Assembly: GCF_012184425.1 (NCBI RefSeq)
Contig: NZ_VTOW01000001.1
Span: forward strand, 1,674,001-1,738,000
Reading direction: 5' to 3'
DNA: 64,000 bases
From: Candidatus Manganitrophus noduliformans
Lineage (GTDB): Bacteria; Nitrospirota; Nitrospiria; SBBL01; Manganitrophaceae
Each line of letters starts with the position of its first letter. The stretch's first letter is position 1. Below are positions 1 to 64,000 of the stretch, one piece after another. The position numbers were made by a program, and so were the translations under genes. The notes beneath the pieces are model-generated. The model saw only the letters and a list, made by a program, of their open reading frames with translations, did not search any database and was not told the DNA's origin.

Positions 1-288
1 GGTCTCGTTGAGAACACTTTCGGCGCCGGGGCCGACTACTTTTTATTTAATGAGGCCTTCCGGGTCAGCGTCGACGTTTGGGATTTCAACAGCGACGATC
101 CCTTGTCGGAGCGGGCGCATCTGAAGTTGACCACCGCCTATACCCTCTTTAAATACATCACTTTCGAAGCCGGCTATGACCAGATCCTCAACAATGATCT
201 GAATACCTTTTTCATCGGCGCCGGGCTTCGGTTTGAAGATGATGATCTGAAATATCTCATCGGCTCCATGGCCACCGCGGCCTTTTAA
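1..288 (+). CDS. C-terminal part of an MCE/MlaD-type protein (5' truncated)
   Basis: The reading frame is open from the first base and stops with TAA at 286-288, so only the last 95 residues are present. The end contains a barrel-like, alternating hydrophobic pattern and the ending GAGLRFEDDDLKYL followed by a short tail. This resembles the C-terminal extension of MCE (MlaD-like) lipid-transport proteins of Nitrospirota and Deltaproteobacteria, which bind phospholipid between inner and outer membrane. The MCE domain itself would lie outside the window, so the call rests on the tail only; another outer-membrane protein is possible. Confidence 0.5.
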   Translation, partial: GLVENTFGAGADYFLFNEAFRVSVDVWDFNSDDPLSERAHLKLTTAYTLFKYITFEAGYDQILNNDLNTFFIGAGLRFEDDDLKYLIGSMATAAF

Positions 289-326
289 AGGACGCCTGCG
301 CCGGTCTTCGAAAAAGAGATGAATCA

Positions 327-366
327 CTTTCGGCTTGTGTGATTCCGGTCACACGAAAGGCGAAAG
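327..366. terminator. imperfect hairpin after the MCE-type gene
   Basis: An imperfect inverted repeat (CTTTCGGCTTGTGTGA against TCACACGAAAGGCGAAAG) with a 6-base loop lies about 40 bases after the upstream stop codon. No long U-tract follows, so termination is only suggested. The rest of the 289-568 gap shows nothing I can name. Confidence 0.35.
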
Positions 367-568
367 GAAATCTTCGGCACGTTTTTCAATTCATCTCCGT
401 CATCCCAGTCCGACTTTCCATTAGAGTGTCTCCCTTCTTTTGTTCCGATTGATCCGATCTAAGGAAAATATCAAAAGGAATTAAAGCGGTTGCCCTATGG
501 CCGATGGATCACGTTTTGGTATGCTTGCGCTTTGTCTTTATCACGACCCTTTATGGATGGAGCGCGGC

Positions 569-3500
569 ATGTACCGATGGCGGCAATGGGCGATTCTGGT
601 CAGTTCTTTTTTTCTATCGGTCGGTGTTGCAGAGGCGCAGACGATCTGGTGGGACACCGGGATGGTCAAGCTCCGCCAAGCCAACGGCGGCGCGACGGGA
701 GATCCGGTCCCTGCCGGAATCGATCTCTGCGCCGCCGCGGGATGCAGCGAGGGAGGGGTGACCCTCTCCGCCGGGCGAAACGAGTTCGAGCCTTTTCAGA
801 TTTTCATTGCCGCCTCCTCTTCCGCGCTCTCTCAAGTCAACGTCACAATCACCGACCTCACCGACGGTCGGGGGAACGTCATTGCCGCGCTTGCCAACGG
901 CCGTCCTAAAAATATCGTTATTTACCGCGAGCATTATCTCCCCGTCACTTCCGCCTCTTCTTCGGAAGGAAAATTAGGACTCTGGCCGGACGGTTTGGTT
1001 CCCAAGGTCGATGAATATTTCGGCGAGGTCCGGCGGATGCCGGGGGAGACCGCGCCGGCCTTTCCGTTTAACGTCGCCGCGAATCAGAAGCAGGGGATCT
1101 GGGTCGATCTGTATGTTCCGCAGGGGAGCCCCGCCGGCCTCTACCGGGGGACGGCCCAGGTGACGATCGGGAGCGCCGTCGCCGCCACGATTCCGATCCG
1201 GCTGACGGTCCGAAATTTTGACCTTCCCTCCATTCCTACTTTAAAAACAGCCTATGCGGTCGGAATCGGCGAGGCGAAGACCGGCCATTACGGCACCGCC
1301 GAGGTCGGGGACGACAAGTACTGGGAGATCATCTGTCTTTATACAAAGGAGATGCTGCTCCATCGGGTCTCGAACGAAAACGCCATCTGGCCGAGGCCGG
1401 TCTGGAGCAACTCCCTCGGAGGGATCAATTGGTCGCTCCCGGCGATCTCGACCACCTGCAACCAGCGGTATCCGGAGTTTCTCAGCGGCGGGGATCCCAA
1501 CCTCCTTCCGAACGGAAAGCTCCCGGGGACGAAGCTGACCCGGGCCCGGATGCGGGACGGAACGGGGTTGAGCGCCACCGGCGTGGAAACGGTCGCTTAT
1601 TACCGGGATTACATCCGGTACATCGCCGACAAGGGATGGAAATCGCAGCTTTTCTATTATCTCTGGGATGAGCCTCCTTATCCCTCGGTGAGCGGGGTCC
1701 GGCGGTGCGACCAGAATTACAGCGGCGGCGCCTCGACCGCCTGGAGAGAGGTCTACCAGAAGGCGAAATTTTTCAAGGACAACGCCATCGACATTCCGAT
1801 CATGATCACCAGCAGCCGGCAGGCGAGCGAAGATTGCTTTACGAATTATTTGAACGTTCCCGATTATACCCGTTATCTCGACATCTGGACCGTCCCCAAC
1901 GTTTGGATGAATGGAAAACCGACCGGCGGTTTCCCTTTCAACACCAACCTTCGGCGCAGCTATGACACGATCATCGCCCCCGGAAAGGAGCTCTGGTGGT
2001 ATCACGCCTGCGGCAGCCACGGCTGCGGCGGGTCGGAGACCGGATATCCCACCCCGATGGCCGACCTGCCGGCGATCTACAGCCGCGCCTTTGAGTGGCT
2101 GACCTATCAATACCAAATCGGCTACGCCGCGCCGGGTCCCGGCACTCAACTCTATTTCGATACGGTCTACGCCTATCAATTCCCGGCCAACGATCCGTGG
2201 AAAAACATCTACTACTTCAGCGGCAACGGCGACGGCACCTTCTTTTATCCGGGCCGTCCCGACAAGATCGGCGGGACAAGGCACATTCCGATCCCGAGCA
2301 TCCGGCTGAAGATGCTCCGGGAAGGGATCGAGGATTACGAATATCTCACCCTCGTCGAGACAAAAAAGGAAGAGGAAGGAGCCGACGGAAAGGCCTGGAT
2401 CAAAGAAAACATCCTCGATCCTTACATGGCGGCGGTCGATCCGGCGGACGGGGCGAGAAAATTGATCACCTATGTCTGGAACAAAAATCCGGGCAGCCCT
2501 ACATCTAGCAACGGACTCCTGCGGGCGAGGGAAGAATTAGCCAAAGTCCTCTCCGCACAGCCCGATTTTACGATCGCCGCCGCTCCCACCTCCGCCTCGG
2601 TGGTGGCCGGAGGGACGGCCACATCGACGGTGACGATCTCTTCGAAGGACGGCTTTAATGCTTCCGTCGGAATCGATTGCGATGCTTCCCATCCGACCGT
2701 GACCTGCGGGTACAATCCCGCCTCGATCCTCCCGCCGATCAACGGCAACGCCTCTTCCACCCTGACGGTGAGAACGCAAGCGACGACGCCGATCGGAAAC
2801 CATACGATCACGGTGAACGGGGCGGCGGGAGATCTCTCCCACCCGGCGACGTTCACCCTCACGGTGAAACCGGCGCCCGATTTTCAGTTGGCGGCCTCCC
2901 CCGCCTCACTCAGCACAACGGCGGGAGGAACGGCGGCTTCTACACTGACGGTTTCATCCGTCAACAGCTTTAATTCTTCGGTCTCCCTGACCTGCACGAC
3001 CTCCAATCCCGGCGTAACCTGCAGCGATGTCGGCGCCGCCGTCACCCCGCCGGCCGACGGATCGGGCTCGACCACGGTGAATCTCCGGACGCGCGCCACC
3101 CTTCCGGCCGGAAGTTATTCGATCACAGTGAGAGGAACCTCCGGGAACCTGCTCCGTCAGGCGACCCTCGCGCTGACGGTGACCGCCCCTCCTCCCGCGA
3201 ACGTCAGCGATTCGTTCGATCGGGACAACAACACGAGCTTGGGGGCGAACTGGAACGAGTACATGGTCGATTTCGAGATCAACGGGAATCAGGTCCGCAA
3301 CCTTGATGCCGCCAGCCAGGAGGCGCGGTGGACCCTATCGATCGGGGCGGATCAGGATGTCTCGGCCGACTGCAAGACGACCGCCGCCGGCAGCAGCTGC
3401 GGGGTGATGGCGCGGTGGTCGAATGCAAATAATTTTTATTATGTTCGACTCGATGCCGGAATGGGAGATGTCGCTCTCTTTAAGAAGGTGAACGGCGTCT

Positions 3501-4264
3501 ATACGAAACTGGCAATGACGGCGCGGCCGATCGGCTACAACACCTATTACCGGCTCCGTTTGGTGATCAAAGGGAGCACGATCAATGTTTACTTCGCCGG
3601 GGAAGGGGCGCCGGCGATCGCCGTCAGCGATTCCTCTCTTGCCACGGGAGCGTATGCCGGGATTCGTTCCTACGCCTCCGCGATCGGGACCACCTGGTTT
3701 GATCATTTCCATGTGGTCTCCGCCTCAGGTAATTCTCTGAGCGATTCGTTCGATCGGGCCAACGGCACGAGCCTGGGAGTGAATTGGAGCGAGTATATGG
3801 TCGATTTCGAGATCAACGGGAATCAGGTCCGTAATGTAGATACGGCCGCCCAGGAGGCGCGCTGGACCCCTTCGATCGGCGCGGACCAGGATGTCTCGGC
3901 CGATTGCAAGACGACTGCCGCCGGCAGCAGCTGCGGGGTGATGGCGCGGTGGTCGAATGCGAATAATTTTTATTATGCATTGCTCGATCCGGGGCTGGGG
4001 AGTACGGCCCTTTTCAAAAAGGTGAATGGCGTCTTCACGCGGCTGGCGACAGCGAATCGGGTCATGAGCTTCAATACGTATTATCGGGTTCGCCTGGTTA
4101 CCAAAGGGAGCACGATTCAGGTTTACTTCGCCGGGGAGAGCGCCCCGGCCATCACCCTCACCGACACCTCCCTGAGTAGCGGAAATCACGCCGGAATCCG
4201 TTCCTATGCGGCTTCCGCGTTCGCCACCGCTTTTGATCACTTTAAAGTCACCGCCGCTCCGTGA
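569..4264 (+). CDS. exported DUF4091 (GH123-like) protein with duplicated Ig-like and concanavalin-like modules
   Basis: Start chosen at ATG 569 because GGAG lies 6 bases upstream and the product then begins with a signal peptide (MYRWRQW, hydrophobic core, cleavage after AEA); the frame is open further upstream to 497. Mature protein is about 1200 residues. The first ~650 residues look like a DUF4091/glycoside hydrolase 123-like region, with an LWDEP motif typical of the barrel active site. Two Ig/BACON-like repeats follow (about residues 665-765 and 770-880), then two near-identical ~170-residue modules that begin SDSFDR and resemble LamG/DUF1080-type sugar-binding folds. Likely a secreted polysaccharide-active or polysaccharide-binding enzyme. 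Substrate unknown. Confidence 0.75.
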   Translation: MYRWRQWAILVSSFFLSVGVAEAQTIWWDTGMVKLRQANGGATGDPVPAGIDLCAAAGCSEGGVTLSAGRNEFEPFQIFIAASSSALSQVNVTITDLTDGRGNVIAALANGRPKNIVIYREHYLPVTSASSSEGKLGLWPDGLVPKVDEYFGEVRRMPGETAPAFPFNVAANQKQGIWVDLYVPQGSPAGLYRGTAQVTIGSAVAATIPIRLTVRNFDLPSIPTLKTAYAVGIGEAKTGHYGTAEVGDDKYWEIICLYTKEMLLHRVSNENAIWPRPVWSNSLGGINWSLPAISTTCNQRYPEFLSGGDPNLLPNGKLPGTKLTRARMRDGTGLSATGVETVAYYRDYIRYIADKGWKSQLFYYLWDEPPYPSVSGVRRCDQNYSGGASTAWREVYQKAKFFKDNAIDIPIMITSSRQASEDCFTNYLNVPDYTRYLDIWTVPNVWMNGKPTGGFPFNTNLRRSYDTIIAPGKELWWYHACGSHGCGGSETGYPTPMADLPAIYSRAFEWLTYQYQIGYAAPGPGTQLYFDTVYAYQFPANDPWKNIYYFSGNGDGTFFYPGRPDKIGGTRHIPIPSIRLKMLREGIEDYEYLTLVETKKEEEGADGKAWIKENILDPYMAAVDPADGARKLITYVWNKNPGSPTSSNGLLRAREELAKVLSAQPDFTIAAAPTSASVVAGGTATSTVTISSKDGFNASVGIDCDASHPTVTCGYNPASILPPINGNASSTLTVRTQATTPIGNHTITVNGAAGDLSHPATFTLTVKPAPDFQLAASPASLSTTAGGTAASTLTVSSVNSFNSSVSLTCTTSNPGVTCSDVGAAVTPPADGSGSTTVNLRTRATLPAGSYSITVRGTSGNLLRQATLALTVTAPPPANVSDSFDRDNNTSLGANWNEYMVDFEINGNQVRNLDAASQEARWTLSIGADQDVSADCKTTAAGSSCGVMARWSNANNFYYVRLDAGMGDVALFKKVNGVYTKLAMTARPIGYNTYYRLRLVIKGSTINVYFAGEGAPAIAVSDSSLATGAYAGIRSYASAIGTTWFDHFHVVSASGNSLSDSFDRANGTSLGVNWSEYMVDFEINGNQVRNVDTAAQEARWTPSIGADQDVSADCKTTAAGSSCGVMARWSNANNFYYALLDPGLGSTALFKKVNGVFTRLATANRVMSFNTYYRVRLVTKGSTIQVYFAGESAPAITLTDTSLSSGNHAGIRSYAASAFATAFDHFKVTAAP
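3208..4249 (+). repeat. in-gene tandem duplication of a ~530-bp module
   Basis: Two copies (about 3208-3718 and 3739-4249) encode the two terminal modules of the DUF4091 protein. Long blocks are identical at DNA level, for example the stretch encoding VDFEINGNQVRN and that encoding CKTTAAGSSCGVMARW, so the duplication is recent or homogenised by gene conversion. Confidence 0.85.
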
Positions 4265-4290
4265 ACCTTGTAAAGAGCGGACCTCTCATC

Positions 4291-4323
4291 CCGGGAGATG
4301 CCCCTCGCGACGGCATCTCCCGG
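4291..4323 (+). terminator. hairpin after the DUF4091 gene
   Basis: Perfect 12-bp stem CCGGGAGATGCC / GGCATCTCCCGG with a 9-base loop, 26 bases after the stop codon. The following sequence is pyrimidine-rich but lacks a strong T-run, so it may be a weak or Rho-assisted terminator. Confidence 0.5.
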
Positions 4324-4466
4324 TCCCTTCACTCAATTCTCAATCGTCATGCAGATTCTCGGATCGCTTTACCAAGGAGGTCTTTTTCCCTTCCGGTCTC
4401 CGCTTGAGCTGAACTCAGGAGCGATAGATTGTCTGCATCCTTTACGAGAAATCTTTGAAAAGGTTC

Positions 4467-4496
4467 TTGACAAGTGTCAACCATTTTAAATATGAT
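4467..4496 (+). promoter_or_regulatory. sigma-70 promoter with palindrome overlapping the -35 box
   Basis: TTGACA at 4467-4472 and TATGAT at 4491-4496 are separated by 18 bases. The -35 box is half of a perfect palindrome, TTGACA-AG-TGTCAA (4467-4480), which would be a natural repressor site. Transcription would start near 4503 and read a leader of about 310 bases before the ATG at 4813. Confidence 0.65.
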
Positions 4497-4812
4497 GGGG
4501 CAGCTTCATACCCTTATTCGGGCCGCGCGCTTCTTCGGACGCGGCATCCGACCTGAGTCATCAGGGTACGATGCAAGACAGAAGGCATGCCACAACAACA
4601 CTAGAAATGCCTTCCACGGCGGCGGGGAAGTGGGGCTTATTTGGAATTGTTTTATATGGGGAAGAATCCCCCTTCACTGTGGAAGCACAATAAGCAACAA
4701 TATTCAAGCGTTTCCCACCGTTACTTGGTAACAGTCAATAAATATGAATCAAGTAACAGGGGAGCCGGGGGGCTCTCTGATGATTAATACTTCAAAAAAA
4801 GGAGATAAACAG

Positions 4813-5652
4813 ATGAACAGGTTTGTCAGGCTATTCGGTACCACAGTTGCTGTCAGTCTGTTGTCTGCGACGTTCGTTTTCGCAGCATCATACTCGGAAG
4901 CGCCCGTATCCGGCGGCGGAACGGTCACCGGAAAGGTGACTTTCAAGGGGCCGCAGCCTCCGCCGGAAATGTTTGATCTTGCGAAGTTTCCTCAAGCGGA
5001 ATTTTGCGGCAAGGTCGATTCCAAAGACGGAAAAAGAATGAGACAGGATGTTAAGGTAAAAGACGGCGCCTTGGCCGACGTGGTCGTATTTATCGAGAAA
5101 ATCGAAAAAGGAAAGCCGTTCCCGGCAGGTGCGGAGGAGACCAAAATGGTCTCGGATAACTGCCGGTTCTTGATCGACGGAGGTCCTTCCAAGGCGGTCG
5201 GCGTGATCTTGACGAAGGACAGCGGCAAGAAAGGGGTTCTGAAAGTGACCAACCTGGATGCCGACCCGAGCGACCCGAAAACCGCGGAAGGGGTGCTCCA
5301 CAACCCGCACGGTTATGACGTGAAAGGTTCGATGAACACCACCATCTTCAACAAGCCTGTTCCGAAAAAGGGCCAGACGCTTGATCTTGAGGTTTTAGCG
5401 AGATGGTTTAAGAAGTCGGAATCTTTCTTGAAGGTGGAGTGCGATCAGCACAACTACATGAACGCCTGGGCGCTTCCGGTCGACAATCCTTATTATGCGA
5501 TCGTCGGCGACGATGGAAGCTTTTCCATCGATCAGGTCCCGCCGGGTAAATACACCATCAAAGCCTTCCATCCTGCTTTGGGCTTCCAGAAAGGGCAGGT
5601 CGAGGTGGCGGCCAACGGAAAGGCAACGACGAATTTCGAGTTCTCCAAATAA
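4813..5652 (+). CDS. exported protein with carboxypeptidase-regulatory-like (transthyretin-like) C-terminal domain
   Basis: Start at ATG 4813 has an excellent AAAGGAG ribosome-binding site and gives a signal peptide (MNRFVRLFG... FVFAAS); an upstream in-frame ATG at 4744 lacks both. Product 279 residues. The N-terminal half has the GTVTGKVTFKG opening of a beta-sandwich, and the C-terminal 80 residues contain a conserved CDQHNYMNAW segment and VPPGKYTIKAFHPALG, typical of carboxypeptidase-regulatory-like/transthyretin-like domains found next to c-type cytochromes in periplasmic redox systems. A role in periplasmic electron transfer or metal binding is inference. It is monocistronic: its own promoter upstream and a strong terminator downstream. 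Confidence 0.7.
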   Translation: MNRFVRLFGTTVAVSLLSATFVFAASYSEAPVSGGGTVTGKVTFKGPQPPPEMFDLAKFPQAEFCGKVDSKDGKRMRQDVKVKDGALADVVVFIEKIEKGKPFPAGAEETKMVSDNCRFLIDGGPSKAVGVILTKDSGKKGVLKVTNLDADPSDPKTAEGVLHNPHGYDVKGSMNTTIFNKPVPKKGQTLDLEVLARWFKKSESFLKVECDQHNYMNAWALPVDNPYYAIVGDDGSFSIDQVPPGKYTIKAFHPALGFQKGQVEVAANGKATTNFEFSK

Positions 5653-5675
5653 GAAAAGACGGAGCGTAAGCGAAA

Positions 5676-5709
5676 GGGGGAAGCGGTCAACGCTTCCCCC
5701 TTTTTTTTT
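5676..5709 (+). terminator. strong intrinsic terminator
   Basis: Stem GGGGGAAGCG / CGCTTCCCCC with a 5-base loop followed by nine T residues, 24 bases after the stop of the preceding gene. Textbook Rho-independent terminator. Confidence 0.92.
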
Positions 5710-5771
5710 CCGAATTCCCATTCTCTTATTCCAAGCAGCTTGCTGGCGGGGTCGATTTGAAATGAAGGGGA

Positions 5772-6818
5772 TTAGGTCAACGCGCCGCCGCAGGAGGAGC
5801 CGGCGCCGGCGGTGCAGCCGTAGCAATGGTTGCCGGTGACGATCCGGCGGTGATGAAGCGCCGCCGGATCGAAATCGGAGAGATGCCGGGGCGCGCCGCC
5901 GTCCACCGGCAGATCGAGCATTTGGTTGAAGTCGCAATCGTACAATGTGCCGTCCCATCCGACCGAGAGCGTATAACGGCACATCACCCCCGCCGCCGCG
6001 GCCGGGTTGAAGGCGTTGGCGAGCCGTTCCATGTAGCCTCCCACATTGCCGGTCTCGATCAGAAATTCCAGAAAGCGGCTGATCGGCATGTTGGTGATCG
6101 TGTAGAGCCGGTTGAAGACGACGCCGTAGCGAAGTTTCAACTCCTTCCGGAATTGCGCCTCGATCGCTTCCTGTTTGGGGGGAAGAAACGCGCCGACCGG
6201 ATTATGCACCAGATTCAGAATCAGCCCGCTTCCTTCGACGCCGTAGCCGATTTGATTGAGGAGCCGCAGGGCGGCGATCGACTTTTCGAAGATCCCCTCT
6301 CCCCGCTGCGCGTCGGTTTGTGCGGGGCGATAGTAGGGGAGCGACGCGATGATTTCGACCTGATGATCGGCCAGGAACGCCGCAAGATCGGCCTGAGAGG
6401 GGAGGAGCAGGACGCTCAGGTTGCATCGGTCGATCACGTGCCGGCCCAGGGCGCGCGCCGCTGCGACGACCCATCGGAAGTGCGGGTTCAACTCCGGGGC
6501 GCCGCCGGTGATATCGACGGTCGGGATGTCGGTCTGCGCCAGCGCGTCGATACAGGCCTCAGCGGTCTCCCGCGTCATCATCTCCCGGCGGTCGGGAGCG
6601 GCGTCGACGTGGCAGTGGCGGCAGGCCTGGTTGCAGAGCTTTCCGAGATTCATCTGGAAAATCGAAATGCCGGTCGCGTAGAGGGGATCGAGGCCGATCC
6701 GTCCCATCGGCGCCTCGAAGGGAGGGCACCCCTTGATCTCCGAGAGAATCCGGAGCTGCTCGTTCTCCGATGTCAATACACTTCCTCGGGCTTTCAGGCT
6801 AAGCTTTGTTTCCGACAC
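5772..6818 (-). CDS. arsS: arsenosugar-biosynthesis radical SAM protein ArsS
   Basis: 348 residues, starting at GTG 6818 with AGGAG 7 bases upstream. The radical SAM cluster motif is CNQACRHCH (C-x3-C-x2-C, about residues 62-70), and the C-terminus has the cysteine-rich CYGCTAGAGSSCGG tail of the ArsS/DUF3641 family. Family members join dimethylated arsenic to a 5'-deoxyadenosyl group, the first step towards arsenosugars. Its upstream neighbour on the same strand is the peroxidase-like protein that usually accompanies ArsS. I see no ArsM methyltransferase nearby; a related role on another substrate cannot be excluded. Confidence 0.88.
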   Translation of the reverse strand: MSETKLSLKARGSVLTSENEQLRILSEIKGCPPFEAPMGRIGLDPLYATGISIFQMNLGKLCNQACRHCHVDAAPDRREMMTRETAEACIDALAQTDIPTVDITGGAPELNPHFRWVVAAARALGRHVIDRCNLSVLLLPSQADLAAFLADHQVEIIASLPYYRPAQTDAQRGEGIFEKSIAALRLLNQIGYGVEGSGLILNLVHNPVGAFLPPKQEAIEAQFRKELKLRYGVVFNRLYTITNMPISRFLEFLIETGNVGGYMERLANAFNPAAAAGVMCRYTLSVGWDGTLYDCDFNQMLDLPVDGGAPRHLSDFDPAALHHRRIVTGNHCYGCTAGAGSSCGGALT

Positions 6819-6836
6819 TTTTTTCTCCTATTTTTT

Positions 6837-6981
6837 GTATGTGGGGCCGGCGCTGGAAGAACTCTGTTGATTGTGGATCTTCACACCCGGTGCGCCATGC
6901 CCCAGTCTGCTTGCATGTGGGGGCCGGCGCCAGAAGATGTCTATTGATTTCTGATGTTATCACCCGGTGCGCCATGCCCCA
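6837..6981. repeat. two tandem 68-69-bp palindromic repeat units
   Basis: Units at 6837-6904 and 6913-6981. Each begins ATGTGGGG(G)CCGGCGC and ends with the same 21-bp block (6884-6904 and 6961-6981) finishing in GCCATGCCCCA, so unit ends are roughly complementary and each could fold into a hairpin. They fill the gap between arsS and the peroxidase-like gene. A related element lies inside the ABC ATPase gene at 24767-24820. Confidence 0.75.
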
Positions 6982-6987
6982 CACGCC

Positions 6988-7320
6988 CTACATCGATAAT
7001 TTTTGAGCCACGTTCCGCATCTGGACCCCGTGGACCAGCGAGGCGCCGCCGCGGATCGCGCAGGCGACATGGACCGCCTCGGTCATCTCCTCGACGTTGG
7101 AGCCTTTCTCAAGACAGGCCTGCGTATAGGAATCGATGCAGTAGGGACATTGTACCGCGTGGGAGACCGCCAGGGCAATCAGCGCCTTCTCCCGCTCGGT
7201 CAGCGCCCCCTCGGCGAAAACGGCGTTGTAATAGCTGGTGAACTTCTCCCACAATTCTTTGTTTCCTTTTCCCATCTCTGCAAATTTCCCAAGATCCCCC
7301 GGGTGATAATAGGTCTCCAT
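6988..7320 (-). CDS. AhpD/carboxymuconolactone-decarboxylase-like protein, arsenosugar-associated peroxidase type
   Basis: 110 residues, ATG with GGGGGAAG upstream. It has the AhpD-like redox pair CPYC (about residues 59-62) followed by IDSYTQAC, and the helical fold typical of the carboxymuconolactone decarboxylase superfamily. A subgroup of this family is encoded beside arsS and named arsenosugar-biosynthesis-associated peroxidase-like protein; the position directly upstream of arsS on the same strand supports that. It probably handles peroxide or a thiol-linked intermediate in the cytoplasm. About 170 bp of palindromic repeats separate the two genes, so cotranscription is likely but not certain. 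Confidence 0.82.
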   Translation of the reverse strand: METYYHPGDLGKFAEMGKGNKELWEKFTSYYNAVFAEGALTEREKALIALAVSHAVQCPYCIDSYTQACLEKGSNVEEMTEAVHVACAIRGGASLVHGVQMRNVAQKLSM

Positions 7321-7440
7321 TTCTTCCCCCTTATGATGTATGTCGTCCGATCATTTGGACTAATGAAGAATGCATTCTGATGATGTGTACCATGTCCCGG
7401 CCGTTCTTGCAATCCTCTTCGGTGTCCGTTTCGGGAAGGT

Positions 7441-7492
7441 GAAAATGGAAAGCCCCGCCGGAGAAGCAACGAAGTCACTTCCTCGGCGGGGC
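7441..7492 (-). terminator. terminator for the exported protein gene at 7506-8564
   Basis: On the minus strand GCCCCGCCG (7492-7484) pairs with CGGCGGGGC (7460-7452), followed by TTTCCATTTTC. The stem lies 14 bases after the stop codon. Confidence 0.75.
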
Positions 7493-7505
7493 GAGCTTGT
7501 TTATC

Positions 7506-8564
7506 TTACTGATCGATGCTGACGATCGGGCAATTCACGACGACCCCGATCGCCCCCCAGGGCATGCCGTCCGGTCCGGTGACGCGACCTTCCGCGGCGA
7601 GTCGGGCGACCGTGTTGAAGTCCTTCTGGGCGGCGTTTGTTTTGGCGCCGATCGCCTCCGCTTTCCAGACGGCGATGTGGACATCCCACATGGGGGTGTA
7701 AAGTTCGGCGCGAGCGCCGAAGGGGATTTCCTGAACGATGTTGAACGGATCGCCTTCACCCATCAGCGCCGAGGCGAGCCCCTGGCGGGCGGGGTTCATT
7801 TTTCCGGTCTGGCCGTTCGCAAAGGGGATCAGTCCGATCAAGGCGGAGCCGGGGCCGCTCGACCCTTTCATCGGGGTCGCCGCCAGACGGGGAGTGTAGG
7901 TGGCCGCTTCCACCGCGGCGACGCCGGGGTCGGAGGCATTAAACGAGGTGTAGTGGACGACCTTCCCTTCAAAGAAGCCCTGGGTCATCTTGAACGTTGC
8001 TTTTTTATTTTTAAGATCGAAGGAGACGGTCCGGTCATGTTCTCCCGTGCTGTTCTTGACGTGGGGGGCGTTCAAGACCGTTCCGTCCGGAAGCTCGATG
8101 AGCGGAGTATAACCGGCTTCGGCGATTGCCCCCGGCTTCGCCTCTTTCGGAGGAAAGCCGGTCGGCCCCGGAACGACGCTGCGCACCGGAGAGAAGATGA
8201 CGCTCCCGGTAAACTCGATCCTCCCATTCACGATTTTTACCTTCTCGACGGCGTTAGTTCCTTTGGCGTTCGCCATCTTCGGCGAATAGTGAACCTTCCG
8301 CCGCGCGGCGTCTTCTTTGTTGGATGATTCGGTCACGACAAACCAGACCGTCTCCGTCCCGCGTTTTCCCTCGAAGATCGGCAGGGTCACGCTGCTCAGG
8401 TCGGCGCTTTCGGTCGCGCTCTGGAGAAGAAGGGTGTGTCCCTTCTTCATCATCATGTCGTCTTTCATCATCCCATCCATCGCCGACGCCGGCGCTGTCG
8501 GCGAAAGAGCGGAGAGGGAGAGGAGGAGCGTCCAGGCGGCAAGTGCTTGTCTCGTTGTCTTCAT
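7506..8564 (-). CDS. exported protein of unknown function
   Basis: Start chosen at ATG 8564 (AGGAGAA 6 bases upstream) which begins a clear signal peptide MKTTRQALAAWTLLL, cleaved near ASA; the frame is open upstream to 8606. Product about 352 residues. The mature N-terminus is methionine- and lysine-rich (MDGMMKDDMMMKKGH), which could bind copper or another soft metal. The rest alternates beta-like segments (for example TVWFVVTESSNKEDA and AELYTPMWDVHIAVWK). I do not recognise a family. It follows the ECF sigma/anti-sigma operon and may be its target, since a 12-bp element repeated upstream lies in its promoter region. Confidence 0.6.
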   Translation of the reverse strand: MKTTRQALAAWTLLLSLSALSPTAPASAMDGMMKDDMMMKKGHTLLLQSATESADLSSVTLPIFEGKRGTETVWFVVTESSNKEDAARRKVHYSPKMANAKGTNAVEKVKIVNGRIEFTGSVIFSPVRSVVPGPTGFPPKEAKPGAIAEAGYTPLIELPDGTVLNAPHVKNSTGEHDRTVSFDLKNKKATFKMTQGFFEGKVVHYTSFNASDPGVAAVEAATYTPRLAATPMKGSSGPGSALIGLIPFANGQTGKMNPARQGLASALMGEGDPFNIVQEIPFGARAELYTPMWDVHIAVWKAEAIGAKTNAAQKDFNTVARLAAEGRVTGPDGMPWGAIGVVVNCPIVSIDQ

Positions 8565-8628
8565 TGTTCTTCTCCTATGTTGAGTTGGGTGATCTACAGC
8601 TTGCACGGACGTATGTCGGCCCCATTTT

Positions 8629-8730
8629 GAAATCCTTACATTTCAAATAGGAAAAAAACAGAAATGGTTTTTAGAAAGCGCTTTGGAAATGATCAGGGGA
8701 AAATGAGTCGGGAAAAATGAAATCCTTACA
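8629..8730 (-). promoter_or_regulatory. pair of GAAATCCTTACA direct repeats upstream of the exported protein
   Basis: The 12-mer occurs at 8629-8640 and 8719-8730; read on the minus strand it is TGTAAGGATTTC. The first copy lies about 65 bases before the ATG at 8564 and is part of an inverted repeat TTTGAAAT / ATTTCAAA (8626-8647). It could be the -35 element of the adjacent ECF sigma factor or a regulator site. Confidence 0.35.
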
Positions 8731-8755
8731 AAGATACTCAGGAAAGGAACGGAGG

Positions 8756-9043
8756 TTATTTGCTTTTTGGACGGAGGGCCTGTTTGATTCGCTCCTGGGC
8801 TTCAGGGGAGAGAGCGCCGGGGGCGGTCTCCCCGACTTTCTCGGGATTACCGCCCAGGATGTTGTGGATGAAGCGGATTTGTTTTTGATAACGAAAACAC
8901 CATTTGCAGATCAGAAAATGGAGCCGGATGGAGAGCCGCTGCCGAAGCGAGGGGGGCCGTTCCATTGAATTGGAAATCAACTGAATGATCTCCTTGCAGG
9001 AAGGGGTATGACGCGCCAGCAAATTCGTGAACCATCGGGTCAT
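8756..9043 (-). CDS. anti-sigma factor, small zinc-binding type
   Basis: About 95 residues from ATG 9043, which overlaps the sigma-factor stop codon as ATGA, so translation is coupled. The motif SCKEIIQLISNSMERP... followed by a histidine and CKWC matches the zf-HC2 anti-sigma arrangement, where a zinc-bound helix sequesters the cognate ECF sigma factor. No membrane segment is evident, so it would act in the cytoplasm, perhaps sensing redox state through its zinc cysteines. Confidence 0.75.
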   Translation of the reverse strand: MTRWFTNLLARHTPSCKEIIQLISNSMERPPSLRQRLSIRLHFLICKWCFRYQKQIRFIHNILGGNPEKVGETAPGALSPEAQERIKQALRPKSK

Positions 9044-9699
9044 TCTTTCACCTGTTTTTCTTTTCCAAAGAAGTGTATTTCCAGACACTGCCTCAGTTGC
9101 ATCCGGGCGCGATGCATCAGCACCCAGAGGTTCGAGGCCGTGAGGTTCAGTACTTCACAGACCTGCTCACTGCTGACGCCGTCGATTTCTCTTAACGAGA
9201 ATACGTGGGCCATTCGGGAAGGAAGCTTGGAAAGGCATCGATCCAATGCGATCCAAAACTGCTTTCTCTCAAGCAGGCGTTCCGGGTCGGCGTTCCACTC
9301 GCACGGGCCGGTTCCGTCCCGCTTCCAATGGCCGTTCTCGTCGAACGCTCCTTCCATCTGATCTTCAAACCGGGAGAGGTCCTCGATCGGTGTTTCCCGG
9401 CTGATCTTACGGAAATAATCGATCACCTTGTGCTTGAGAATCCCGATCAGCCAGCTTCGCTCCGAGGCTTGTCCTAAAAAACGATTCCGGGCCTGAAACG
9501 CGGAGAGAAGGGTTTCTTGGACGGCGTCCTCGGCGAGCTTCGGATCGCGGAGCCGGAGAAGCGCAAACCGATAGAGGGCATCGCCATGCATCTCGACCCA
9601 CTTCTCGGGGTCGGACGATGGAACCCCCTCGTCCGGTTTTCGATCAATGGCGGGTTCGCTGATCAAAGAAGGTCCCTCACCTGGCCAGTTTTTTAGCAT
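9040..9699 (-). CDS. ECF-type RNA polymerase sigma factor
   Basis: 219 residues, ATG 9699 with AAGGAAA upstream. Region 2 is visible as LRDPKLAEDAVQETLLSAF and WLIGILKHKVIDYFRK, region 4 as LPSRMAHVFSLREIDGVSS and NLTASNLWVLMHRARMQLR. The pattern fits the ECF subgroup known as TIGR02943 sigma factors. The anti-sigma gene overlaps its 3' end. A perfect 14-bp palindrome just upstream of its ribosome-binding site (9715-9728) is a possible autoregulatory operator. Likely controls a small envelope- or redox-stress regulon including the gene at 7506-8564 (inference). Confidence 0.88.
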   Translation of the reverse strand: MLKNWPGEGPSLISEPAIDRKPDEGVPSSDPEKWVEMHGDALYRFALLRLRDPKLAEDAVQETLLSAFQARNRFLGQASERSWLIGILKHKVIDYFRKISRETPIEDLSRFEDQMEGAFDENGHWKRDGTGPCEWNADPERLLERKQFWIALDRCLSKLPSRMAHVFSLREIDGVSSEQVCEVLNLTASNLWVLMHRARMQLRQCLEIHFFGKEKQVKE

Positions 9700-9714
9700 G
9701 TTTCCTTGATTCTT

Positions 9715-9728
9715 GCAAATATATTTGC
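9715..9728. promoter_or_regulatory. perfect palindrome upstream of the ECF sigma gene
   Basis: GCAAATATATTTGC reads the same on both strands and sits 16 bases before the sigma-factor start codon, overlapping the expected promoter/leader. Its AT core and position suggest a dimeric repressor site. Confidence 0.4.
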
Positions 9729-9840
9729 TGAGGTGGCGCTCCGGCAGGTGTAAGCGGGGCTACTTTCAAAATTCCGCTAACAGACTATCCTTTTCATAAC
9801 AGCCGATATAGGCATCGTCAAGACAAGGGGAGGGATGAAG

Positions 9841-10047
9841 ATGGCCGAGTGGAAATGTCAGGACTGTGGCAAGGTGTTCAAAACGGAGCAAGATCTGCTG
9901 TCCCACGAGCTCGAACATGTCCCCCGCTATGAATGCGCCGTCTGCGGGGAGGAATTTAAAACGAAAGAGGAGGCATACCTCCATGAGGTCGGCAAACATG
10001 GGCGGCCTCCGGCCACCGACCCGGTCCCCGTAAAGCGGCCCGCCTGA
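9841..10047 (+). CDS. small two-finger C2H2 zinc-finger protein
   Basis: 68 residues from ATG 9841, 6 bases after AGGGGAGGG; an in-frame ATG at 9835 abuts the ribosome-binding site and is less likely. Two C2H2 fingers are complete: CQDCGKVFKTEQDLLSHELEH (C-x2-C-x12-H-x3-H) described here by its cysteines and histidines, and CAVC...H-x4-H. The hydrophobic core residues of a classical finger (F, L) are in place. C2H2 proteins are uncommon in bacteria; this is not the Ros/MucR type, which has one finger. DNA or protein binding is inferred. Confidence 0.8.
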   Translation: MAEWKCQDCGKVFKTEQDLLSHELEHVPRYECAVCGEEFKTKEEAYLHEVGKHGRPPATDPVPVKRPA

Positions 10048-10094
10048 GGGGTTGATTCTCATCCGATCGAACGGCGTGTAAGGGGTAAACGGCG

Positions 10095-10268
10095 ATGGAA
10101 GAATTACAATGCGAAATCTGTAAGATGAAGTTTCAAACGCAGGTCGATCTGATCGACCACAGGGAGATGATCCATTCGAAATTCGAATGTCCGACCTGCG
10201 GCGCTGAATTCAAGAGCGAGAAACAGTTGAAAGCCCATGAGAAAAAGGAGCACGAGGCGGCCGCGTAA
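10095..10268 (+). CDS. second small two-finger C2H2 zinc-finger protein
   Basis: 57 residues, ATG 10095 to TAA 10266-10268, 47 bases after the previous gene. It begins MEELQCEICKMKF and carries two C-x2-C-x12-H-x4-H fingers, CEIC...HREMIH and CPTC...HEKKEH. It is a paralogue of the gene before it with the same finger spacing, so the pair probably arose by duplication and is likely cotranscribed. Its small size means routine gene callers may miss it. Confidence 0.78.
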   Translation: MEELQCEICKMKFQTQVDLIDHREMIHSKFECPTCGAEFKSEKQLKAHEKKEHEAAA

Positions 10269-10447
10269 CCGGGGATCGGTTTGCCGGGCGCTGCAGGCCG
10301 GTGAGTCCTTGGAAAAGGGATCGCTTGAAATCGGCGGGGCGTTTGGCGTATAGAAGAAAGAGGAAGCCGATCGGGCCTTCGCCGGGGCGAAAGGAAAGGA
10401 AGGGGCTTCGTCCCACAATTCAGTCTTCCGGAAAAACGGAGAAGACG

Positions 10448-11176
10448 ATGGCGCGTGTATTCGATCTCCCCTTATCGCGGGAGCGACGGACCGACAGCCG
10501 AGAGCGACGCGGAGACCCTCGCCGGGGCGCCGACCGGACCGGGAGAGAGGATCGCCGGGTTCTTTCATCGGTGGTCCGCTGGGGTTTTTACGGTCTGGTC
10601 ACCGCCGGCCTCTTTCAGGGATTCGTCTTCGCGTCTTATTCGGTCGAAGTGAAACGCCTTTTTTCCGAAAACGGCCCGGTGGAGTGGCTCCAATTCCTAC
10701 TCCTCCTGACTTGCTGCGGCTGGTTGCAGGCGATCGCGATCCGCTCCGGCTCGCAGCGCGAGATCTTCCGTCTCGGTATTTTTTTCATCCTGATGGTCGC
10801 CGTTCGCGAAATGGACGCCAATCTCGACCGTTATCTTTTCGACGGCGCCTGGCAATTGACGGTCATGGGGTTGATCTTCTCCGGATTGCTCTATGCCTGG
10901 CCCCAACGCCGGAAGATCGCGACGCAGCTTCGGTCTCTCCTTTTTTCCCGTTCCTTTGGATTGCTCCTGGCCGGACTCTTGGTCTTGACGTTCTTTGCCC
11001 CCTTCCTGGGACAGCAGCGTTTCTGGAAGGCGGCGCTCCAGGAGAATTATATCCGGCCGGCCGCTCGAATTGTCGAGGAGAGCGGCGAGCTTTTGGGCTA
11101 CCTGCTTCTTCTCTTCGGATGCATTGAGGCATTTTTCTCCTCCCCTCCCGATCGAAACAACGAGGCATCTTTCTAA
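10448..11176 (+). CDS. polytopic membrane protein of unknown function
   Basis: About 242 residues from ATG 10448 (GGAGAAG just upstream); the frame is open from 10301 without a better start. After a strongly basic, Arg/Asp-rich N-terminus of ~40 residues there are about six hydrophobic segments (GFYGLVTAGLF, WLQFLLLLTCCGWL, IFFILMVAV, TVMGLIFSGLLYAW, FGLLLAGLLVLTFFA, LLGYLLLLFGCIEAFF). Conserved-looking acidic residues lie at membrane edges (ENGPVEW, REMDANLD, EESGELLG). I do not recognise the family. Confidence 0.6.
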   Translation: MARVFDLPLSRERRTDSRERRGDPRRGADRTGREDRRVLSSVVRWGFYGLVTAGLFQGFVFASYSVEVKRLFSENGPVEWLQFLLLLTCCGWLQAIAIRSGSQREIFRLGIFFILMVAVREMDANLDRYLFDGAWQLTVMGLIFSGLLYAWPQRRKIATQLRSLLFSRSFGLLLAGLLVLTFFAPFLGQQRFWKAALQENYIRPAARIVEESGELLGYLLLLFGCIEAFFSSPPDRNNEASF

Positions 11177-11265
11177 GGTAAGCCGATCTCCCTGTTTGAC
11201 ATTCCCCTGTTTTGCCCTGGCGCTTCCGCGCCGGATTCGATACAATCTGCAAGAACAGGAGGGGT

Positions 11266-12648
11266 ATGGCCTCGAAGAGACGCTTCTTTTTATTTTTGCT
11301 TCTCCTTATCGTCTTAGTCGCCGCCGTCCGGCTGCTCGGGTTGCACGACGCGCTCGATCAGGAGCGGCTCCGGAGCGGGATCGATCGATGGGGGGCTTGG
11401 GGACCGCTTCTCTATATTCTGATCTTCGCGATTGCCCCGGTCCTCTTTCTGCCGGGCCTCCCGATCACCGTCGCCGGGGGATTGGCCTTCGGCCCCCTCT
11501 GGGGGACGGTCTACGCTTCGATCGGATCGACGCTGGGGGCGGGGCTCGCTTTCCTGGTGGCCCGCTACTTTGCGCGGGAAGCTGTTTCAGAAATGCTCGG
11601 GGAGCGATGGAAGCGGATCGACGCGGGGGTGGCCGAGCGGGGCTGGGTCTTTGTCGCCATTACCCGCTTGATCCCGCTTTTCCCGTTTAATCTTCTCAAC
11701 TATGCCTTCGGCCTGACACGAATTCCTTTTGCGATTTATCTCTTTACCTCCTGGCTCTTCATGCTCCCCGGGACCGCCGCCTATGTGATTTTTTCCAGCT
11801 CGCTCCTCGATCTGATCAAGGGGGATCTCTCGCCGGCGTTTCTCATCGGGCTGCTCCTGCTGGTCGCCCTCTCCGTTATCCCCTTTTTTTATCGGCGCTG
11901 GAAGGGATCGAAAGACTCCCTTCCAAAAGTGATCATCTGGGGGGCGGCGCTCCTTCTGCCGTTTCTTGCGATTCAAAAAGCCGATGCGGAGGAGCGGATC
12001 GACCTCCTCACGAATCGGCAGGGTGAGAGCGGCCTTCCGGAGGGATGGCGGCCGCTGACGTTCCAGCGGATCTCCCGCCACACCGACTATCAGCTTTTGG
12101 AAGAAGACGGAAGACCGGTGATCCGGGCGGTCAGCCGGCGGTCGGCCTCCGGTTTGATCCATCCGCTCGATCTTGACCCTCGCCGCTACGAAACCCTCTC
12201 TTGGTGCTGGAAGGTCGACCGGATCATTTCGAAGGGGGATGAGACGGAGAAGAAGGGGGATGATTACGCCGCGCGGGTTTACGTCACGTTTCGGTTCGAT
12301 CCGGACAAGGCGACCTTTTGGGAGCGGACTAAGTTCAGCGTCCTGAAGCGGATCTACGGGGAGTATCCGCCGAAGGCGGCGATCAACTACATCTGGGCGA
12401 ACCGGCTTCCGAAGGGGGAGGCGATCGCAAACGCTTACACCGACCGGGCGCGGATGGTCGCCGTCGAGAGCGGGGCCGAGCGAATCGGCGAATGGGTTTG
12501 CCAGGCGCGGAGCCTTTACGCCGACTATCGATGGCTCTTCGATGAAGAGCCGCCGCGCCTTTCGGGCATCGCCGTGATGACCGACACCGACGATACCGGT
12601 GAAGAGGCGACGGCGTTTTATTCGGATATTTCTCTAAAGGCGAAATGA
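11266..12648 (+). CDS. fusion of TVP38/TMEM64 (VTT/DedA-like) membrane protein with DUF3047 domain
   Basis: 460 residues from ATG 11266 (AGGAGGGGT upstream). Residues 1-235 form a TVP38/DedA-type membrane domain, with the family motif FLPGLPITVAGGLAFGPLWG and the F-N-L-L-N-YAFGLT reentrant segment. A transmembrane helix (VIIWGAALLLPFLAI) follows, then a ~210-residue DUF3047 domain recognised by its WCWKVDR start, YAARVYVTF and WANRLPKG segments, presumably periplasmic. VTT proteins scramble lipids or keep envelope homeostasis; the DUF3047 function is unknown. Stop overlaps the next start (ATGATG), so the oxidoreductase gene is translationally coupled. Confidence 0.82.
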   Translation: MASKRRFFLFLLLLIVLVAAVRLLGLHDALDQERLRSGIDRWGAWGPLLYILIFAIAPVLFLPGLPITVAGGLAFGPLWGTVYASIGSTLGAGLAFLVARYFAREAVSEMLGERWKRIDAGVAERGWVFVAITRLIPLFPFNLLNYAFGLTRIPFAIYLFTSWLFMLPGTAAYVIFSSSLLDLIKGDLSPAFLIGLLLLVALSVIPFFYRRWKGSKDSLPKVIIWGAALLLPFLAIQKADAEERIDLLTNRQGESGLPEGWRPLTFQRISRHTDYQLLEEDGRPVIRAVSRRSASGLIHPLDLDPRRYETLSWCWKVDRIISKGDETEKKGDDYAARVYVTFRFDPDKATFWERTKFSVLKRIYGEYPPKAAINYIWANRLPKGEAIANAYTDRARMVAVESGAERIGEWVCQARSLYADYRWLFDEEPPRLSGIAVMTDTDDTGEEATAFYSDISLKAK

Positions 12649-14075
12649 TGTCTGACCCATTCGATATCGTGATCATCGGAGGGGGCGCCGGCGGGCTTGT
12701 CGTGGCAAGCGGGGCGGCGCAGTTCGGGGCGCGGGTGGCGCTGGTTGAAAAAGAGCGCGGCCTCGGCGGAGATTGCCTTTATTACGGGTGTGTCCCGACG
12801 AAAACGCTGGTCCATTCCGCGCGGGTCCTCTCATTGATCCGGCGGTCGGAGGAGTTCGGCCTTGGCCGGATGGTTCCGCCCGAAGAGAGCTTCACGGGGG
12901 CGATGGAACGGATGCGGCGGATGGTCGCGCGGATCGGCGAGCATGACGATCCGAAACGGTTTGAGGCGATGGGGATTCGGCTCTTCTTCGGAGAGGGGCG
13001 TTTTGTCGATCCGAAGACGTTCGAAGTCGCCGGCCGGAGGATTGCCGGGCGCCGCTTTGTTCTCGCCACCGGCTCGCGACCCGGTGTCCCGCCGATTCCC
13101 GGTTTGATTGAAGCGGGTTTTCTGACGAACGTCACCGCGCTGGCGCTCAAACAGCGTCCCGAGGCGATGGCGATCATCGGGGGGGGACCGGTCGGTCTCG
13201 AATTCGCCCAGATCTTCCACCGGCTGGGGGTTCGGATCACGGTCATTGAGAAGGCCGATCATCTCTTGCCGAATGAGGATCAAGAAATTTCTGAAGCGCT
13301 CGAAGCAATCTTCCGAAAAGAGGGAATCGATTTTCTGACCGGCGCTTCGGTTCAAGAAGTCCGGCGGGAAGGGAATCAAAAAGTTCTTCTCGTCGGAGGT
13401 AAAGAGGGGATTCGGAAAATGGCCGCCGAGGAGATCCTGGTTGCCGTCGGCCGCGCGCCCAACGTCGAAGGGCTGGGGCTCGACGCGGCCGGGGTCGTTT
13501 ATGACCGGCAGGGGGTGAAGGTTGATGCGACCCTCCGGACGACGGCGCGGCATATCTGGGCCTGCGGCGATCTGGTCGGACCGTATCAGTTCACCCACAT
13601 GGCGGAATACCAGGGGGGGATCGTCGTCTCCAATGCGCTCTTCCCGTTCGTCCGCCGGAAGGTCGATTACCGGGTCGTTCCCCGGGTGACCTTCACCGAT
13701 CCGGAGGTGGCGCGGGTCGGCCTCACGGAGGCGGAGGCAAGAGAGAAGGCCGGTCTGGTGCATGTCTACCGCTTTCCCTTCAAGCAGGTCGATCGGGCGA
13801 TCATCGAAGGGGAGGAGGCCGGCTTCATCAAGCTGATCGCCGACCGGCGGCTCCGGATCGTCGGCGCCCACCTGATCGGCCCGAGCGCCGGAGATCTCCT
13901 CCATGAATATGTTCTGGCGATGAAGGCCGATCTGAAAATCACCTCCCTTTCCACCACGATCCATGTCTATCCGACCCTCTCCCAGGGGGTCAAGAAGGCG
14001 GCCGATCAATACTTCCGCGAAAAACTCTTCACCGGCTGGTTCCCGAAGCTGGCCCGATGGCTGATTCGTTTTTGA
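12645..14075 (+). CDS. FAD-dependent pyridine nucleotide-disulfide oxidoreductase (lipoamide dehydrogenase/MerA-like)
   Basis: 476 residues. FAD-binding GGGAGG near the N-terminus, redox-active pair CLYYGC in the GGDC-x4-C-VPTKT context, NAD(P)-binding GGGPVGLE, second FAD motif WACGDLVG, and the C-terminal dimerisation region with the His-x-x-x-T catalytic base (TTIHVYPTLSQ). Proteins of this group are often encoded next to TVP38-family genes, as here. The partner disulfide substrate is unknown; it lacks the C-terminal cysteine pair of mercuric reductase. Confidence 0.88.
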   Translation: MMSDPFDIVIIGGGAGGLVVASGAAQFGARVALVEKERGLGGDCLYYGCVPTKTLVHSARVLSLIRRSEEFGLGRMVPPEESFTGAMERMRRMVARIGEHDDPKRFEAMGIRLFFGEGRFVDPKTFEVAGRRIAGRRFVLATGSRPGVPPIPGLIEAGFLTNVTALALKQRPEAMAIIGGGPVGLEFAQIFHRLGVRITVIEKADHLLPNEDQEISEALEAIFRKEGIDFLTGASVQEVRREGNQKVLLVGGKEGIRKMAAEEILVAVGRAPNVEGLGLDAAGVVYDRQGVKVDATLRTTARHIWACGDLVGPYQFTHMAEYQGGIVVSNALFPFVRRKVDYRVVPRVTFTDPEVARVGLTEAEAREKAGLVHVYRFPFKQVDRAIIEGEEAGFIKLIADRRLRIVGAHLIGPSAGDLLHEYVLAMKADLKITSLSTTIHVYPTLSQGVKKAADQYFREKLFTGWFPKLARWLIRF

Positions 14076-14174
14076 TTTTCCCGTTGCCCTTCTTTTGCCG
14101 GGATAATCCTATCGGATAGGTTGTCCGCGCCGGGTGAACTCTCTAAAATAGAAAAAGTGGTTTGGAGTGCGCGG

Positions 14175-15083
14175 ATGGCGATTTTCAATAAAACCAAGCC
14201 GATTCCGGAACAGGAGAGCGCCGGAGAGACCGAGCGGATCTATTATGAGATCCGCCAGACCCTTCGTTCCACCGGCGTTCCTCAACTGTTCTGCAGCTGG
14301 GCGGGCTACGGAAAATTTCTTCCCTTGGTCTGGAGCGCCCTTCGGCCGAATGCCGAGACCCGTCTCTATGAAGAAGCATCCGACCGGCTTCGCGCGGAAG
14401 GGGCTCGTCTGATCAAGCCGATGGAAAAACCGGATGTTTCTGCGCGCGTGCGACTGGGAGAGAGTCAAACGTATCACCTTCGCGCCTCCCTCGATCTTTA
14501 TCACTATCTCTACCCAAAATTGCTTGTGCTGACTTCGGCCGTTCAACGCGCTCTCGCCGGCGAGCGGATCGGGAAAGAGGAGAACCGGGAATTGGAGCGG
14601 ATCGAACGCGGCGCCCCTGCCGGAATGATTGCGATGGAGCTGGCGCCGGAAGAGCCGCAAGACCCCCGCCTTCGAGCGTTGTTTGAAGAGATAAAAAAAA
14701 CCTCGAAGCTTCCGAGCGTCGTCATGGAGATCCGTACCCTGGCGCTCTGGCCCGACTATTTGTTTGAAGCCCGGAAGCGATTGATGCCGATCATCGTCGG
14801 CCCGGAGTATAAACAGGCCGAAGAGCGCCTGAAGCAGACGGCGCGAAAAGAGGCGGGCAACCTTCCCTATCCGGTATCGATCCCGAGGGAGGAGGTGAAG
14901 GGGGTTGTCCCTGATGTTGGAGAAATCACTGCGCTGACGTCGGACTTCGAGCGCGCATACGCCCGCTGCATCCTGAATATCGCCCTTCTCCAATGCGATT
15001 GGAGAGACCCCGACGCGTTGGCTTCCTCCCCTTTTCCCGCCCCTTCCCGGCGACAGGTTGTCGCGGCAGGAGGGATGGCGTGA
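14175..15083 (+). CDS. DehI-type haloacid dehalogenase family protein
   Basis: 302 residues from ATG 14175 (GGAG 8 bases upstream); a TTG at 14121 extends the frame but has no good ribosome-binding site. The sequence is mostly helical and shows the pseudo-repeat of DehI: EIRQTLRSTGVPQ... followed later by EEIKKTSKLPSVVMEIRTL, each ending in an arginine-rich helix. DehI enzymes hydrolyse 2-haloacids of both stereo-forms directly with an activated water; a candidate catalytic Asp lies in LWPDYLFEAR. It overlaps the next gene by GTGA. Substrate in this organism is unknown. Confidence 0.72.
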   Translation: MAIFNKTKPIPEQESAGETERIYYEIRQTLRSTGVPQLFCSWAGYGKFLPLVWSALRPNAETRLYEEASDRLRAEGARLIKPMEKPDVSARVRLGESQTYHLRASLDLYHYLYPKLLVLTSAVQRALAGERIGKEENRELERIERGAPAGMIAMELAPEEPQDPRLRALFEEIKKTSKLPSVVMEIRTLALWPDYLFEARKRLMPIIVGPEYKQAEERLKQTARKEAGNLPYPVSIPREEVKGVVPDVGEITALTSDFERAYARCILNIALLQCDWRDPDALASSPFPAPSRRQVVAAGGMA

Positions 15084-15931
15084 ACTGGAGAGAGTATCAG
15101 GCAAAGCAGAGGGTGGCCGAGATCGGAGATCGTTTCATCAGCTATGTCGACGAGGGATCGGGTGATCCGGTGATCCTCCTTCATGGGATGCCGACCTGGG
15201 GGTTTCTTTGGCATCCCCTCCGTTCTTCTCTTTCCGGATCGCACCGCGTCCTGATTCCCGATCTGATCGGCTACGGCTACTCGGACAAGCGGGATGGGTT
15301 CGATCGATCCATTGCAAAACAGGCCGAGGCGATCCATGTCTGGATGGAGAAGATTGGAATGAGGCGGGCGACGTTCGTCGGGCACGACATCGGCGGCGGG
15401 GTGGCCCTGCGGCTGGCGACCCTCTTTCCCGGGCGGGTTGACCGTCTCTGTTTGATGAACTCGGTCTGCTACGATTCCTGGCCGGTGGAAGCGATATTGC
15501 AACTCGGCCACCCCGAAACGCGGCGGCGGCTCTCCGTCCGGACTGCGATCCTGCTGATGAAACAGGGCCTCAAGATGGGATTTACCTCCTCTCCGTCCAA
15601 CGATCTATTGGACAGTCTGCTCATCCCCTATGCCACCGAGACGGGAAAGCTGTCGCTCATCCGGGATGCCGTGGCGGTCGACACGAATCAGACGATGGAA
15701 ATCGTTCCGCTCCTCCAACGGATCACCGCACCCACATTGATCCTCTGGGGAGAGGACGACCGGTTGCAGCCGGTCGATTATGGCGAGCGGCTCGCCTGGG
15801 ACATCCCCGGAGCCCGGCTGATCCGGATCGAACAAGCATCCCATTTCGTGATGATCGACCAGCCGGGAGAGGTTGAAAGGGATCTGATCCCCTTTCTCGG
15901 CGGAGCCAAGGTCGAACGGTTGGCGGCGTAA
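15080..15931 (+). CDS. alpha/beta-fold hydrolase, haloalkane dehalogenase-like
   Basis: 283 residues from GTG 15080, which overlaps the stop of the DehI-type gene (GTGA) after AGGAGGG. Oxyanion region HGMPTWGFLW and nucleophile elbow VGHDIGGG place an aspartate, not serine, as nucleophile, as in haloalkane/haloacetate dehalogenases and epoxide hydrolases. Acid Asp is in LWGEDDRLQP and base His in ASHFVMID. The residue after the nucleophile is Ile, not the halide-binding Trp of classical haloalkane dehalogenases, so epoxide hydrolase or fluoroacetate-type activity is possible. Coupling to DehI suggests a joint dehalogenation role. Confidence 0.78.
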   Translation: MNWREYQAKQRVAEIGDRFISYVDEGSGDPVILLHGMPTWGFLWHPLRSSLSGSHRVLIPDLIGYGYSDKRDGFDRSIAKQAEAIHVWMEKIGMRRATFVGHDIGGGVALRLATLFPGRVDRLCLMNSVCYDSWPVEAILQLGHPETRRRLSVRTAILLMKQGLKMGFTSSPSNDLLDSLLIPYATETGKLSLIRDAVAVDTNQTMEIVPLLQRITAPTLILWGEDDRLQPVDYGERLAWDIPGARLIRIEQASHFVMIDQPGEVERDLIPFLGGAKVERLAA

Positions 15932-15970
15932 TCGGGATCTAAATTTCCATATATTTATAGAGGCTGGAGA

Positions 15971-17353
15971 ATGGGAATGGAGCGTTACGATCTCCTGGTG
16001 CTCGGGTCGGGCTCCGCCGGGCTTTACGGGGCGATCAAGGCCGCGCAGCTCGGCGCCCGGGTGGCGCTGGTCGAGGGGGGCGAGATCGGCGGAACCTGTC
16101 CGAACCGGGGCTGTCTTCCGACCGAACATTTGGTGACGGCGGCGGAGCGTTACTATTACGGACAGATGGTTGCGTTCCGGGGGGTGACGCCCCGCAAGGC
16201 CCGGCTCAACTTTGCGGCGGTGATGAGGGAGAAAGAAGCGGTGGTTCAACACGCGCGGAAGGAGAAGGAGCGGATGATCGCGGCCCACCCGAACATCACG
16301 TTTCTCCCGGGGAGGGGCCGTCTTGTCTCGCCGCATCATGTCGCCATCGACGGTCAACCGGTTACGGCCGATAAAACGCTTCTTGCGACCGGCTCTTCAC
16401 CGATCACCCCGCCGATTCCCGGCTTGGCCGACATTTCCCCTCTGAACAGCGACCGCGTTCAGGTCATCACCCGTTTACCGCGAAGCCTGATCGTGATCGG
16501 CGGCGGTGAGATCGGCCTCGAATACGGCCAGCTTTTTCTCCATTTCGGGGCAAGGGTGATCGTCCTCGAAAAAGAAGCGCGGATTTTGCCGCGGGAGGAG
16601 CCGGAGATTTCGAATGCGCTGCGCCGTTACCTGGGAGAAGAAGGGATGGAGATTCATACCGGCGTCGAGATCGAAGCGGTCGAGCCGCTCCCCCGCCGGC
16701 GGGGCTATCGGGTCGCGGCTCGGAAGGGAGGAGAGACCCTCCTGTTGGAAGGGTCCGCCGTTTTCGTCGCCACCGGACGGCGTCCGAACACCGACGGCCT
16801 CGGCCTGGAAGAGGCCGGCGTGAAGCGCCGTCCGGACGGCGCGGTTGAGACGACCCCCTCTTTCGAAACGTCGCATTCCCATATTTTTGCGGCTGGGGAT
16901 ATCCGCGGGCATGTCCGCAAGCTTGCGACCGTTGCCGATCGCGAAGGGGAGCTGGCGGCCGAAAACGCCTTGAGAGGAAGCCGGCAGACGATGGAATATC
17001 TCGGCGTCCCCTATGCGATTTTGACCTCTCCCCAGGTGGCGAGCGTCGGATTAAAAGAGGCGGATGCGCGCGCCGCCGGTTTCGCGTTGCGGCAGGTCGA
17101 TCTCTCCCTGCCGGAAGAGCTGCCGAAGGCGATCGCCGACCGCGGATGGGTCAAGCTGGTGGTGGAGAAGGGGAGCCATCGGATTTTGGGGGTCCATCTC
17201 CTGGCCGCCAAGGCGGCGGAGGCGATCCATGAGGCGATCTTTATTGTCAAGAACGGTCTCACGGTCGAGGATGTCTGCCGGACGATTCATGTTTATCCCA
17301 CCGTGGCCGAATCGATCCTGCGCGCGGCCGAGTCCTACCCCAAGGCGGCTTGA
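15971..17353 (+). CDS. second FAD-dependent pyridine nucleotide-disulfide oxidoreductase
   Basis: 460 residues; ATG 15971 or the in-frame ATG 15977 after GGAG. Visible motifs are GSGSAG (FAD), redox pair CPNRGC in GGTC-x4-C-LPTE, GGGEIGLE (NAD(P)H), AAGDIRG (FAD) and the catalytic TIHVYPTVAES. It is a distant paralogue of the enzyme at 12645-14075. The usual lysine after the redox motif (PTK) is replaced by PTE. There is no N-terminal HMA domain and no C-terminal CC, so it is not a canonical mercuric reductase. Probably belongs to the same transcription unit as the dehalogenase pair. Confidence 0.85.
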   Translation: MGMERYDLLVLGSGSAGLYGAIKAAQLGARVALVEGGEIGGTCPNRGCLPTEHLVTAAERYYYGQMVAFRGVTPRKARLNFAAVMREKEAVVQHARKEKERMIAAHPNITFLPGRGRLVSPHHVAIDGQPVTADKTLLATGSSPITPPIPGLADISPLNSDRVQVITRLPRSLIVIGGGEIGLEYGQLFLHFGARVIVLEKEARILPREEPEISNALRRYLGEEGMEIHTGVEIEAVEPLPRRRGYRVAARKGGETLLLEGSAVFVATGRRPNTDGLGLEEAGVKRRPDGAVETTPSFETSHSHIFAAGDIRGHVRKLATVADREGELAAENALRGSRQTMEYLGVPYAILTSPQVASVGLKEADARAAGFALRQVDLSLPEELPKAIADRGWVKLVVEKGSHRILGVHLLAAKAAEAIHEAIFIVKNGLTVEDVCRTIHVYPTVAESILRAAESYPKAA

Positions 17354-17374
17354 GGCATCCCTTCCGATCACATT

Positions 17375-18184
17375 TCAAACGGATCTCTGCGCAATGATCA
17401 AAGAATCTCTCCCCATCGGATAAGGGTACTCTTTACAAAGCCACTGGTCCAGATCGACGAGGAAGAGAAGAAACGGATGGGCCATGGCCCGCAGGAGCCG
17501 TTTGTTCTCGATCAACGTATGAATTTCCCAAGCCGATTGCCAGAGCGGTCCCGCCGGATGGGTGATGGAGAGGGGGCGGAATCCGGCTTCATTGAGCTTG
17601 CGGGTGATCTCCTCATTCGAGTAGCCGCTCCGCTCGATCGAAATGGGGGGGGCGCCCGCCGGAGGAGCGGCGGGTTGGAAGAGTCTTTGGAGCGGACGAG
17701 GGAGGGCGGAAGGGGCCGGCGGGGTCGGAATGGAGAGGATCAGATAACCGTCCCGTTTGAGCGCGCGGGAAAACCGCTTTAAGACTTCCAGGTCGTCTTT
17801 AAGGTAAGTGAGAACGTGCATCGAAAAGATCAGGTGGAACAGCTCGGAAAATCGGATCTGGTGGAGGTCTCCTGCGTGGAACGAGAGATTCCCGGTTCCC
17901 TTCTTTTCGGAAATGGCGATCGCCCGCGCGATCGGTTCCTGCTCGATTTCGATCCCGGTGATCTTCCAGCCGGGGTGCCTCTCCGACAGGTAGAAGGAGT
18001 GGGCGCCGTTCGCGCATCCGGCGTTCAGGACGTTCGCATCTTCCGGAAGGGTAATTTTCCGGAGCGCCCGCATCAGGTAATGGTTGCGGGATCGGTCTCC
18101 GAGGTGGGTGGCTCCCAGCCATCGAAAGGCGAGACGTTTGACCGGGTTGGTTTCCATGAGTGCTTGTTCACATCCATAAGCCAT
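17375..18184 (-). CDS. class I SAM-dependent methyltransferase
   Basis: 269 residues, ATG 18184 with AAAGGAA upstream. Motif I is VLNAGCANGAHSFYL (about residues 52-66), followed by ITGIEIEQEPIA (acidic ribose-binding loop), LSFHAGDLHQI and the post-motif IFSMHVLTYLKD. The C-terminus ends KEYPYPMGRDSLIIAQ. This is the UbiE/Methyltransf_11 type fold; the substrate is not predictable. It is convergent with the preceding oxidoreductase gene, only 21 bases apart. Confidence 0.8.
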   Translation of the reverse strand: MAYGCEQALMETNPVKRLAFRWLGATHLGDRSRNHYLMRALRKITLPEDANVLNAGCANGAHSFYLSERHPGWKITGIEIEQEPIARAIAISEKKGTGNLSFHAGDLHQIRFSELFHLIFSMHVLTYLKDDLEVLKRFSRALKRDGYLILSIPTPPAPSALPRPLQRLFQPAAPPAGAPPISIERSGYSNEEITRKLNEAGFRPLSITHPAGPLWQSAWEIHTLIENKRLLRAMAHPFLLFLVDLDQWLCKEYPYPMGRDSLIIAQRSV

Positions 18185-18448
18185 GGCCTTTTCCTTTCAC
18201 CCTCATTGTTTGACCGGGATGAAAGGGCAAGTTTTATGCCTCTTTATTTAGCCGGCAGGGTAGTGCGCTTGGGAGGCTTTGTGTCTGTTTGGCGGCTGAT
18301 AAAGGTAGATTTCCTTACCGGCGTGAATGTCAAAAAAAGGCAAGGATCTATCACTTTTTAACAAGACATGGCACGGCGTTCGGCTTTGATAAGGATGATT
18401 GGTTTGTAATGTGATGGTGATTACAGTTTTGGGAGGTTGAGAATCGGA

Positions 18449-19051
18449 TTAGTTTTTAAATGTGGGGATGGTCCCTGTTTCGGTGGTGAAAAAGGGGGCG
18501 GCCCCGGCGGTGTGGTTGGTGGTGTCGACCAGACCGGTGATTTGCGGGAATTTTTCGGAGAGGATTCGGATGACCCCGTGGTAGAGGGTCTTGCCGGCCA
18601 TCGCGCATCCCTGACAGCCGCCCGACATCTCCACGTAGACGATGTTCTCTTTCAGGTCGACCAGTTTGATGTGCCCGCCATGCTCGGCAAGGCCGGGGTT
18701 GATCGTTTCGTTGAAGACCTTGGAGATTTCGCGCGCCAACTCGCTGTCCCACGCCGGATTCGGATTGTCGATCACCCACGCCTGCGCCAGCCCGGTGCTC
18801 GAATAATCGATTGTCGATCCTTTGATGAGTGTTTCCGATTCCCGGTTGATGAAAAACTGATACTCTCCGCACGGCAGGGCAAAGTCCCGCGGATCGGCCC
18901 CTCCCGGCGCGACATAGTCGAACTTGTATTTGAAGTCGCCTGCTTCGCGTATCACTGTTAGCCGCACGCCGATGTCGCTGCGGCCTTGAAGGGCCTGGCG
19001 GACCTTTTGGACCGCCTTTTCGGTGAGGGTGGCGATGGGATGATTGGGCAT
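18449..19051 (-). CDS. nfuA: NfuA-like Fe-S cluster carrier
   Basis: 200 residues from ATG 19051 with AGGAG 8 bases upstream. The N-terminal ~100 residues look like the degenerate A-type (HesB/IscA-like) domain of NfuA lacking cluster cysteines (FDYVAPGGADPRDF), and the C-terminal ~85 residues are a NifU-C domain with LAEHGGHIKLVDL and the cluster-binding GGCQGCAM. Length matches NfuA. It delivers 4Fe-4S clusters to client proteins in the cytoplasm, relevant here because the window encodes radical SAM and multi-cluster respiratory proteins. Confidence 0.85.
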   Translation of the reverse strand: MPNHPIATLTEKAVQKVRQALQGRSDIGVRLTVIREAGDFKYKFDYVAPGGADPRDFALPCGEYQFFINRESETLIKGSTIDYSSTGLAQAWVIDNPNPAWDSELAREISKVFNETINPGLAEHGGHIKLVDLKENIVYVEMSGGCQGCAMAGKTLYHGVIRILSEKFPQITGLVDTTNHTAGAAPFFTTETGTIPTFKN

Positions 19052-19270
19052 GCGCGATCTCCTCAAGGAGGATGTTGTTGGAAGCCTTACGATAACACGG
19101 CTGGGAAACGATCTTCAACTGTTTGTATTTGTGAGAGATTCATTGACAGGTTCGGATCTTATGTTAGCCTTGATTCATGGTTGGCGCTCGAAAGCGACCT
19201 CCGCGCCGATCAGAAACACTCCTGCGTTGCGCCGGAGATCGGGGAAAAAGAAGCGGCGTGAAACCTTACG

Positions 19271-21175
19271 ATGAAGAATAACGGTCTCGGGAGAGAGAAG
19301 GAGGGATCGGAGCCGACCCCGCCCCGAAAAGCGACCGAACCTGCGGACGGGTTTGGCCTCCAGGCGATTCTCTTCGTCTGCCTGAGTGTGATGGCCGCCT
19401 TTCCCGTTTTGATGTTCGGTCTTACGCAATCGCGGCAGTGGAAGGTCGTCCAGTTGCAACAGGCCGACCGTGAAGGGATGTCGGTGGCCCAGGCGCTGGC
19501 GCGCGAGATCGGGCAGACGATTGTCATGCAGCTCCGCGGGGTGGAGGTTTTGGCGGGGCAGGTGGAGGTGAAGGAGACGATGGAAAAAGAGCGTCTCCAG
19601 GCGCTCGTCAGCACGCAGCGCAGCCGCTTCGGAGGGCTTTCGTTTATGTATGTCGCCGACGCGGAGGGCCGATCGATCGTCGCCGACCCTCCTTTCACCG
19701 ACGGACGGGCGAACGCCGGCGTCGATTATAGCGACCGCGATTATTACAAGGATCTGCTCCGAACGGGCAAGACGGTGATCTCCCAGGTTCAGCTGGGAAG
19801 GCGATCGGGCGTTCCTAATATACAGATTGCAACGCCGATTTGGGGGCCCGAGCAAATGTTGGCCGGTTTTGCAGAAGGATCGGTCGATTTAACCGAAATC
19901 CAATCGTTGACGGAGCAGATCGCTTCGTCCGATGCCGATCTGCGGCTGGCGGTTCTCGACAAAGAGGGCCGGGTGATCGCCCATCCGAATCCGGCGCTTC
20001 GAAGGGAGATGCGCCCGCTGGGGCATCTCCCGCTCTATCAGCCGGCGATCCGATCTCTCGGGGAAATCCGTGTTGAGCGAGACGAAGAGGGAGTTCCCGT
20101 ACGGGCGGCAGCGGTTCCGATCTCGGCGCAAGGGCTCGACTGGACGGTTGTGGTGAGCCGGCCACAAGCGGTCATCGAGCAACACGCCGCCGTCGCGCAG
20201 CGGCAGACGCTGATCACCGTGACCGGCGCTTTTTCCGCCGCACTGTTGCTGGCCGGATTCCTCGCGTCGTGGCTGGCGCGGCCGATCCGAAGATTGGCCA
20301 GGCTGACGATCGCCGTCGGCAAGGGCGATTTTGGGATGCCGTCGCCCGAACCCGATTTTTGGTCGCCCCGGGAAGTCAAGGCGCTGCATGCCGCCGTCGG
20401 GGAAATGGTCGGCCAGCTTCGCGCCTATACCGAAGAGCTGGAAAACCGGGTAAAGGCTCGGACGACGGCGCTGAAGGAGACGAACCGGGAGTTGGAGGCG
20501 TTTGTGTATACCGTTTCCCACGATTTGAAGGCGCCCGTGGTGTCGCTGCATGGAATGGCCTCGTTGTTAATGGAGGAGTGCGGGGAGAGGCTCGACGAGA
20601 ACGGTCGGCACTACCTGAAGCGGATCCTCTCCAACGCCGGTTTTATGGAAGAGCTGATCGGCGATTTATTAGAATTGTCAAGAGTTGGAAGACGGGAGAA
20701 GCGACCCGAGCATTTGGAGAGCGAGCCGTTGGTGCGGGCGGTCTTGGAGCAGTGCGATATGATGATTCGGAAACGGGGGGTGGAGGTGGCGGTCCTCACC
20801 CCGCTTCCCGCGGTGGTGTTCGATCCGACCCATTTGAAGCAGATCTTCCTCAACCTGATCGGAAACGGAATCAAATTCATCGGGAGTCCGGCGGCGCCGC
20901 GGTTGGAGATCGGCGGGAGAGAGGCGGGCGGATGGGTGGAGTTCTACGTGAAAGACAACGGCATCGGAATTGATCCGGAGTATCACGAACGGATTTTCGG
21001 TATCTTTCAACGGTTGAAGGAGGTTGAAGTGGAAGGGTGCGGTGTGGGGCTGGCGATCGTGAAAAAGATCCTGGAAATGTCCGGCGGAAAGATCTGGCTG
21101 GAATCGAGAAAAGGAGAAGGGGCCACGTTCTTCTTCAGGATACCGAAAGAGAGTGTAAATGACCACGTTTCGTGA
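19271..21175 (+). CDS. membrane-bound sensor histidine kinase with dCache sensor and HAMP domain
   Basis: 634 residues. One transmembrane helix near residues 30-50, a periplasmic double-Cache sensor (VDYSDRDYYKDLLRTGK typical of the ligand pocket, then VPISAQGLDWTVV), a second helix (AFSAALLLAGFLASWLA), HAMP, a coiled coil, then HisKA with phosphorylated His in YTVSHDLKAP and a HATPase with LIGNGIKF, DNGIGID and GCGVGLAIVKK. No response regulator is adjacent, so it is an orphan kinase. The ribosome-binding site is poor. It probably senses a small periplasmic ligand. Confidence 0.88.
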   Translation: MKNNGLGREKEGSEPTPPRKATEPADGFGLQAILFVCLSVMAAFPVLMFGLTQSRQWKVVQLQQADREGMSVAQALAREIGQTIVMQLRGVEVLAGQVEVKETMEKERLQALVSTQRSRFGGLSFMYVADAEGRSIVADPPFTDGRANAGVDYSDRDYYKDLLRTGKTVISQVQLGRRSGVPNIQIATPIWGPEQMLAGFAEGSVDLTEIQSLTEQIASSDADLRLAVLDKEGRVIAHPNPALRREMRPLGHLPLYQPAIRSLGEIRVERDEEGVPVRAAAVPISAQGLDWTVVVSRPQAVIEQHAAVAQRQTLITVTGAFSAALLLAGFLASWLARPIRRLARLTIAVGKGDFGMPSPEPDFWSPREVKALHAAVGEMVGQLRAYTEELENRVKARTTALKETNRELEAFVYTVSHDLKAPVVSLHGMASLLMEECGERLDENGRHYLKRILSNAGFMEELIGDLLELSRVGRREKRPEHLESEPLVRAVLEQCDMMIRKRGVEVAVLTPLPAVVFDPTHLKQIFLNLIGNGIKFIGSPAAPRLEIGGREAGGWVEFYVKDNGIGIDPEYHERIFGIFQRLKEVEVEGCGVGLAIVKKILEMSGGKIWLESRKGEGATFFFRIPKESVNDHVS

Positions 21176-21191
21176 TCCGCCGCATCTTGGT

Positions 21192-22940
21192 TTATCCAAA
21201 CGTAAACGCATACAGCTCCACGCTCGGCCTTTCAAAAATCATTTCAAAGAGATGCTCTCCCTCATCTTCTTTCGGGAGCGTCACCAGATTGTAGAGCCGG
21301 GCATCGTTGATGATCGCTTTGCCGTCCGCTCCGACATCGACGCCGCGCATGTTCGCCGGGAGCGGCGCGCCGTCGATCAGAATCTTCGCCGGAATGCCTT
21401 CCTCCGTCCCTTTCATCACCAAATTCAGCTTCGGCGCCTGGAAGCGGAATTGGATTTTGCCTCCGGGGGCCTGGAGGATCGCCGCTTCGCCGATGACTTT
21501 CCAAGTGCCGCCGAGGGCCCATTGGTTGAGTCGAAGGGAAGGAGGCGAGGTATAGTTAATTGTCGTGTCGGGAACCATCTTTTCTTTCGAGAAAAAATTG
21601 CCGGCGCGGTTGTAGCCGGTGTAGGTTTCGGGGGAGCGGATTCTGAAGACGTTCACCGTTTTTTCCGCTTTCTCGATCGTCACCGGCGCGTGAAGCAGCT
21701 TCGCCTCCATCAAGACCGATTGAATCGCCCCTTCGAAGATATCCTCATCCCCCTCGCCGAAGTGCGTCAGCCGCAGCCTTCCCTCCGCGTCGATCAGATA
21801 TTTCGCCGGCCAGAACTGATTGCGGAAGGCTTTCCATGTGCCGTAGTCGTTGTCGACGGCGACCGGATATTTGATCCCGTGACGCGCAATGGCCCGCTTG
21901 ATGTTTTCAATCTCCTTCTCGAACTGAAACTCCGGCGTGTGAACGCCGACGATGACCAGACCCTGGTCGCGGTACTTTGCGTCCCAGCGGATGACCGCCG
22001 GCAGCGCCCGGATGCAGTTGATGCAGGAGTAGGTCCAGAATTCGACCAGTACTACTTTTCCCCGCAGGCTCTCTTTGGTCAGGGGCGATGAATTAAGCCA
22101 GGTCGTGATCTGCGTGAACTCCGGCATCTTTCCGAGGACAGGGTAGGGGGATTTCTTGCCGGCGCCGGGGGCGTTCTCGGCGCCGGAGCGGTTGCCGGCA
22201 TCGAACGGCGGTTTGGCTTCGACCAGCCGCTTCTCGATTTGATTGGCGACGAAGAGCGAACCGGGCAGCTTGGCAAGGAGGAGGGTATCGAACTGAAAGA
22301 AGAGGGCGACGACCGTTGCGATGGTCAGGGCGCCGAGCGCTTTGTGTGTCAACGCTCCCCACCGGCGAAGGGAGGTGATCCGGTCCGAGATCCGTCGCCC
22401 GCCGTACCCGATTAAAAGCATCGGCGCCGCGGCGCCGAGGGAGTAAGCGCTCATCAAAATCAAGGTCGGCCCGAACGAGGCCTGCGCGGCGGCCAAGGTC
22501 AAAATGATCCCCAAGACCGGCCCGGCGCAGGGGGCCCAGATCAGTCCGAGCGACGCGCCGAGGAAGGCGGAGGAGAGGGGCGTTTTCTCGATGGAGGATC
22601 GATTCATTCCGGGGATCTGTCGGGTGAGGGCGCTGATTTTCGTCCCGATTCGCTCCCAGGGCGAGGGCCAGAGAAGACTGAGGCCAAGGAAGAATAAAAT
22701 GAGGAGGGCCGCGTGTCGAAGGGTGTTGTTACTGAGACCGAGGAAGCTTCCGAAGAACGCAAAGATGACGCCGAAAAGGGTAAAGCTGATTGCAAGACCG
22801 GCGACAATCCAGAGCGGGCGACGGCGATCCCCCCCGGAGATCGAGGCGCTTAAGAGCGGGGGAAGAATCGGCAGGATGCAGGGGCTTAAAACGGTTAAGG
22901 CGCCCGCGACGACCGCTAAAATTCCAAGGGTCCAGCTCAT
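21192..22940 (-). CDS. dipZ: DipZ-like fusion: CcdA membrane domain, thioredoxin-like domain, C-terminal beta domain
   Basis: 582 residues from ATG 22940; a TTG at 22973 would extend it into a repeat element. Residues 1-240 are the CcdA/DsbD-beta membrane part with cysteines in LSPCILPILPP and IWAPCAGPVLG. A periplasmic thioredoxin-like domain follows with WTYSCINC (CxxC), and the last ~150 residues are a beta-rich domain typical of DipZ. The protein carries reducing equivalents from cytoplasmic thioredoxin to periplasmic targets, for example apocytochrome c for haem attachment, which suits an organism with many CxxCH proteins. Convergent with the Cache kinase, 16 bases apart. Confidence 0.85.
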   Translation of the reverse strand: MSWTLGILAVVAGALTVLSPCILPILPPLLSASISGGDRRRPLWIVAGLAISFTLFGVIFAFFGSFLGLSNNTLRHAALLILFFLGLSLLWPSPWERIGTKISALTRQIPGMNRSSIEKTPLSSAFLGASLGLIWAPCAGPVLGIILTLAAAQASFGPTLILMSAYSLGAAAPMLLIGYGGRRISDRITSLRRWGALTHKALGALTIATVVALFFQFDTLLLAKLPGSLFVANQIEKRLVEAKPPFDAGNRSGAENAPGAGKKSPYPVLGKMPEFTQITTWLNSSPLTKESLRGKVVLVEFWTYSCINCIRALPAVIRWDAKYRDQGLVIVGVHTPEFQFEKEIENIKRAIARHGIKYPVAVDNDYGTWKAFRNQFWPAKYLIDAEGRLRLTHFGEGDEDIFEGAIQSVLMEAKLLHAPVTIEKAEKTVNVFRIRSPETYTGYNRAGNFFSKEKMVPDTTINYTSPPSLRLNQWALGGTWKVIGEAAILQAPGGKIQFRFQAPKLNLVMKGTEEGIPAKILIDGAPLPANMRGVDVGADGKAIINDARLYNLVTLPKEDEGEHLFEMIFERPSVELYAFTFG

Positions 22941-22960
22941 AAAAATTCCGATAAGGCCTT

Positions 22961-23037
22961 CTGTCCTAAGCAACGCGAAGGATCTCTGCCCCTGTCCCTT
23001 GAAGAGCGGATGCTTCGCCTTCGGCTCAGCATGACAG
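22961..23037. repeat. imperfect palindromic intergenic repeat
   Basis: A 77-bp element starting CTGTC and ending GACAG, with partly complementary halves (CGCGAAGGATC near the left, GATGCTTCGCC near the right). The CTTCGGCTCAGCATGACAG end is of a type often seen as dispersed intergenic repeats in bacterial genomes. It lies directly upstream of the dipZ start. Confidence 0.45.
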
Positions 23038-23162
23038 ATCAGATTTAAGGACGCTTGCCCTTTAAATTAGCACAATTTTATATTTCTTTATATCGTTCGG
23101 TTTGATTCAGACCCCGGCGTACCATTCATCGCCTTGCCCTCAAGGAACTGGAACCGGCTTGA

Positions 23163-23191
23163 TTGACAGAGCGGGTCCCTCCCCCTATAAT
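23163..23191 (+). promoter_or_regulatory. perfect-consensus sigma-70 promoter of the MacAB-type operon
   Basis: TTGACA at 23163-23168 and TATAAT at 23186-23191 with a 17-base spacer, exact consensus in both boxes and optimal spacing. Transcription should start near 23198, only about 17 bases before the ATG at 23215, leaving a very short leader without a clear Shine-Dalgarno. Confidence 0.85.
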
Positions 23192-23214
23192 CAATTGTTC
23201 GCGTTTAAATATGG

Positions 23215-24417
23215 ATGGATTCAATGGCGTTGTTCCGGGAATGGAAAAAAGGTCTTCTCGGGGTTGCGGCTCTGGTCGCGATCATCGCGGGGGTGACCCT
23301 TTTCCGCGGGGGGGAAAAAGCAGCGGAGTACAGGACGGCGAAGGTCGAGCAAGGGGAGATCACGACCAGCGTTTCGGCCACCGGCAGGGTCGACGCCGTC
23401 GTCACCGTGGAGGTGGGGAGCCAGGTTTCCGGGAGGGTGCAGAAGCTCTTTGCCGATTTTAACTCGCGCGTCGAGAAAGGACAGGTGGTCGCTCAAATCG
23501 ATCCGTCCCTTTTTGAGGCGCAGGTCGAACAGGCGCGGGCGAAGCTGGCCAACGATGAGGCGAATACAGAAAAGGCGCGCGTTCTCCTGGCCGATGCAAA
23601 ACGGGCCCTTAAAAGAATGGAGACCCTTTTCGCCCGCGACTTCGTCTCCGAGAGCGAAAAGGAGGCGGCGCAGAGCGCCCATGATTCGGCCGTTGCCAAT
23701 TTGAAGGCGGCCGAGACCCAGATCGCGCAAGACCGGGCCTCTCTCAAACTTGTTGAGGAGAACCTCCGCTATGCCACGATTCTTTCACCGGTAGACGGAA
23801 TCGTCATCTCCCGGAATGTCTCCGTAGGACAGACCGTGGCCGCCTCGCTTCAAGCGCCGACCCTCTTCACCATCGCCCAGGACCTGATGGAGATGAAGGT
23901 GGATACCAGCGTGGATGAAGCCGACATCGGAAGGGTCGCGATCGGACAGGAGGCGGAGTTCACCGTCGATGCCTACCCCGACACCCCCTTCCGCGGGACG
24001 GTCCAGGATATCTACAATCAGCCGGTCGTGCTCCAAAACGTCGTCACCTATGCCGCCATCATCCGCGTAAAGAATCCCGAATTGAAGCTCCGGCCGGGGA
24101 TGACCGCCAACGTCACGATCCGGGTCGCGCATAAAGAGAATGTGCTCAAGCTGCCGAACGCGGCCCTTCGTTACCGGCCTGAGGGTGAATCGGGCCGGTC
24201 CGTTCCCGTAAAAAAGGGGGGAGGGCGAACGACCGACGTTTGGGTGCTGCGGGAGGGAAAAGAGCTCGCGGTGCCGGTGACCCTCGGATTGAGCGACGGG
24301 AGTTTTACCGAGGTCCTCTCGGGCGACCTCAAACCGGGGGATCGGGTGATCACCGAAAGGCTCGGAGGCGCCACCTCCGCTCCCGGCGGCCGCAGGGCTC
24401 CCTCGATGAGGTTTTAA
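23215..24417 (+). CDS. MacA-like periplasmic adaptor (membrane fusion protein)
   Basis: 400 residues; ATG 23215, or the in-frame ATG 23224. Short cytoplasmic N-terminus, one membrane helix (GVAALVAIIAGVTLF), then lipoyl/barrel-sandwich halves (TTSVSATGRVDAV and ATILSPVDGIVISRNVSVGQTV) around an alpha-helical hairpin (residues ~100-180, rich in Ala, Glu, Lys), a beta-barrel and a membrane-proximal domain. Family members link an ABC transporter of the MacB type to an outer-membrane channel for export of drugs, peptides or siderophores. It is the first gene of a three-gene operon with the ATPase and permease. No TolC-like gene is adjacent. Confidence 0.88.
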   Translation: MDSMALFREWKKGLLGVAALVAIIAGVTLFRGGEKAAEYRTAKVEQGEITTSVSATGRVDAVVTVEVGSQVSGRVQKLFADFNSRVEKGQVVAQIDPSLFEAQVEQARAKLANDEANTEKARVLLADAKRALKRMETLFARDFVSESEKEAAQSAHDSAVANLKAAETQIAQDRASLKLVEENLRYATILSPVDGIVISRNVSVGQTVAASLQAPTLFTIAQDLMEMKVDTSVDEADIGRVAIGQEAEFTVDAYPDTPFRGTVQDIYNQPVVLQNVVTYAAIIRVKNPELKLRPGMTANVTIRVAHKENVLKLPNAALRYRPEGESGRSVPVKKGGGRTTDVWVLREGKELAVPVTLGLSDGSFTEVLSGDLKPGDRVITERLGGATSAPGGRRAPSMRF

Positions 24418-24424
24418 TCCGAAG

Positions 24425-25255
24425 ATGGATCCGTTGATTCAGATCGATGCTCTCTGGAAGGTCTACCGGACCGGCGAGATGGAGCTGGCCGCGTTGAAGG
24501 GGGTGTCGTTCTCCGTCTCCCGGGGAGAGTTTGTCGCGTTGATGGGGCCGTCGGGCTCGGGGAAATCGACCTTGATGCATCTGTTGGGCTGTCTCGATCG
24601 CCCGACCCGGGGGCGTTATCTGCTCGACGGGGTGGAGGTCGGCGGATTGCAGCCGAACGAGCTGGCCCGAATTCGAAACCGGAAAATCGGTTTTGTCTTT
24701 CAAGGATTCAATCTCCTCTCCCGGACCACCGCCCTGGAGAACGTCGAACTCCCCATGCTCTATTCATATGTGGGGGCCCGTGCGGATGAAGAAAAAGAAA
24801 ATTCCTCCGATGCCCCCACGCCCCGCGCTCGTGCTGGCACAGCCAGTCACTCGCTTGTCTCTCTTTCCGCAAAAGAGCGGCTCGCGCGAGCGCGGGAGGC
24901 GTTGGAGCGGGTGGGGCTGGCGGACCGGCTTTATCACTATCCGAACCAGCTTTCCGGCGGGCAGCAGCAGCGGGTGGCGATCGCCCGGGCGCTGGTGATG
25001 CGCCCTCCTCTCATCCTGGCCGATGAGCCGACCGGAAATCTCGATACCCGCACCTCGATCGAAATTATGTCGCTTTTTCAGGAGCTGAATGAAGCGGGGA
25101 TGACCCTTCTTCTGGTGACGCACGAACAGGATATCGCGCAATATGCCTCCCGGATCATCCGTTTCCGGGACGGGCAGATTCAGAGCGATCAGCCGGTCGA
25201 AGGGCGGGCGAGCGCGCGGGAGGCGTTAACGTCGATGGCGGGAGATATCGCATGA
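24425..25255 (+). CDS. MacB-type ABC transporter ATPase with an in-frame insertion
   Basis: 276 residues. Walker [11 protein letters not shown]-loop VFQGFNLL, signature LSGGQQQR, Walker [14 protein letters not shown]-loop LVTHE. Family members are usually ~230 residues. The excess is a ~35-residue hydrophilic insertion between YSYVGA and [10 protein letters not shown] (residues about 118-155), partly encoded by a palindromic element at 24767-24820. All catalytic motifs are intact, so the insertion is probably tolerated on the surface between Q-loop and signature. Acts with the permease 43 bases downstream. Confidence 0.9.
24767..24820 (+). repeat. palindromic element inside the ABC ATPase gene
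   Basis: ATGTGGGGGCC at its left and GATGCCCCCAC at its right form inverted arms (GTGGGGGC 24770-24777, GCCCCCAC 24812-24819) around an A-rich centre. The left arm shares 11 identical bases with the repeat units at 6837-6981, and the right arm matches their GCCATGCCCCA end. It keeps the reading frame. Confidence 0.6.
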
Positions 25256-25298
25256 GGCCGCGCCGTCGTCGGTCGGCTCCATTCCATAGGGAGATTGA

Positions 25299-26516
25299 AT
25301 GACTTCGGCAAGCGCATTGAAGATTGCAGGCCGGGCCCTGGCCCGAAACACGATGAGATCGGCGCTCACGATGCTCGGAATGATCATCGGGGTCGGCGCG
25401 GTGATCACCATGGTTTCCGTCGGGCAGGGGGCCAAAGCGCAGGTCGAAGCGCAGATCGCCACGATCGGGTCGAATATGCTGATGATCTTTCCCGGAAGCA
25501 CGCGGCAAGGCGGGGTCCGCGGCGGATCGGGGACGATGACGACCCTCACCGAAGCGGATGCGAAGGCGATCGCGGAAGAGGTGTCGGCCGTCCGATGGGC
25601 CGCCCCGTCGCTTCGCACCTCGGCCCAGGTGGTCAGCGGAAACCAGAACTGGTCGACGGGGATCATCGGGAGCACCCCCGACTACTTTATTATCCGAGAT
25701 TGGTCGTTTGAGTCGGGGGGCGCTTTTACCCAATCGGCGCTCAGCGGCGCGGCGAAGGCGGCGGTCATCGGAAAGACAGTCGCTCTGAATCTTTTCGGCA
25801 TGCAAGATCCGGTGGGAGAGACGATCCGAATCGGGAATGTTCCGTTCAAAGTAGTCGGCGTCCTCTCTCCCAAGGGGCAATCGACGCAGGGGCAAGATCA
25901 GGATGACACTGTCGTGATTCCCCTCTCGACGCAGCAGAAGCGGATCATGGGGGTCACTCATATCGGGATGATCCTGGTCTCCGCGAATTCTCCGGAAGAG
26001 ACGGCGGTTGCGGAAGAAGGGATCCGCCTTCTGCTCCGGCAGCGCCATCGCATTCTCCCCGGAGAGGAAGACGATTTCCTCGTCCGCAATATGACCGAGA
26101 TCGCCAGCGCCGCGGAATCGTCCTCGGAGGTGATGACTCTGCTGCTCGGCAGCATCGCCTCGGTCTCATTGATCGTCGGCGGGATCGGGATTATGAACAT
26201 CATGCTCGTTTCGGTGACCGAGCGGACCCGAGAAATCGGCATCCGGATGGCGGTCGGCGCGCGCGGGCGCGACATCCTCCTTCAGTTTCTGATGGAGGCG
26301 GTCGTCCTCTCCCTGACCGGCGGACTGCTCGGCATCGCCCTCGGGATGGCCGGCTCCAAGATCATCTCCACCGTCGTCCAGTGGCCGACGATCGTCTCCC
26401 TCCAATCGATCTTCCTCGCCTCGGTTTTCTCGATCGCCATCGGGATCTTCTTCGGGCTTTATCCCGCCCGCCGGGCGGCCGCGCTCGATCCGATCGAGGC
26501 GTTGCGGTACGACTGA
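25299..26516 (+). CDS. MacB-type ABC transporter permease
   Basis: 405 residues. First membrane helix near residues 20-45 (MLGMIIGVGAVITMVSVGQGA), a ~230-residue periplasmic MacB-PCD domain, then three helices of the FtsX domain (IASVSLIVGGIGIMNIMLVSVTERTREIGIRMAVGA is the signature region, given here by position 26155-26262) and the ending YPARRAAALDPIEALRYD. In E. coli MacB ATPase and permease are fused; here they are separate proteins, as in many other phyla. It uses a mechanotransmission mechanism with the adaptor at 23215. Confidence 0.9.
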   Translation: MTSASALKIAGRALARNTMRSALTMLGMIIGVGAVITMVSVGQGAKAQVEAQIATIGSNMLMIFPGSTRQGGVRGGSGTMTTLTEADAKAIAEEVSAVRWAAPSLRTSAQVVSGNQNWSTGIIGSTPDYFIIRDWSFESGGAFTQSALSGAAKAAVIGKTVALNLFGMQDPVGETIRIGNVPFKVVGVLSPKGQSTQGQDQDDTVVIPLSTQQKRIMGVTHIGMILVSANSPEETAVAEEGIRLLLRQRHRILPGEEDDFLVRNMTEIASAAESSSEVMTLLLGSIASVSLIVGGIGIMNIMLVSVTERTREIGIRMAVGARGRDILLQFLMEAVVLSLTGGLLGIALGMAGSKIISTVVQWPTIVSLQSIFLASVFSIAIGIFFGLYPARRAAALDPIEALRYD

Positions 26517-26662
26517 GAAATCGTTCCGGACGGATGCATGAACAGTCCCAAAAAATACCTATTTTGTTCTTGAACTGCTCAGACGCTTTCGGTTAGCATG
26601 AATTGGCCGACCGGGATGGGCCCGGTGTGGCACTGTATCCAAGAAAGGAGTATTTGTCTCCG

Positions 26663-28099
26663 ATGTTTCACATGCTGCAACCGATTCGTTTTGTTCTGTC
26701 GCTTTTTCTGTTGATGTCGTTGACGGCCGCCTGCGGCGGCGGGGGAGGGGCTTCGTCAGATTCCGGTGATTCCGGCACGGGAAAGGCCGCCATCCTTCTC
26801 ACCGACCGCGCTGAAGAGAAGATCACCGATCGCGAGGGGAATGTCATCACCTCGGCCCAGGAGATCGGGGTGACCTTCAGCGAAATGGCGTTGAAGCCGG
26901 TAAAAGGGCCATGGGTTTCCGTTTTCAACGGACCGCCCGATATTTCGGTCAATCTGTTGGCGCTTCAGGGGAAGGCCGATCTGATCGATGTGGTCGATCT
27001 TCCGGTCGGGGCTTATGATAAAGCGCGCATCAAGGTCGAAAACGCTTGGTTTGTCGATGCGGAAGGGGTCCGGCATGATGTGATCGTTCCTTCGGGGAAG
27101 ATCACGATCAAATTCAAGCGCCACCTCATTATCCGGGCCAATGATGAAACCGAGGTCCTCTTCGACTTCATTCCCGGAAAATCGATCCATCTGATCGAGG
27201 CCGGAAAGAGCGGCAAATTCATCCTCCGTCCGGTGGTCCGCGTGCGGGTGCTCGGGGAAGAGGTCACGGAGTTCGTCAAGATCGAGGGGCAAATCGTCTC
27301 GGTCGATTGCAGCGAGAACCGATTGATGCTCGATCCACGACATGGCGAGCCGATTGCCGTCAACCTGGAGGATGCGCTGATCGTTCTGAAGGACGGCTCC
27401 TTCTTCAGAGGAGGCGACGACGATGACGATGACGAACGGAAAAGAGAGGCGGCGCAAGTCGCTTCCTGCCAGCAGCTCCAGGAGGGACAGAATGTGGAAG
27501 TGGTCGGCAGCAGCGACGAAGAAGGGGTGATTCACGCTTCGGTGGTGCTGATCAAAACGGAGGAGCCGGCTTCACACCGTCTCGAATTCACCGGAACCCT
27601 CCTGGAGGCCGATTGCGACCAACAGACGTTCCGCGTCACCTTCAGCGGCGGGGAGATCGAGGTGACCCTCCTTCCGGAGACCAAACTATTTACGGCCGAC
27701 GACCAAGCGGTTCCGGCGGCGGAGGTCTGCGAGCGATTGAGCGAAGCGGTTCAGAAGCGGATCGAGGTGGCGGGGAAGGTGGAGAACAATCAGGTCATCG
27801 CCGCCGAAATCACCCTTTTGCCCGAGGCCCCTGTTTCCATGCCGACCCGCGCGGCGGGGACGGTGGAATCGATCAGTGTGACGGGGACCGAGGTCACCGG
27901 GTTCGTTCTGGAGGCCGACGGCGGCCAGTCGTATACCATCGCGATCGACGCTCAGACCGAAATCAAGGATCAAAACGGAGATCCGGTTGCGCCGAATGCC
28001 CTTCTCAATCAGCGGGTTCGTGTCGAGGGAACCCTCGATGCCGGGACCACCCCGCCGACGATTGAAGCGGCGGAAGTCGTTCTCCTTTCCATTTCGTAG
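26663..28099 (+). CDS. DUF4382/DUF5666-type lipoprotein
   Basis: About 478 residues. Starts ATG 26663 or 26672, after AAAGGAG; the signal ends in a lipobox LTAAC-G, so the protein is lipid-anchored. The first ~200 residues (AAILLTDRAEEK, DVVDLPVGAYDKARI, HLIIRANDETEVLFDF) match the DUF4382 beta-sandwich. Three DUF5666-like small beta-barrel repeats follow (FVKIEGQIVSVDC, LEFTGTLLEADC, AAGTVESISVTG). A run of six Asp at about residue 255 (GGDDDDDDER) could bind metal. Cell-surface or periplasmic role unknown. Confidence 0.72.
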   Translation: MFHMLQPIRFVLSLFLLMSLTAACGGGGGASSDSGDSGTGKAAILLTDRAEEKITDREGNVITSAQEIGVTFSEMALKPVKGPWVSVFNGPPDISVNLLALQGKADLIDVVDLPVGAYDKARIKVENAWFVDAEGVRHDVIVPSGKITIKFKRHLIIRANDETEVLFDFIPGKSIHLIEAGKSGKFILRPVVRVRVLGEEVTEFVKIEGQIVSVDCSENRLMLDPRHGEPIAVNLEDALIVLKDGSFFRGGDDDDDDERKREAAQVASCQQLQEGQNVEVVGSSDEEGVIHASVVLIKTEEPASHRLEFTGTLLEADCDQQTFRVTFSGGEIEVTLLPETKLFTADDQAVPAAEVCERLSEAVQKRIEVAGKVENNQVIAAEITLLPEAPVSMPTRAAGTVESISVTGTEVTGFVLEADGGQSYTIAIDAQTEIKDQNGDPVAPNALLNQRVRVEGTLDAGTTPPTIEAAEVVLLSIS

Positions 28100-28108
28100 T
28101 TTCTCTTT

Positions 28109-28142
28109 GGCGCACCGGCATGGAAATTCATGCCGGTGCGCC
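28109..28142. terminator. perfect 14-bp hairpin after the DUF4382 gene
   Basis: GGCGCACCGGCATG pairs with CATGCCGGTGCGCC across a 6-base loop, followed by TCTTTCC, 10 bases after the stop codon. It works as a terminator candidate and shares the GGCGCACCGGC core with the dispersed palindromes near 32.05 and 37.7 kb. Confidence 0.7.
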
Positions 28143-28304
28143 TCTTTCCTCCGCGATGTTCAGCGCTTCCGAATGTAAGCTTCCTTACATAAATAATTGC
28201 TGGAATGAAGGAGAATAAGAAAATTGGGGGCCTGACCGAAGCGGAGCCATGCGGTAGACGCCGAGGTCAGGGATGTTAACCTCATTTTTAAGGAGGGGAG
28301 AGTT

Positions 28305-28544
28305 ATGTGGCGGAAAATGGCAGCCTCATCTGCCGGCGCCGGTCGTGCCGGCCGTCCTGGAGAGGCGGTATCAGGGACCGCTCCATTCCAAAAGAGGAGA
28401 GCCCTGTCACCCTTCAAGACGGGTCTCGATCTGTTTTATGAGTTTCTCTATCGACTCGGTCTCCCGTTGCTTCTGTTCGGATCGCTGACCTACTTCGGAT
28501 GGGTCCTCTGGTCGATGGATTATTCATCGGCCGGATCCGGATAA
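28305..28544 (+). CDS. small single-span membrane protein
   Basis: 79 residues, ATG 28305 preceded by a very strong AAGGAGGGG. The N-terminal half is basic and Gly/Ala-rich; residues 46-72 include one hydrophobic helix (LGLPLLLFGSLTYFGWVLW). It ends with SAGSG. No family recognised. The strong ribosome-binding site is the main evidence that it is translated; low-complexity N-terminus makes an overprediction possible. Confidence 0.5.
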   Translation: MWRKMAASSAGAGRAGRPGEAVSGTAPFQKRRALSPFKTGLDLFYEFLYRLGLPLLLFGSLTYFGWVLWSMDYSSAGSG

Positions 28545-28581
28545 CCGGGATCTTCCGGGGTTCCGTATGACATGGAAGGGG

Positions 28582-29175
28582 TTACGTCGCGGATGCTCCG
28601 ATCTGCCCCAGGACCCGGCGGAGTTTTCTCCGCCGGGTCCTGGAGTGCGGGGCGGCCGGATCGCCGTAGAGCCGATCGGCGTAAGATCGGGTCGCTTCAT
28701 CCTCAATGCTGAACCAGCGGCTTCCACGCGCCGTTTCCGCGATCGGCCCGCACGGATGGTGCTTCCGGATTTCATCGCGCAGCGCCGAAAGCCATTCCGG
28801 ATCGAAAGAGGTGAAGCTGATTCCGATGCCGCGGGTCGATTTTTTGTAGCAGAGGGTGCCGCATCCCTCCAGAATTCCCCGTTCCAGGTGGGGTTGATCC
28901 GGTCGATACCGATCGAAAACCGCCGGAAGGGGCGGGTCGATCTCCCGGAGAATTTCTTCTGGGAGGGTCAAGATCACTTCGGTTTGTGTTCCATGAAGGG
29001 GTCGTTCCGGATGATGGAGCCGGACATGTGGGATCTTTCGGTAGCGGCAGGCTAAATCGAGAAGAACGGCGGTCTCTTCCATCACCTCCCGATCCCGATG
29101 GCGGATCGTCGGATGACCGGGAACCCGCGCGGCATGCAAAAAACCGATGAGATACGCTTCTTGCTCCGGACGCAT
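28582..29175 (-). CDS. LAGLIDADG-like (homing-endonuclease-fold) protein, tentative
   Basis: 197 residues from ATG 29175 with AGGAGG 6 bases upstream; the longer frame to 29226 is less likely. Two similar halves begin with LAGLIDADG-like helices (AYLIGFLHAA near residue 7 and LERGILEGCG near 98), each followed by beta-strand patterns and a basic helix, e.g. GISFTSFDPEWLSALRDE. The acidic residues expected at the ends of active homing-endonuclease helices are only partly kept, so it may be a non-cleaving DNA-binding derivative, as in WhiA. No intron or intein is visible around it. Confidence 0.45.
   Translation of the reverse strand: MRPEQEAYLIGFLHAARVPGHPTIRHRDREVMEETAVLLDLACRYRKIPHVRLHHPERPLHGTQTEVILTLPEEILREIDPPLPAVFDRYRPDQPHLERGILEGCGTLCYKKSTRGIGISFTSFDPEWLSALRDEIRKHHPCGPIAETARGSRWFSIEDEATRSYADRLYGDPAAPHSRTRRRKLRRVLGQIGASAT
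28608..28643. repeat. perfect 16-bp inverted repeat with TTTT loop in the 3' coding end
   Basis: CCAGGACCCGGCGGAG (28608-28623) and CTCCGCCGGGTCCTGG (28628-28643) are exactly complementary. The hairpin lies within the last ~20 codons of the LAGLIDADG-like gene, encoding its Arg/Lys-rich tail, and between two convergent genes. Confidence 0.75.
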
Positions 29176-29389
29176 CGTTCCTCCTCTCTTTGGAGAGATC
29201 TTAGTCGATTTCTCCCCGACGATCAATCCCGGCCCTGTTTGATAAAAGAATTTTGCTAATCAGATCGAGACAACCCTCGAAATCGGATTGTTGGAGGAGA
29301 GATCCTATGGTAGGATAAACCGATTTTCCGTTCGGAAGTTCGGTCCGTTGCGAAAAACGAAGCAGCGGCGAAGACACAGGAGCCTGCCC

Positions 29390-30070
29390 TTACCTTGCCC
29401 GACCCTTTCCGTTCGTCCGGTTTCCGGCCGCGATCTTTGCAACAATGCCAGCCCGTGTGCTCGCCTTCAGCTTCTTCATGATGTTTTTGACGTGATCCTT
29501 CACGGTATGGACGCCGATGCCGAGCGCCGATGCGATCTCTTTGTTGATCAATCCCCGGCTGATCAGATTGCAGATCTCCTCTTCGCGCTTTGTCAATTTG
29601 ACTTCATCGGCCGGAGCGGAGGAAGAGGACCCCGCTCGCTCCTGTATCGGCTCAATCAGGATCATCACCGGCGCCTCTTCCTGTCCGGCCCCTTCCAGGA
29701 CGATCCCCCGGAGGGAAAAGGTCGTTCCCCGAAGGGGAAGCAGCTCGCAGAGCGGTGTTTCCTGGCTTTGACCGTTCGGCTTCGAAAGCGCATCGAGAAT
29801 CTTGGCTCGGAACTGGTGAAGTCGCTTGACCAGTTTTCCCTCTTCCGCTCTGGAAGAGGATCCCCGTCCGCCCCGGATCTTTTTCAAAATCTCGTCCGCC
29901 TGCTGGTTCATCAGGAGGATTTCTCCTCTCGGTCCCATCACCACGACGCCGGGGGAGGAGCGCCGGTTGATCAACGACATGATCTCGGGGGCATCGGTTT
30001 GGGGCGGCGTTTCTTCTCTGAACGGGAATGCGGCCAGATATTCCATCTCATGCTTCACTTCGTGCGCCAT
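29390..30070 (-). CDS. LuxR-family regulator with PAS-like sensor domain
   Basis: 226 residues, ATG 30070 after AGGGGGGAAA. Residues 30-145 look like a PAS fold (PGVVVMGPRGEILLMNQQADEIL, then LRGIVLEG). The C-terminal 60 residues are a LuxR/GerE HTH: KLTKREEEICNLISRG, NKEIASALGIGVHTVKDHVKN. There is no phosphoacceptor receiver domain, so it is not a classical response regulator. It is divergent from the FHA sigma-54 activator, with a 333-bp shared promoter region. Confidence 0.85.
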   Translation of the reverse strand: MAHEVKHEMEYLAAFPFREETPPQTDAPEIMSLINRRSSPGVVVMGPRGEILLMNQQADEILKKIRGGRGSSSRAEEGKLVKRLHQFRAKILDALSKPNGQSQETPLCELLPLRGTTFSLRGIVLEGAGQEEAPVMILIEPIQERAGSSSSAPADEVKLTKREEEICNLISRGLINKEIASALGIGVHTVKDHVKNIMKKLKASTRAGIVAKIAAGNRTNGKGRAR

Positions 30071-30403
30071 TGCTTTCCCCCCTCTTGCGATTGCTTTGCT
30101 CCAACGTGAATCCTGCCACCATACAAAGCAAAGGGGATGCCATATTTCTGAATACAGCCCATAGGCCTTTTTTAATAAAGAAAAGTCGGTTTTTTAAAGA
30201 TGCACTCGATATCTGCGCTTCTGGTTTTTCCGATTTCCGGAATTCGGTTTTGATTCCCGGAAAAGAGGAACAAAAATATGTATTCATTTATGTCTCAATC
30301 TTCACAAAACGAAAAACAAAAACGGGCGCGCGTGATCCCTCCTACTCATTTCTACGTTGAAACTTTTCGAAATTATCATTACAATCGGCACGGGAGTTGA
30401 GTG
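30071..30403. other. divergent intergenic region, AT-rich
   Basis: Separates the LuxR-type gene (minus) from the FHA sigma-54 activator (plus). It is distinctly AT-rich compared with the neighbouring genes, with T-runs around 30170-30200, and should hold both promoters. I could not identify convincing -35/-10 or -24/-12 boxes. Confidence 0.5.
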
Positions 30404-32020
30404 ATGCCAAGTTTGAGGATCTACCTTAAAGATGAATTTCGCTGGGTCTTTACCCTCCTGGAGAAGGAGATCCGGATCGGGCGGAGCCATGAGAATCATA
30501 TCGTCCTTCCCCAGCCGGAGGTGTCGCGCCAGCATGCGTTCCTCCGCCGCGACGGAAAAAAATTCATCGTGGAGGACAAAAGCGGCCGGGGGATCGACCT
30601 CAATTTCCAGACGGTGACCGAAGCCCCCCTCCGTCATGGGGATGTCCTTCGGGTCGGTTCCTATCGTCTCATTTATGAGCTGGACGAGCACGAAGAGCCG
30701 TTCACCGAAACGATCACGCGCGAGCCGACCCTCAATCTTCCCGGCGCGGCGCGGCAAAAAGAGAAGGGGATCGTCCGCTGCCAGATCCATATCGTATCGG
30801 GCCCCGATGAGGGAAAGGTCTTTCCCCTTCCGGAAGGGGTGACCCGAATCGGCCGAAGCGGCCGAAACAATGTCGTTCTCTCCGATCCGTCGGTCTCCGG
30901 CCTGCATCTGGAGATCGAGGCGGGTCCGTCTGCGATTCAGCTGCGCGATTTGGGGAGCACGAACGGGACACGGATCAACGGGCAGCGGATTCAAAGCTCC
31001 GTCGCGGAGATCGGCTCCGAGATCCAGGTCGGCCAGACCAAGCTGAAGATTCACCCGGAGGAGCCGACCGAACCGATCGCCCCCCCTTCCCTCGGCCGGC
31101 TCATCGGACAGAGCCCGAAGATGCAGGATGTCTTTCGAATGATCCGGCGGGGGGCAAAGGGAGAGGTGGCCGTCCTCGTTCAGGCCGAGACCGGCTGTGG
31201 AAAGGAGCTGGTCGCACAGGAGATCCACCGCTTGAGCCCCCGCGCCCAGGGCCCGTTCATCACCCTCGACTGCAGCGCCATCCCGAAGGAGCTGATCGAA
31301 TCGGAGCTCTTCGGACATGAGAAGGGGGCCTTTACGACCGCCGTCGCTCAGCGGAAGGGGGCGTTCGAGCTGGCCCGCGGCGGGACGATCTTCCTCGACG
31401 AGATCGGGGAGCTGCCGTTGGAAATGCAGCCGAAACTGCTGCGGGTGCTCGAAGAGCGGACCTTCAAGCGGGTCGGCGGCAATGAAACCCTCCGATCCGA
31501 TTTCCGGATCATCGCCGCGACGAACCGTTGGCTCGATCAAGAGGTGCTCCAGGGGCGTTTCCGGCAGGATCTCTATTTCCGGCTCTATGTTTTGCCGATT
31601 TTCCTCCCCCCCCTCCGGGAAAGAAAAGACGACATCCCGCTTCTCATCGAACACTTTCTGAAGGGAAGGTCGGTGCAGGTGGCCCCCTCGGCGATGGAAA
31701 AGCTCCTTGCCCATACTTGGCCCGGCAACGTCCGGGAACTGAGGAATGTCATCGAGCGGGCCGTCGTCATGATGGAGGGGAGCCTTCTGTCCCCGGAGGA
31801 TCTCCTCTTTCTCCAAGCGCCGGAGCGGGAGGGGCCGCCGATGTCTTGGGAGGATCAAAAAACCACCCCGCCGACCGGATCGCTGGAGGAGATCGAAAAG
31901 CAGGTCATCCAGCGGACGCTCAAAACCCACCAGGGAGACAAGAAGGCCGCCGCCCAGGTCCTCGGGATCGCCCTCTCCACCCTCTATGAAAAAATCAAAC
32001 GCCATCAGATTGCCGATTAG
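30404..32020 (+). CDS. sigma-54-type transcriptional activator with two N-terminal FHA domains
   Basis: 538 residues from ATG 30404 (GTG 30401 also possible; GGGAG upstream). Two FHA domains: residues ~10-95 ([19 protein letters not shown]) and ~125-215 ([31 protein letters not shown]). AAA+ domain with Walker A-like [14 protein letters not shown] in the loop that normally reads GAFTGA, Walker [13 protein letters not shown]-finger region FRQDLYFRL, and a C-terminal Fis-type HTH ([19 protein letters not shown]). FHA domains bind phosphothreonine, so its input is probably a Ser/Thr kinase such as the one at 43647-44924. Confidence 0.9.
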
Positions 32021-32038
32021 AATTCTTTTCTTTCCTTT

Positions 32039-32070
32039 CGTCGGGGCGCACCGGCGTGTGCGCCCCGACG
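32039..32070. terminator. perfect 13-bp palindrome between convergent genes
   Basis: CGTCGGGGCGCAC and GTGCGCCCCGACG flank a 6-base loop. Positioned between the convergent ends of the FHA activator and the TPR-barrel gene, it may end both transcripts; there is no T-run. It is a member of the GGGGCGCAC dispersed palindrome family. Confidence 0.6.
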
Positions 32071-32131
32071 TGGGGAATGATTCCATGGGGGAGAAAAGGA
32101 TCAAACAACGGGGAAGCGTGTCAACGATTCG

Positions 32132-33673
32132 TTAAAAGCGCACTGTGACGATGCCGCCGTAAATATTCCTCCTGTACTCGAAGAGTGGGATGTTCGAGTC
32201 ATTTTGCTGGTGCAGGTACTGCAATGCAAAATCGACATTCCGGGTGATCGCCCTGGAGAGGGTGACGATCGCCAGCCATTCATCATCTTCTCGCTTCGCT
32301 CCGGGGGGCTGCTGGTTCTCTTCGTCGAACCGGCGGATCACATACTCGGTGTCGGCCGCAAGGGTGATTTTGTTCCAGGGGGGAAGAACCACCCCGGCGC
32401 CGAGCCGATGGCCGTCGAAGGTCCAGTCATCCTCGGCGGGCCGGTCGCCCGCTTCTTCCCTTTCGAAGTAGTAGCCGAAGTGAATGTTCGCTTTCGGCCG
32501 GAAGACGAAGTAGTGGGTGAACCCGGCTTTGTGGGTGTGGACGTCCCGGTCGGAATTGTCCGGAAAGAGCGGCTCGATATCGTCGAAGTTTTTCGACCCG
32601 AATTGGTATAAAAACTCGGTCACATTCCGTTTGGTCTCCTGAAGAATCAAACGGGGTCCGACGTTCTGCCGGAGAAGGTAGCGGTCTCCTCCCAGCGTCG
32701 CGAATTGCAATTCATACTGCAAGAGAATCTCCGCCGCGCCGAACCGCCTTCCGCCGTTCACGATCACGTTATGGCTCTGGATGTTAAAGTCGTTCAACAG
32801 ATCGTCTTTATGAAGATTTTGATAAAAGCTGTACTCCGCCCGGCCGGTCCACTCGGGGGTGTTGAGCCACTGATAACGGCCGCGCAGAAACAAAAGGGCG
32901 AGCAGGTCGCTCTCTTCGGTGATTGCTTGGGGAGAGGACGGAATCGTCCGGCTCGGCTCCAGGATGACGTTGTCGTCATACTGAACCCCGGCGGAGAAAG
33001 AGAGGTCCCAACGTTTTTGATGTCTTGCCTGCTGATCAATCCGCTCCAGATAATCGCTGGCCGATTGGGCCGTTTCCCCTTCGGGGAGAAGGGTCAGGAC
33101 GTTTTGAAACGACTTCCGGGCCGGTCCCATCTCCCCCGCTTCGAAGTGGGCCGATCCGGCGTGATAGTTCGCCTCCAGCGCGATCTCCGGATCGAGCGAG
33201 GCGGCCTTTTCCATCTTCGCCGCCGCTTCTTTCGGTTTTCCCATCCGCCGCAGGATTAATCCTTGATAGTAGTAGACCCGCGCCCGGCTGGGGTCGACCC
33301 GTTGGACGAGATCGAACTTTTCTAACGCTTCGTCATCCTTATCCTGCTGATAATAAAGCACCCCCAGATCAAAATGGGCTGGGATAAAGGCGGCGTCCCG
33401 CGCGAGGGCCTCTTTGAAGTTTTTCTCCGCCTCGTCGAGCCGGCCGGCCCGGGCTTGGGTGACGCCGATGTAGTAGAAAGCCTCCACCCCCTGCGGATTC
33501 TCGTCGAGCGCCTGTTTGAAGCGCTTCATCGCGCCGCCGAGATCGTTCTGATTCAACCGGACGATCCCGGCGGAGAGGAGGTCGTGATAGCCTTGGGGCT
33601 CCTCGGCGCGGGCCGTGGCGGTTCCGATGAACAGAGCAAAAAAAAGTATGCCGAGAAGGAACGTGTTCTTCAA
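32132..33673 (-). CDS. TPR-containing outer-membrane beta-barrel protein
   Basis: 513 residues with signal peptide (MKNTFLLGILFFALFIG, cleavage near ARA). Residues 30-215 hold about five tetratricopeptide repeats (e.g. EAFYYIGVTQARAGRLDEAEKNF). The C-terminal ~290 residues alternate polar and aromatic residues in strands of 9-12 and end in VTVRF with a C-terminal Phe, the signature of BAM-inserted barrels. The layout resembles surface-lipoprotein or polysaccharide export ports (TPR plus barrel). It is the last gene of the minus-strand run that starts near 48.9 kb, so it may be the outer-membrane port of that system. Confidence 0.78.
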   Translation of the reverse strand: MKNTFLLGILFFALFIGTATARAEEPQGYHDLLSAGIVRLNQNDLGGAMKRFKQALDENPQGVEAFYYIGVTQARAGRLDEAEKNFKEALARDAAFIPAHFDLGVLYYQQDKDDEALEKFDLVQRVDPSRARVYYYQGLILRRMGKPKEAAAKMEKAASLDPEIALEANYHAGSAHFEAGEMGPARKSFQNVLTLLPEGETAQSASDYLERIDQQARHQKRWDLSFSAGVQYDDNVILEPSRTIPSSPQAITEESDLLALLFLRGRYQWLNTPEWTGRAEYSFYQNLHKDDLLNDFNIQSHNVIVNGGRRFGAAEILLQYELQFATLGGDRYLLRQNVGPRLILQETKRNVTEFLYQFGSKNFDDIEPLFPDNSDRDVHTHKAGFTHYFVFRPKANIHFGYYFEREEAGDRPAEDDWTFDGHRLGAGVVLPPWNKITLAADTEYVIRRFDEENQQPPGAKREDDEWLAIVTLSRAITRNVDFALQYLHQQNDSNIPLFEYRRNIYGGIVTVRF

Positions 33674-33796
33674 GACGGTCTCCTATGGTCGTATGGTTGT
33701 GGTCGGTTGCAGGGGCGATGTTTCCGCGGCCACTGGTTCATGGGGTTCTCTTCATCCCCCGCCCATCGGGCCGGTCGGAACGATTCGCGGTCTCTT

Positions 33797-33824
33797 GTAG
33801 GGGCGGGCTTTGACCCCCCCCTAC
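33797..33824. repeat. GTAGGGG...CCCCTAC palindrome
   Basis: GTAGGGG and CCCCTAC ends around a short G/C centre, in the ~200-bp gap between the TPR-barrel and the large lipoprotein gene. A degenerate copy of the dispersed family. Confidence 0.6.
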
Positions 33825-33872
33825 GATTTCAATAATAGAAACAATCCTATTTGTGAAGGCCATTCAGCATTC

Positions 33873-36800
33873 TTATTCTCCCATCGAGAAGAAAACGTCG
33901 GCGGTGCCGGTCGAACCGGTGATGCGTTGATCGGTCCATATCGCGAAGGCCCTCCCGACGGTATCGACCGCGATCGACGGAGCCGATTTGATCGAAACAG
34001 GCGCCGGATCTTCCTTGCTGATTTGTGAAAAAACAAAGCTGTTTCCGCGGTCCGTGCTCTTTGCGAGAAGGATGTGGTGTTGGAGGTCGGCCAAAGAGAC
34101 CCTCTCGTGCAGGGCGATATAAAGACCGTTCGCTTCATCCAGCGCCACGCTGGGGAGCGTCTGGACCGTTTTATCGCCGCCCCTCAGGGCTTTGGCCCCT
34201 ATAAATTTGAGATCGGTCAATCCGATTTCTCCCGCGTTAAAGAAGATAAAAGTACAACCATCTCCGCATTGATCCTGTTCCCAGGCGACATATACCGATC
34301 CCTCCGGACCGACGATTGCGCTGGGGCGTCTCGCCGCCGCACGGGGAAGATCAGGATCGGGTTCATTTACCTGAACCGGAGGGAAGAACGATTGGCCTCC
34401 GTCTCGGGAAGCGGTTGCCAAGAGATTTAGGCTGTTTCCCGTCTGTTCCCAAACCAGGAGAATTTCATCTCCAGCGCCGATCGAAAGGGTCGGCCGGGTG
34501 TCGTTGAAGGCGCCAATTTTTTCAGTGAGATTTCGGGGTGCGCCATCGATCGGGTTTCCGGCTGGATCGATTCTTTGGAGAAATATGTCGCTGCCGGCGG
34601 TTCCGGGCGTTTCCGACCAGGCCACGACAACGTTTCCCGTTTTGGATGAGACGGCAACCGTCGGGTCCTGAGCGGTGGTGCCGGTCTTTAGCGCGTCGAT
34701 CATCTGGAACGGTTCTCCTTCTTTTCTGCGCACTGTGAGGTGGATGGTCTGGACGGCTCCTTGGCCGAGCAGTATCCTCTGACGGTAAGCGACGTAGATA
34801 GTCCCATCGGGGGCGACCGCCAAAGTGGACTGCGAAAGGGTTCCCGCCGTCCCTGAGGCAAGGGGCGTTTCGGCCCATGTTACGCCATCTTTGCTTTCAG
34901 CAAAAAGGACTAAGGAGCCGGTCGACCAGACCGCATAAATATTCCCTTTGAAGAAGGCGACATTCCGCTGACCGGACGACACGGTCGAGATTGAGTCGCT
35001 CTTGGTCGTGACCCGTATGTTCGGATCGAAGATCAACGACTTTCCGGTGACCAAGGTCACGTCGGAGCTGTCGAAGATTGCGGGGTCGGTTAGGCCGACC
35101 GCTTCCACCGTTGCTCCGACCGCGACGCCGCGGTCATCGGTGGGGATTGTCTTGGGCGGAACATAGATCCCATCGGGGGAAATTTTCCCGAACCGATCGT
35201 CTCCGCCCGGCGCTCCGTTCACCCGCCAAACGACATCCGCATTGGTGGCGCCCTCGAGTGTGAACGGTTGTGTTTTTTGATCCTTCGGAACAATCACGGA
35301 CGGAGGATTCACCTGGATCGATGTGATGCAGGAAACCCGAACAGATATCCCCGCCGAGAGTGCGGTGTTTCCGGCCCGATCGAATGCCTGCGCCGTCAGG
35401 GTATAAGGCCCGTTGGCGGGCGGCGACCAGGAAATGCTGAAGAGATTGCCGCTTGGGATCGTATCTTCTCCAATCGGCGCGCCGGAGGCAAAGAAACCGA
35501 CGCGGCTGATCCCGTTCGCATCGGTGGCCGAAGCGATGACGCTGACGCCGCCGCATCCGAGCAGGTCGCCCTGCTTCGGAGAGGTGATCCCGACGACGGG
35601 CGGGGTGTTGTCGACCGTGACGGAGACCGAATCCGAGTCGGTGACGCCCAAAGAATCGATCAGGTCGGCCCGCAGGGTATGGGGGCCTTCCACTTGAAGC
35701 GCGATCGTGTCCCAGGTGAACGGGAAGGAGGGGGGAAGATCGCTGTTTCCGATCGCGGCGTCGTCCACCGAATAGGTCACGCCGAGGGCGGCCGGCAGAT
35801 CGGCCACGGCCGATGTGACGGTGACCCTTCCCCTCACGAGAGCGCCGTCCGAGGGGGCGGTGAGGGTGATCCGGCACGCCTTGGGGGCGAGCGAGGCGTT
35901 GACGGTATCGACGGTCGATCGGCCTCGAACCAGATCGATTCCTCTTCCGACGAGGGCTCCTTCCTTGGGTGGAACATGATCCCAGGCATTCCCGCGGGCG
36001 CTGATAGCGCTGGCGGTGACCAGGTCAACATCTGCGTTGCAGCTGATCGTGTTGCCGCCCGCGCTCCCTTGGCTGCTGCCGAGATCGGGCTTGGAGAGGC
36101 CGTCCACCGAAATGCCGGTCTTGTTTCGAGAAATCATGTTCCCCTGGACGATGGGGGAGGCTCCGGAGAGAATTTCGAGCCCTGTTTTGTTGTCGGTGAT
36201 GCTGTTGTCGACCACCCGCGGCGCGGCGCCGTTCTCGATGCGGATTGCGGTGAGCAGCCCTTGCTTCGCCGCGCCGAAGCTGTTTTTCGTGATCAGCGGC
36301 TTTGACGCGCCGCGAATCAAGATCCCGGTTCCCGTATTGCATCCGCAGTCGACGAACAGGTTGTTCTGAATGGTCGGCGACGCATTCGTAATCTCGATAT
36401 GGTTTGTCAGACTATCGAGAGCGCGAACGGTGAATCCCGATAAGGAGGCGTTGTCGGCGCCGACGATCCCGGTGCCGGTCGCGTTGGTGAAATCGAGGAT
36501 CGATTCTCGCTCCGCCCCCTGAAGGGCGATCCCCTGAGGCATCGCGAGGGGAGCGGGCTCTCCTGTTTGTCCCCCGAAGGAATAGGTTCCGGCAGCGACC
36601 AGAACGGTTGTCACGGTTTCGAGCTGCTTTGCACGATTCACCCCCTGCGTGACGGTTTTGCAGGGGTCGGTGTCGCTTCCGCAGCCGGCGCTGTCCCGGC
36701 CGGCGGCGTCGACGAAAATGGTCGTCTGCGGCGTAATGATCGTGATGGCGGCCGTTCCGGAGAGGGCGGGATCGGAAACGCTGGTCGCCTGGACCCGGAC

Positions 36801-37694
36801 CTGATTGGGGAAAGGAACGCCCTCAGGCGCGGTATATTCCGCATGGGTGGCGTCGATCTGTTCAATCGTTCCGAAAGGGCCGTCTCCCAGGAGGGACCAG
36901 GTGACGGACGGATCGTCGAGTCCGGTGATTGTCGCCGTAAATATTTGTGTCCGACCGGTGAGGACACGGATGTTGTCCGGATCGATCCGGAGGGTCGGCG
37001 GTGGAAGAAGGGTCACGGATGCGGTGGCAAAGATCGCCGGGTTGGAAGCGCTGGTCGCTTTAATCGTGACCGGGTTCGTGGCCGGAAGATTCTGAGGGGC
37101 GGTGTAGACGGCCGGGTTGGTTTGGGTGATCGTTCCGACGGTCGGGTTCCCCCCCTCTGCCTCATTGACGGTCCAGACGACGGTCGGGTCTTCGAGGCCG
37201 GTGACCTCGGCGGTGAAGGTCTGCCCGGTTCCGGCCGCGACGGAGGCGGCCGGCGGCGAAAGGGTGATCTTCGGCGGGGCGGGGGTGTCGACCGGCACCA
37301 TCTTGATGACGACCGACGCGAACCCTCCCGGCTCCAGATCGGCCCGCGCATCGCCGAGGAAAAGAAGATTTCCTTCCGAATCGGAAGCCTCGATGAGAAA
37401 ATAACGGGCGCGTCCGGCAGGGAGTTGGAGGGTGATCGTGACGGTCTCGCCGGGGGTTACATCCAACGTCTGCTCGGCGAGGGGGGCCCCCGCGTCGTCG
37501 GTCACGCGAATCGCGATTTTGGAGACCGCGCCGGGGGCCGGCGCGAAGGCTTTCGCGCGGGCGGAAGCCGCGGGGACCTTCATCGTGATCCCGACCGTGG
37601 CGGTTCCGTCCGATCCGGTCTCTCCCCCCCCGCTGCAAGCGGCGAGGAGAAAGAGCATCGTGAAATAGAAAAATGAGCGGCCTTGAGAGAACAT
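33873..37694 (-). CDS. giant lipoprotein with Ig-like, parallel beta-helix and sialidase-like regions
   Basis: About 1273 residues from ATG 37694, giving MFSQGRSFFYF... and lipobox LLAAC-S; the open frame continues upstream to 37790. Order of regions: N-terminal beta-sandwich (~30-135), two Ig-like repeats (~140-330; TVVWTVNEAEGG, SVTWSLLGDG), a DUF1565/parallel beta-helix with GIxIxxxSxPxIxxN repeats (~335-570), Ig-like repeats (~600-800; PKQGDLLGCGGVSV) and a C-terminal BNR/sialidase-like propeller (~880-1270) with repeated DGTIYVAY-type blades. A surface-exposed binding or scaffold protein. Paralogous in its C-terminus to the next gene. Confidence 0.75.
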   Translation of the reverse strand: MFSQGRSFFYFTMLFLLAACSGGGETGSDGTATVGITMKVPAASARAKAFAPAPGAVSKIAIRVTDDAGAPLAEQTLDVTPGETVTITLQLPAGRARYFLIEASDSEGNLLFLGDARADLEPGGFASVVIKMVPVDTPAPPKITLSPPAASVAAGTGQTFTAEVTGLEDPTVVWTVNEAEGGNPTVGTITQTNPAVYTAPQNLPATNPVTIKATSASNPAIFATASVTLLPPPTLRIDPDNIRVLTGRTQIFTATITGLDDPSVTWSLLGDGPFGTIEQIDATHAEYTAPEGVPFPNQVRVQATSVSDPALSGTAAITIITPQTTIFVDAAGRDSAGCGSDTDPCKTVTQGVNRAKQLETVTTVLVAAGTYSFGGQTGEPAPLAMPQGIALQGAERESILDFTNATGTGIVGADNASLSGFTVRALDSLTNHIEITNASPTIQNNLFVDCGCNTGTGILIRGASKPLITKNSFGAAKQGLLTAIRIENGAAPRVVDNSITDNKTGLEILSGASPIVQGNMISRNKTGISVDGLSKPDLGSSQGSAGGNTISCNADVDLVTASAISARGNAWDHVPPKEGALVGRGIDLVRGRSTVDTVNASLAPKACRITLTAPSDGALVRGRVTVTSAVADLPAALGVTYSVDDAAIGNSDLPPSFPFTWDTIALQVEGPHTLRADLIDSLGVTDSDSVSVTVDNTPPVVGITSPKQGDLLGCGGVSVIASATDANGISRVGFFASGAPIGEDTIPSGNLFSISWSPPANGPYTLTAQAFDRAGNTALSAGISVRVSCITSIQVNPPSVIVPKDQKTQPFTLEGATNADVVWRVNGAPGGDDRFGKISPDGIYVPPKTIPTDDRGVAVGATVEAVGLTDPAIFDSSDVTLVTGKSLIFDPNIRVTTKSDSISTVSSGQRNVAFFKGNIYAVWSTGSLVLFAESKDGVTWAETPLASGTAGTLSQSTLAVAPDGTIYVAYRQRILLGQGAVQTIHLTVRRKEGEPFQMIDALKTGTTAQDPTVAVSSKTGNVVVAWSETPGTAGSDIFLQRIDPAGNPIDGAPRNLTEKIGAFNDTRPTLSIGAGDEILLVWEQTGNSLNLLATASRDGGQSFFPPVQVNEPDPDLPRAAARRPSAIVGPEGSVYVAWEQDQCGDGCTFIFFNAGEIGLTDLKFIGAKALRGGDKTVQTLPSVALDEANGLYIALHERVSLADLQHHILLAKSTDRGNSFVFSQISKEDPAPVSIKSAPSIAVDTVGRAFAIWTDQRITGSTGTADVFFSMGE

Positions 37695-37713
37695 TGTTTG
37701 CCTTTGTTGATGT

Positions 37714-37739
37714 CGGGGCGCACCCACGGGTGCGCCCCG
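37714..37739. repeat. CGGGGCGCACC palindrome
   Basis: CGGGGCGCACC... / ...GGTGCGCCCCG with a minimal loop, immediately upstream of the large lipoprotein gene. Forms a pair with the palindrome at 37779-37804. Confidence 0.7.
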
Positions 37740-37778
37740 TTTTCGCATTCGTATCTGTCGCAATCCAGGTGCCCAGAG

Positions 37779-37804
37779 AGGGGCGGACACGTAGGTCCGC
37801 CCCT
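37779..37804. repeat. AGGGGCGGAC palindrome
   Basis: AGGGGCGGAC (37779-37788) and GTCCGCCCCT (37795-37804) with a 6-base loop, ending in CCCCTAC. The right arm overlaps the stop codon region of the upstream gene. Confidence 0.75.
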
Positions 37805-39704
37805 ACTCGTCATCGTTTGTGAAGTCGTCTCCCATTGCAAAGAAAACAGTGCGAAGGCCTTGATTTCTTTCGTCTGTCCAAATCGCGAAAGCACGGCCCG
37901 CGCCGTCCACCGCGAGGGAAGGAGAAAGTCGACTCACGAATGTACCTGCGAGTGAATTAATCTGCGAGAATGTAAATGTAAAAGGGCTTCCATTATCGAT
38001 GCTCTTGGCGAGCCTGATCAGATTTTCACCCCGGGGCAGTTCCCGGAAGGCGACGTAAATGCCGTTGGCGCCATCCCATGCGATGCTCGGACTCTCCTGA
38101 TCGGGACTCGTTCGAATTTCTCCGAAAGAATGGTTCTGACCAAAGACAAGTTCTTCGGCGTCCAGGGTTCCCTTCGCGAAGTAGACAAGGGTGCAGCCGT
38201 CGCCACACCAATCAAGCTCCCAGGCGATATATACATTTCCTTGAGGACCCGCAGCGACCGTGGGTGAAGAGGTGAAGTCAAAGGGGTCTTCTGTCGGATC
38301 ATCTACCCGGGCGGCGGGGAGAAAGGTCGCCCCCCCATCGGTGGAAGCGGTGGCGGCGATGTTCAGAAAGAAGTTGTCGTTGATAAATCCGGAAACCTCC
38401 CATGCCACGAAAACCTCACCGGAACCAGCAATCGAGATGGCCGGCCGGGTCTGGTCGAAAGGGCTGTCATCGGTATTGACCCTTTTTGGCTCTTCGTCCA
38501 CCTGCACTCTTTGGAGAAAAATATCGGTCCCCGTATTGGGAGAGATGGATGATACATCGGACCAGGCGACGAATGCGACACCGGTCGGGGAAACCGCCAC
38601 CGTCGGGTCTTGTGGAAACGAGCCGACCATAGTGAGGGGAAGGAATTGAAAGTCAGTTTCTCCGGAAGGCCGAACATACAGCCAGATCGTCGCGCTGTCG
38701 CAGAATAAACAGGCGACGTAGGCGATATAAACACTCCCGTCCGGCCCGACCGCCAGCGACGGATCGGCAACCCCGCCATCGCTTGTGCCGACGATGACCG
38801 GCTCCTCCGGCCATCGATCTTTCTCCGAAGTCTCCGAGAAAAGAATCTGAGAACAGCCTTCTGAGCAGCCGGCGGCCCACGCGGCGTATACCTTTCCGTT
38901 GTGATATGCAACGCTCCGCTGACCGGAAGAATGAGTCGAAACGGAGTCAGGAATGGATACCGGGACGTTCTGTCCAAATTCCAACTGCAATCCCGTCACC
39001 ACCTTCACCTGCGCCGCGTCGCGGCGGTCGGGGTCGGCTTTATCGACCGCGTCGACGGTGATGGCGGTCGGCACGCCGATGTCGTTGGGGTTGGTCCGAT
39101 CGATCGGAATGACGGCCGGAGCGGTGTAGGTGCCGTCGGGGGCGATCCGGCCGGCGGTGTCGTCCCCCCCCGCAGTTCCATTGACGAAAAAGTCAACCTG
39201 AGAAGGGGCATCTTCCCCCAAGGTGAACGTTTGAGTGGCGCCGCGGGTAAGGATCGCTGCGGGCGGGTCGATCTGCAAGGGATTGATCTGAATCACCACC
39301 ATCTCAATCGTGAGGGTCACCGAGGCGCCGGAGACGAGATCGACCGTGTCGCTTCCTTGATAGCGGGCGGCGCCGGTGTTGTCGAAGGCGGTGACGTCGA
39401 AGCGCCGCGCGGGCCCCGCGGGAACCTCCAGCGCGAGGGTCGTCACTCCATCGTGATTGGCGTCGGACGCGGTGGAAAGGGGCTCCATCCCCGGCCCGGA
39501 CACATCCACGGTCACCGAGACGATCCCGGAAGGGGCGGGGGCCGCGCGTCGCGCCGCCGCTTTTTCCGCGGTATTCGTGTTGAGAGTAATCCGAACCGAC
39601 GCGGTGCCGGCGGTGTCCGAGCCCTGACAGCCGGCGAGGAATAAAACGAGAGCCGCCACCGAAAAGAGGCTGATCTGATTCCGAATCGATATTCCTGATC
39701 GCAT
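37803..39704 (-). CDS. large lipoprotein, paralogue of the giant lipoprotein
   Basis: 633 residues; signal ends in lipobox LFLAGC-Q. N-terminal beta-sandwich (~30-135), an Ig-like domain (~145-235; SQVDFFVNGTAGGDD) and a C-terminal six-plus-bladed BNR/sialidase-like propeller (~245-630). The C-terminal part parallels the previous protein (VSTHSSGQRSVAYHNGKVYAAW here, ISTVSSGQRNVAF... there; FAIWTDERNQG here, FAIWTDQRITG there). It has four pairs of nearby cysteines (CSEGC, CLFC, CGDGC) that may form disulfides. The Shine-Dalgarno is weak. Confidence 0.72.
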   Translation of the reverse strand: MRSGISIRNQISLFSVAALVLFLAGCQGSDTAGTASVRITLNTNTAEKAAARRAAPAPSGIVSVTVDVSGPGMEPLSTASDANHDGVTTLALEVPAGPARRFDVTAFDNTGAARYQGSDTVDLVSGASVTLTIEMVVIQINPLQIDPPAAILTRGATQTFTLGEDAPSQVDFFVNGTAGGDDTAGRIAPDGTYTAPAVIPIDRTNPNDIGVPTAITVDAVDKADPDRRDAAQVKVVTGLQLEFGQNVPVSIPDSVSTHSSGQRSVAYHNGKVYAAWAAGCSEGCSQILFSETSEKDRWPEEPVIVGTSDGGVADPSLAVGPDGSVYIAYVACLFCDSATIWLYVRPSGETDFQFLPLTMVGSFPQDPTVAVSPTGVAFVAWSDVSSISPNTGTDIFLQRVQVDEEPKRVNTDDSPFDQTRPAISIAGSGEVFVAWEVSGFINDNFFLNIAATASTDGGATFLPAARVDDPTEDPFDFTSSPTVAAGPQGNVYIAWELDWCGDGCTLVYFAKGTLDAEELVFGQNHSFGEIRTSPDQESPSIAWDGANGIYVAFRELPRGENLIRLAKSIDNGSPFTFTFSQINSLAGTFVSRLSPSLAVDGAGRAFAIWTDERNQGLRTVFFAMGDDFTNDDE

Positions 39705-39725
39705 TTTTTATAATCCTGTTTTGTA

Positions 39726-39748
39726 GGGGCGCACCGATGTGTGCGCCC
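39726..39748. repeat. GGGCGCAC palindrome
   Basis: GGGCGCAC and GTGCGCCC around a 6-base loop, in GTAGGGGCGC context, immediately upstream of the lipoprotein start. Pairs with the element at 39770-39791, repeating the two-palindrome arrangement at 37.7 kb. Confidence 0.7.
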
Positions 39749-39769
39749 TTGTTATTTTGTGGACGGCCA

Positions 39770-39791
39770 GGGCGGACACGCAGGTCCGCCC
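39770..39791. repeat. GGGCGGAC palindrome
   Basis: GGGCGGAC and GTCCGCCC around a 6-base loop followed by CCTAC; nearly the same as the 37779-37804 copy, including the ACACG-AGGTCC centre. Confidence 0.7.
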
Positions 39792-39795
39792 CTAC

Positions 39796-41001
39796 CTAAA
39801 ACTGCACATCAATCCGAACCGGGACCGTGGGCGGCGCGCCCGCAGATCCGGAAGGGGTCGGAGGGACCAACATTCCCATCGACGGGGCCATCACCTGATG
39901 TCCGGCGGAGCCCTGCGGGATCTGCGGGGCGGCAAAAATCGTCCCGGTCGAAAGAATCGCCGCGCCGCCGTCGCCGATCGCCTCGGCCCCCGAGATCATC
40001 GCCGTCAGATCGAGCGGAAAGAGGGGAGTATCGAGAAGCGCTTTGCGGGCCAGCTCGAATTCGGGATCTTCTTCCACCGCCAGGAAGAAGGATCGGGAGG
40101 CTTCCCGATACTTGCCCTGGTCGAGATACTCAAGCCCCTGGGAGTAGAGACGAAACGCTTTGAAGTTCTTCGTATGGATCGTCCCGACCGCCGCCCGGGT
40201 CTGGCTGTCGAGGCTCTCCGGGCAGTGGCCGATCCCGCAGAGGATTTTGAAGACCAATTCTTTTTCCAGCTGGTAGAAGGTCGGCAGGTCTCCCTGAACC
40301 TCCGAGTTGGTGAGCGATTTCCCGCTCTCCGTCTGCGTGACGGCGGCGTCGAGGCGGATCTTCTCCTGATCGAGATCGAGGAAGCTGCCGGTGGTGATCT
40401 TCCCGGCGCCGAGGAGTTTCCCGACGCGGGGGGCGCTCTTGGCATCGACCAATCCAGATTGCGAGAGCTTCAATTCATCGAGAAGGGCCTTGAGCTGGAC
40501 CCGCTCCACCACTTTCAGCGTCTTGACCTTCGAGAGATCGGTAATGATCATCGCCGCCAGTCCCTTCGAAAGAGGGGCGTAGGTCTGCTGCCCCAAATTC
40601 TGAAAGGGGGAGACCGCAATCGCCCTGGCGTCGATCTTTCCGGTAAGCTCCTTTTCCTGCTGGAGGATCTCCCTTGCGGTCCGTTTGGCCTCTTCTTGCA
40701 GGAGCAGCGTCAGATATTTCGAGACCTCGCGATTTCCCTCGCTTCCCGGATCGAGCCGGACATATTGTTTCCAGGCGGCGATCGCTTTGGACGGGTCCCC
40801 GGCCCGCAGATGGCTGAGACCGAGATAAAGCGCCTCTTGCGCGCCGGCTTCTTTCCCCTCGTAGGCCTGGATGATCTCGGCATAGCGCCCCTCTTGGTAG
40901 AGGGCCTTCACCGCCGACTCCGGCCGGCCGATCTCCTGAGCCCATCCCAGCATCGGCGTCACCCATATGAAAAACACGAACAAGATTAGTTGTCGTCTCA
41001 T
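39796..41001 (-). CDS. CsgG/FlgO-like protein with TPR-like N-terminus
   Basis: 401 residues with signal peptide (MRRQLILFVFFIW, cleavage near GWA). Residues 25-110 look like TPR helices (ALYQEGRYAEIIQAYEG). Residues ~125-260 have the CsgG/FlgO core: AIAVSPFQNLG, ERVQLKALLDELKLSQSGLVD, GKLLGAGKITTGSF. A second TPR pair follows, then a Gly/Pro-rich tail ending RIDVQF. Start overlaps the upstream stop (ATGA). CsgG forms an outer-membrane pore for curli subunits; FlgO-like relatives have other envelope roles. Confidence 0.72.
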   Translation of the reverse strand: MRRQLILFVFFIWVTPMLGWAQEIGRPESAVKALYQEGRYAEIIQAYEGKEAGAQEALYLGLSHLRAGDPSKAIAAWKQYVRLDPGSEGNREVSKYLTLLLQEEAKRTAREILQQEKELTGKIDARAIAVSPFQNLGQQTYAPLSKGLAAMIITDLSKVKTLKVVERVQLKALLDELKLSQSGLVDAKSAPRVGKLLGAGKITTGSFLDLDQEKIRLDAAVTQTESGKSLTNSEVQGDLPTFYQLEKELVFKILCGIGHCPESLDSQTRAAVGTIHTKNFKAFRLYSQGLEYLDQGKYREASRSFFLAVEEDPEFELARKALLDTPLFPLDLTAMISGAEAIGDGGAAILSTGTIFAAPQIPQGSAGHQVMAPSMGMLVPPTPSGSAGAPPTVPVRIDVQF

Positions 41002-41702
41002 TGCAGTTCCTTTAGTAGGAGGTTCTCCATCCGCTCCCGCGCTTCCTGATGCCGGGCGTCGATGGCGAGGGCCTTTTGATACATCTCCAAGGCCTTCCGG
41101 TTGTTGTTGGATTGTTCAAGGGCCAACCCTTGCAGAAAAAAATCGTGGCTTGATTTCGGCATCCCCTGGGGGAGGCCGACTTTGGCAATCAATAAATCGG
41201 CCATCTGTTTCGAGAAATTTTTCTCAAGAATCGCCCGCTCGGCGGCGCGCCCTTCGAGAGCGCTTCCCTCGGCGATCCCTCGCTCGACCTCCACGATCCG
41301 GCCGTCGATCCGGAGCCCCCCCGCCAAAGAGGTATACCCCCCCATGATCAGGTATTGGGCCCCGAGCAATTTCCCGAGGCGAAGCTGGCTTTCCCGGTCG
41401 GCGATGTCGAGGCTGGCGAGGGAGAGCTCTTCCAAGATTTTTTGGAGCGACTCCCGGTCGATCAGGCGAAGGTCGGGGCGCCCCGAGAGCTGCTCCGAGA
41501 TCCGATCGGCCAGGGTGCGGCCGAGCCCCTGTGTCGCGGCGGTTTGGCCGATCCCATGGTCTTCGAATTCCAGGACGGCCACGGTCAGCAGGTTTCGTTC
41601 CGGAAGGAGAGGCGCCTCCGGACGGACCGGAGGCGCCGAGGGAGAAGCGCAGGCGGTGAACGCAAACAAGAGTGGAATCAGAAAATCAAAACGCCGTTTC
41701 AT
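40998..41702 (-). CDS. CsgG/FlgO-like lipoprotein
   Basis: 234 residues; lipobox FTAC-A soon after MKRRFDFLIPLLFA. Core motifs VAVLEFEDHGIGQT, LIDRESLQKILEELSLAS and GKLLGAQYLIMGGYT match the CsgG-type fold; the last 60 residues are TPR-like (EMYQKALAIDARHQEARERM). Shares the ATGA overlap with the gene after it and overlaps the gene before it by 17 bases, so the three are one cotranslated block. Confidence 0.75.
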   Translation of the reverse strand: MKRRFDFLIPLLFAFTACASPSAPPVRPEAPLLPERNLLTVAVLEFEDHGIGQTAATQGLGRTLADRISEQLSGRPDLRLIDRESLQKILEELSLASLDIADRESQLRLGKLLGAQYLIMGGYTSLAGGLRIDGRIVEVERGIAEGSALEGRAAERAILEKNFSKQMADLLIAKVGLPQGMPKSSHDFFLQGLALEQSNNNRKALEMYQKALAIDARHQEARERMENLLLKELQ

Positions 41703-43650
41703 TTCCCCCTACTTCCTCTAACACTTTTTGATCCTTCTGGACGGCGGACGTGCGCTCCGTCAGCTTTCCGTAAGAGAGTCCTTCCTCCACCTCCACGATT
41801 TCGAGAAGGCCGACCCGCTTTTTCTTGTGGCCAATCGTCTTCCCATCGACCACGATCGCTTCCCCTTCATCGATGATCTTCAATCTGGTTCCCGGTTGGA
41901 TCCCATGGCGGGCTCCGAGGTTGATGATGACCTGGTTCCCCTCCTCGACGGAGGCGATCTTCCCTTTCAGCGGATATTGCTCCTTGATCTTTTTGCCGAG
42001 CGCCTGCGCCGTCTGATCGGCGAGGGCCAACAGATTCTTCTGCGGACCCATCTCGTCGGCATGGGTGATCTTGATCGCCGAGGTCTCCGGATCGACCAGC
42101 CGAAGGCTCAGCCGGACCCCCTCCGGAATCTGCACCAGGCTGCCGGTGACGATCAGACGGGCCGAAAGGAGCTTCCCGAGCTTGAGGGCCGTTTCGGGAT
42201 CGGCCAGTTCGGAGGAGCCGAGATTCAACTCGGTCAGCAGCTTGTCGAGCATCTCCCGCTCCACCACCGCAACCCGGCCGCCGGCGGAGAGCCGCTGCGT
42301 CATCTCGGCTTGTAGGAGCTCCGTCATCCCCTCGCGGAGGAGCCCCCCTCCCACCCGCTTCATCCCGAGGAAAGCGACCGTCATCGGCTTGGACGACCAG
42401 GGATCGGTCGGCGGAACCTCCGAGACCTTCCCTTTCTTAAACCGCTCGGCCAGATCGGCGACCAGACCGTCGACCCGCTTCTGCCGTTCCATATCCTCCT
42501 TGAAGGCGAGGTGTTGCTCCATCCGCTTCATCAGGTGTTTTGCGATCTCGTCTTCCGGATCGACGCTCAACGCCTCCTGATAGAGGGCGAGCGCCTTCTG
42601 AGGCTGCCCCTGCTTCTCGTAAAGAACGCCGCGGTTCGCGAGGATCTCGGGAGAGTAGGGGTTGTGGACGACCGCCTCCTGGTACATCTTCTCGGCCATC
42701 GCATATTGTCCCTGTTCGGAGTGAATCCGCCCCGCGTTGTTGAAAGCGGTCGCCCGTTGCCAGTCGCTGGAGAGCTTCCCCTCGGCGGCGCGGGTGAACT
42801 CGGTCAGCGCCTCCTGCTGATTCCCCTGCATGGCGAGCACATTCCCCTTTACCAGATGGACCAGGCCGTTGTTCGGATCTTCCTTTTCGACTGCTTCGGC
42901 GATCGAGAGCGCCTTGTCGGTCTCTCCCTTCTGAAGATGGACTTCGGCGAGCCCCTCTTTCCCCAGGATCGCCTCGGGCGATTTCAGCTGGGCAATCTTG
43001 GAGAACTCCGATTCGGCGCGGTCGAGCTTCCCTTCTTTCAAAAAGACATGTCCGAGGCCGGCTGCCGCCTGCGCATCCTTCGGGTTCGACTTCAGCGCGC
43101 TTTCAAAGAGCGCCTTCGCCAGGGTGGTCTTCTTCGCCTGAAGTCCCCGCTGCGCCACGGTGGTGATGAAACGGGCGGAAGAGGGGCCTCCTCCCTCCAA
43201 CACGTCGGTGATCCGGCCGCCGGGGCCGAGGATATAGGTCGTCGGGAGGATCACTTTCACTTCATACGCCCCGAAGACTTTTCCGTCATCCCGCACCACC
43301 GGGAAGGGGAGAGGATGTTGTTTCAGATAAGGATCGAGCGTCTTGGCATTGTCTTGCGTTACGGCGAGGATGGCGATCCCCGCCTTCTCGTATTGCGCGT
43401 AGAGCCCCTTGAGGTGATCGAGCCCCTCCCGCGCCGGCTTGGAGCCGAGCTTGAAGAAATAAACCAGGACCATCGGTTTTTTCTTCACCGATTCCAACGC
43501 GGCGAAGCCCGGGGCGGTCTCCCCCTTCTTGAGGGCGGCTTCGGCGGTTCCGACCGTCCCGATCAGAAAGAGGAAGAGCGCGGCTACCATCCCCCATACG
43601 ACGCGCTTCCGGTGGCCGCTCTTTTTTCCAGGCCGGCTCATTGTCTTCAT
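41686..43650 (-). CDS. exported fusion: cysteine-less thioredoxin-like domain, TPR array, CsgG-like domain
   Basis: 654 residues with signal peptide (VVWGMVAALFLFLIGTVGTAEA). Residues 40-170 follow the TlpA/AhpC thioredoxin fold (GETAPGFAAL, LVYFFKLGSKPA, VILPTTYILGPGG with cis-Pro), but the CxxC site is replaced by KLGSKPA with no cysteine. Residues 175-400 hold about seven TPRs (FNNAGRIHSEQGQYAMAEKMY). The C-terminus is CsgG/FlgO-like (VAFLGMKRVGG, EREMLDKLLTELNLGSSEL, GKLLSARLIVTGSLV) plus a small beta domain (GKIASVEEGNQVIINLGARHG shortened here). ATG overlaps the kinase stop by ATGA. Confidence 0.75.
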   Translation of the reverse strand: MKTMSRPGKKSGHRKRVVWGMVAALFLFLIGTVGTAEAALKKGETAPGFAALESVKKKPMVLVYFFKLGSKPAREGLDHLKGLYAQYEKAGIAILAVTQDNAKTLDPYLKQHPLPFPVVRDDGKVFGAYEVKVILPTTYILGPGGRITDVLEGGGPSSARFITTVAQRGLQAKKTTLAKALFESALKSNPKDAQAAAGLGHVFLKEGKLDRAESEFSKIAQLKSPEAILGKEGLAEVHLQKGETDKALSIAEAVEKEDPNNGLVHLVKGNVLAMQGNQQEALTEFTRAAEGKLSSDWQRATAFNNAGRIHSEQGQYAMAEKMYQEAVVHNPYSPEILANRGVLYEKQGQPQKALALYQEALSVDPEDEIAKHLMKRMEQHLAFKEDMERQKRVDGLVADLAERFKKGKVSEVPPTDPWSSKPMTVAFLGMKRVGGGLLREGMTELLQAEMTQRLSAGGRVAVVEREMLDKLLTELNLGSSELADPETALKLGKLLSARLIVTGSLVQIPEGVRLSLRLVDPETSAIKITHADEMGPQKNLLALADQTAQALGKKIKEQYPLKGKIASVEEGNQVIINLGARHGIQPGTRLKIIDEGEAIVVDGKTIGHKKKRVGLLEIVEVEEGLSYGKLTERTSAVQKDQKVLEEVGGNETAF

Positions 43651-44924
43651 GGCGTCTTCTCCTCTTCTGCGAGTTTTAAATCGACCGGGACCTTCTCTCC
43701 GGAGACGACGGTGATCGTCGCTTCCAGCGGGTGGTACCCTTCTTTCCTCAAGACCAATTCATGCGAGCCGGCGGGGAGATCGAGCATCAGCGGGGTGAGC
43801 CCCTTCGGTTCGCCGTCGATGAGCACCTCCGCGCCGATCGGCGTCGTCGTCAGATCGACCTGGCCGATCTGAGGGGCGGCGACCGCCCTGGTGGCCGCTC
43901 CATTTCCTAGGCTATTGGCGCCGGCGCCCGTCGGATCGGCCGGCGCTTGATTGGGAGCCAAACGCCACCAACCGATCAGAGCCAGAAGCCCGATGACGGC
44001 GATGGGCGCCCAAACCCAATACCGGCCCCGGCCCGCAGGAGTTGGAAGGGGCGCCTCTTGGCTCCCGGAGAGGGCCATGGTCGGACGCTCCTCCGCGGCC
44101 TGCTCCCGATGCGTCGACAGCCCGGCAAGCGCATCGGCCATCTCCGCCCCGGTGGAGAAGCGTTGACCCGGTTCCTTCTCCATCGCTTTCATCACGATGT
44201 CGCTGAGCGGTTTTGGGATGTCGGGGGAGAGGCTCGCCGGCGGAGCGGGGTTTTTGGTCAACACCTGGTGCATGATGGCGGCGACGTTGTCCCCCGGAAA
44301 GGGCTTTTGACGGGTCAGAAGCTCGTAAAGGAGGGCGCCGACGGAGAAAAGATCGGAGCGTCCATCGACCCGCTCTCCCTTGCATTGCTCCGGGGACATG
44401 TACTGCGGCGTGCCGAGGAGGTGGTCGGTCTGCGTGTGGCCCCCTCCGTCCAGTCGCGCGATCCCGAAGTCTGTCACTTTAACCGTCTGCTGCTCCGAAG
44501 TCAAAAGAATATTTCCCGGTTTGATATCCCGATGGATCACCCCTTTGGAATGGGCGAAGTCGAGGGCGCGGCAGATGTCGATTCCGATCCGGACGATCTG
44601 ATCGACGGTCAGCGGCGTCCCTTTTTTGAGAAGCTGGCCGAGCGAAGTCCCCTCGACATATTCCATGACAATGTAGGAGGTGCCGGTGGCGGTGTCCTCT
44701 CCGGTATCGAAGATGGTGACGATGTTCGGATGGACCAGCCTACCCAAGGCGAGGATCTCCCCCTGGAAGCGCTTGCGGGTCTCCTCCGATGCTTCGAACA
44801 GCTCCGGGCGGAGGCACTTGAGAGCGACCTGCCGGTGGATCTTGGCATCGCTGCCGAGGTAGACGATGCCCATGGCGCCCCGTCCGATTTCAATTAAAAT
44901 TTCGTAACGTCCGAGTGATTTCAT
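43647..44924 (-). CDS. transmembrane Ser/Thr protein kinase with extracytoplasmic PEGA domain
   Basis: 425 residues. Kinase domain 6-270 with glycine loop GRGAMGIVYLG, Lys in VALKCL, catalytic HRDIKPGN, DFG in VTDFGIARL and the APE-like MSPEQ. One transmembrane helix (WVWAPIAVIGLLALIGWW, ~302-320), then a ~90-residue C-terminal part ending in a PEGA domain (TTPIGAEVLIDGEPKG, GSHELVLRKEGY). A complete Hanks-type kinase that could sense envelope conditions through PEGA and phosphorylate cytoplasmic targets. The FHA activator at 30404 is an attractive downstream reader (inference). Confidence 0.92.
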   Translation of the reverse strand: MKSLGRYEILIEIGRGAMGIVYLGSDAKIHRQVALKCLRPELFEASEETRKRFQGEILALGRLVHPNIVTIFDTGEDTATGTSYIVMEYVEGTSLGQLLKKGTPLTVDQIVRIGIDICRALDFAHSKGVIHRDIKPGNILLTSEQQTVKVTDFGIARLDGGGHTQTDHLLGTPQYMSPEQCKGERVDGRSDLFSVGALLYELLTRQKPFPGDNVAAIMHQVLTKNPAPPASLSPDIPKPLSDIVMKAMEKEPGQRFSTGAEMADALAGLSTHREQAAEERPTMALSGSQEAPLPTPAGRGRYWVWAPIAVIGLLALIGWWRLAPNQAPADPTGAGANSLGNGAATRAVAAPQIGQVDLTTTPIGAEVLIDGEPKGLTPLMLDLPAGSHELVLRKEGYHPLEATITVVSGEKVPVDLKLAEEEKTP

Positions 44925-44935
44925 TGTTTGATCCG

Positions 44936-46444
44936 TTATTTTTTCCCCTCAATGGCTTTCAGCCATTGCGCCACCTGGACCGCCTCCGGGGAGGCCGGTT
45001 TTAATTCCAGGTATCTTTTGTAGTGCAGCGCCGCTTTTCGAGGATTCCGCAGCACACTATCATAAAAAGTGCCGATGTTAAAGTGGGCGTCGGCATATTT
45101 CGGATTCACCTCCAATGCCTTGACGTAGGCTTGCTCGGCTTTCTTCATCTCTTTCATCCTCCGAAAGACTTCACCGAGGTTGTTGTGGGCCTTCGCCGAT
45201 TGGGGCCAGAACCGGATGCTTTCCGCCAGAAGATCGGACGCCTCGGGATACCGCTTTGCTTCGGCGAGGAGGGTCCCCATCTGAAAGAAGGTCTCTCCAA
45301 GGAATCGCTTCACCTCCCGGCTGGGGACGGCGAAAGCGATTCCCCGCGCGTCCTGGAGCGTTCCCAACACCACGCCGACGACTTCTCCCTGTTTATTCAG
45401 AAGCGGGCCGCCGCTGTTTCCGGGGTTGATCGCCACGTCGGTCTGAAGGACCGGGCGATTCCCAAGAACCCGCTCCGGCGCGCTGATGATCCCTTGCGAG
45501 GCCGAGTGGCTGAGACCGAAGGGACAGCCGACCGCCATCACCGACGCGCCGGCTTTGGAGTTGTCGGACTGAGCGAAGGAGAGCGGTTCGGTTTCTTGAA
45601 GCGCAATCTGAAGGAGGGCCAGGTCGAGCGCGCTGCTGACCGATAAAACCGTTGCAGGATATTTCGCGCCGTTTTGGAATTGGACCGTCAGGCGGCTTGC
45701 CCGATTGGCCTGATGACCGCTCGCCAGGATATATCCCGCTCCGACGATAAAGCCGCTTCCTTCGATCTTCCCCTGTGTCGTCTCGCCTTGCACACAGACC
45801 ACCTGAGGAAAGGAGAGGACCGGTTCCGGGGGGGCCGTCCGAGCGATCCCCCCCGGCGGAAGAGCCAGGGCCGGAGCGACCGGCGCGGGAGGCATCGGGA
45901 CGGGGAGGGGCGGCCCGGCCAGTTCTCCGGTAAGGTGAATGTCGCCGTCCCCTTCCTCTTCCGCAATTCCTTTTCCCCGGGCCAGCTTGTCCCCCGGGAC
46001 GTCGGTCAGTTCGGCGAGCCGCATCTGCGCCCGGGGGGCGAGGGGATGGGTCGGGGCGAGGCTGAGGAAGCGGCGGTAATGAAAGATCGCCTGAACGTTG
46101 TTGGCCTTCTCATAAGAGTAGATGTTCGCTAAGTTGTGATGGGCCTTGAAATGGTTCGGATCGATCCGGACCACCTCCCGGTAGGAGGCGACCGCCTCTT
46201 CAACCTTGTTTTGTTTCTGGAGAATGACCCCCCGCCGGAAAAGCGCCTCGGTGTTCTGCGGATCGAGCTTGAGGGCGGCGTCGAGCGATTGGAGGGCATC
46301 GTCCAGCCGATTTTGGTCGTAGGCGATCAATCCCTCTTCGAGGTGGGTCGGTCCGACCGCGTCGGGCCGAAGCTGCCGGCTGCATCCGGTAAAGAGAATT
46401 CCGGCCGCCAAAAAAAGAAGAATGCTTCTAAAGAGTTGTTCCAT
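44936..46444 (-). CDS. lipoprotein with TPRs flanking an HtrA-like (S1C) serine protease domain
   Basis: 502 residues from ATG 46444 (GAGGTGA upstream); lipobox LFTGC-S. N-terminal TPRs (~30-130), a Pro-rich linker (~170-200), trypsin-like domain (~205-385), then three more TPRs (~390-480). The catalytic triad is visible: His in ILASGHQAN, Asp in SALDLALLQI, Ser in NPGNSGGPLLN. No PDZ domain. Anchored in the envelope it could process or chaperone exported substrates of the operon. 11 bases separate it from the kinase gene. Confidence 0.85.
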   Translation of the reverse strand: MEQLFRSILLFLAAGILFTGCSRQLRPDAVGPTHLEEGLIAYDQNRLDDALQSLDAALKLDPQNTEALFRRGVILQKQNKVEEAVASYREVVRIDPNHFKAHHNLANIYSYEKANNVQAIFHYRRFLSLAPTHPLAPRAQMRLAELTDVPGDKLARGKGIAEEEGDGDIHLTGELAGPPLPVPMPPAPVAPALALPPGGIARTAPPEPVLSFPQVVCVQGETTQGKIEGSGFIVGAGYILASGHQANRASRLTVQFQNGAKYPATVLSVSSALDLALLQIALQETEPLSFAQSDNSKAGASVMAVGCPFGLSHSASQGIISAPERVLGNRPVLQTDVAINPGNSGGPLLNKQGEVVGVVLGTLQDARGIAFAVPSREVKRFLGETFFQMGTLLAEAKRYPEASDLLAESIRFWPQSAKAHNNLGEVFRRMKEMKKAEQAYVKALEVNPKYADAHFNIGTFYDSVLRNPRKAALHYKRYLELKPASPEAVQVAQWLKAIEGKK

Positions 46445-46456
46445 CAATTCACCTCT

Positions 46457-47518
46457 CTAATCCAAGATCGGGTAACCCGATTTCGCGACGGCGAGTCCCT
46501 TCACGTCGCCGTAGGGGCTCGGGCCTTCGCCGTTCATCCCCGGACGGGGGCTCTTATCGGAGAAGCGGACGATGTCCCCCTTGTGCGGGAGGGTGTTTCC
46601 CAGGACGCGCGCCTTCGAGAATTTTTCCGAGACGAAGACCACGGCCAGCTCTCCGATCGGGTTCTCGATGACCCCGACGACCTGATTGGTCTCCGGATCG
46701 GTCAGGACCTTCTTGACCGAGAAGAGCGAGAGCCGATCGCCCACGTGGACCTGCGCATTGGCGCCGGCGTTGATGTAGACCAAATTCTCTTCCAGGTGAA
46801 TCACCTTCCCCAATCCGGTCGAATGGGTCCGGAGCCGTTCCTGGACCGCCCCGATGATAAAGCCGAGGGAATCCTGAATCGTCTGCCGGGTTGCTTTGCC
46901 GAGGGGCGTTTTGTGAAAGGCGTCTCCGCCGAAAGTGAGGGTGGGAAAATTCAGATCGACGGCGATCGCTTTCTCCCAGGCCCGCCCTTCCGAGCGGTAG
47001 GAATGAAGGATCTCCCCGGTGGAAGTGTCGATGATCCGAAGATCGATCGCCACGTGTGCGGCGGTGAACTCGGCCGACGCTTTCGGGAAGAGCCAGGTGA
47101 AAAAGCCGGCCCGTCCGCCGGCCCCGACCGCTTTCTGCTCGAACTCGGTCACCTCGCCGACAATCAGATAATCGACCCCCAACAGCTGCCCCACCTGAGC
47201 CGCCGTCTCCTTCGTCACCAATTTGGAGGCGGAGAGCTCCTGCTCACGCATGATCTGGGAGAGGATCGCCCGCTCGACGACGACCACTTTTCCGGTGTTG
47301 ATCAATTCCGTGACGACCTGGGCGGCCAGCCCTCCGCCGATGTCCCAGCCCCCGTAGACCTGAGCGAACCGGTCGGTGGCGCCGAACCGGGCGACCGCCA
47401 CGCGGACCTTCCCCGCGGGACCCGCGGCGATCGGCTCGGCCCAGGCCGGCGGAAGCCCCAGGCTGAGAGAGCAGAGGAGGGCGATGACGAAGGATTTAAA
47501 ATGGTATCGGGTCTTCAT
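46457..47518 (-). CDS. CsgG-family outer-membrane secretion protein
   Basis: 353 residues from ATG 47518 (GGGAGAG upstream); signal peptide MKTRYHFKSFVIALLCSLSLG, cleaved near AWA. This is the most CsgG-like of the four: VRVAVARFGATDRF, WDIGGGLAAQVVTELINTGKVVVVERAILS (given by position 47260-47345), GQLLGVDYLIVGEVTEF, VAIDLRIIDTSTGEILHSYR. A ~110-residue beta-rich C-terminal addition (VYINAGANAQVHVGDRL) resembles FlgT-like/OB folds. There is no lipobox cysteine as in E. coli CsgG, so it may be periplasmic or pore-forming without lipid. Likely export component for the small secreted proteins upstream in the operon. Confidence 0.82.
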   Translation of the reverse strand: MKTRYHFKSFVIALLCSLSLGLPPAWAEPIAAGPAGKVRVAVARFGATDRFAQVYGGWDIGGGLAAQVVTELINTGKVVVVERAILSQIMREQELSASKLVTKETAAQVGQLLGVDYLIVGEVTEFEQKAVGAGGRAGFFTWLFPKASAEFTAAHVAIDLRIIDTSTGEILHSYRSEGRAWEKAIAVDLNFPTLTFGGDAFHKTPLGKATRQTIQDSLGFIIGAVQERLRTHSTGLGKVIHLEENLVYINAGANAQVHVGDRLSLFSVKKVLTDPETNQVVGVIENPIGELAVVFVSEKFSKARVLGNTLPHKGDIVRFSDKSPRPGMNGEGPSPYGDVKGLAVAKSGYPILD

Positions 47519-47550
47519 AATGATCTCTCCCTTTGGAAACGCCTTAGCGC

Positions 47551-48027
47551 CTAACATCGTCTATTCGATTCGTTGATGATGTTGACATTGACCTGACTGT
47601 TGATGCTCCCCTCGTTGTTTTCCACATTCGCTTCGTTGCTCGAATCGATCAAGATATCCCCCGCGATGATCAGGCCGCCGTCGTCGGTGACCTTTTCCAG
47701 CCGGCTTCGGGCCCGGTCGGCCGCCGTGCACTCCGCCTCGGGCGGAAGCGACGGGAAGATGTTCGCCCGCACCCGGATCGATTCCTCATCCCGCTGCTGG
47801 CGCCTTTTGATGTCGCGGATGGTTGCCTTCAACTCTTCTTCTTCCTTTTCTTTTTGTTCCTGTTCGGGGGTTTTCGGTTGTTTCTCTTCCGCTTCTTTTT
47901 TTGCCTCTTCCCGATCCCTCTCCTCGCTCTGGATGGGAGGGGCGCCGTGCGTCGGTCCGATCTTCCCCCCGAGCAGCAGGGCGATCAGCGCGAATCCGAG
48001 CGAGGCGACGATTTTTTTCGTTTCCAT
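47551..48027 (-). CDS. exported, charged coiled-coil protein with N/S-rich C-terminus
   Basis: 158 residues; GGGAGGGG before ATG 48027; signal peptide MET-KKIVASLGFALIALLLGG. Residues 35-85 are almost wholly Glu, Lys, Gln and Arg and should form a coiled coil. The last 45 residues are polar and beta-prone (GGLIIAGDILIDSSNEAN, SINSQVNVNIINESN), similar in composition to the C-termini of the two small secreted proteins upstream. Not a recognised family; possibly an assembly factor or nucleator of the same polymer. Confidence 0.6.
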   Translation of the reverse strand: METKKIVASLGFALIALLLGGKIGPTHGAPPIQSEERDREEAKKEAEEKQPKTPEQEQKEKEEEELKATIRDIKRRQQRDEESIRVRANIFPSLPPEAECTAADRARSRLEKVTDDGGLIIAGDILIDSSNEANVENNEGSINSQVNVNIINESNRRC

Positions 48028-48085
48028 GAGATTCCCCTCCCGCGTCCGGAGGGGCGTGAGGATGATCCCACGCCCCTCCCGGTTC

Positions 48086-48463
48086 CTACTTGTTGTTGCT
48101 GTTGCGGTTGACGGTGCTCAGATCGCTGCCGTTGATCTCGGTCTTGCCGGTGATGTTCGCCGAGTTCGATTGCGCGATATCGCCGCTGTTTCCGACCACG
48201 CTCCCGACGGAGTTCCTCTGGAAAGTCTTGTTGCCGGTGACGACGGCGCTGTCTTTGATGTCCTTGATCACCTGGTTGCCGACTCCCTTGGCCTGATCGC
48301 CTCCGACGTTGTCGCTTGCTTCGCGAATGTCGTTACCGGCCGCCTTGACGGTTTGATTGACCTCTTTGCTGTCATCGCAGCCGAAGAGGCAGATCGCTTT
48401 GCTTTCCATCGCCGTCCCGAAAACCAGGGCCAATCCCATCACTGTCGCTACGAATGTCTTCAT
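48086..48463 (-). CDS. small secreted polar protein, copy B
   Basis: About 125 residues from ATG 48463 (ATG 48469 also in frame; AGGGGG upstream favours 48463). Signal peptide MKTFVATVMGLALVFGTAMESKA, then CLFGC, a helical middle (DIREASDNVGGDQAKGVGNQ) and a C-terminal ~55 residues dominated by Asn, Ser, Gly, Thr (NSVGSVVGNSGDIAQSNSA, DLSTVNRNSNNK). Strong paralogue of the next gene upstream. The polar, repeat-like tail is reminiscent of curlin-type amyloid segments, but the canonical curlin repeat is not present. Confidence 0.72.
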   Translation of the reverse strand: MKTFVATVMGLALVFGTAMESKAICLFGCDDSKEVNQTVKAAGNDIREASDNVGGDQAKGVGNQVIKDIKDSAVVTGNKTFQRNSVGSVVGNSGDIAQSNSANITGKTEINGSDLSTVNRNSNNK

Positions 48464-48560
48464 TTTCATTTCCCCCTTTTATTTTAGAAGTCGTTGTTTT
48501 AGGTTGTCGTTCCCGCTTGATCGGAGAGACCCGGGCGCCGCGCCCGGGTCCCGCGCCGGA

Positions 48561-48944
48561 CTATTTGTTGTTGCTGTTGAAGTTGTCCGTGCTCAGATCA
48601 CTGTTGTTGATTTCGGTTTTGCCGGTGATGTTGGCGGAGTTCGATTGGGTGATGTCGCCCTTGTTGAAGAAGACGCTGCCGACCGAGTTGCTCTGGACCG
48701 TGGTGTTGCCGGTGACGACGGCGCTGTCTTTGATGTCCTTGATCACCTGGTTGCCGATTCCCTTGGCCTGGTCGCCGTTGACGTTGTCGCTTGCTTCGCG
48801 AATGTCGCGGCCGGCCCCTTTGGCGGTCTGATTCACGGTGGTGCTGTCATCGCATCCGATGAGGCAGATCGCCTTGCTCTCCATCGCGGTTCCGAAAACC
48901 AAAGCCAGTCCCATCGCGGTTGCCACTAATGTTGACTTCTTCAT
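48561..48944 (-). CDS. small secreted polar protein, copy A (first gene after the sigma-54 promoter)
   Basis: 127 residues, ATG 48944, GGGGGG 8 bases upstream. Signal peptide MKKSTLVATAMGLALVFG...SKA; mature protein begins ICLIGCDDS with a CxxxC-like pair, then DIREASDNVNGDQAKGIGNQ and an Asn/Ser-rich tail (QSNSVGSVFFNKGDITQSN, NSDLSTDNFNSNNK). About 75-80% identical to copy B by eye, indicating tandem duplication. Its position directly behind a sigma-54 promoter suggests it is the most highly expressed product of the run, as expected for a structural subunit. Confidence 0.75.
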   Translation of the reverse strand: MKKSTLVATAMGLALVFGTAMESKAICLIGCDDSTTVNQTAKGAGRDIREASDNVNGDQAKGIGNQVIKDIKDSAVVTGNTTVQSNSVGSVFFNKGDITQSNSANITGKTEINNSDLSTDNFNSNNK

Positions 48945-49365
48945 TTTTGTATCCCCCCTGTGGATGTTGATTTTGTGAAGAGCGCCGGCGGCCCATCCGC
49001 CGATTCCTCATTCACTTTCTTTTTTGCGTTCACGGACAGGGGGTATAGCAAGGGGTGTGCCAATTTCTTTGAAGATGCTTTTTTGTGAAAGGGAGGCGAA
49101 AAACGGGTCGTCTCGATTTTGCGGCTCCATCGATGGCGTCCATCCCCGCTTGGACTTTCTGGTTCCTGGAAGAAAAATTATGGATTCCGGAAAAAAGAAG
49201 AGAGGGGAGAGGAAGAGGATCAGGGAAAGCGGTCGCGCGTCGGTTTCCACTTGGCACGGAAGATACAGTGTATCTGAAGATGTTCATCCTCATTACGATC
49301 ACGAGCCTAAGAAGGAAGGCCCTCTTTCATCTGCCGAAGGTCTCCTTGGGATTTGCTAAATGGGG
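48945..49365 (-). other. 421-bp intergenic region with sigma-54 promoter
   Basis: Lies between the stop of the sigma-54 activator gene and the first small secreted protein, all on the minus strand. It contains the -24/-12 promoter at 49048-49062 and a leader of about 90 bases. The ~300 bases upstream of the promoter are where activator-binding sites would be expected; I saw no clear repeated operator. Short overlapping reading frames here look spurious. Confidence 0.6.
49048..49062 (-). promoter_or_regulatory. sigma-54 (-24/-12) promoter
   Basis: On the minus strand the sequence reads TTGGCACACCCCTTGCT: TGGCAC, five bases, TTGCT. It matches the TGGCACG-N4-TTGCW consensus at every invariant position (GG at -24, GC at -12). 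Transcription should start near 49037, about 93 bases before the ATG at 48944. Confidence 0.85.
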
Positions 49366-51438
49366 CTAACGGATGTCGCGCCCGGTCCGTAAATTCAAGG
49401 TCCGGATGAGCCGGGCGAGATAGGTGCGTTGAAGTCCCAATATCTCGGCGGCTTTGGTCTGATTGCCGCCGGTTTTGTGAAGGGCGTCTTGAATGACCGA
49501 CCGTTTGTATTGCTCCAGCGCTTCATGAAAGGCCTGCGGTTCTCCGCCGACCAGAACCTTGGCGGTCGATTCCTCCTCCGGCAGAATAATGTCGTCGGGG
49601 GTGATGATCCGGTCTCGATCCAGGACGACCGCCCGCTCGATGACGTTCTTTAACTCGCGGATGTTTCCCGGCCAGCTATATTCGGCCAGGAGGGTAATCG
49701 CCTCCCGGGTGATCGCCGGCTTTTCTTTTTTGCATTTCATGCTGAAGAAAGCGAGGAAGTGGTCGACCAGCAGGGGAAGATCGTCGAAGCGTTCCGAGAG
49801 GGGTGGAAGCGTGAGGGAGATGACATGGAGGCGATAGAAGAGATCGCTCCGGAACTTGCCGGATGCGATCTCTTTTTTTAAATCCCGATTGGTTGCGGAG
49901 ACGACGCGCACGTCGATCGGAATCGCTTCCCGTCCGCCGACCCGTTGCACCTCCCGCTCCTCCAATACCCGGAGAAGTTTGGCCTGCATCGTCGGGGAGA
50001 CCTCTCCGATCTCATCTAAAAAGAGGGTGCCGCCGCTCGCCGTTTCGAAGATCCCCTTCTTCTGAGCGAGGGCGCCGGTGAAGGCCCCCTTTTCGTAGCC
50101 GAAGAGTTCGGCCTCCAGAAGGGTCTCGGAGAGGGCGGCGCAGTTGATGGCGTAGAACTTTTGATCCCGCCGCAGGCTGCATTGATGGATCGCCTTGGCG
50201 AAGAGCTCTTTGCCGGTCCCGGTTTCCCCGACGATGAGGATGGTCGAGTCGACGGGAGCGATCCGCTCGATCTGCTCGTAGAGGATCTGCATCTTGGGGC
50301 TTTTCCCGATAATGCCGTGAAAGTCCGATTCTCTTTGGATCGCCCCCTTCAGCTCCTCGTTCGCCTGGGCCAGCGCTTTGTTCTCCATCGTGTAGCGGAG
50401 GAGCTGCCGATGGGTCTCCCGTAATTCCCGGACGTGATTGAACAGAGGCGGAATCATTTCCAGTCGCGCCTGGACGATTTCCGGCGACTCTCTCCGGGAG
50501 GGTTTCGACTTCCAGGTGAAGCGGTAGCGGGAGTAAGGGGCGTTGAAGAATTGCCCCCGTTCCAGGGTGACGGTCAGCGGACCGGACTGAAGGGTTCCCC
50601 CCTTGACGATTTCATATGCGCTGTTTTCCTTTTGATACCGTTCCGGATCCTCCTCCACTTCAGGGGCGAGGATCTTGAGTTCTCCCTCGTGGGGCTGGAG
50701 AATCAGCCCTTCCATCATCGCGGGGTGATCGGGAGGCGTTGAGAAAATCTCCGTCCGAAGGGAGACCGGCCTGGCGATGATCACCTCCCTTTTTGAGACG
50801 TTTTCGATGACGGCGAGCCGGCCGTCTCTTTTTTGAATCTGGTATCCTCCGAATTCCCGGACAAGGTTCTGGAGCTTGAGTTGAGAAACCTCCTCGGTGC
50901 AGCGGGCCTCCTCGACGACCGGAAAGAGCTTCGTGAGCCCCTCATAGTTCCCGCGGATAAACCCGAAGTTGCCGAGAATCGGCTCGACGTTCGGTCCGAA
51001 TTGGGAGAGCAAGATCGCCTCGGGGCGCTGGGTTTCGGAAGGGGGAAGACACTGCAGCTTGAAGTAGTTGGCGAAGCCGGTGGCCCAAAGATTGGAGCAG
51101 TAGAGCGCCTGCTCCATCTGATTCTGAAGCTTCGCAATAATCTCCAGGACGGAGGGGCCGTAGCCCGATTGGAAATACTCTTTGGCCGCCAGGTAGGTGA
51201 TCTCTTTGGTCCCGCCGGCGTTTTCGGCGGCGAAAATTAAATTCTTGAGGATGTGATGCGGAACCCAGTTGTTGTGGTCAGACAGAAACGCCTTTGGGTC
51301 GACAATCGGATTGAGGCGGTTCTCCCCCGATAAAATCTCGTGGTAGTCGATGTCGTCCCCTTTCCCGATCCGCTCCAGATGAAGGATGAGCATTCGGGTG
51401 AGAAGACAGGTCGTCCAGGGGGTTTCTTGGTCCATCAT
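49366..51438 (-). CDS. sigma-54-dependent transcriptional activator with uncharacterised sensory N-terminus
   Basis: 690 residues; ATG 51438, or the next codon ATG 51435. The N-terminal ~340 residues (FLSDHNNWVPHHILKNLIFAAEN, FPVVEEARCTEEVSQLKL) are not a receiver, GAF or PAS domain that I recognise. A coiled-coil linker leads to a complete AAA+ domain: Walker A GETGTGKE, GAFTGA loop, Walker B GGTLFLDEIGE, R-fingers FRSDLFYRL, and a C-terminal HTH (NQTKAAEILGLQRTYLARLI). It is upstream of and codirectional with the sigma-54 promoter at 49048 and is its most likely activator. The N-terminal domain probably binds a small ligand. Confidence 0.88.
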   Translation of the reverse strand: MMDQETPWTTCLLTRMLILHLERIGKGDDIDYHEILSGENRLNPIVDPKAFLSDHNNWVPHHILKNLIFAAENAGGTKEITYLAAKEYFQSGYGPSVLEIIAKLQNQMEQALYCSNLWATGFANYFKLQCLPPSETQRPEAILLSQFGPNVEPILGNFGFIRGNYEGLTKLFPVVEEARCTEEVSQLKLQNLVREFGGYQIQKRDGRLAVIENVSKREVIIARPVSLRTEIFSTPPDHPAMMEGLILQPHEGELKILAPEVEEDPERYQKENSAYEIVKGGTLQSGPLTVTLERGQFFNAPYSRYRFTWKSKPSRRESPEIVQARLEMIPPLFNHVRELRETHRQLLRYTMENKALAQANEELKGAIQRESDFHGIIGKSPKMQILYEQIERIAPVDSTILIVGETGTGKELFAKAIHQCSLRRDQKFYAINCAALSETLLEAELFGYEKGAFTGALAQKKGIFETASGGTLFLDEIGEVSPTMQAKLLRVLEEREVQRVGGREAIPIDVRVVSATNRDLKKEIASGKFRSDLFYRLHVISLTLPPLSERFDDLPLLVDHFLAFFSMKCKKEKPAITREAITLLAEYSWPGNIRELKNVIERAVVLDRDRIITPDDIILPEEESTAKVLVGGEPQAFHEALEQYKRSVIQDALHKTGGNQTKAAEILGLQRTYLARLIRTLNLRTGRDIR

Positions 51439-51625
51439 CTGGTCCTGTGGTCCTGTTGAGGGGATCGGGAAATACCTACGAAATACTTAAGGTATGTCGG
51501 CGTGAAGCTACCTCAAAATCGGACCGTTTGTCAACGAAATAAGATGCCCTTTTTTTATTTCTCCGCGAACGAACAAATCGCGGTCGACGGGAGGAAAGAT
51601 AAAGGGGGGGCGGATCGGCGAGGGT

Positions 51626-52033
51626 TCAGGGGGTCTCTTCTTCCGACGTCGGTTCAGGGTCGGGAGGGGGGGACGATTCGGATTCCGGCGGCGCGGGAGA
51701 TCCTTTTTCATCCAAACGTTCCAGCCGGGCCAGCGCGTCTTTCATCTTCACGCACCACTCCTCTTTCGATTCGCCCGATTGGCACTGCTCCCATTTTTCC
51801 TTGCTCTTTTCGGCCAGGCCGACCAGGGCCTGCATGCCGTCGGCAAGGGTGTTCAACGCCTCGTCCAGCGCCCGCTCGATCCGCTCCGCTTCGGAGGGAG
51901 GGGGCTCCGGTTCCGAAGGGGGAGCCGCCCAGACCGGGAAAGCGGTTTGGAAGAGGATCAAAAAGAAGAAGAGGGCCCTTCGGTTTGATTTTTGAAAACG
52001 CTTGAAGAAAGATAATTGCTGAAAATGAGCCAT
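51626..52033 (-). CDS. small exported protein with Pro/Glu-rich tail
   Basis: 135 residues; ATG 52033 with AGAGGG close upstream. Basic N-terminus followed by a hydrophobic signal (ALFFFLILFQTAFPVWA) cleaved near WAA. Mature part: helical, Ala/Glu-rich (ALDEALNTLADGMQALVGLAEK), two cysteines 15 residues apart (QCQSG, WCVKM) and a C-terminal Pro/Glu/Ser-rich tail (PPPDPEPTSEEETP). No family recognised. It sits upstream of the sigma-54 activator on the same strand, about 190 bases away. Confidence 0.55.
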   Translation of the reverse strand: MAHFQQLSFFKRFQKSNRRALFFFLILFQTAFPVWAAPPSEPEPPPSEAERIERALDEALNTLADGMQALVGLAEKSKEKWEQCQSGESKEEWCVKMKDALARLERLDEKGSPAPPESESSPPPDPEPTSEEETP

Positions 52034-52196
52034 CGCCCTCTCGCGTTATTCTTTCATGGTCAAACTCAATATACTCCTTTTCAAAGCGGATCGACAAGAG
52101 GAAGGGCCGCAATTTATCATCGGCTTCCTCCCTTGTTATTCCGAGGAAGATATGCTAAAGTCAGCCCGTTTTAAACGGTTGGCGTGATTGATAAAG

Positions 52197-54419
52197 ATGA
52201 AGAAATCCCATCCGAGCAGATCGACCTCCGCTTTTAGTCTGGTCCCGGGAGCCTCTCCTCAAAGAGGGTATTCAGAAGAGGAGATCCTGGAGAAAGCGGT
52301 GAGAGTCGCCGATGGACGATGGGGGGTTGCGTTCGGGCTTTTTATGACGTTTGATTCCGAATCGTCTGCTCCCCTCTGGATTGCGTCGGGTTCTCCTCTC
52401 GACGCGAGGCGGGCGGCGAAGCGCATCTTGGCCGACGCGTCGCTCATCGATCAACTCCAAAAGAAAAGAAAGCCGATCTTCCGGGCCGACCCGAAGGCCC
52501 CCTCCGTTTTAATTCCACTTTCCCGAAAAATCGTTCCTTTCGGCATTTTCTGCCTCATTCTCGAGCGGGCTGTCTGGAATCGCGCCGATTTTGCGGCCGC
52601 GTCGGAAATCGCCTGGCAGGCCGGGACGGCGATTCAGACCCTACGCCAATTAAGAGAGAAAGAACGGGCCCTCCTCCGATGGGATCGTTTTCGACGGATC
52701 GTTGCGGAAATTTCTGCGGAGCGGCAGCCGACGTCCCTTTTTACAAAGATCGTCCGGCAGGGGATTGCGTTTTTGGGATTCGATTCGGGCGAAATCGCCC
52801 TGTGGGATCCGGCCCAGAGCCGCCTCATCGTTCAGGCTGCTGTGAACATGCCGGCCGGTTCCGAGAAGGCGACCTTCCGAATGGGAGAAGGGATCAACGG
52901 AATGGCCGCCCGGACCGGAAGGACGATTGTCTTACATCGGGAACGCGCTTCCTCCTCCCCGGCCAAGGGGGCAAAGGCGCCGCCCTATCAAGTCAAGGTC
53001 GCCTCGCCGCTCCGAATCGGAGGACGCACCCTCGGATCCCTCAGCCTCCAAGCCAAATCGGCTGCAAAGCGCATTTCGGATCAGGACCGATTTTTCCTGG
53101 AGGCCCTGGCGGATCAGGCGGCCATTGCCGTTGAGAATGCGCGGTCCCTTGATTTGAATCAAAAGGAACTGGCCGAGGCGGAGATGCTTCGGAAGACCGG
53201 GATCGAACTGAGCGCCGGGTTGGATCGCTCACGGCTCTTGGAGACGATCTTACATCGGGCTCTATCACTTTCCGGTTTGGACATCGGTTGGATCGCTCTC
53301 TGGGATTCGGAGCAGGGATGTCTGAAGGTCGAGAAGGGGGTTCATCTTCCCCCGGCCCTTCTCGGGAAAAAAATCAAGATCGGGGAGGGGCTGGTCGGAA
53401 GGGCGGTTCAGGAACGGAAGGTCCTCTTCGTCGATCCCGATCTACAGGGAGGGGAGCCGCTTTGTGAAGCGACCCGCCAGCTTTCGTTGGAATCGGTCAT
53501 CGCGGCCCCCATCCTCTGGAAAAAGAGAATCCTCGGCGCCTTCTGTCTCGGCACGCGGGACCCGGATCGGCGCATCTCACAGCAGGCGCGTAAAACGGTG
53601 GAAGCGCTCTGCCAGCACGCAGCGCCCGCCCTTGCGAACGTCTCGCTTTTCGAGTCGCTTCGCGGCGAGAAAGAACAGTATCGGCGGGATTTGGAGGCGC
53701 GTCTGGAGGAGTTGAACCTGCTCCAGCAAGAACTTGCCCGGAAGGAAAAAATGGCCGCCTTGGGGCAGATCGTCGGAAATGTCAATCACGAGCTCCGGCA
53801 GCCGCTGGAAGTGATCACCAACGCCGCCTATTACCTTAAAATGCAGCTCGACCGGAATGAGATCGGGCCGATCAAAAAAGAGTTCGAGCGGTTTCTCACG
53901 ATTATTTCGGATGAGTGTCAGTCGGCGACCGATCTGGTGAACGAGCTGCTCGACTTCACGCGCAAAAAAGAAGCGGTATCGATCCGGGTCGATCTGAACC
54001 AGCTCCTGGAGAGTCTTCTTCAGCGGGCCCCCGTTCCGGAGACGGTCCGGATCAAGCGGCGCTTCAGCCGAAAAATCCCGATGGTGTTTATCGACCCGAT
54101 CCAGGTCTCGCGCGCCTTGGGCAATTTTATCCTCAACGGGATTCAGGCGATGGTACAGGGAGGGACGCTCGAAGTCGCCACCCACCTGACGCGCAAGTCG
54201 GTGGAAGTGGTCATCCATGATTCCGGAGAGGGGATCGCGCCGGAGAACATGAGACGGATCTTCGAGCCCCTCTTCACCACCAAAGCGCGCGGGGTCGGTT
54301 TGGGACTCCCCCTGGCCAAGCAGTATATCGAGGCGAACCACGGCGAGATCAACGTAGAGAGCCGGGTCGGCATCGGAACCACCTTCCGCGTCTCCTTCCC
54401 CCGGCTTCAAGCCGCATAA
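52197..54419 (+). CDS. soluble GAF-domain sensor histidine kinase
   Basis: 740 residues from ATG 52197; TTG 52188 is also in frame and no good Shine-Dalgarno is visible. An N-terminal GAF-like region (~20-155), then two GAF domains (~165-320: FRMGEGINGMAARTGRTIV; ~330-490: KIGEGLVGRAVQERKVLFV), a coiled coil, HisKA with His in GNVNHELRQPLEVI, and HATPase (NFILNGIQAMVQGG, DSGEGI, GVGLGLPLAKQYIEANHG). No membrane segment, no adjacent response regulator. GAF domains would sense cytoplasmic ligands or redox state. Confidence 0.87.
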   Translation: MKKSHPSRSTSAFSLVPGASPQRGYSEEEILEKAVRVADGRWGVAFGLFMTFDSESSAPLWIASGSPLDARRAAKRILADASLIDQLQKKRKPIFRADPKAPSVLIPLSRKIVPFGIFCLILERAVWNRADFAAASEIAWQAGTAIQTLRQLREKERALLRWDRFRRIVAEISAERQPTSLFTKIVRQGIAFLGFDSGEIALWDPAQSRLIVQAAVNMPAGSEKATFRMGEGINGMAARTGRTIVLHRERASSSPAKGAKAPPYQVKVASPLRIGGRTLGSLSLQAKSAAKRISDQDRFFLEALADQAAIAVENARSLDLNQKELAEAEMLRKTGIELSAGLDRSRLLETILHRALSLSGLDIGWIALWDSEQGCLKVEKGVHLPPALLGKKIKIGEGLVGRAVQERKVLFVDPDLQGGEPLCEATRQLSLESVIAAPILWKKRILGAFCLGTRDPDRRISQQARKTVEALCQHAAPALANVSLFESLRGEKEQYRRDLEARLEELNLLQQELARKEKMAALGQIVGNVNHELRQPLEVITNAAYYLKMQLDRNEIGPIKKEFERFLTIISDECQSATDLVNELLDFTRKKEAVSIRVDLNQLLESLLQRAPVPETVRIKRRFSRKIPMVFIDPIQVSRALGNFILNGIQAMVQGGTLEVATHLTRKSVEVVIHDSGEGIAPENMRRIFEPLFTTKARGVGLGLPLAKQYIEANHGEINVESRVGIGTTFRVSFPRLQAA

Positions 54420-54430
54420 TCAAAAATCCC

Positions 54431-54515
54431 AAAGACGTTATTCGTTATACGTTGTTCGTTATTCGTAAACGGAAAAGATTTACGTCACGAATAACCATTC
54501 ACGAATAGCGTCTTT
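54431..54515. terminator. bidirectional terminator between convergent genes
   Basis: AAAGACGTTATTCGT (54431-54445) is nearly complementary to ACGAATAGCGTCTTT (54501-54515), which continues TTCG on the plus strand and as A/T-rich sequence on the minus. The interior repeats the motif TTATTCGT several times. It separates the GAF kinase (+) from the PKD lipoprotein (-). Confidence 0.6.
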
Positions 54516-54533
54516 TTCGTTTCACGATCCCTC

Positions 54534-55496
54534 TCACGGATCGACCGTGATGGCGGCCGACGCGATCGTCGTCGCCCCGTCCGGGTCGGTGACGGTCAAC
54601 GTGGCGACGAACTCGCCGGGGCGCTCGTAGGTGTGTCGGGCGGTCGGCGCGTAGAACGGCGGGGAGCCGTCCCCGAAATTCCAAGTATAAAAAGTAATCC
54701 ACCCGTCGGGGTCCTCCGATCTCGTGCCGCTGAAGGCGACCGTAAACGGCGCGGCCCCTCTTCTCGCGGTGGTCGTCATTTGAGCGATCGGCGGCGAATT
54801 GTCGTCGGTGACGGTCAGGACCGCCGACTGGCTCGGGGGGGCATCGTCCAATGGCGTGAAGACGGGAGGGTCGGGAGGCGCGACCGTCACCGTGACGGCG
54901 GCCTCTCCGGGCGCCAGCGCGGTGGCGAGCCCGCGCTGATCGACCGAGACGATTTCCGGGGCGCTCGAACTCCAGGAGAAGAGGATGCCGTGAAGCGTTC
55001 TGCCGTCGGGATCTTTCGCCGTCGCGGTGAACCGGGCCTGGTTGCCGACGAAGAGGATCCGATGTGTGCCGGTCACATCGATCGAGGCGATGGGGGGGGC
55101 TTCGGGCGGGACGACGACCGTGAGGGCGGCGGGGTTGCTGACATCGTCCCCAAAAGACGCCGTCAGCGTCGCCGTCCCTTCTTGCAGTCCCGTTACCCAA
55201 CCGTCGGACGAAACCGACGCGGCCGTCGGGTTGTCGATCTTCCAGATCAGGTTGATCCCGGTCAGCACCTCCCCCTGGCCGTTGAGGACGGTTGCCGCGA
55301 ATTGCTCCTCGCCGCCGATGCCGAGAATAGCCGAATTCGGCGCAATATGAATCTGCGCAATGTCCGGGGGGGCGAGCTCCTGCAGGGGGGCGGGCCGGGG
55401 GGAAGAATCCTCGCCGCAGCCGATGAGAAACAAGAAAAGGAAAAGGGGAACGGCGGTTCGAAGCGGTTGCAGCAGACCCATTCGAGGTGAGCTCAT
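54534..55496 (-). CDS. lipoprotein with bacterial Ig-like domains and a PKD domain
   Basis: About 320 residues. Start uncertain: ATG 55496 or 55481, neither with a clear Shine-Dalgarno; both give a signal with lipobox LFLIGC-G. Two Big2-type Ig-like domains (~45-130: INLIWKIDNPTAASVSSDG; ~135-225: FSWSSSAPEIVSVDQRG) and a C-terminal PKD domain (~235-320) with WNFGDGSPPF and YERPGEFVATLTVTDPDG. A surface-adhesion or scaffold lipoprotein; no catalytic residues. Confidence 0.78.
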   Translation of the reverse strand: MSSPRMGLLQPLRTAVPLFLFLFLIGCGEDSSPRPAPLQELAPPDIAQIHIAPNSAILGIGGEEQFAATVLNGQGEVLTGINLIWKIDNPTAASVSSDGWVTGLQEGTATLTASFGDDVSNPAALTVVVPPEAPPIASIDVTGTHRILFVGNQARFTATAKDPDGRTLHGILFSWSSSAPEIVSVDQRGLATALAPGEAAVTVTVAPPDPPVFTPLDDAPPSQSAVLTVTDDNSPPIAQMTTTARRGAAPFTVAFSGTRSEDPDGWITFYTWNFGDGSPPFYAPTARHTYERPGEFVATLTVTDPDGATTIASAAITVDP

Positions 55497-55889
55497 CGAG
55501 TGAAGCAATCCGAACCGGTTCACGCGTTTTCTTCCTTGGAAGAAGGTTTTACATCCGCTCGTGGCGCTGCCGTGAGAAAGCCTACGGTTGAGAAAGAGCA
55601 AGGATGGTGCCGCCGATCAAAGCCGAAAAGAAGCGATGGTTTGTTCCTCTTCAAGGTCGATCCCCTCTTTTTTGCAAACGAATTGCAAACCGCTTCACGG
55701 AGAAGAAAGGGGGGGCGCATTCTTCCATTCGATCTCTGGTCAGTTCTCGTCATTACCCAACGGAAGGAGAGCGGCCTAACCCATTAGAGGAATTGCTGCC
55801 GGAGAACTCAACATCGTATCGTGGAAGGTAATACTGATGAAGGGAGAGGCGCATCGCAATCGATTGATAGAGGTGAAGGTTCGGCCATC
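55497..55889 (+). other. upstream region of the respiratory operon
   Basis: About 390 bases between the divergent PKD lipoprotein gene and the pentaheme cytochrome gene. It includes an 8-bp direct repeat TTGCAAAC at 55672-55679 and 55683-55690, spaced 11 bases, one helical turn. I could not identify a strong -35/-10 pair. Short frames in the region overlap and look spurious. Confidence 0.5.
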
Positions 55890-56402
55890 ATGCGGAAGTG
55901 GGTTGGAGTTCTGTTGGCGCTTTTGGTAATTGGGGTGGCGATTATTTGGGGGGCTTTATACGCGCAGTCGACCGCCGATTTTATGGGGCACGATCGCCAG
56001 CCGATCGCCTTCAGCCATCAACGCCACGCGGGGGAGCTTCAGATCGACTGCCTCTTCTGCCATCGCGGGGCCCGCATCTCCCCCGTCGCATCGGTTCCTT
56101 CCGTTTATCTCTGCATGACCTGTCATCGGTCCTTGAAAGAGCAGACCCCGGAGACGGAAAAACTGCTGGCCTATTGGAACGATAAGGAGCCGATTCCGTG
56201 GGTCCGGCTGCAGCGTCTTCCCGATTTTGTCCAATTCACGCACGAAATGCACCTGGACGCCGGCTTTCAATGCGCCGACTGCCACGGAGAGGTCGAGCGG
56301 ATGTCGCAGACGCCCCGGGCCGCCACCTTTGAAATGGGGTGGTGCATCGACTGCCACGAGCGGAACGGGGCCTCGCTCGACTGTTTTACCTGTCATTATT
56401 AG
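55890..56402 (+). CDS. actA: pentaheme c-type cytochrome, ActA-like
   Basis: 170 residues from ATG 55890; the frame is open upstream to a GTG at 55821 but only this start puts the membrane anchor (WVGVLLALLVIGVAIIWGALY) at the N-terminus. Five CxxCH haem sites: CLFCH, CMTCH, CADCH, CIDCH, CFTCH. This count and the following gene order match the ActA subunit of Alternative Complex III, which conducts electrons on the periplasmic side. It heads the respiratory operon, 14 bases before the next gene. Confidence 0.88.
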   Translation: MRKWVGVLLALLVIGVAIIWGALYAQSTADFMGHDRQPIAFSHQRHAGELQIDCLFCHRGARISPVASVPSVYLCMTCHRSLKEQTPETEKLLAYWNDKEPIPWVRLQRLPDFVQFTHEMHLDAGFQCADCHGEVERMSQTPRAATFEMGWCIDCHERNGASLDCFTCHY

Positions 56403-56416
56403 AACGGATCGTCTAG

Positions 56417-58600
56417 ATGGATTTGAAGCGGCGTGACTTCTTGAAGGTGGTTGGGTTGGGGGCGGCGGGGTCGATGCTTCCCGGATGCGGGGGAGAGACG
56501 GCGAAGCTGATCCCCTATGTCTTGCCGGATGAGGAAATCGTTCCGGGGGTCGCCAACTGGTACGCCTCGGTCTGCCGGGAATGCGAGGCGGGGTGCGGGA
56601 TCATCGTCCGGGTGATGGAGGGGCGGGCGAGGAAGATCGAGGGGAATCCCGACCATCCGTTGAATCGGGGAAAGCTCTGCGCCCTGGGGCAGGCGAGCCT
56701 GCAAGGTCTCTACAACCCCGATCGGATCCGCGGCCCCCTTCAGCGCGACGGCGAACGGGGGGAGGGGCGTTTCAAGCCGATCCCTTGGGAAGAGGCGATG
56801 TCGCGCTGGGTGTCGGCGCTTCAAAAACATCCGGGCGGCGCCGTTCTGATCAGCCGGCCGGTCCCGGGGACGCTGGCCGGTCTCTTCTCCACCTTCATGA
56901 AGGAAATTTCGGGAACGGTTTTCTTTTATGAACCGTCGGCGGAGCGGCCGTTGCGGGCGGCGAATCGGAAAAGTTTCGGGATCGATTTTCTTCCCGACTA
57001 CGATCTGGCGAACACGACCTATCTTCTCTCCTTCGGGGCGCCGTTTCTCTCTCATTGGCTCTCCCCGGTTCATTTCGGCGCGGCCTATGGTCGGATGCGC
57101 CAGGGCCGGCCTGAGGTCCGGGGCCGGTTCGTTCAGGTGGAGCCGCGTCTCTCGTTGACCGCCGCCAGCGCCGACCGCTGGGTTCCGATCCGCCCCGGAA
57201 CCGAAGGGCTCCTGGCGGTCGCGATCGGCCGGCTTATTCTGGAGGAGGGGCGGACGAATCTGCCGAGGGGTGATCGAAGCCGTTTTGAAAAGTTTTATGC
57301 CTCCTTTTCAATCGACCGGATCGCGAACGAAACGGGGGTGGCCGAGGAGGAGATCGTCCGGCTGGCGCGCGAATTCTACACCGCCGCCTCCCCCCTGGCG
57401 ATCGGCGGGGGAATCGCCTCGGAGCAGACCAACGGGACCGACACCCTGGTCGCGATCAATGCCCTCAACCTCCTGGTCGGGAACATCAATCGACCGGGAG
57501 GAATCCGTTTCTTCCGGCCTTCCGATTTTCCCGCTTCGAGCGCGGAAGTCGTCGGGGAGCAGGCGCTTCTCGATCTGAAGGGGCCGTCCAAGAAAGCGTC
57601 GCGCTCCGTTTTGATGCTCTATCAGGCGAATCCGCTCTATACCCTTCCTCCCTCGACGCAATTCCGGCAGGTTTTCGAGGAGGCCGACTTGGTCGTCAGC
57701 TTCAGCCCGTTCCTCGATGAGTCGACCGCCATGGCCGATCTGATTCTCCCCGACCATTTCTTTTTGGAGTCGTGGGGGGATCATGTCACCGAGGGGATCG
57801 CTCCGGCGGCGGGGCTGGCGCAGCCGGTGGTGATTCCGCGCTACGATACCCGCCCGGTCGGCGATCTTTTCCTCGGCGCCGCGAACCGTTTCGGGGGAGG
57901 GGTGAAGGAGCGGCTTTCCTGGACCGATTATAGGACGATGGTCCGGGAGCAGTGGCGGGATTTCTTCGACCGCCGGCAACCGGGGCAGCCGTTTGAGGCC
58001 GCGTGGGTCGAGGCGCTTCAAAAAGGAGGCTGGTGGAAACCGGAGGGGAAGCCGGTCTCGATTTCTCAACGGGGGGCGCCGAGCGCGGCGGAGCCGGCCC
58101 GGTTCGAGGGGAGCGAGAAGGAGTTTCCGTTTTACTTCTATCCCTTCCCGTCGATGGGACTCCATTACGGACAGGGCGCCAACCGCCCCTGGCTTCAGGA
58201 ACTTCCCGACCCGATGACGACGGTCGTCTGGGGAAGCTGGGTGGAGATCAACCCGAAGACCGCGCAGGAGTATGGATTGGCCGAGCGGGATCTGGTCCGG
58301 GTGATCTCCCCCTACGGCGAGATCGAGGCCCCGGTGGTCTACTTTCCGGGAAATCCGCCCGACCTGATCAGCGTCCCGATTGGGCAAGGCCACCGCGCCT
58401 ACGGACGTTATGCGGAGGGGCGGGGGGTGAATCCGCTCGCCCTGTTGGCGCCGCTCATCGATGCTCCGTCGGGGGCGCTGGCGACGGGAGCGACCCGCGT
58501 CCGGATCGAGCGGACCGGAAGAAAGGGGCGGCCGGTTCTGGTCGACCAAACGGGACAGGGAACGAGAAGACATACCGAAGGAGGAGAAGGAGAGGCTTAA
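56417..58600 (+). CDS. molybdopterin-oxidoreductase-like subunit (ActB N-terminal half), Tat/lipoprotein signal
   Basis: 727 residues. Twin-arginine signal KRRDFLK followed by a lipobox-like MLPGC-G. An N-terminal 4Fe-4S site is complete: CRECEAGC then LC about 27 residues later. The body follows the MopB fold (WEEAMSRWV, VEPRLSLTAASADRWVPIRPGTEG shortened by position 57140-57210, LNLLVGNINRPGG). No cysteine or selenocysteine is seen at the usual Mo ligand position. In Alternative Complex III this part is fused to the ferredoxin part in ActB; here they are separate genes. Confidence 0.85.
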   Translation: MDLKRRDFLKVVGLGAAGSMLPGCGGETAKLIPYVLPDEEIVPGVANWYASVCRECEAGCGIIVRVMEGRARKIEGNPDHPLNRGKLCALGQASLQGLYNPDRIRGPLQRDGERGEGRFKPIPWEEAMSRWVSALQKHPGGAVLISRPVPGTLAGLFSTFMKEISGTVFFYEPSAERPLRAANRKSFGIDFLPDYDLANTTYLLSFGAPFLSHWLSPVHFGAAYGRMRQGRPEVRGRFVQVEPRLSLTAASADRWVPIRPGTEGLLAVAIGRLILEEGRTNLPRGDRSRFEKFYASFSIDRIANETGVAEEEIVRLAREFYTAASPLAIGGGIASEQTNGTDTLVAINALNLLVGNINRPGGIRFFRPSDFPASSAEVVGEQALLDLKGPSKKASRSVLMLYQANPLYTLPPSTQFRQVFEEADLVVSFSPFLDESTAMADLILPDHFFLESWGDHVTEGIAPAAGLAQPVVIPRYDTRPVGDLFLGAANRFGGGVKERLSWTDYRTMVREQWRDFFDRRQPGQPFEAAWVEALQKGGWWKPEGKPVSISQRGAPSAAEPARFEGSEKEFPFYFYPFPSMGLHYGQGANRPWLQELPDPMTTVVWGSWVEINPKTAQEYGLAERDLVRVISPYGEIEAPVVYFPGNPPDLISVPIGQGHRAYGRYAEGRGVNPLALLAPLIDAPSGALATGATRVRIERTGRKGRPVLVDQTGQGTRRHTEGGEGEA

Positions 58601-59323
58601 ATGGTGGAATATCGAGATCAGAATGCGCCGCCGGGAGGACCGTATCAATGGGGAATGGTGATCGACCTGGACCGCTGCACCGGCTGCGAAGCGTGCGTCG
58701 TCGCCTGCAAAGCGGAGAACAATATTCGGATCGCCGGGGAGGACGAAGCGGCCCAGGGGCGGGCGGTCTACTGGATTCGGATCGAGCGCTACTGGGAGGG
58801 GGAGTACCCGAACGCGCAGCTCAAGTTCATGCCGGTCCTCTGCCAGCATTGCGGCAACGCCCCGTGCGAGCCGGTCTGTCCGGTCTACGCCTCGTATCAC
58901 ACGCCGGACGGGCTCAACGCCCAGGTCTACAACCGCTGCGTCGGCGTCCGCTACTGCGGGAACAATTGCCCCTACACCGTCCGCTACTTCAACTGGTTCG
59001 AGCCGCACTGGGACGAGCCGCTCAACGAGCAGCTCAATCCCGACGTCACGGTCCGCTCGGTCGGCGTGATGGAAAAGTGCACCTTCTGCGTCCAGCGGAT
59101 TCGGGGCGCGCAACAGACCGCCCAGAAAGAGGGTCGAAGGGTAAAAGACGGCGAGGTGACCCCGGCCTGCGTCCAGAGCTGTCCGACCGAGGCGCTCGTC
59201 TTCGGCGACCGGAACGACCCCGAAAGCCGGGTCTCCAAGCTCGCCGAGAGCGACCGCGGCTTCGGCCTGCTGGAAGAGCTCGGAACGAAGCCGGCGATTA
59301 CGTATTTGAAGAGGATAAAATAA
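58601..59323 (+). CDS. four-cluster ferredoxin-like subunit (ActB C-terminal half)
   Basis: 240 residues, ATG directly adjacent to the previous stop. Cysteine groups: CTGCEACVVAC, CQHCGNAPCEPVC, CVGVRYCGNNC and CTFC plus CVQSC, enough for four Fe-S clusters as in DmsB/PsrB/ActB. It would link the MopB-like subunit and the cytochrome on one side to the membrane subunit NrfD/ActC. No separate signal, so export probably relies on the Tat signal of its partner. Confidence 0.9.
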   Translation: MVEYRDQNAPPGGPYQWGMVIDLDRCTGCEACVVACKAENNIRIAGEDEAAQGRAVYWIRIERYWEGEYPNAQLKFMPVLCQHCGNAPCEPVCPVYASYHTPDGLNAQVYNRCVGVRYCGNNCPYTVRYFNWFEPHWDEPLNEQLNPDVTVRSVGVMEKCTFCVQRIRGAQQTAQKEGRRVKDGEVTPACVQSCPTEALVFGDRNDPESRVSKLAESDRGFGLLEELGTKPAITYLKRIK

Positions 59324-59335
59324 AAATTTTTCAAT

Positions 59336-59394
59336 GTAGGGGCAGGCCCCCTGTCTTCATCATCAAAATCATCAATGCGGGGGGCCGCCCCTAC
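59336..59394. repeat. GTAGGGGC...GCCCCTAC palindromic repeat inside the respiratory operon
   Basis: GTAGGGGCaGGCCCCC on the left pairs with GGGGGCCGCCCCTAC on the right around an A/T-rich centre of ~25 bases. It occupies the gap between the ferredoxin and NrfD genes and is the longest copy of the dispersed family in this window. Confidence 0.8.
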
Positions 59395-59410
59395 CAGTGA
59401 TTAAAAACCG

Positions 59411-60784
59411 ATGGAAGCAAGAAAAGATTTCTTTTTGACAAAACAGAAGCGGGCGGGCGAGAAGGCCCATTGGGAGCTGATCCAGAAGACCAACAGCGAT
59501 CTCCTCGCCCCGATGCTCCAGACCGGCCTCGCCTACTACCTGGTCGTTGCGATCCTCGCCCTGCTGGTCGTGGCGGGCGCGGCGGCCTGGACCTATCAGA
59601 TCCAAACCGGGATCGGGCAGAGCGGTCTGCATCCGCCGATCTTCTGGGGGATCTACATCGCCTCGTTCGTCTTCTGGGTCGGCGTCAGCCACTCCGGCAC
59701 CTTCATTTCCGGGGTGCTGCGGATTTCAAAGGCCGAATGGCGCCGTCCGATCACCCGAATCGCCGAGTTGATGACCCTCTTCTCGGTCATCGTCGCCGCC
59801 CTCTTCATCTTCGTCCACCTTGGGCGGGTCTGGCGGTTTTATTATCTGATTCCCTACCCGAACCAGCGGGAGATCTGGCCGAACTTCCGCTCGCCGCTGA
59901 TGTGGGACGCCGCCGCGATCTTCACCTACGCCACCTCCAGCCTGATCTATCTCTACATCCCGCTGATTCCCGATTTCGCCCTGATGCGCGACCGGGTGAC
60001 CGGCTGGAGAAGGCCGTTCTATCGCATCCTCTCGCTCGGCTGGCGCGGGACGCAGACCGAGTGGCGGTGGCTCGGGATGGCGATCCGGATCATCACGATT
60101 TTGATCGTCATGGTGATGATCTCGGTCCACTCGATCGTCGGGTTCGACTTCGCCGTTTCGCTCGTGCCGGGCTGGCACTCGACGATCATCCCCCCCTATT
60201 TCGTGGTGGGGGCGATCCACTCCGGGATGGCGACGGTGGTGATGGGGCTTTATCTTCTCCGAAAGACCTACCGGCTTCACGATTACATTCGTCTGGAGCA
60301 TTTCGACAAGATGGGAAAGCTGATGCTGGTGATCACCCTGCTTTGGGGCTATTTCTATTATGTCGAGCGGCATGTGGTCTGGTTCGGCGGGATTCCGGAT
60401 GAAATGACGGTGCTCGATGCCATTCTCTACGGCTCTTACGCCCCGCAGCACTGGGTGATGATTCTCTTCAACTTCCTTATTCCGCTGGTCGCCCTGAGCA
60501 TTCCCCGGTTTCGGCGGTGGCCGCTCGGGCTGCTCGTCATCGGCGTGATGATCAACATCGCCATGTACATCGAGCGGATCTTGATCATCGTCCCGTCGCT
60601 GGCGCACCCGCGCCTCGAATACGCCTGGGGGCGGTATTTCCCCTCCTGGGTGGAACTGACGATCCTGGTCGGATCGTTCGCGTTTTTCCTGCTTCTTTAT
60701 GTCTTGGCGATCAAGTTCGTCCCGATGATTTCGATCTGGGAAGAGAAGGAGGGGATCCTTCATGGCCGACACGAGGAGCGATGA
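59411..60784 (+). CDS. actC: NrfD/PsrC-type polytopic membrane subunit, ActC-like
   Basis: 457 residues with about ten transmembrane helices. Typical features include the HPPIFWGIYIASFVFWVGVSHSGTFISG stretch (given by position 59629-59712), HLGRVWRFYYLIPYP, VHSIVGFDFAVSLVPGWHSTI-type loop and ERILIIVPSL near the end. ActC binds the quinol and may move protons. It overlaps the next gene by 23 bases. Confidence 0.9.
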   Translation: MEARKDFFLTKQKRAGEKAHWELIQKTNSDLLAPMLQTGLAYYLVVAILALLVVAGAAAWTYQIQTGIGQSGLHPPIFWGIYIASFVFWVGVSHSGTFISGVLRISKAEWRRPITRIAELMTLFSVIVAALFIFVHLGRVWRFYYLIPYPNQREIWPNFRSPLMWDAAAIFTYATSSLIYLYIPLIPDFALMRDRVTGWRRPFYRILSLGWRGTQTEWRWLGMAIRIITILIVMVMISVHSIVGFDFAVSLVPGWHSTIIPPYFVVGAIHSGMATVVMGLYLLRKTYRLHDYIRLEHFDKMGKLMLVITLLWGYFYYVERHVVWFGGIPDEMTVLDAILYGSYAPQHWVMILFNFLIPLVALSIPRFRRWPLGLLVIGVMINIAMYIERILIIVPSLAHPRLEYAWGRYFPSWVELTILVGSFAFFLLLYVLAIKFVPMISIWEEKEGILHGRHEER

Positions 60785-61337
60785 AGAGGCAACGAAGGGG
60801 CGGCCTTCGGGCGACCCCGAGAAAAGACGAAAGAAGGTGATCTTCGGCCTCTTCGAGCCGAAGACGCCGATGCGCCCGATTATCGACCGGCTGAACGAGA
60901 TGAAATTTCCGGCGGGGGCGGTCGAGATCTCCTCGACGGTTCCGATCATGGCCCAACCGGTCGGGGTCGGATGGGGGCGGCTCCATCTTTTTCATGTGAC
61001 GATGATCGCGGGGGCGATCGGGATCCTCTTCGGGATCTTGCTGGCGGGGGGAACGGCGCTTCTCTACCCCCTCCGGACGGGAGGCAAGCCGATCGTCTCC
61101 CCCTCGATCGTCGGGATCATCTCCTATGAGATGATGATGCTTTTTGCCATCGTCACGACGTTTGTGACGATGGCCGTCCAGATCGTCCGGAGCCGCCGGG
61201 CCGGGGCGGGATACGATCCTCGCATCGACGAGGGGTATGTCGGCGTCTCGGTTCGGATCGACCGGGAAGATCCGAGAAGCGGGACGGTCCGGGATTTTTT
61301 TCAGGAGGCGGGGGCGGTGGAGGTGGAGACCGAATGA
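60762..61337 (+). CDS. actD: ActD-like membrane subunit
   Basis: 191 residues. Charged N-terminus, the DUF3341 region (VIFGLFEPKTPMRPIIDRL), two hydrophobic helices (FHVTMIAGAIGILFGILLAGGT and ISYEMMMLFAIVTTFVTMAV) and a soluble C-terminus ending DDFFQEAG-type acidic residues. ActD joins ActC and ActE in Alternative Complex III. It overlaps ActC at its start and ActE by ATGA at its end. Short for the family but with both helices. Confidence 0.85.
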   Translation: MADTRSDEEATKGRPSGDPEKRRKKVIFGLFEPKTPMRPIIDRLNEMKFPAGAVEISSTVPIMAQPVGVGWGRLHLFHVTMIAGAIGILFGILLAGGTALLYPLRTGGKPIVSPSIVGIISYEMMMLFAIVTTFVTMAVQIVRSRRAGAGYDPRIDEGYVGVSVRIDREDPRSGTVRDFFQEAGAVEVETE

Positions 61338-61807
61338 ACGTGCGCTCGAATCCCGCCCGCGCCGCGCTCCTTGCCGGGATCGCTTTGATGATGTTGGGCC
61401 TGCCGGGATGCTCGGAAGATATGGTCGAGCAGCCGTCGTTTCAGCCGCAGGAGGCCCCCCGCCTCCACTCCCCGGAGGGGAGCATCCCCCGGAAGAGCCG
61501 GTCGGTGCTGATCTCTCCTCCGGCGGAAACGCTCGATCGGGTCGCGCGGGGAGCGGCCCTCTTCGACGTCAACTGCGCCCACTGCCACGGGAAGGTCGGG
61601 TTGGGAGACGGCCCGGTCGCCCGTTATCTCGTCCTCCCCCCCTTCAATCTGCAGGCCGATCAGACGCAGCAGCGTCCGGCGAAGGAGATTTACGAGATCG
61701 TCACCGACGGACGGGTGGTGATGCCGGCCTTCAAAGGGGTCCTCTCGGCGGAGGAGCGATGGGCGGTGGCGTACTTCGTGAAATCGTTCGGGGGGGATCA
61801 AGGATAG
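61334..61807 (+). CDS. actE: monoheme cytochrome c lipoprotein, ActE-like
   Basis: 157 residues; lipobox LGLPGC-S. One haem site CAHCH in DVNCAHCHGKVGLGDGP and a distal Met ligand in RVVMPAFKG. The C-terminal helix (ERWAVAYFVKSF) is typical of class I cytochrome c. In Alternative Complex III this subunit hands electrons to the terminal oxidase; here the oxidase genes follow directly. Start overlaps ActD stop. Confidence 0.9.
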   Translation: MNVRSNPARAALLAGIALMMLGLPGCSEDMVEQPSFQPQEAPRLHSPEGSIPRKSRSVLISPPAETLDRVARGAALFDVNCAHCHGKVGLGDGPVARYLVLPPFNLQADQTQQRPAKEIYEIVTDGRVVMPAFKGVLSAEERWAVAYFVKSFGGDQG

Positions 61808-61816
61808 GAGACCACA

Positions 61817-63073
61817 TTGCCTGAAATTCTCGAACCGCTCGGCCGGGTGAACTTCCCCCTGATCGGCAACAGCCTGGTCATCGGACTCTTCAGCCTTTTG
61901 CACATCGCGTTCGCGAGCCTGGCGGTCGGCTTCATGATTCTCGCCCCGATCTTCGAGGGGATCGACCGGGGAGATCGCTTTTACACGGAGGTGGCCCACG
62001 GCTTGACCCGATTCACCCTCGTCACCTTCACCGCGAGCCTGGTTTTGGCGGTGCTTATGATCGAGCTCTTCGTCGGGCTCTTCCCCCGGACCAACTCCTG
62101 GATGTTCAACCAATTCCGGTATCCGATCTATCTCGCCGTCGCCGCCTTTTTCATCCAGCTCTTCGCCCTCTATCCGTACTATCATTTCTGGGAGCCGATC
62201 CGGCGGCGGAGTCCCGCGCTGCACCGCGCGCTCGGCTTTTTCGCCGCCTTTTTCGTGTTGGTCTGGGTGGCGGTTTTGGACGGCATGGGATCGTACATGC
62301 TCACGCCGGTCTCCGCCGAGGGGACCTGGGGGAACCTGTTGAATCCGACCTGGATGCCGCTGGTCATTCATCGCTTCTTCGGCAACTTCGTCTTTGCCGG
62401 GTTTGCGATCGCGGCTTACGCCGGCTGGATGCTCGGGAGGAGGCGGGGCGATCCGGAAGGGGAAGCCTACTATGCGCCTCTGTTGAAGATCGGTTTTCTG
62501 ATCGGACTGGCGGCCCTGTTGATTCAGCCGTTCACCGGTCTCTTCTACGCGACGCAGATCCGGAGCGCCTCCCCGGAGGCTTATGCGCAGCTGATTTGGG
62601 GGCGCTACCGGTGGCTGGTCTATCTTCAATTCGTCCTGATCGCTTTTCTCTTCATCGGAAGCCATCTGGTTTTAAGATCGATTCGGACCGAGCGGGGGAG
62701 AACCCTCCCCGGGGAGTGGATTCTCTTCGGCAGCGCGCTTCTGATGGTCCTCTTCGTCGAGCGGCCGACCCTTCGCCGCCTCTTTACCTTTGCGCTGGTC
62801 GGACTGAGCTTTTTTTATCTCTATCAGTGGCGGGAGGGGCTGCGGGCGGCGGGAGGGGATCAGCTCAACCGATCGCCGGTCCGCCGCCTGGCGATCGGGC
62901 TCGGCATCGTCTCCCTTTTGACCTACTGGACGATGGGGACGATCCGGGAGACGGCCCGGCGGCCCGACACCGTCCGCGACATCATCTCCCTCTACGACGA
63001 GGCCCGGACGCCGAGCTATGCGCGGCCGGGTTCAACGCCGGATGCTGAAGAGATCGGAGCGGGAGGACCCTGA
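61817..63073 (+). CDS. cytochrome bd-like oxidase subunit, first copy
   Basis: 418 residues from TTG 61817 (AGGAG 9 bases upstream; no ATG nearby). About nine membrane helices in the CydA arrangement. Candidate haem ligands are H29 (FSLLHIAFASL) and H185 (PLVIHRFFGN); the segment TPVSAEGTWGNLLNPTWM matches the loop before it. The FLE-[AS]-TF glutamate motif of CydA reads FFIQL here, and the GRQPW quinol loop is absent. A bd-like, probably non-quinol-oxidising subunit as described in Nitrospira. Its TGA overlaps the next ATG by one base. Confidence 0.8.
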   Translation: MPEILEPLGRVNFPLIGNSLVIGLFSLLHIAFASLAVGFMILAPIFEGIDRGDRFYTEVAHGLTRFTLVTFTASLVLAVLMIELFVGLFPRTNSWMFNQFRYPIYLAVAAFFIQLFALYPYYHFWEPIRRRSPALHRALGFFAAFFVLVWVAVLDGMGSYMLTPVSAEGTWGNLLNPTWMPLVIHRFFGNFVFAGFAIAAYAGWMLGRRRGDPEGEAYYAPLLKIGFLIGLAALLIQPFTGLFYATQIRSASPEAYAQLIWGRYRWLVYLQFVLIAFLFIGSHLVLRSIRTERGRTLPGEWILFGSALLMVLFVERPTLRRLFTFALVGLSFFYLYQWREGLRAAGGDQLNRSPVRRLAIGLGIVSLLTYWTMGTIRETARRPDTVRDIISLYDEARTPSYARPGSTPDAEEIGAGGP

Positions 63074-64000
63074 TGCAAACAGAGCCGTTGAACGTTTCAA
63101 TCCTGACCGGGAAGATCGCCATCGCTACGTCCGCCCTGACGCACGGGCTCTTCGCCACCTTTATCGTCGGGACGACCCTGATCGGGGCGATCATCGCCAC
63201 CGTCGCCTATTTCAACCGGAAAGAGCCTTACATGCGCCTCTCCCGGACCCTTGCGTTTACGCTGGTCCTGACCACCGCCACGGTCTCGTTCATGGGGGTG
63301 GTCCTCGTCTTCATGCTGAATATCTACTGGCCCCGCTTCTGGAGCACGATCTTCCGGATCATGTTCTGGCCGTTCATCCTGGAGGCGACCTTTTTCCTCG
63401 GAGAGGCGGTCTTTATCTATGCGTGGTATTACACCTGGGCCTGGAGCGCCCTCGACGGATGGCGGCGGCGCGCCCATCTCTCGTTCGTCTGGACCGGGGC
63501 CTTCTTCGCCCTCATCGCCATGGTGATGATCGACATGACCGCCTCCTTCATGTTGACCCCGGCCCCTCCGGAGAGCACCTGGGCGAAGCTCTTCAACCCC
63601 ACCTTCCTCCATCTCGACATCCATCGCTTCTTCGGAAACCTCGCCTGGGCCGGATTCGCCCTCGCCGGTCTTTCGGCGATCGGGTTTCTCCGCGCCAAAG
63701 CCCCCGAAGACCGCGCCCACTATCAGTGGGCGGGGCGGCTTCTTTTTGTCATTGGATTCGCGGCGCTCCTGATCATGCCGATCAGCGGGTTTCTCTACCT
63801 GCGCCAGGTCCGGTACAGCCAGCCGCAGGCCTTCTTCACCCTGATGCTCGGAGATCGCTCCGCTCTCTTCGATCTGGTGGCGCTGCTCTACGGGCTCCTC
63901 GTCGCCGTCGGATCGCTCCACATCTATCAAACCGTCCGGTCGAAGACGCCGCGCCCCGCCACGTTCGACAGCTTCATGCCGGTCTCGCTCGCGGCGGTCG
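63073..64000 (+). CDS. cytochrome bd-like oxidase subunit, second copy (3' truncated by window)
   Basis: Open from ATG 63073 to the window end (309 residues visible). CydA-like helices with candidate ligands H24 (ALTHGLFATF) and H184 (DIHRFFGN), the FILEATFFLGEAV motif with E104 and E111 (E104 aligns with E. coli CydA E107), and TASFMLTPAPPEST. Paralogous to the first copy (shared IHRFFGN-W-AGFA-type block) but retains the acidic residues missing there. Possibly the catalytic, oxygen-reducing subunit of the pair. The ORF is not closed, so length and tail are unknown. Confidence 0.82.
   Translation, partial: MQTEPLNVSILTGKIAIATSALTHGLFATFIVGTTLIGAIIATVAYFNRKEPYMRLSRTLAFTLVLTTATVSFMGVVLVFMLNIYWPRFWSTIFRIMFWPFILEATFFLGEAVFIYAWYYTWAWSALDGWRRRAHLSFVWTGAFFALIAMVMIDMTASFMLTPAPPESTWAKLFNPTFLHLDIHRFFGNLAWAGFALAGLSAIGFLRAKAPEDRAHYQWAGRLLFVIGFAALLIMPISGFLYLRQVRYSQPQAFFTLMLGDRSALFDLVALLYGLLVAVGSLHIYQTVRSKTPRPATFDSFMPVSLAAV

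Follow-up and report, generated by a model that had tools for sequence, protein, structure and literature searches.

The window, a stretch of 64,000 nucleotides from the genus of Candidatus Manganitrophus, within which all positions are counted unless another locus is named, contains on its minus strand a tandem pair of genes for small secreted proteins, A and B, which an initial annotation had picked out as a duplication (Table 1). The duplication is borne out by two open reading frames of equal length whose products are 83% identical from end to end. So are the signal peptide and the CxxxC pair ascribed to them, as an S-x-A cleavage site and the cysteines C27 and C31 are found across 24 homologues, in all of which the cysteine pair is invariant together with M1, A25, V76 and G96. 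The family varies least in its signal peptide and CxxxC, and the tails drift. The tails were described as polar and poor in aromatic residues, and indeed N, S, G, T and Q make up 48-50% of the mature part, which contains 2-3 aromatic residues and no proline. A and B are real genes, because the dN/dS of copy A is low between congeners (0.03-0.08 for the whole gene; 0.03-0.13 for the mature part alone). This constraint is stronger than expected of an idle disordered tail, and a dN/dS of 0.03-0.08 in a protein of disordered composition suggests that A reaches an ordered, assembled state.

Table 1. Features of the locus, all on the minus strand, by position in the window
Feature	Position	Strand	Remarks
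Rest of the conserved operon	39796..46447	(-)	trypsin/TPR, Ser/Thr kinase-PEGA, thioredoxin-fold/TPR/CsgG, short CsgG, TPR/CsgG
CsgG-domain + FlgT_C protein, no lipobox	46457..47518	(-)	putative outer-membrane export/anchor ring
Third secreted protein	47551..48027	(-)	E/K-rich segment, conserved C100, beta-like tail, C-terminal Cys; candidate nucleator/anchor
GC-rich stem-loop, no U-tract, between B and third gene	48046..48082	(-)	z -3.3
Small secreted protein B	48086..48469	(-)	127 aa; paralogue of A
GC-rich stem-loop, no U-tract, A/B gap	48526..48552	(-)	z only -1.7; candidate mRNA processing/stabilising hairpin
Small secreted protein A	48561..48944	(-)	127 aa, CxxxC, polar tail; putative structural subunit
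Sigma-54 (-24/-12) promoter TGGCAC-N5-TTGCT	49047..49062	(-)	5' end 118 bp upstream of first small gene
Sigma-54 enhancer-binding activator	49366..51438	(-)	Sigma54_activat 3.7e-72; adjacent in the genus

Two structural claims fared less well. The tails had been called repeat-like, for which the window proteins give no significant support, since their self-similarity does not stand out against shuffled sequences (p = 0.09 and 0.32) and values of about 0.01 are reached in a few relatives only; nor did beta-alternation reach significance in the small proteins of the window. The proposed helical centre stands for the two window proteins, both of which have a significant helical moment (z 3.1 and 2.5), but does not extend to the family as a whole. 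AlphaFold2 modeling of the family gave a centre without helix and low confidence throughout (pLDDT 42.8); this model is unusable and therefore no fold search was made with the small family. The family is absent from both Pfam, against which all 24 members were searched, and NCBIfam; a profile search of the PDB produced chance-level matches only and thus no solved relative. Because these searches were empty, no known soluble periplasmic family is matched either, and the small proteins showed no relation to curlin or HfaA. Among 396 Nitrospirota genomes the family occurs in one order only, which includes Candidatus Manganitrophus, and it is previously undescribed. The gene tree, in which several branches are long or unresolved, sets apart a divergent paralogue type that lies next to the third gene of the locus in four genomes. 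Judged from these sequences, the two types may correspond to a major and a minor subunit.

The surroundings of the small genes are more informative than their sequences. The unit at this locus is larger than the pair that was noted, and the third gene and the CsgG-domain gene belong to it too. Every homologous locus examined has the same order of one to three small genes, the third gene and then the CsgG-domain gene. By sequence the three components occur together in 12 of the 18 genomes of the order. A thirteenth cassette genome, G006, represents a third family and was recognised by synteny, its homologues standing at 56% for the CsgG protein and at 42% over 97 residues for the third protein. 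In this genome the place of the small proteins is taken by a 140-residue secreted protein with abundant N, S, H and D, which is dissimilar to A and lacks the cysteine pair, yet sits behind a sigma-54 activator and a promoter with one mismatch. That the slot and the kind of protein are kept while sequence similarity is lost is more what one would expect of a polymer subunit than of an enzyme. Conversely, genome G009, which belongs to the genus of G013, has neither small genes nor third gene, CsgG gene or promoter, and retains the five downstream genes. Because they were lost jointly in G009, the small, third and CsgG genes and the promoter behave as one unit that is separable from the genes downstream. 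A plasmid search was negative. As an aside, the place of the lost cassette in G009 (L082, 1-10600) adjoins a region encoding a large protein whose start is haem-binding-like, possibly a multihaem cytochrome.

The promoter upstream of A matches the sigma-54 consensus exactly and is the sole such match in the window. The congeners and a second family keep it some 66-124 bp ahead of the first small gene, distances that shift where an upstream codon is the annotated start, and the promoter of G006 lies at about 80 bp. In G013 the small genes are split by inserted genes and copies of the promoter travel with them; the genes between the small-protein copies (L025, 4121-7239) include aquaporin-like and arsenate-reductase-like ones. 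The adjacent activator is probably the regulator of the cassette, and the one in the same position in G006 is a different protein. The N-terminal 370 or so residues of the window activator have no Pfam match and presumably form a sensor domain. Taken together, these arrangements speak against the notion that A and B are secreted proteins peculiar to the lineage, whose function is unrelated and which lie upstream of a CsgG-domain gene by chance. While the small proteins indeed lack a family match and are narrowly distributed, as such a reading would have it, linkage in three families, loss as a block and conservation of the promoter make it an improbable one.

Stem-loops of 9-17 bp that lack a run of U residues follow the first small gene in 6 of 6 congeners and in most copies of the second family. 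Their position is conserved but their sequence is not, and some gaps have none. In the cellulosome operon comparable hairpins downstream of abundant subunits set the stoichiometry via selective RNA processing (PMC4423207). By analogy, A and B would be made in excess over the machinery encoded behind them.

The remaining genes of the operon persist in G009 without the cassette and are thus separable from it. They are strictly conserved; the Ser/Thr kinase with PEGA domain is of the Hanks type, and the thioredoxin-fold protein, which is fused to TPR and CsgG domains, appears to have lost its CxxC site and has GSKP instead. Further along the same strand (30302-39704) are genes for proteins of 633 and 600 residues without Pfam match, a 1305-residue beta-helix/DUF1565/Big protein and a TPR protein with a beta-barrel (BBP2) domain, and homologues of several of these also succeed the operon in relatives. 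On the other side of the locus a molybdopterin oxidoreductase, NrfD-like and cytochrome bd-like genes lie in a row (56417-63073) and form a respiratory cluster that may merit attention in an organism that oxidises manganese.

Could the small proteins then be secreted peptides or precursors, with a signal, toxin or metal-binding function and the CxxxC as a metal or redox site, that are matured by the trypsin-like protease of the operon? Small size, tandem copies, the invariant CxxxC and the protease gene would all suit such a role. However, G009 keeps the protease, kinase and TPR genes without any small gene, the cassette contains no immunity-like or transporter gene, the syntenic protein of G006 lacks the cysteine pair, and purifying selection acts on the tail in the congeners. 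We consider this the least probable of the explanations weighed here.

The CsgG-domain protein of the cassette matches Pfam CsgG (PF03783) at 4.7e-30 with 104.9 bits against a cut-off of 20.8. It does not reach the NCBIfam CsgG equivalog cut-off, and scores 25.4 bits against the NCBIfam HfaB equivalog, for which the cut-off is 300. The main rival to an export function is that the protein is a ring-forming periplasmic scaffold of the FlgT/LpoB kind rather than a pore, and that the small and third proteins are its partners in an envelope complex, located in the periplasm or at the inner face of the outer membrane. Several observations are in line with this. A Foldseek search with the model of the protein, whose confidence is moderate (pLDDT 65.6), gave FlgT at 1.9e-15 as compared to CsgG at 3.4e-8; FlgT (3w1e) and the flagellar LPHT ring rank first, and LpoB and PelC match too. 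FlgT_C is among the Pfam matches, just under the cut-off. The window protein and its close orthologues lack a lipobox cysteine, whereas the CsgGs of G009 and of a further curli genome, G010, have one. In other parts of the phylum, the distant CsgG-like proteins among the matches listed have LPP20/FlgT-like neighbours and nothing beside them that evidently corresponds to the small proteins. Moreover, the operon encodes further CsgG-domain proteins, which are unlikely all to be pores.

Then again, in hhalign the protein matches the canonical CsgG of G009 and G010, from the same order, with a probability of 98.3%, and this match runs through the region that corresponds to both pore hairpins. The model has long strands predicted there, although the tips are of low confidence and FlgT matches better. 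In addition, FlgI is present in 17 of the 18 genomes irrespective of the cassette and is encoded on another contig in the window genome (C5 versus C1). Because of this independent distribution and separate location, a flagellar role of the cassette was dismissed. A scaffold would also leave unexplained why the secreted subunits are multiplied and variable in sequence, and why the cassette occurs where curli genes do not. On balance we regard it as unlikely, if still the foremost competitor of a role in export.

The third protein and all its homologues, even the distant one of G006, end in a cysteine. The initial annotation had likened its tail to those of A and B, for which we find weak support: a profile-profile match between the two families is limited to the tails, with an E-value of 0.003 and a probability of only 10%. 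A PDB profile search with the third family gave chance-level matches only. Weak Pfam matches, and matches in the phylum at E-values of about 1e-4, fell mainly within the E/K-rich N-terminal half and were disregarded.

What is the relation of the cassette to curli? A full canonical set of curli genes exists in just two genomes, G009 and G010, neither of which has the cassette. G009 has a complete canonical curli operon with CsgE, CsgF, the lipoprotein CsgG and several curlins. G010, which belongs to the family of G006 and has no cassette, contains csgF, csgG, a match to curlin repeats and a CsgE-like reading frame beside csgF; in the family search CsgE was recovered from G009 alone, and the frame in G010 lies next to csgF and csgG. 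Conversely, a genome-wide search found CsgE, CsgF and curlin repeats (PF07012) in none of the 13 cassette genomes. Because these components were tested and are missing, the cassette is not a member of curli. The resulting alternation of cassette and canonical curli genes inside the order is suggestive rather than proof, since the two curli genomes amount to two sister contrasts, G010 is only 82% complete, and the one-sided chance probability, calculated by hand, is 10/153 = 0.065 uncorrected for phylogeny. Matches to a sigma-54 promoter at the curli operon of G009 were no better than chance.

All this leads us to suggest, with a probability of about 0.58, that A and B are paralogous non-curlin subunits of a surface polymer or adhesive coat which is exported and assembled in a manner resembling curli or a holdfast anchor. 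We favour surface-polymer subunits because the cassette is conserved, contains a CsgG-like protein, has a dedicated promoter and is present where curli is missing. The annotated role as subunits of an extracellular polymer thus gains from the linkage to CsgG, the subunit-first gene order, the sigma-54 promoter, the stem-loops and the alternation with curli, but loses the argument from internal repeats. In such a system the sigma-54 promoter would switch the cassette on, and the stem-loops behind the subunit genes would keep the level of subunit mRNA above that of the machinery. A and B would cross into the periplasm unfolded via Sec; a ring of the CsgG-like protein would pass them through the outer membrane or hold them there, and they would assemble outside the cell. 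The third protein, with its similar tail and two conserved cysteines, one of them at the C-terminus, would be a candidate nucleator or anchor.

Why would such a cassette matter? CsgG-domain proteins greatly outnumber curli: in a survey, 171 of 601 Pfam CsgG matches came from curli systems (PMC3521004). Few of the others have a known cargo. At this locus one of them comes with defined candidate substrates, a promoter and, in G009, a natural loss experiment. The host genus includes chemolithoautotrophic manganese oxidisers that produce Mn oxide nodules in culture, and the text describing them does not mention curli or CsgG (PMC9040806). A surface polymer is a plausible, if speculative, part of these nodules. 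The bolder proposal, that a minimal export cassette with a CsgG-like protein only and subunits unrelated to curlin replaces curli in the order and builds the nodule scaffold in Manganitrophus, appears doubtful to us; the link to the nodules is a speculation drawn from how the organism lives (PMC9040806), and some families that carry the cassette are not, from this analysis, known to oxidise manganese. The proposed function of A and B as surface-polymer subunits may be judged against the systems that they resemble.

The rodlins (RdlA/RdlB) and chaplins of Streptomyces are, like A and B, tandemly encoded small secreted surface proteins rich in Asn and Gly, but they are Gram-positive and are not known to involve a CsgG protein, and the small proteins have no Pfam match to either family. 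FlgT, of the H-ring/LPHT ring of sheathed flagella, shares its middle and C-terminal domain architecture with the CsgG-like protein and is its best fold match; it differs in having an N-terminal domain, which was not detected in the CsgG-like protein, and in that the distribution of the latter is not tied to flagella. The holdfast anchor of Caulobacter, which consists of the secreted CsgA-like HfaA, the CsgG-like outer-membrane protein HfaB and the surface protein HfaD (PMC6707917), likewise combines a small secreted protein, a CsgG-like protein and a further protein. Different from it, the CsgG-like protein of the cassette scores far under the HfaB cut-off and the small proteins match no NCBIfam model. 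Curli (csgBAC-csgDEFG) is set apart by its curlin repeats, CsgE and CsgF and by a CsgG that is a lipoprotein, whereas the cassette has a non-lipoprotein with an FlgT_C-like domain, an N-terminal CxxxC in its subunits and sigma-54 control. With curli, however, the cassette shares small Sec-exported subunit paralogues rich in N, S, G and Q and a CsgG-family protein encoded in the same operon, and within the order it alternates with curli at the level of genes.
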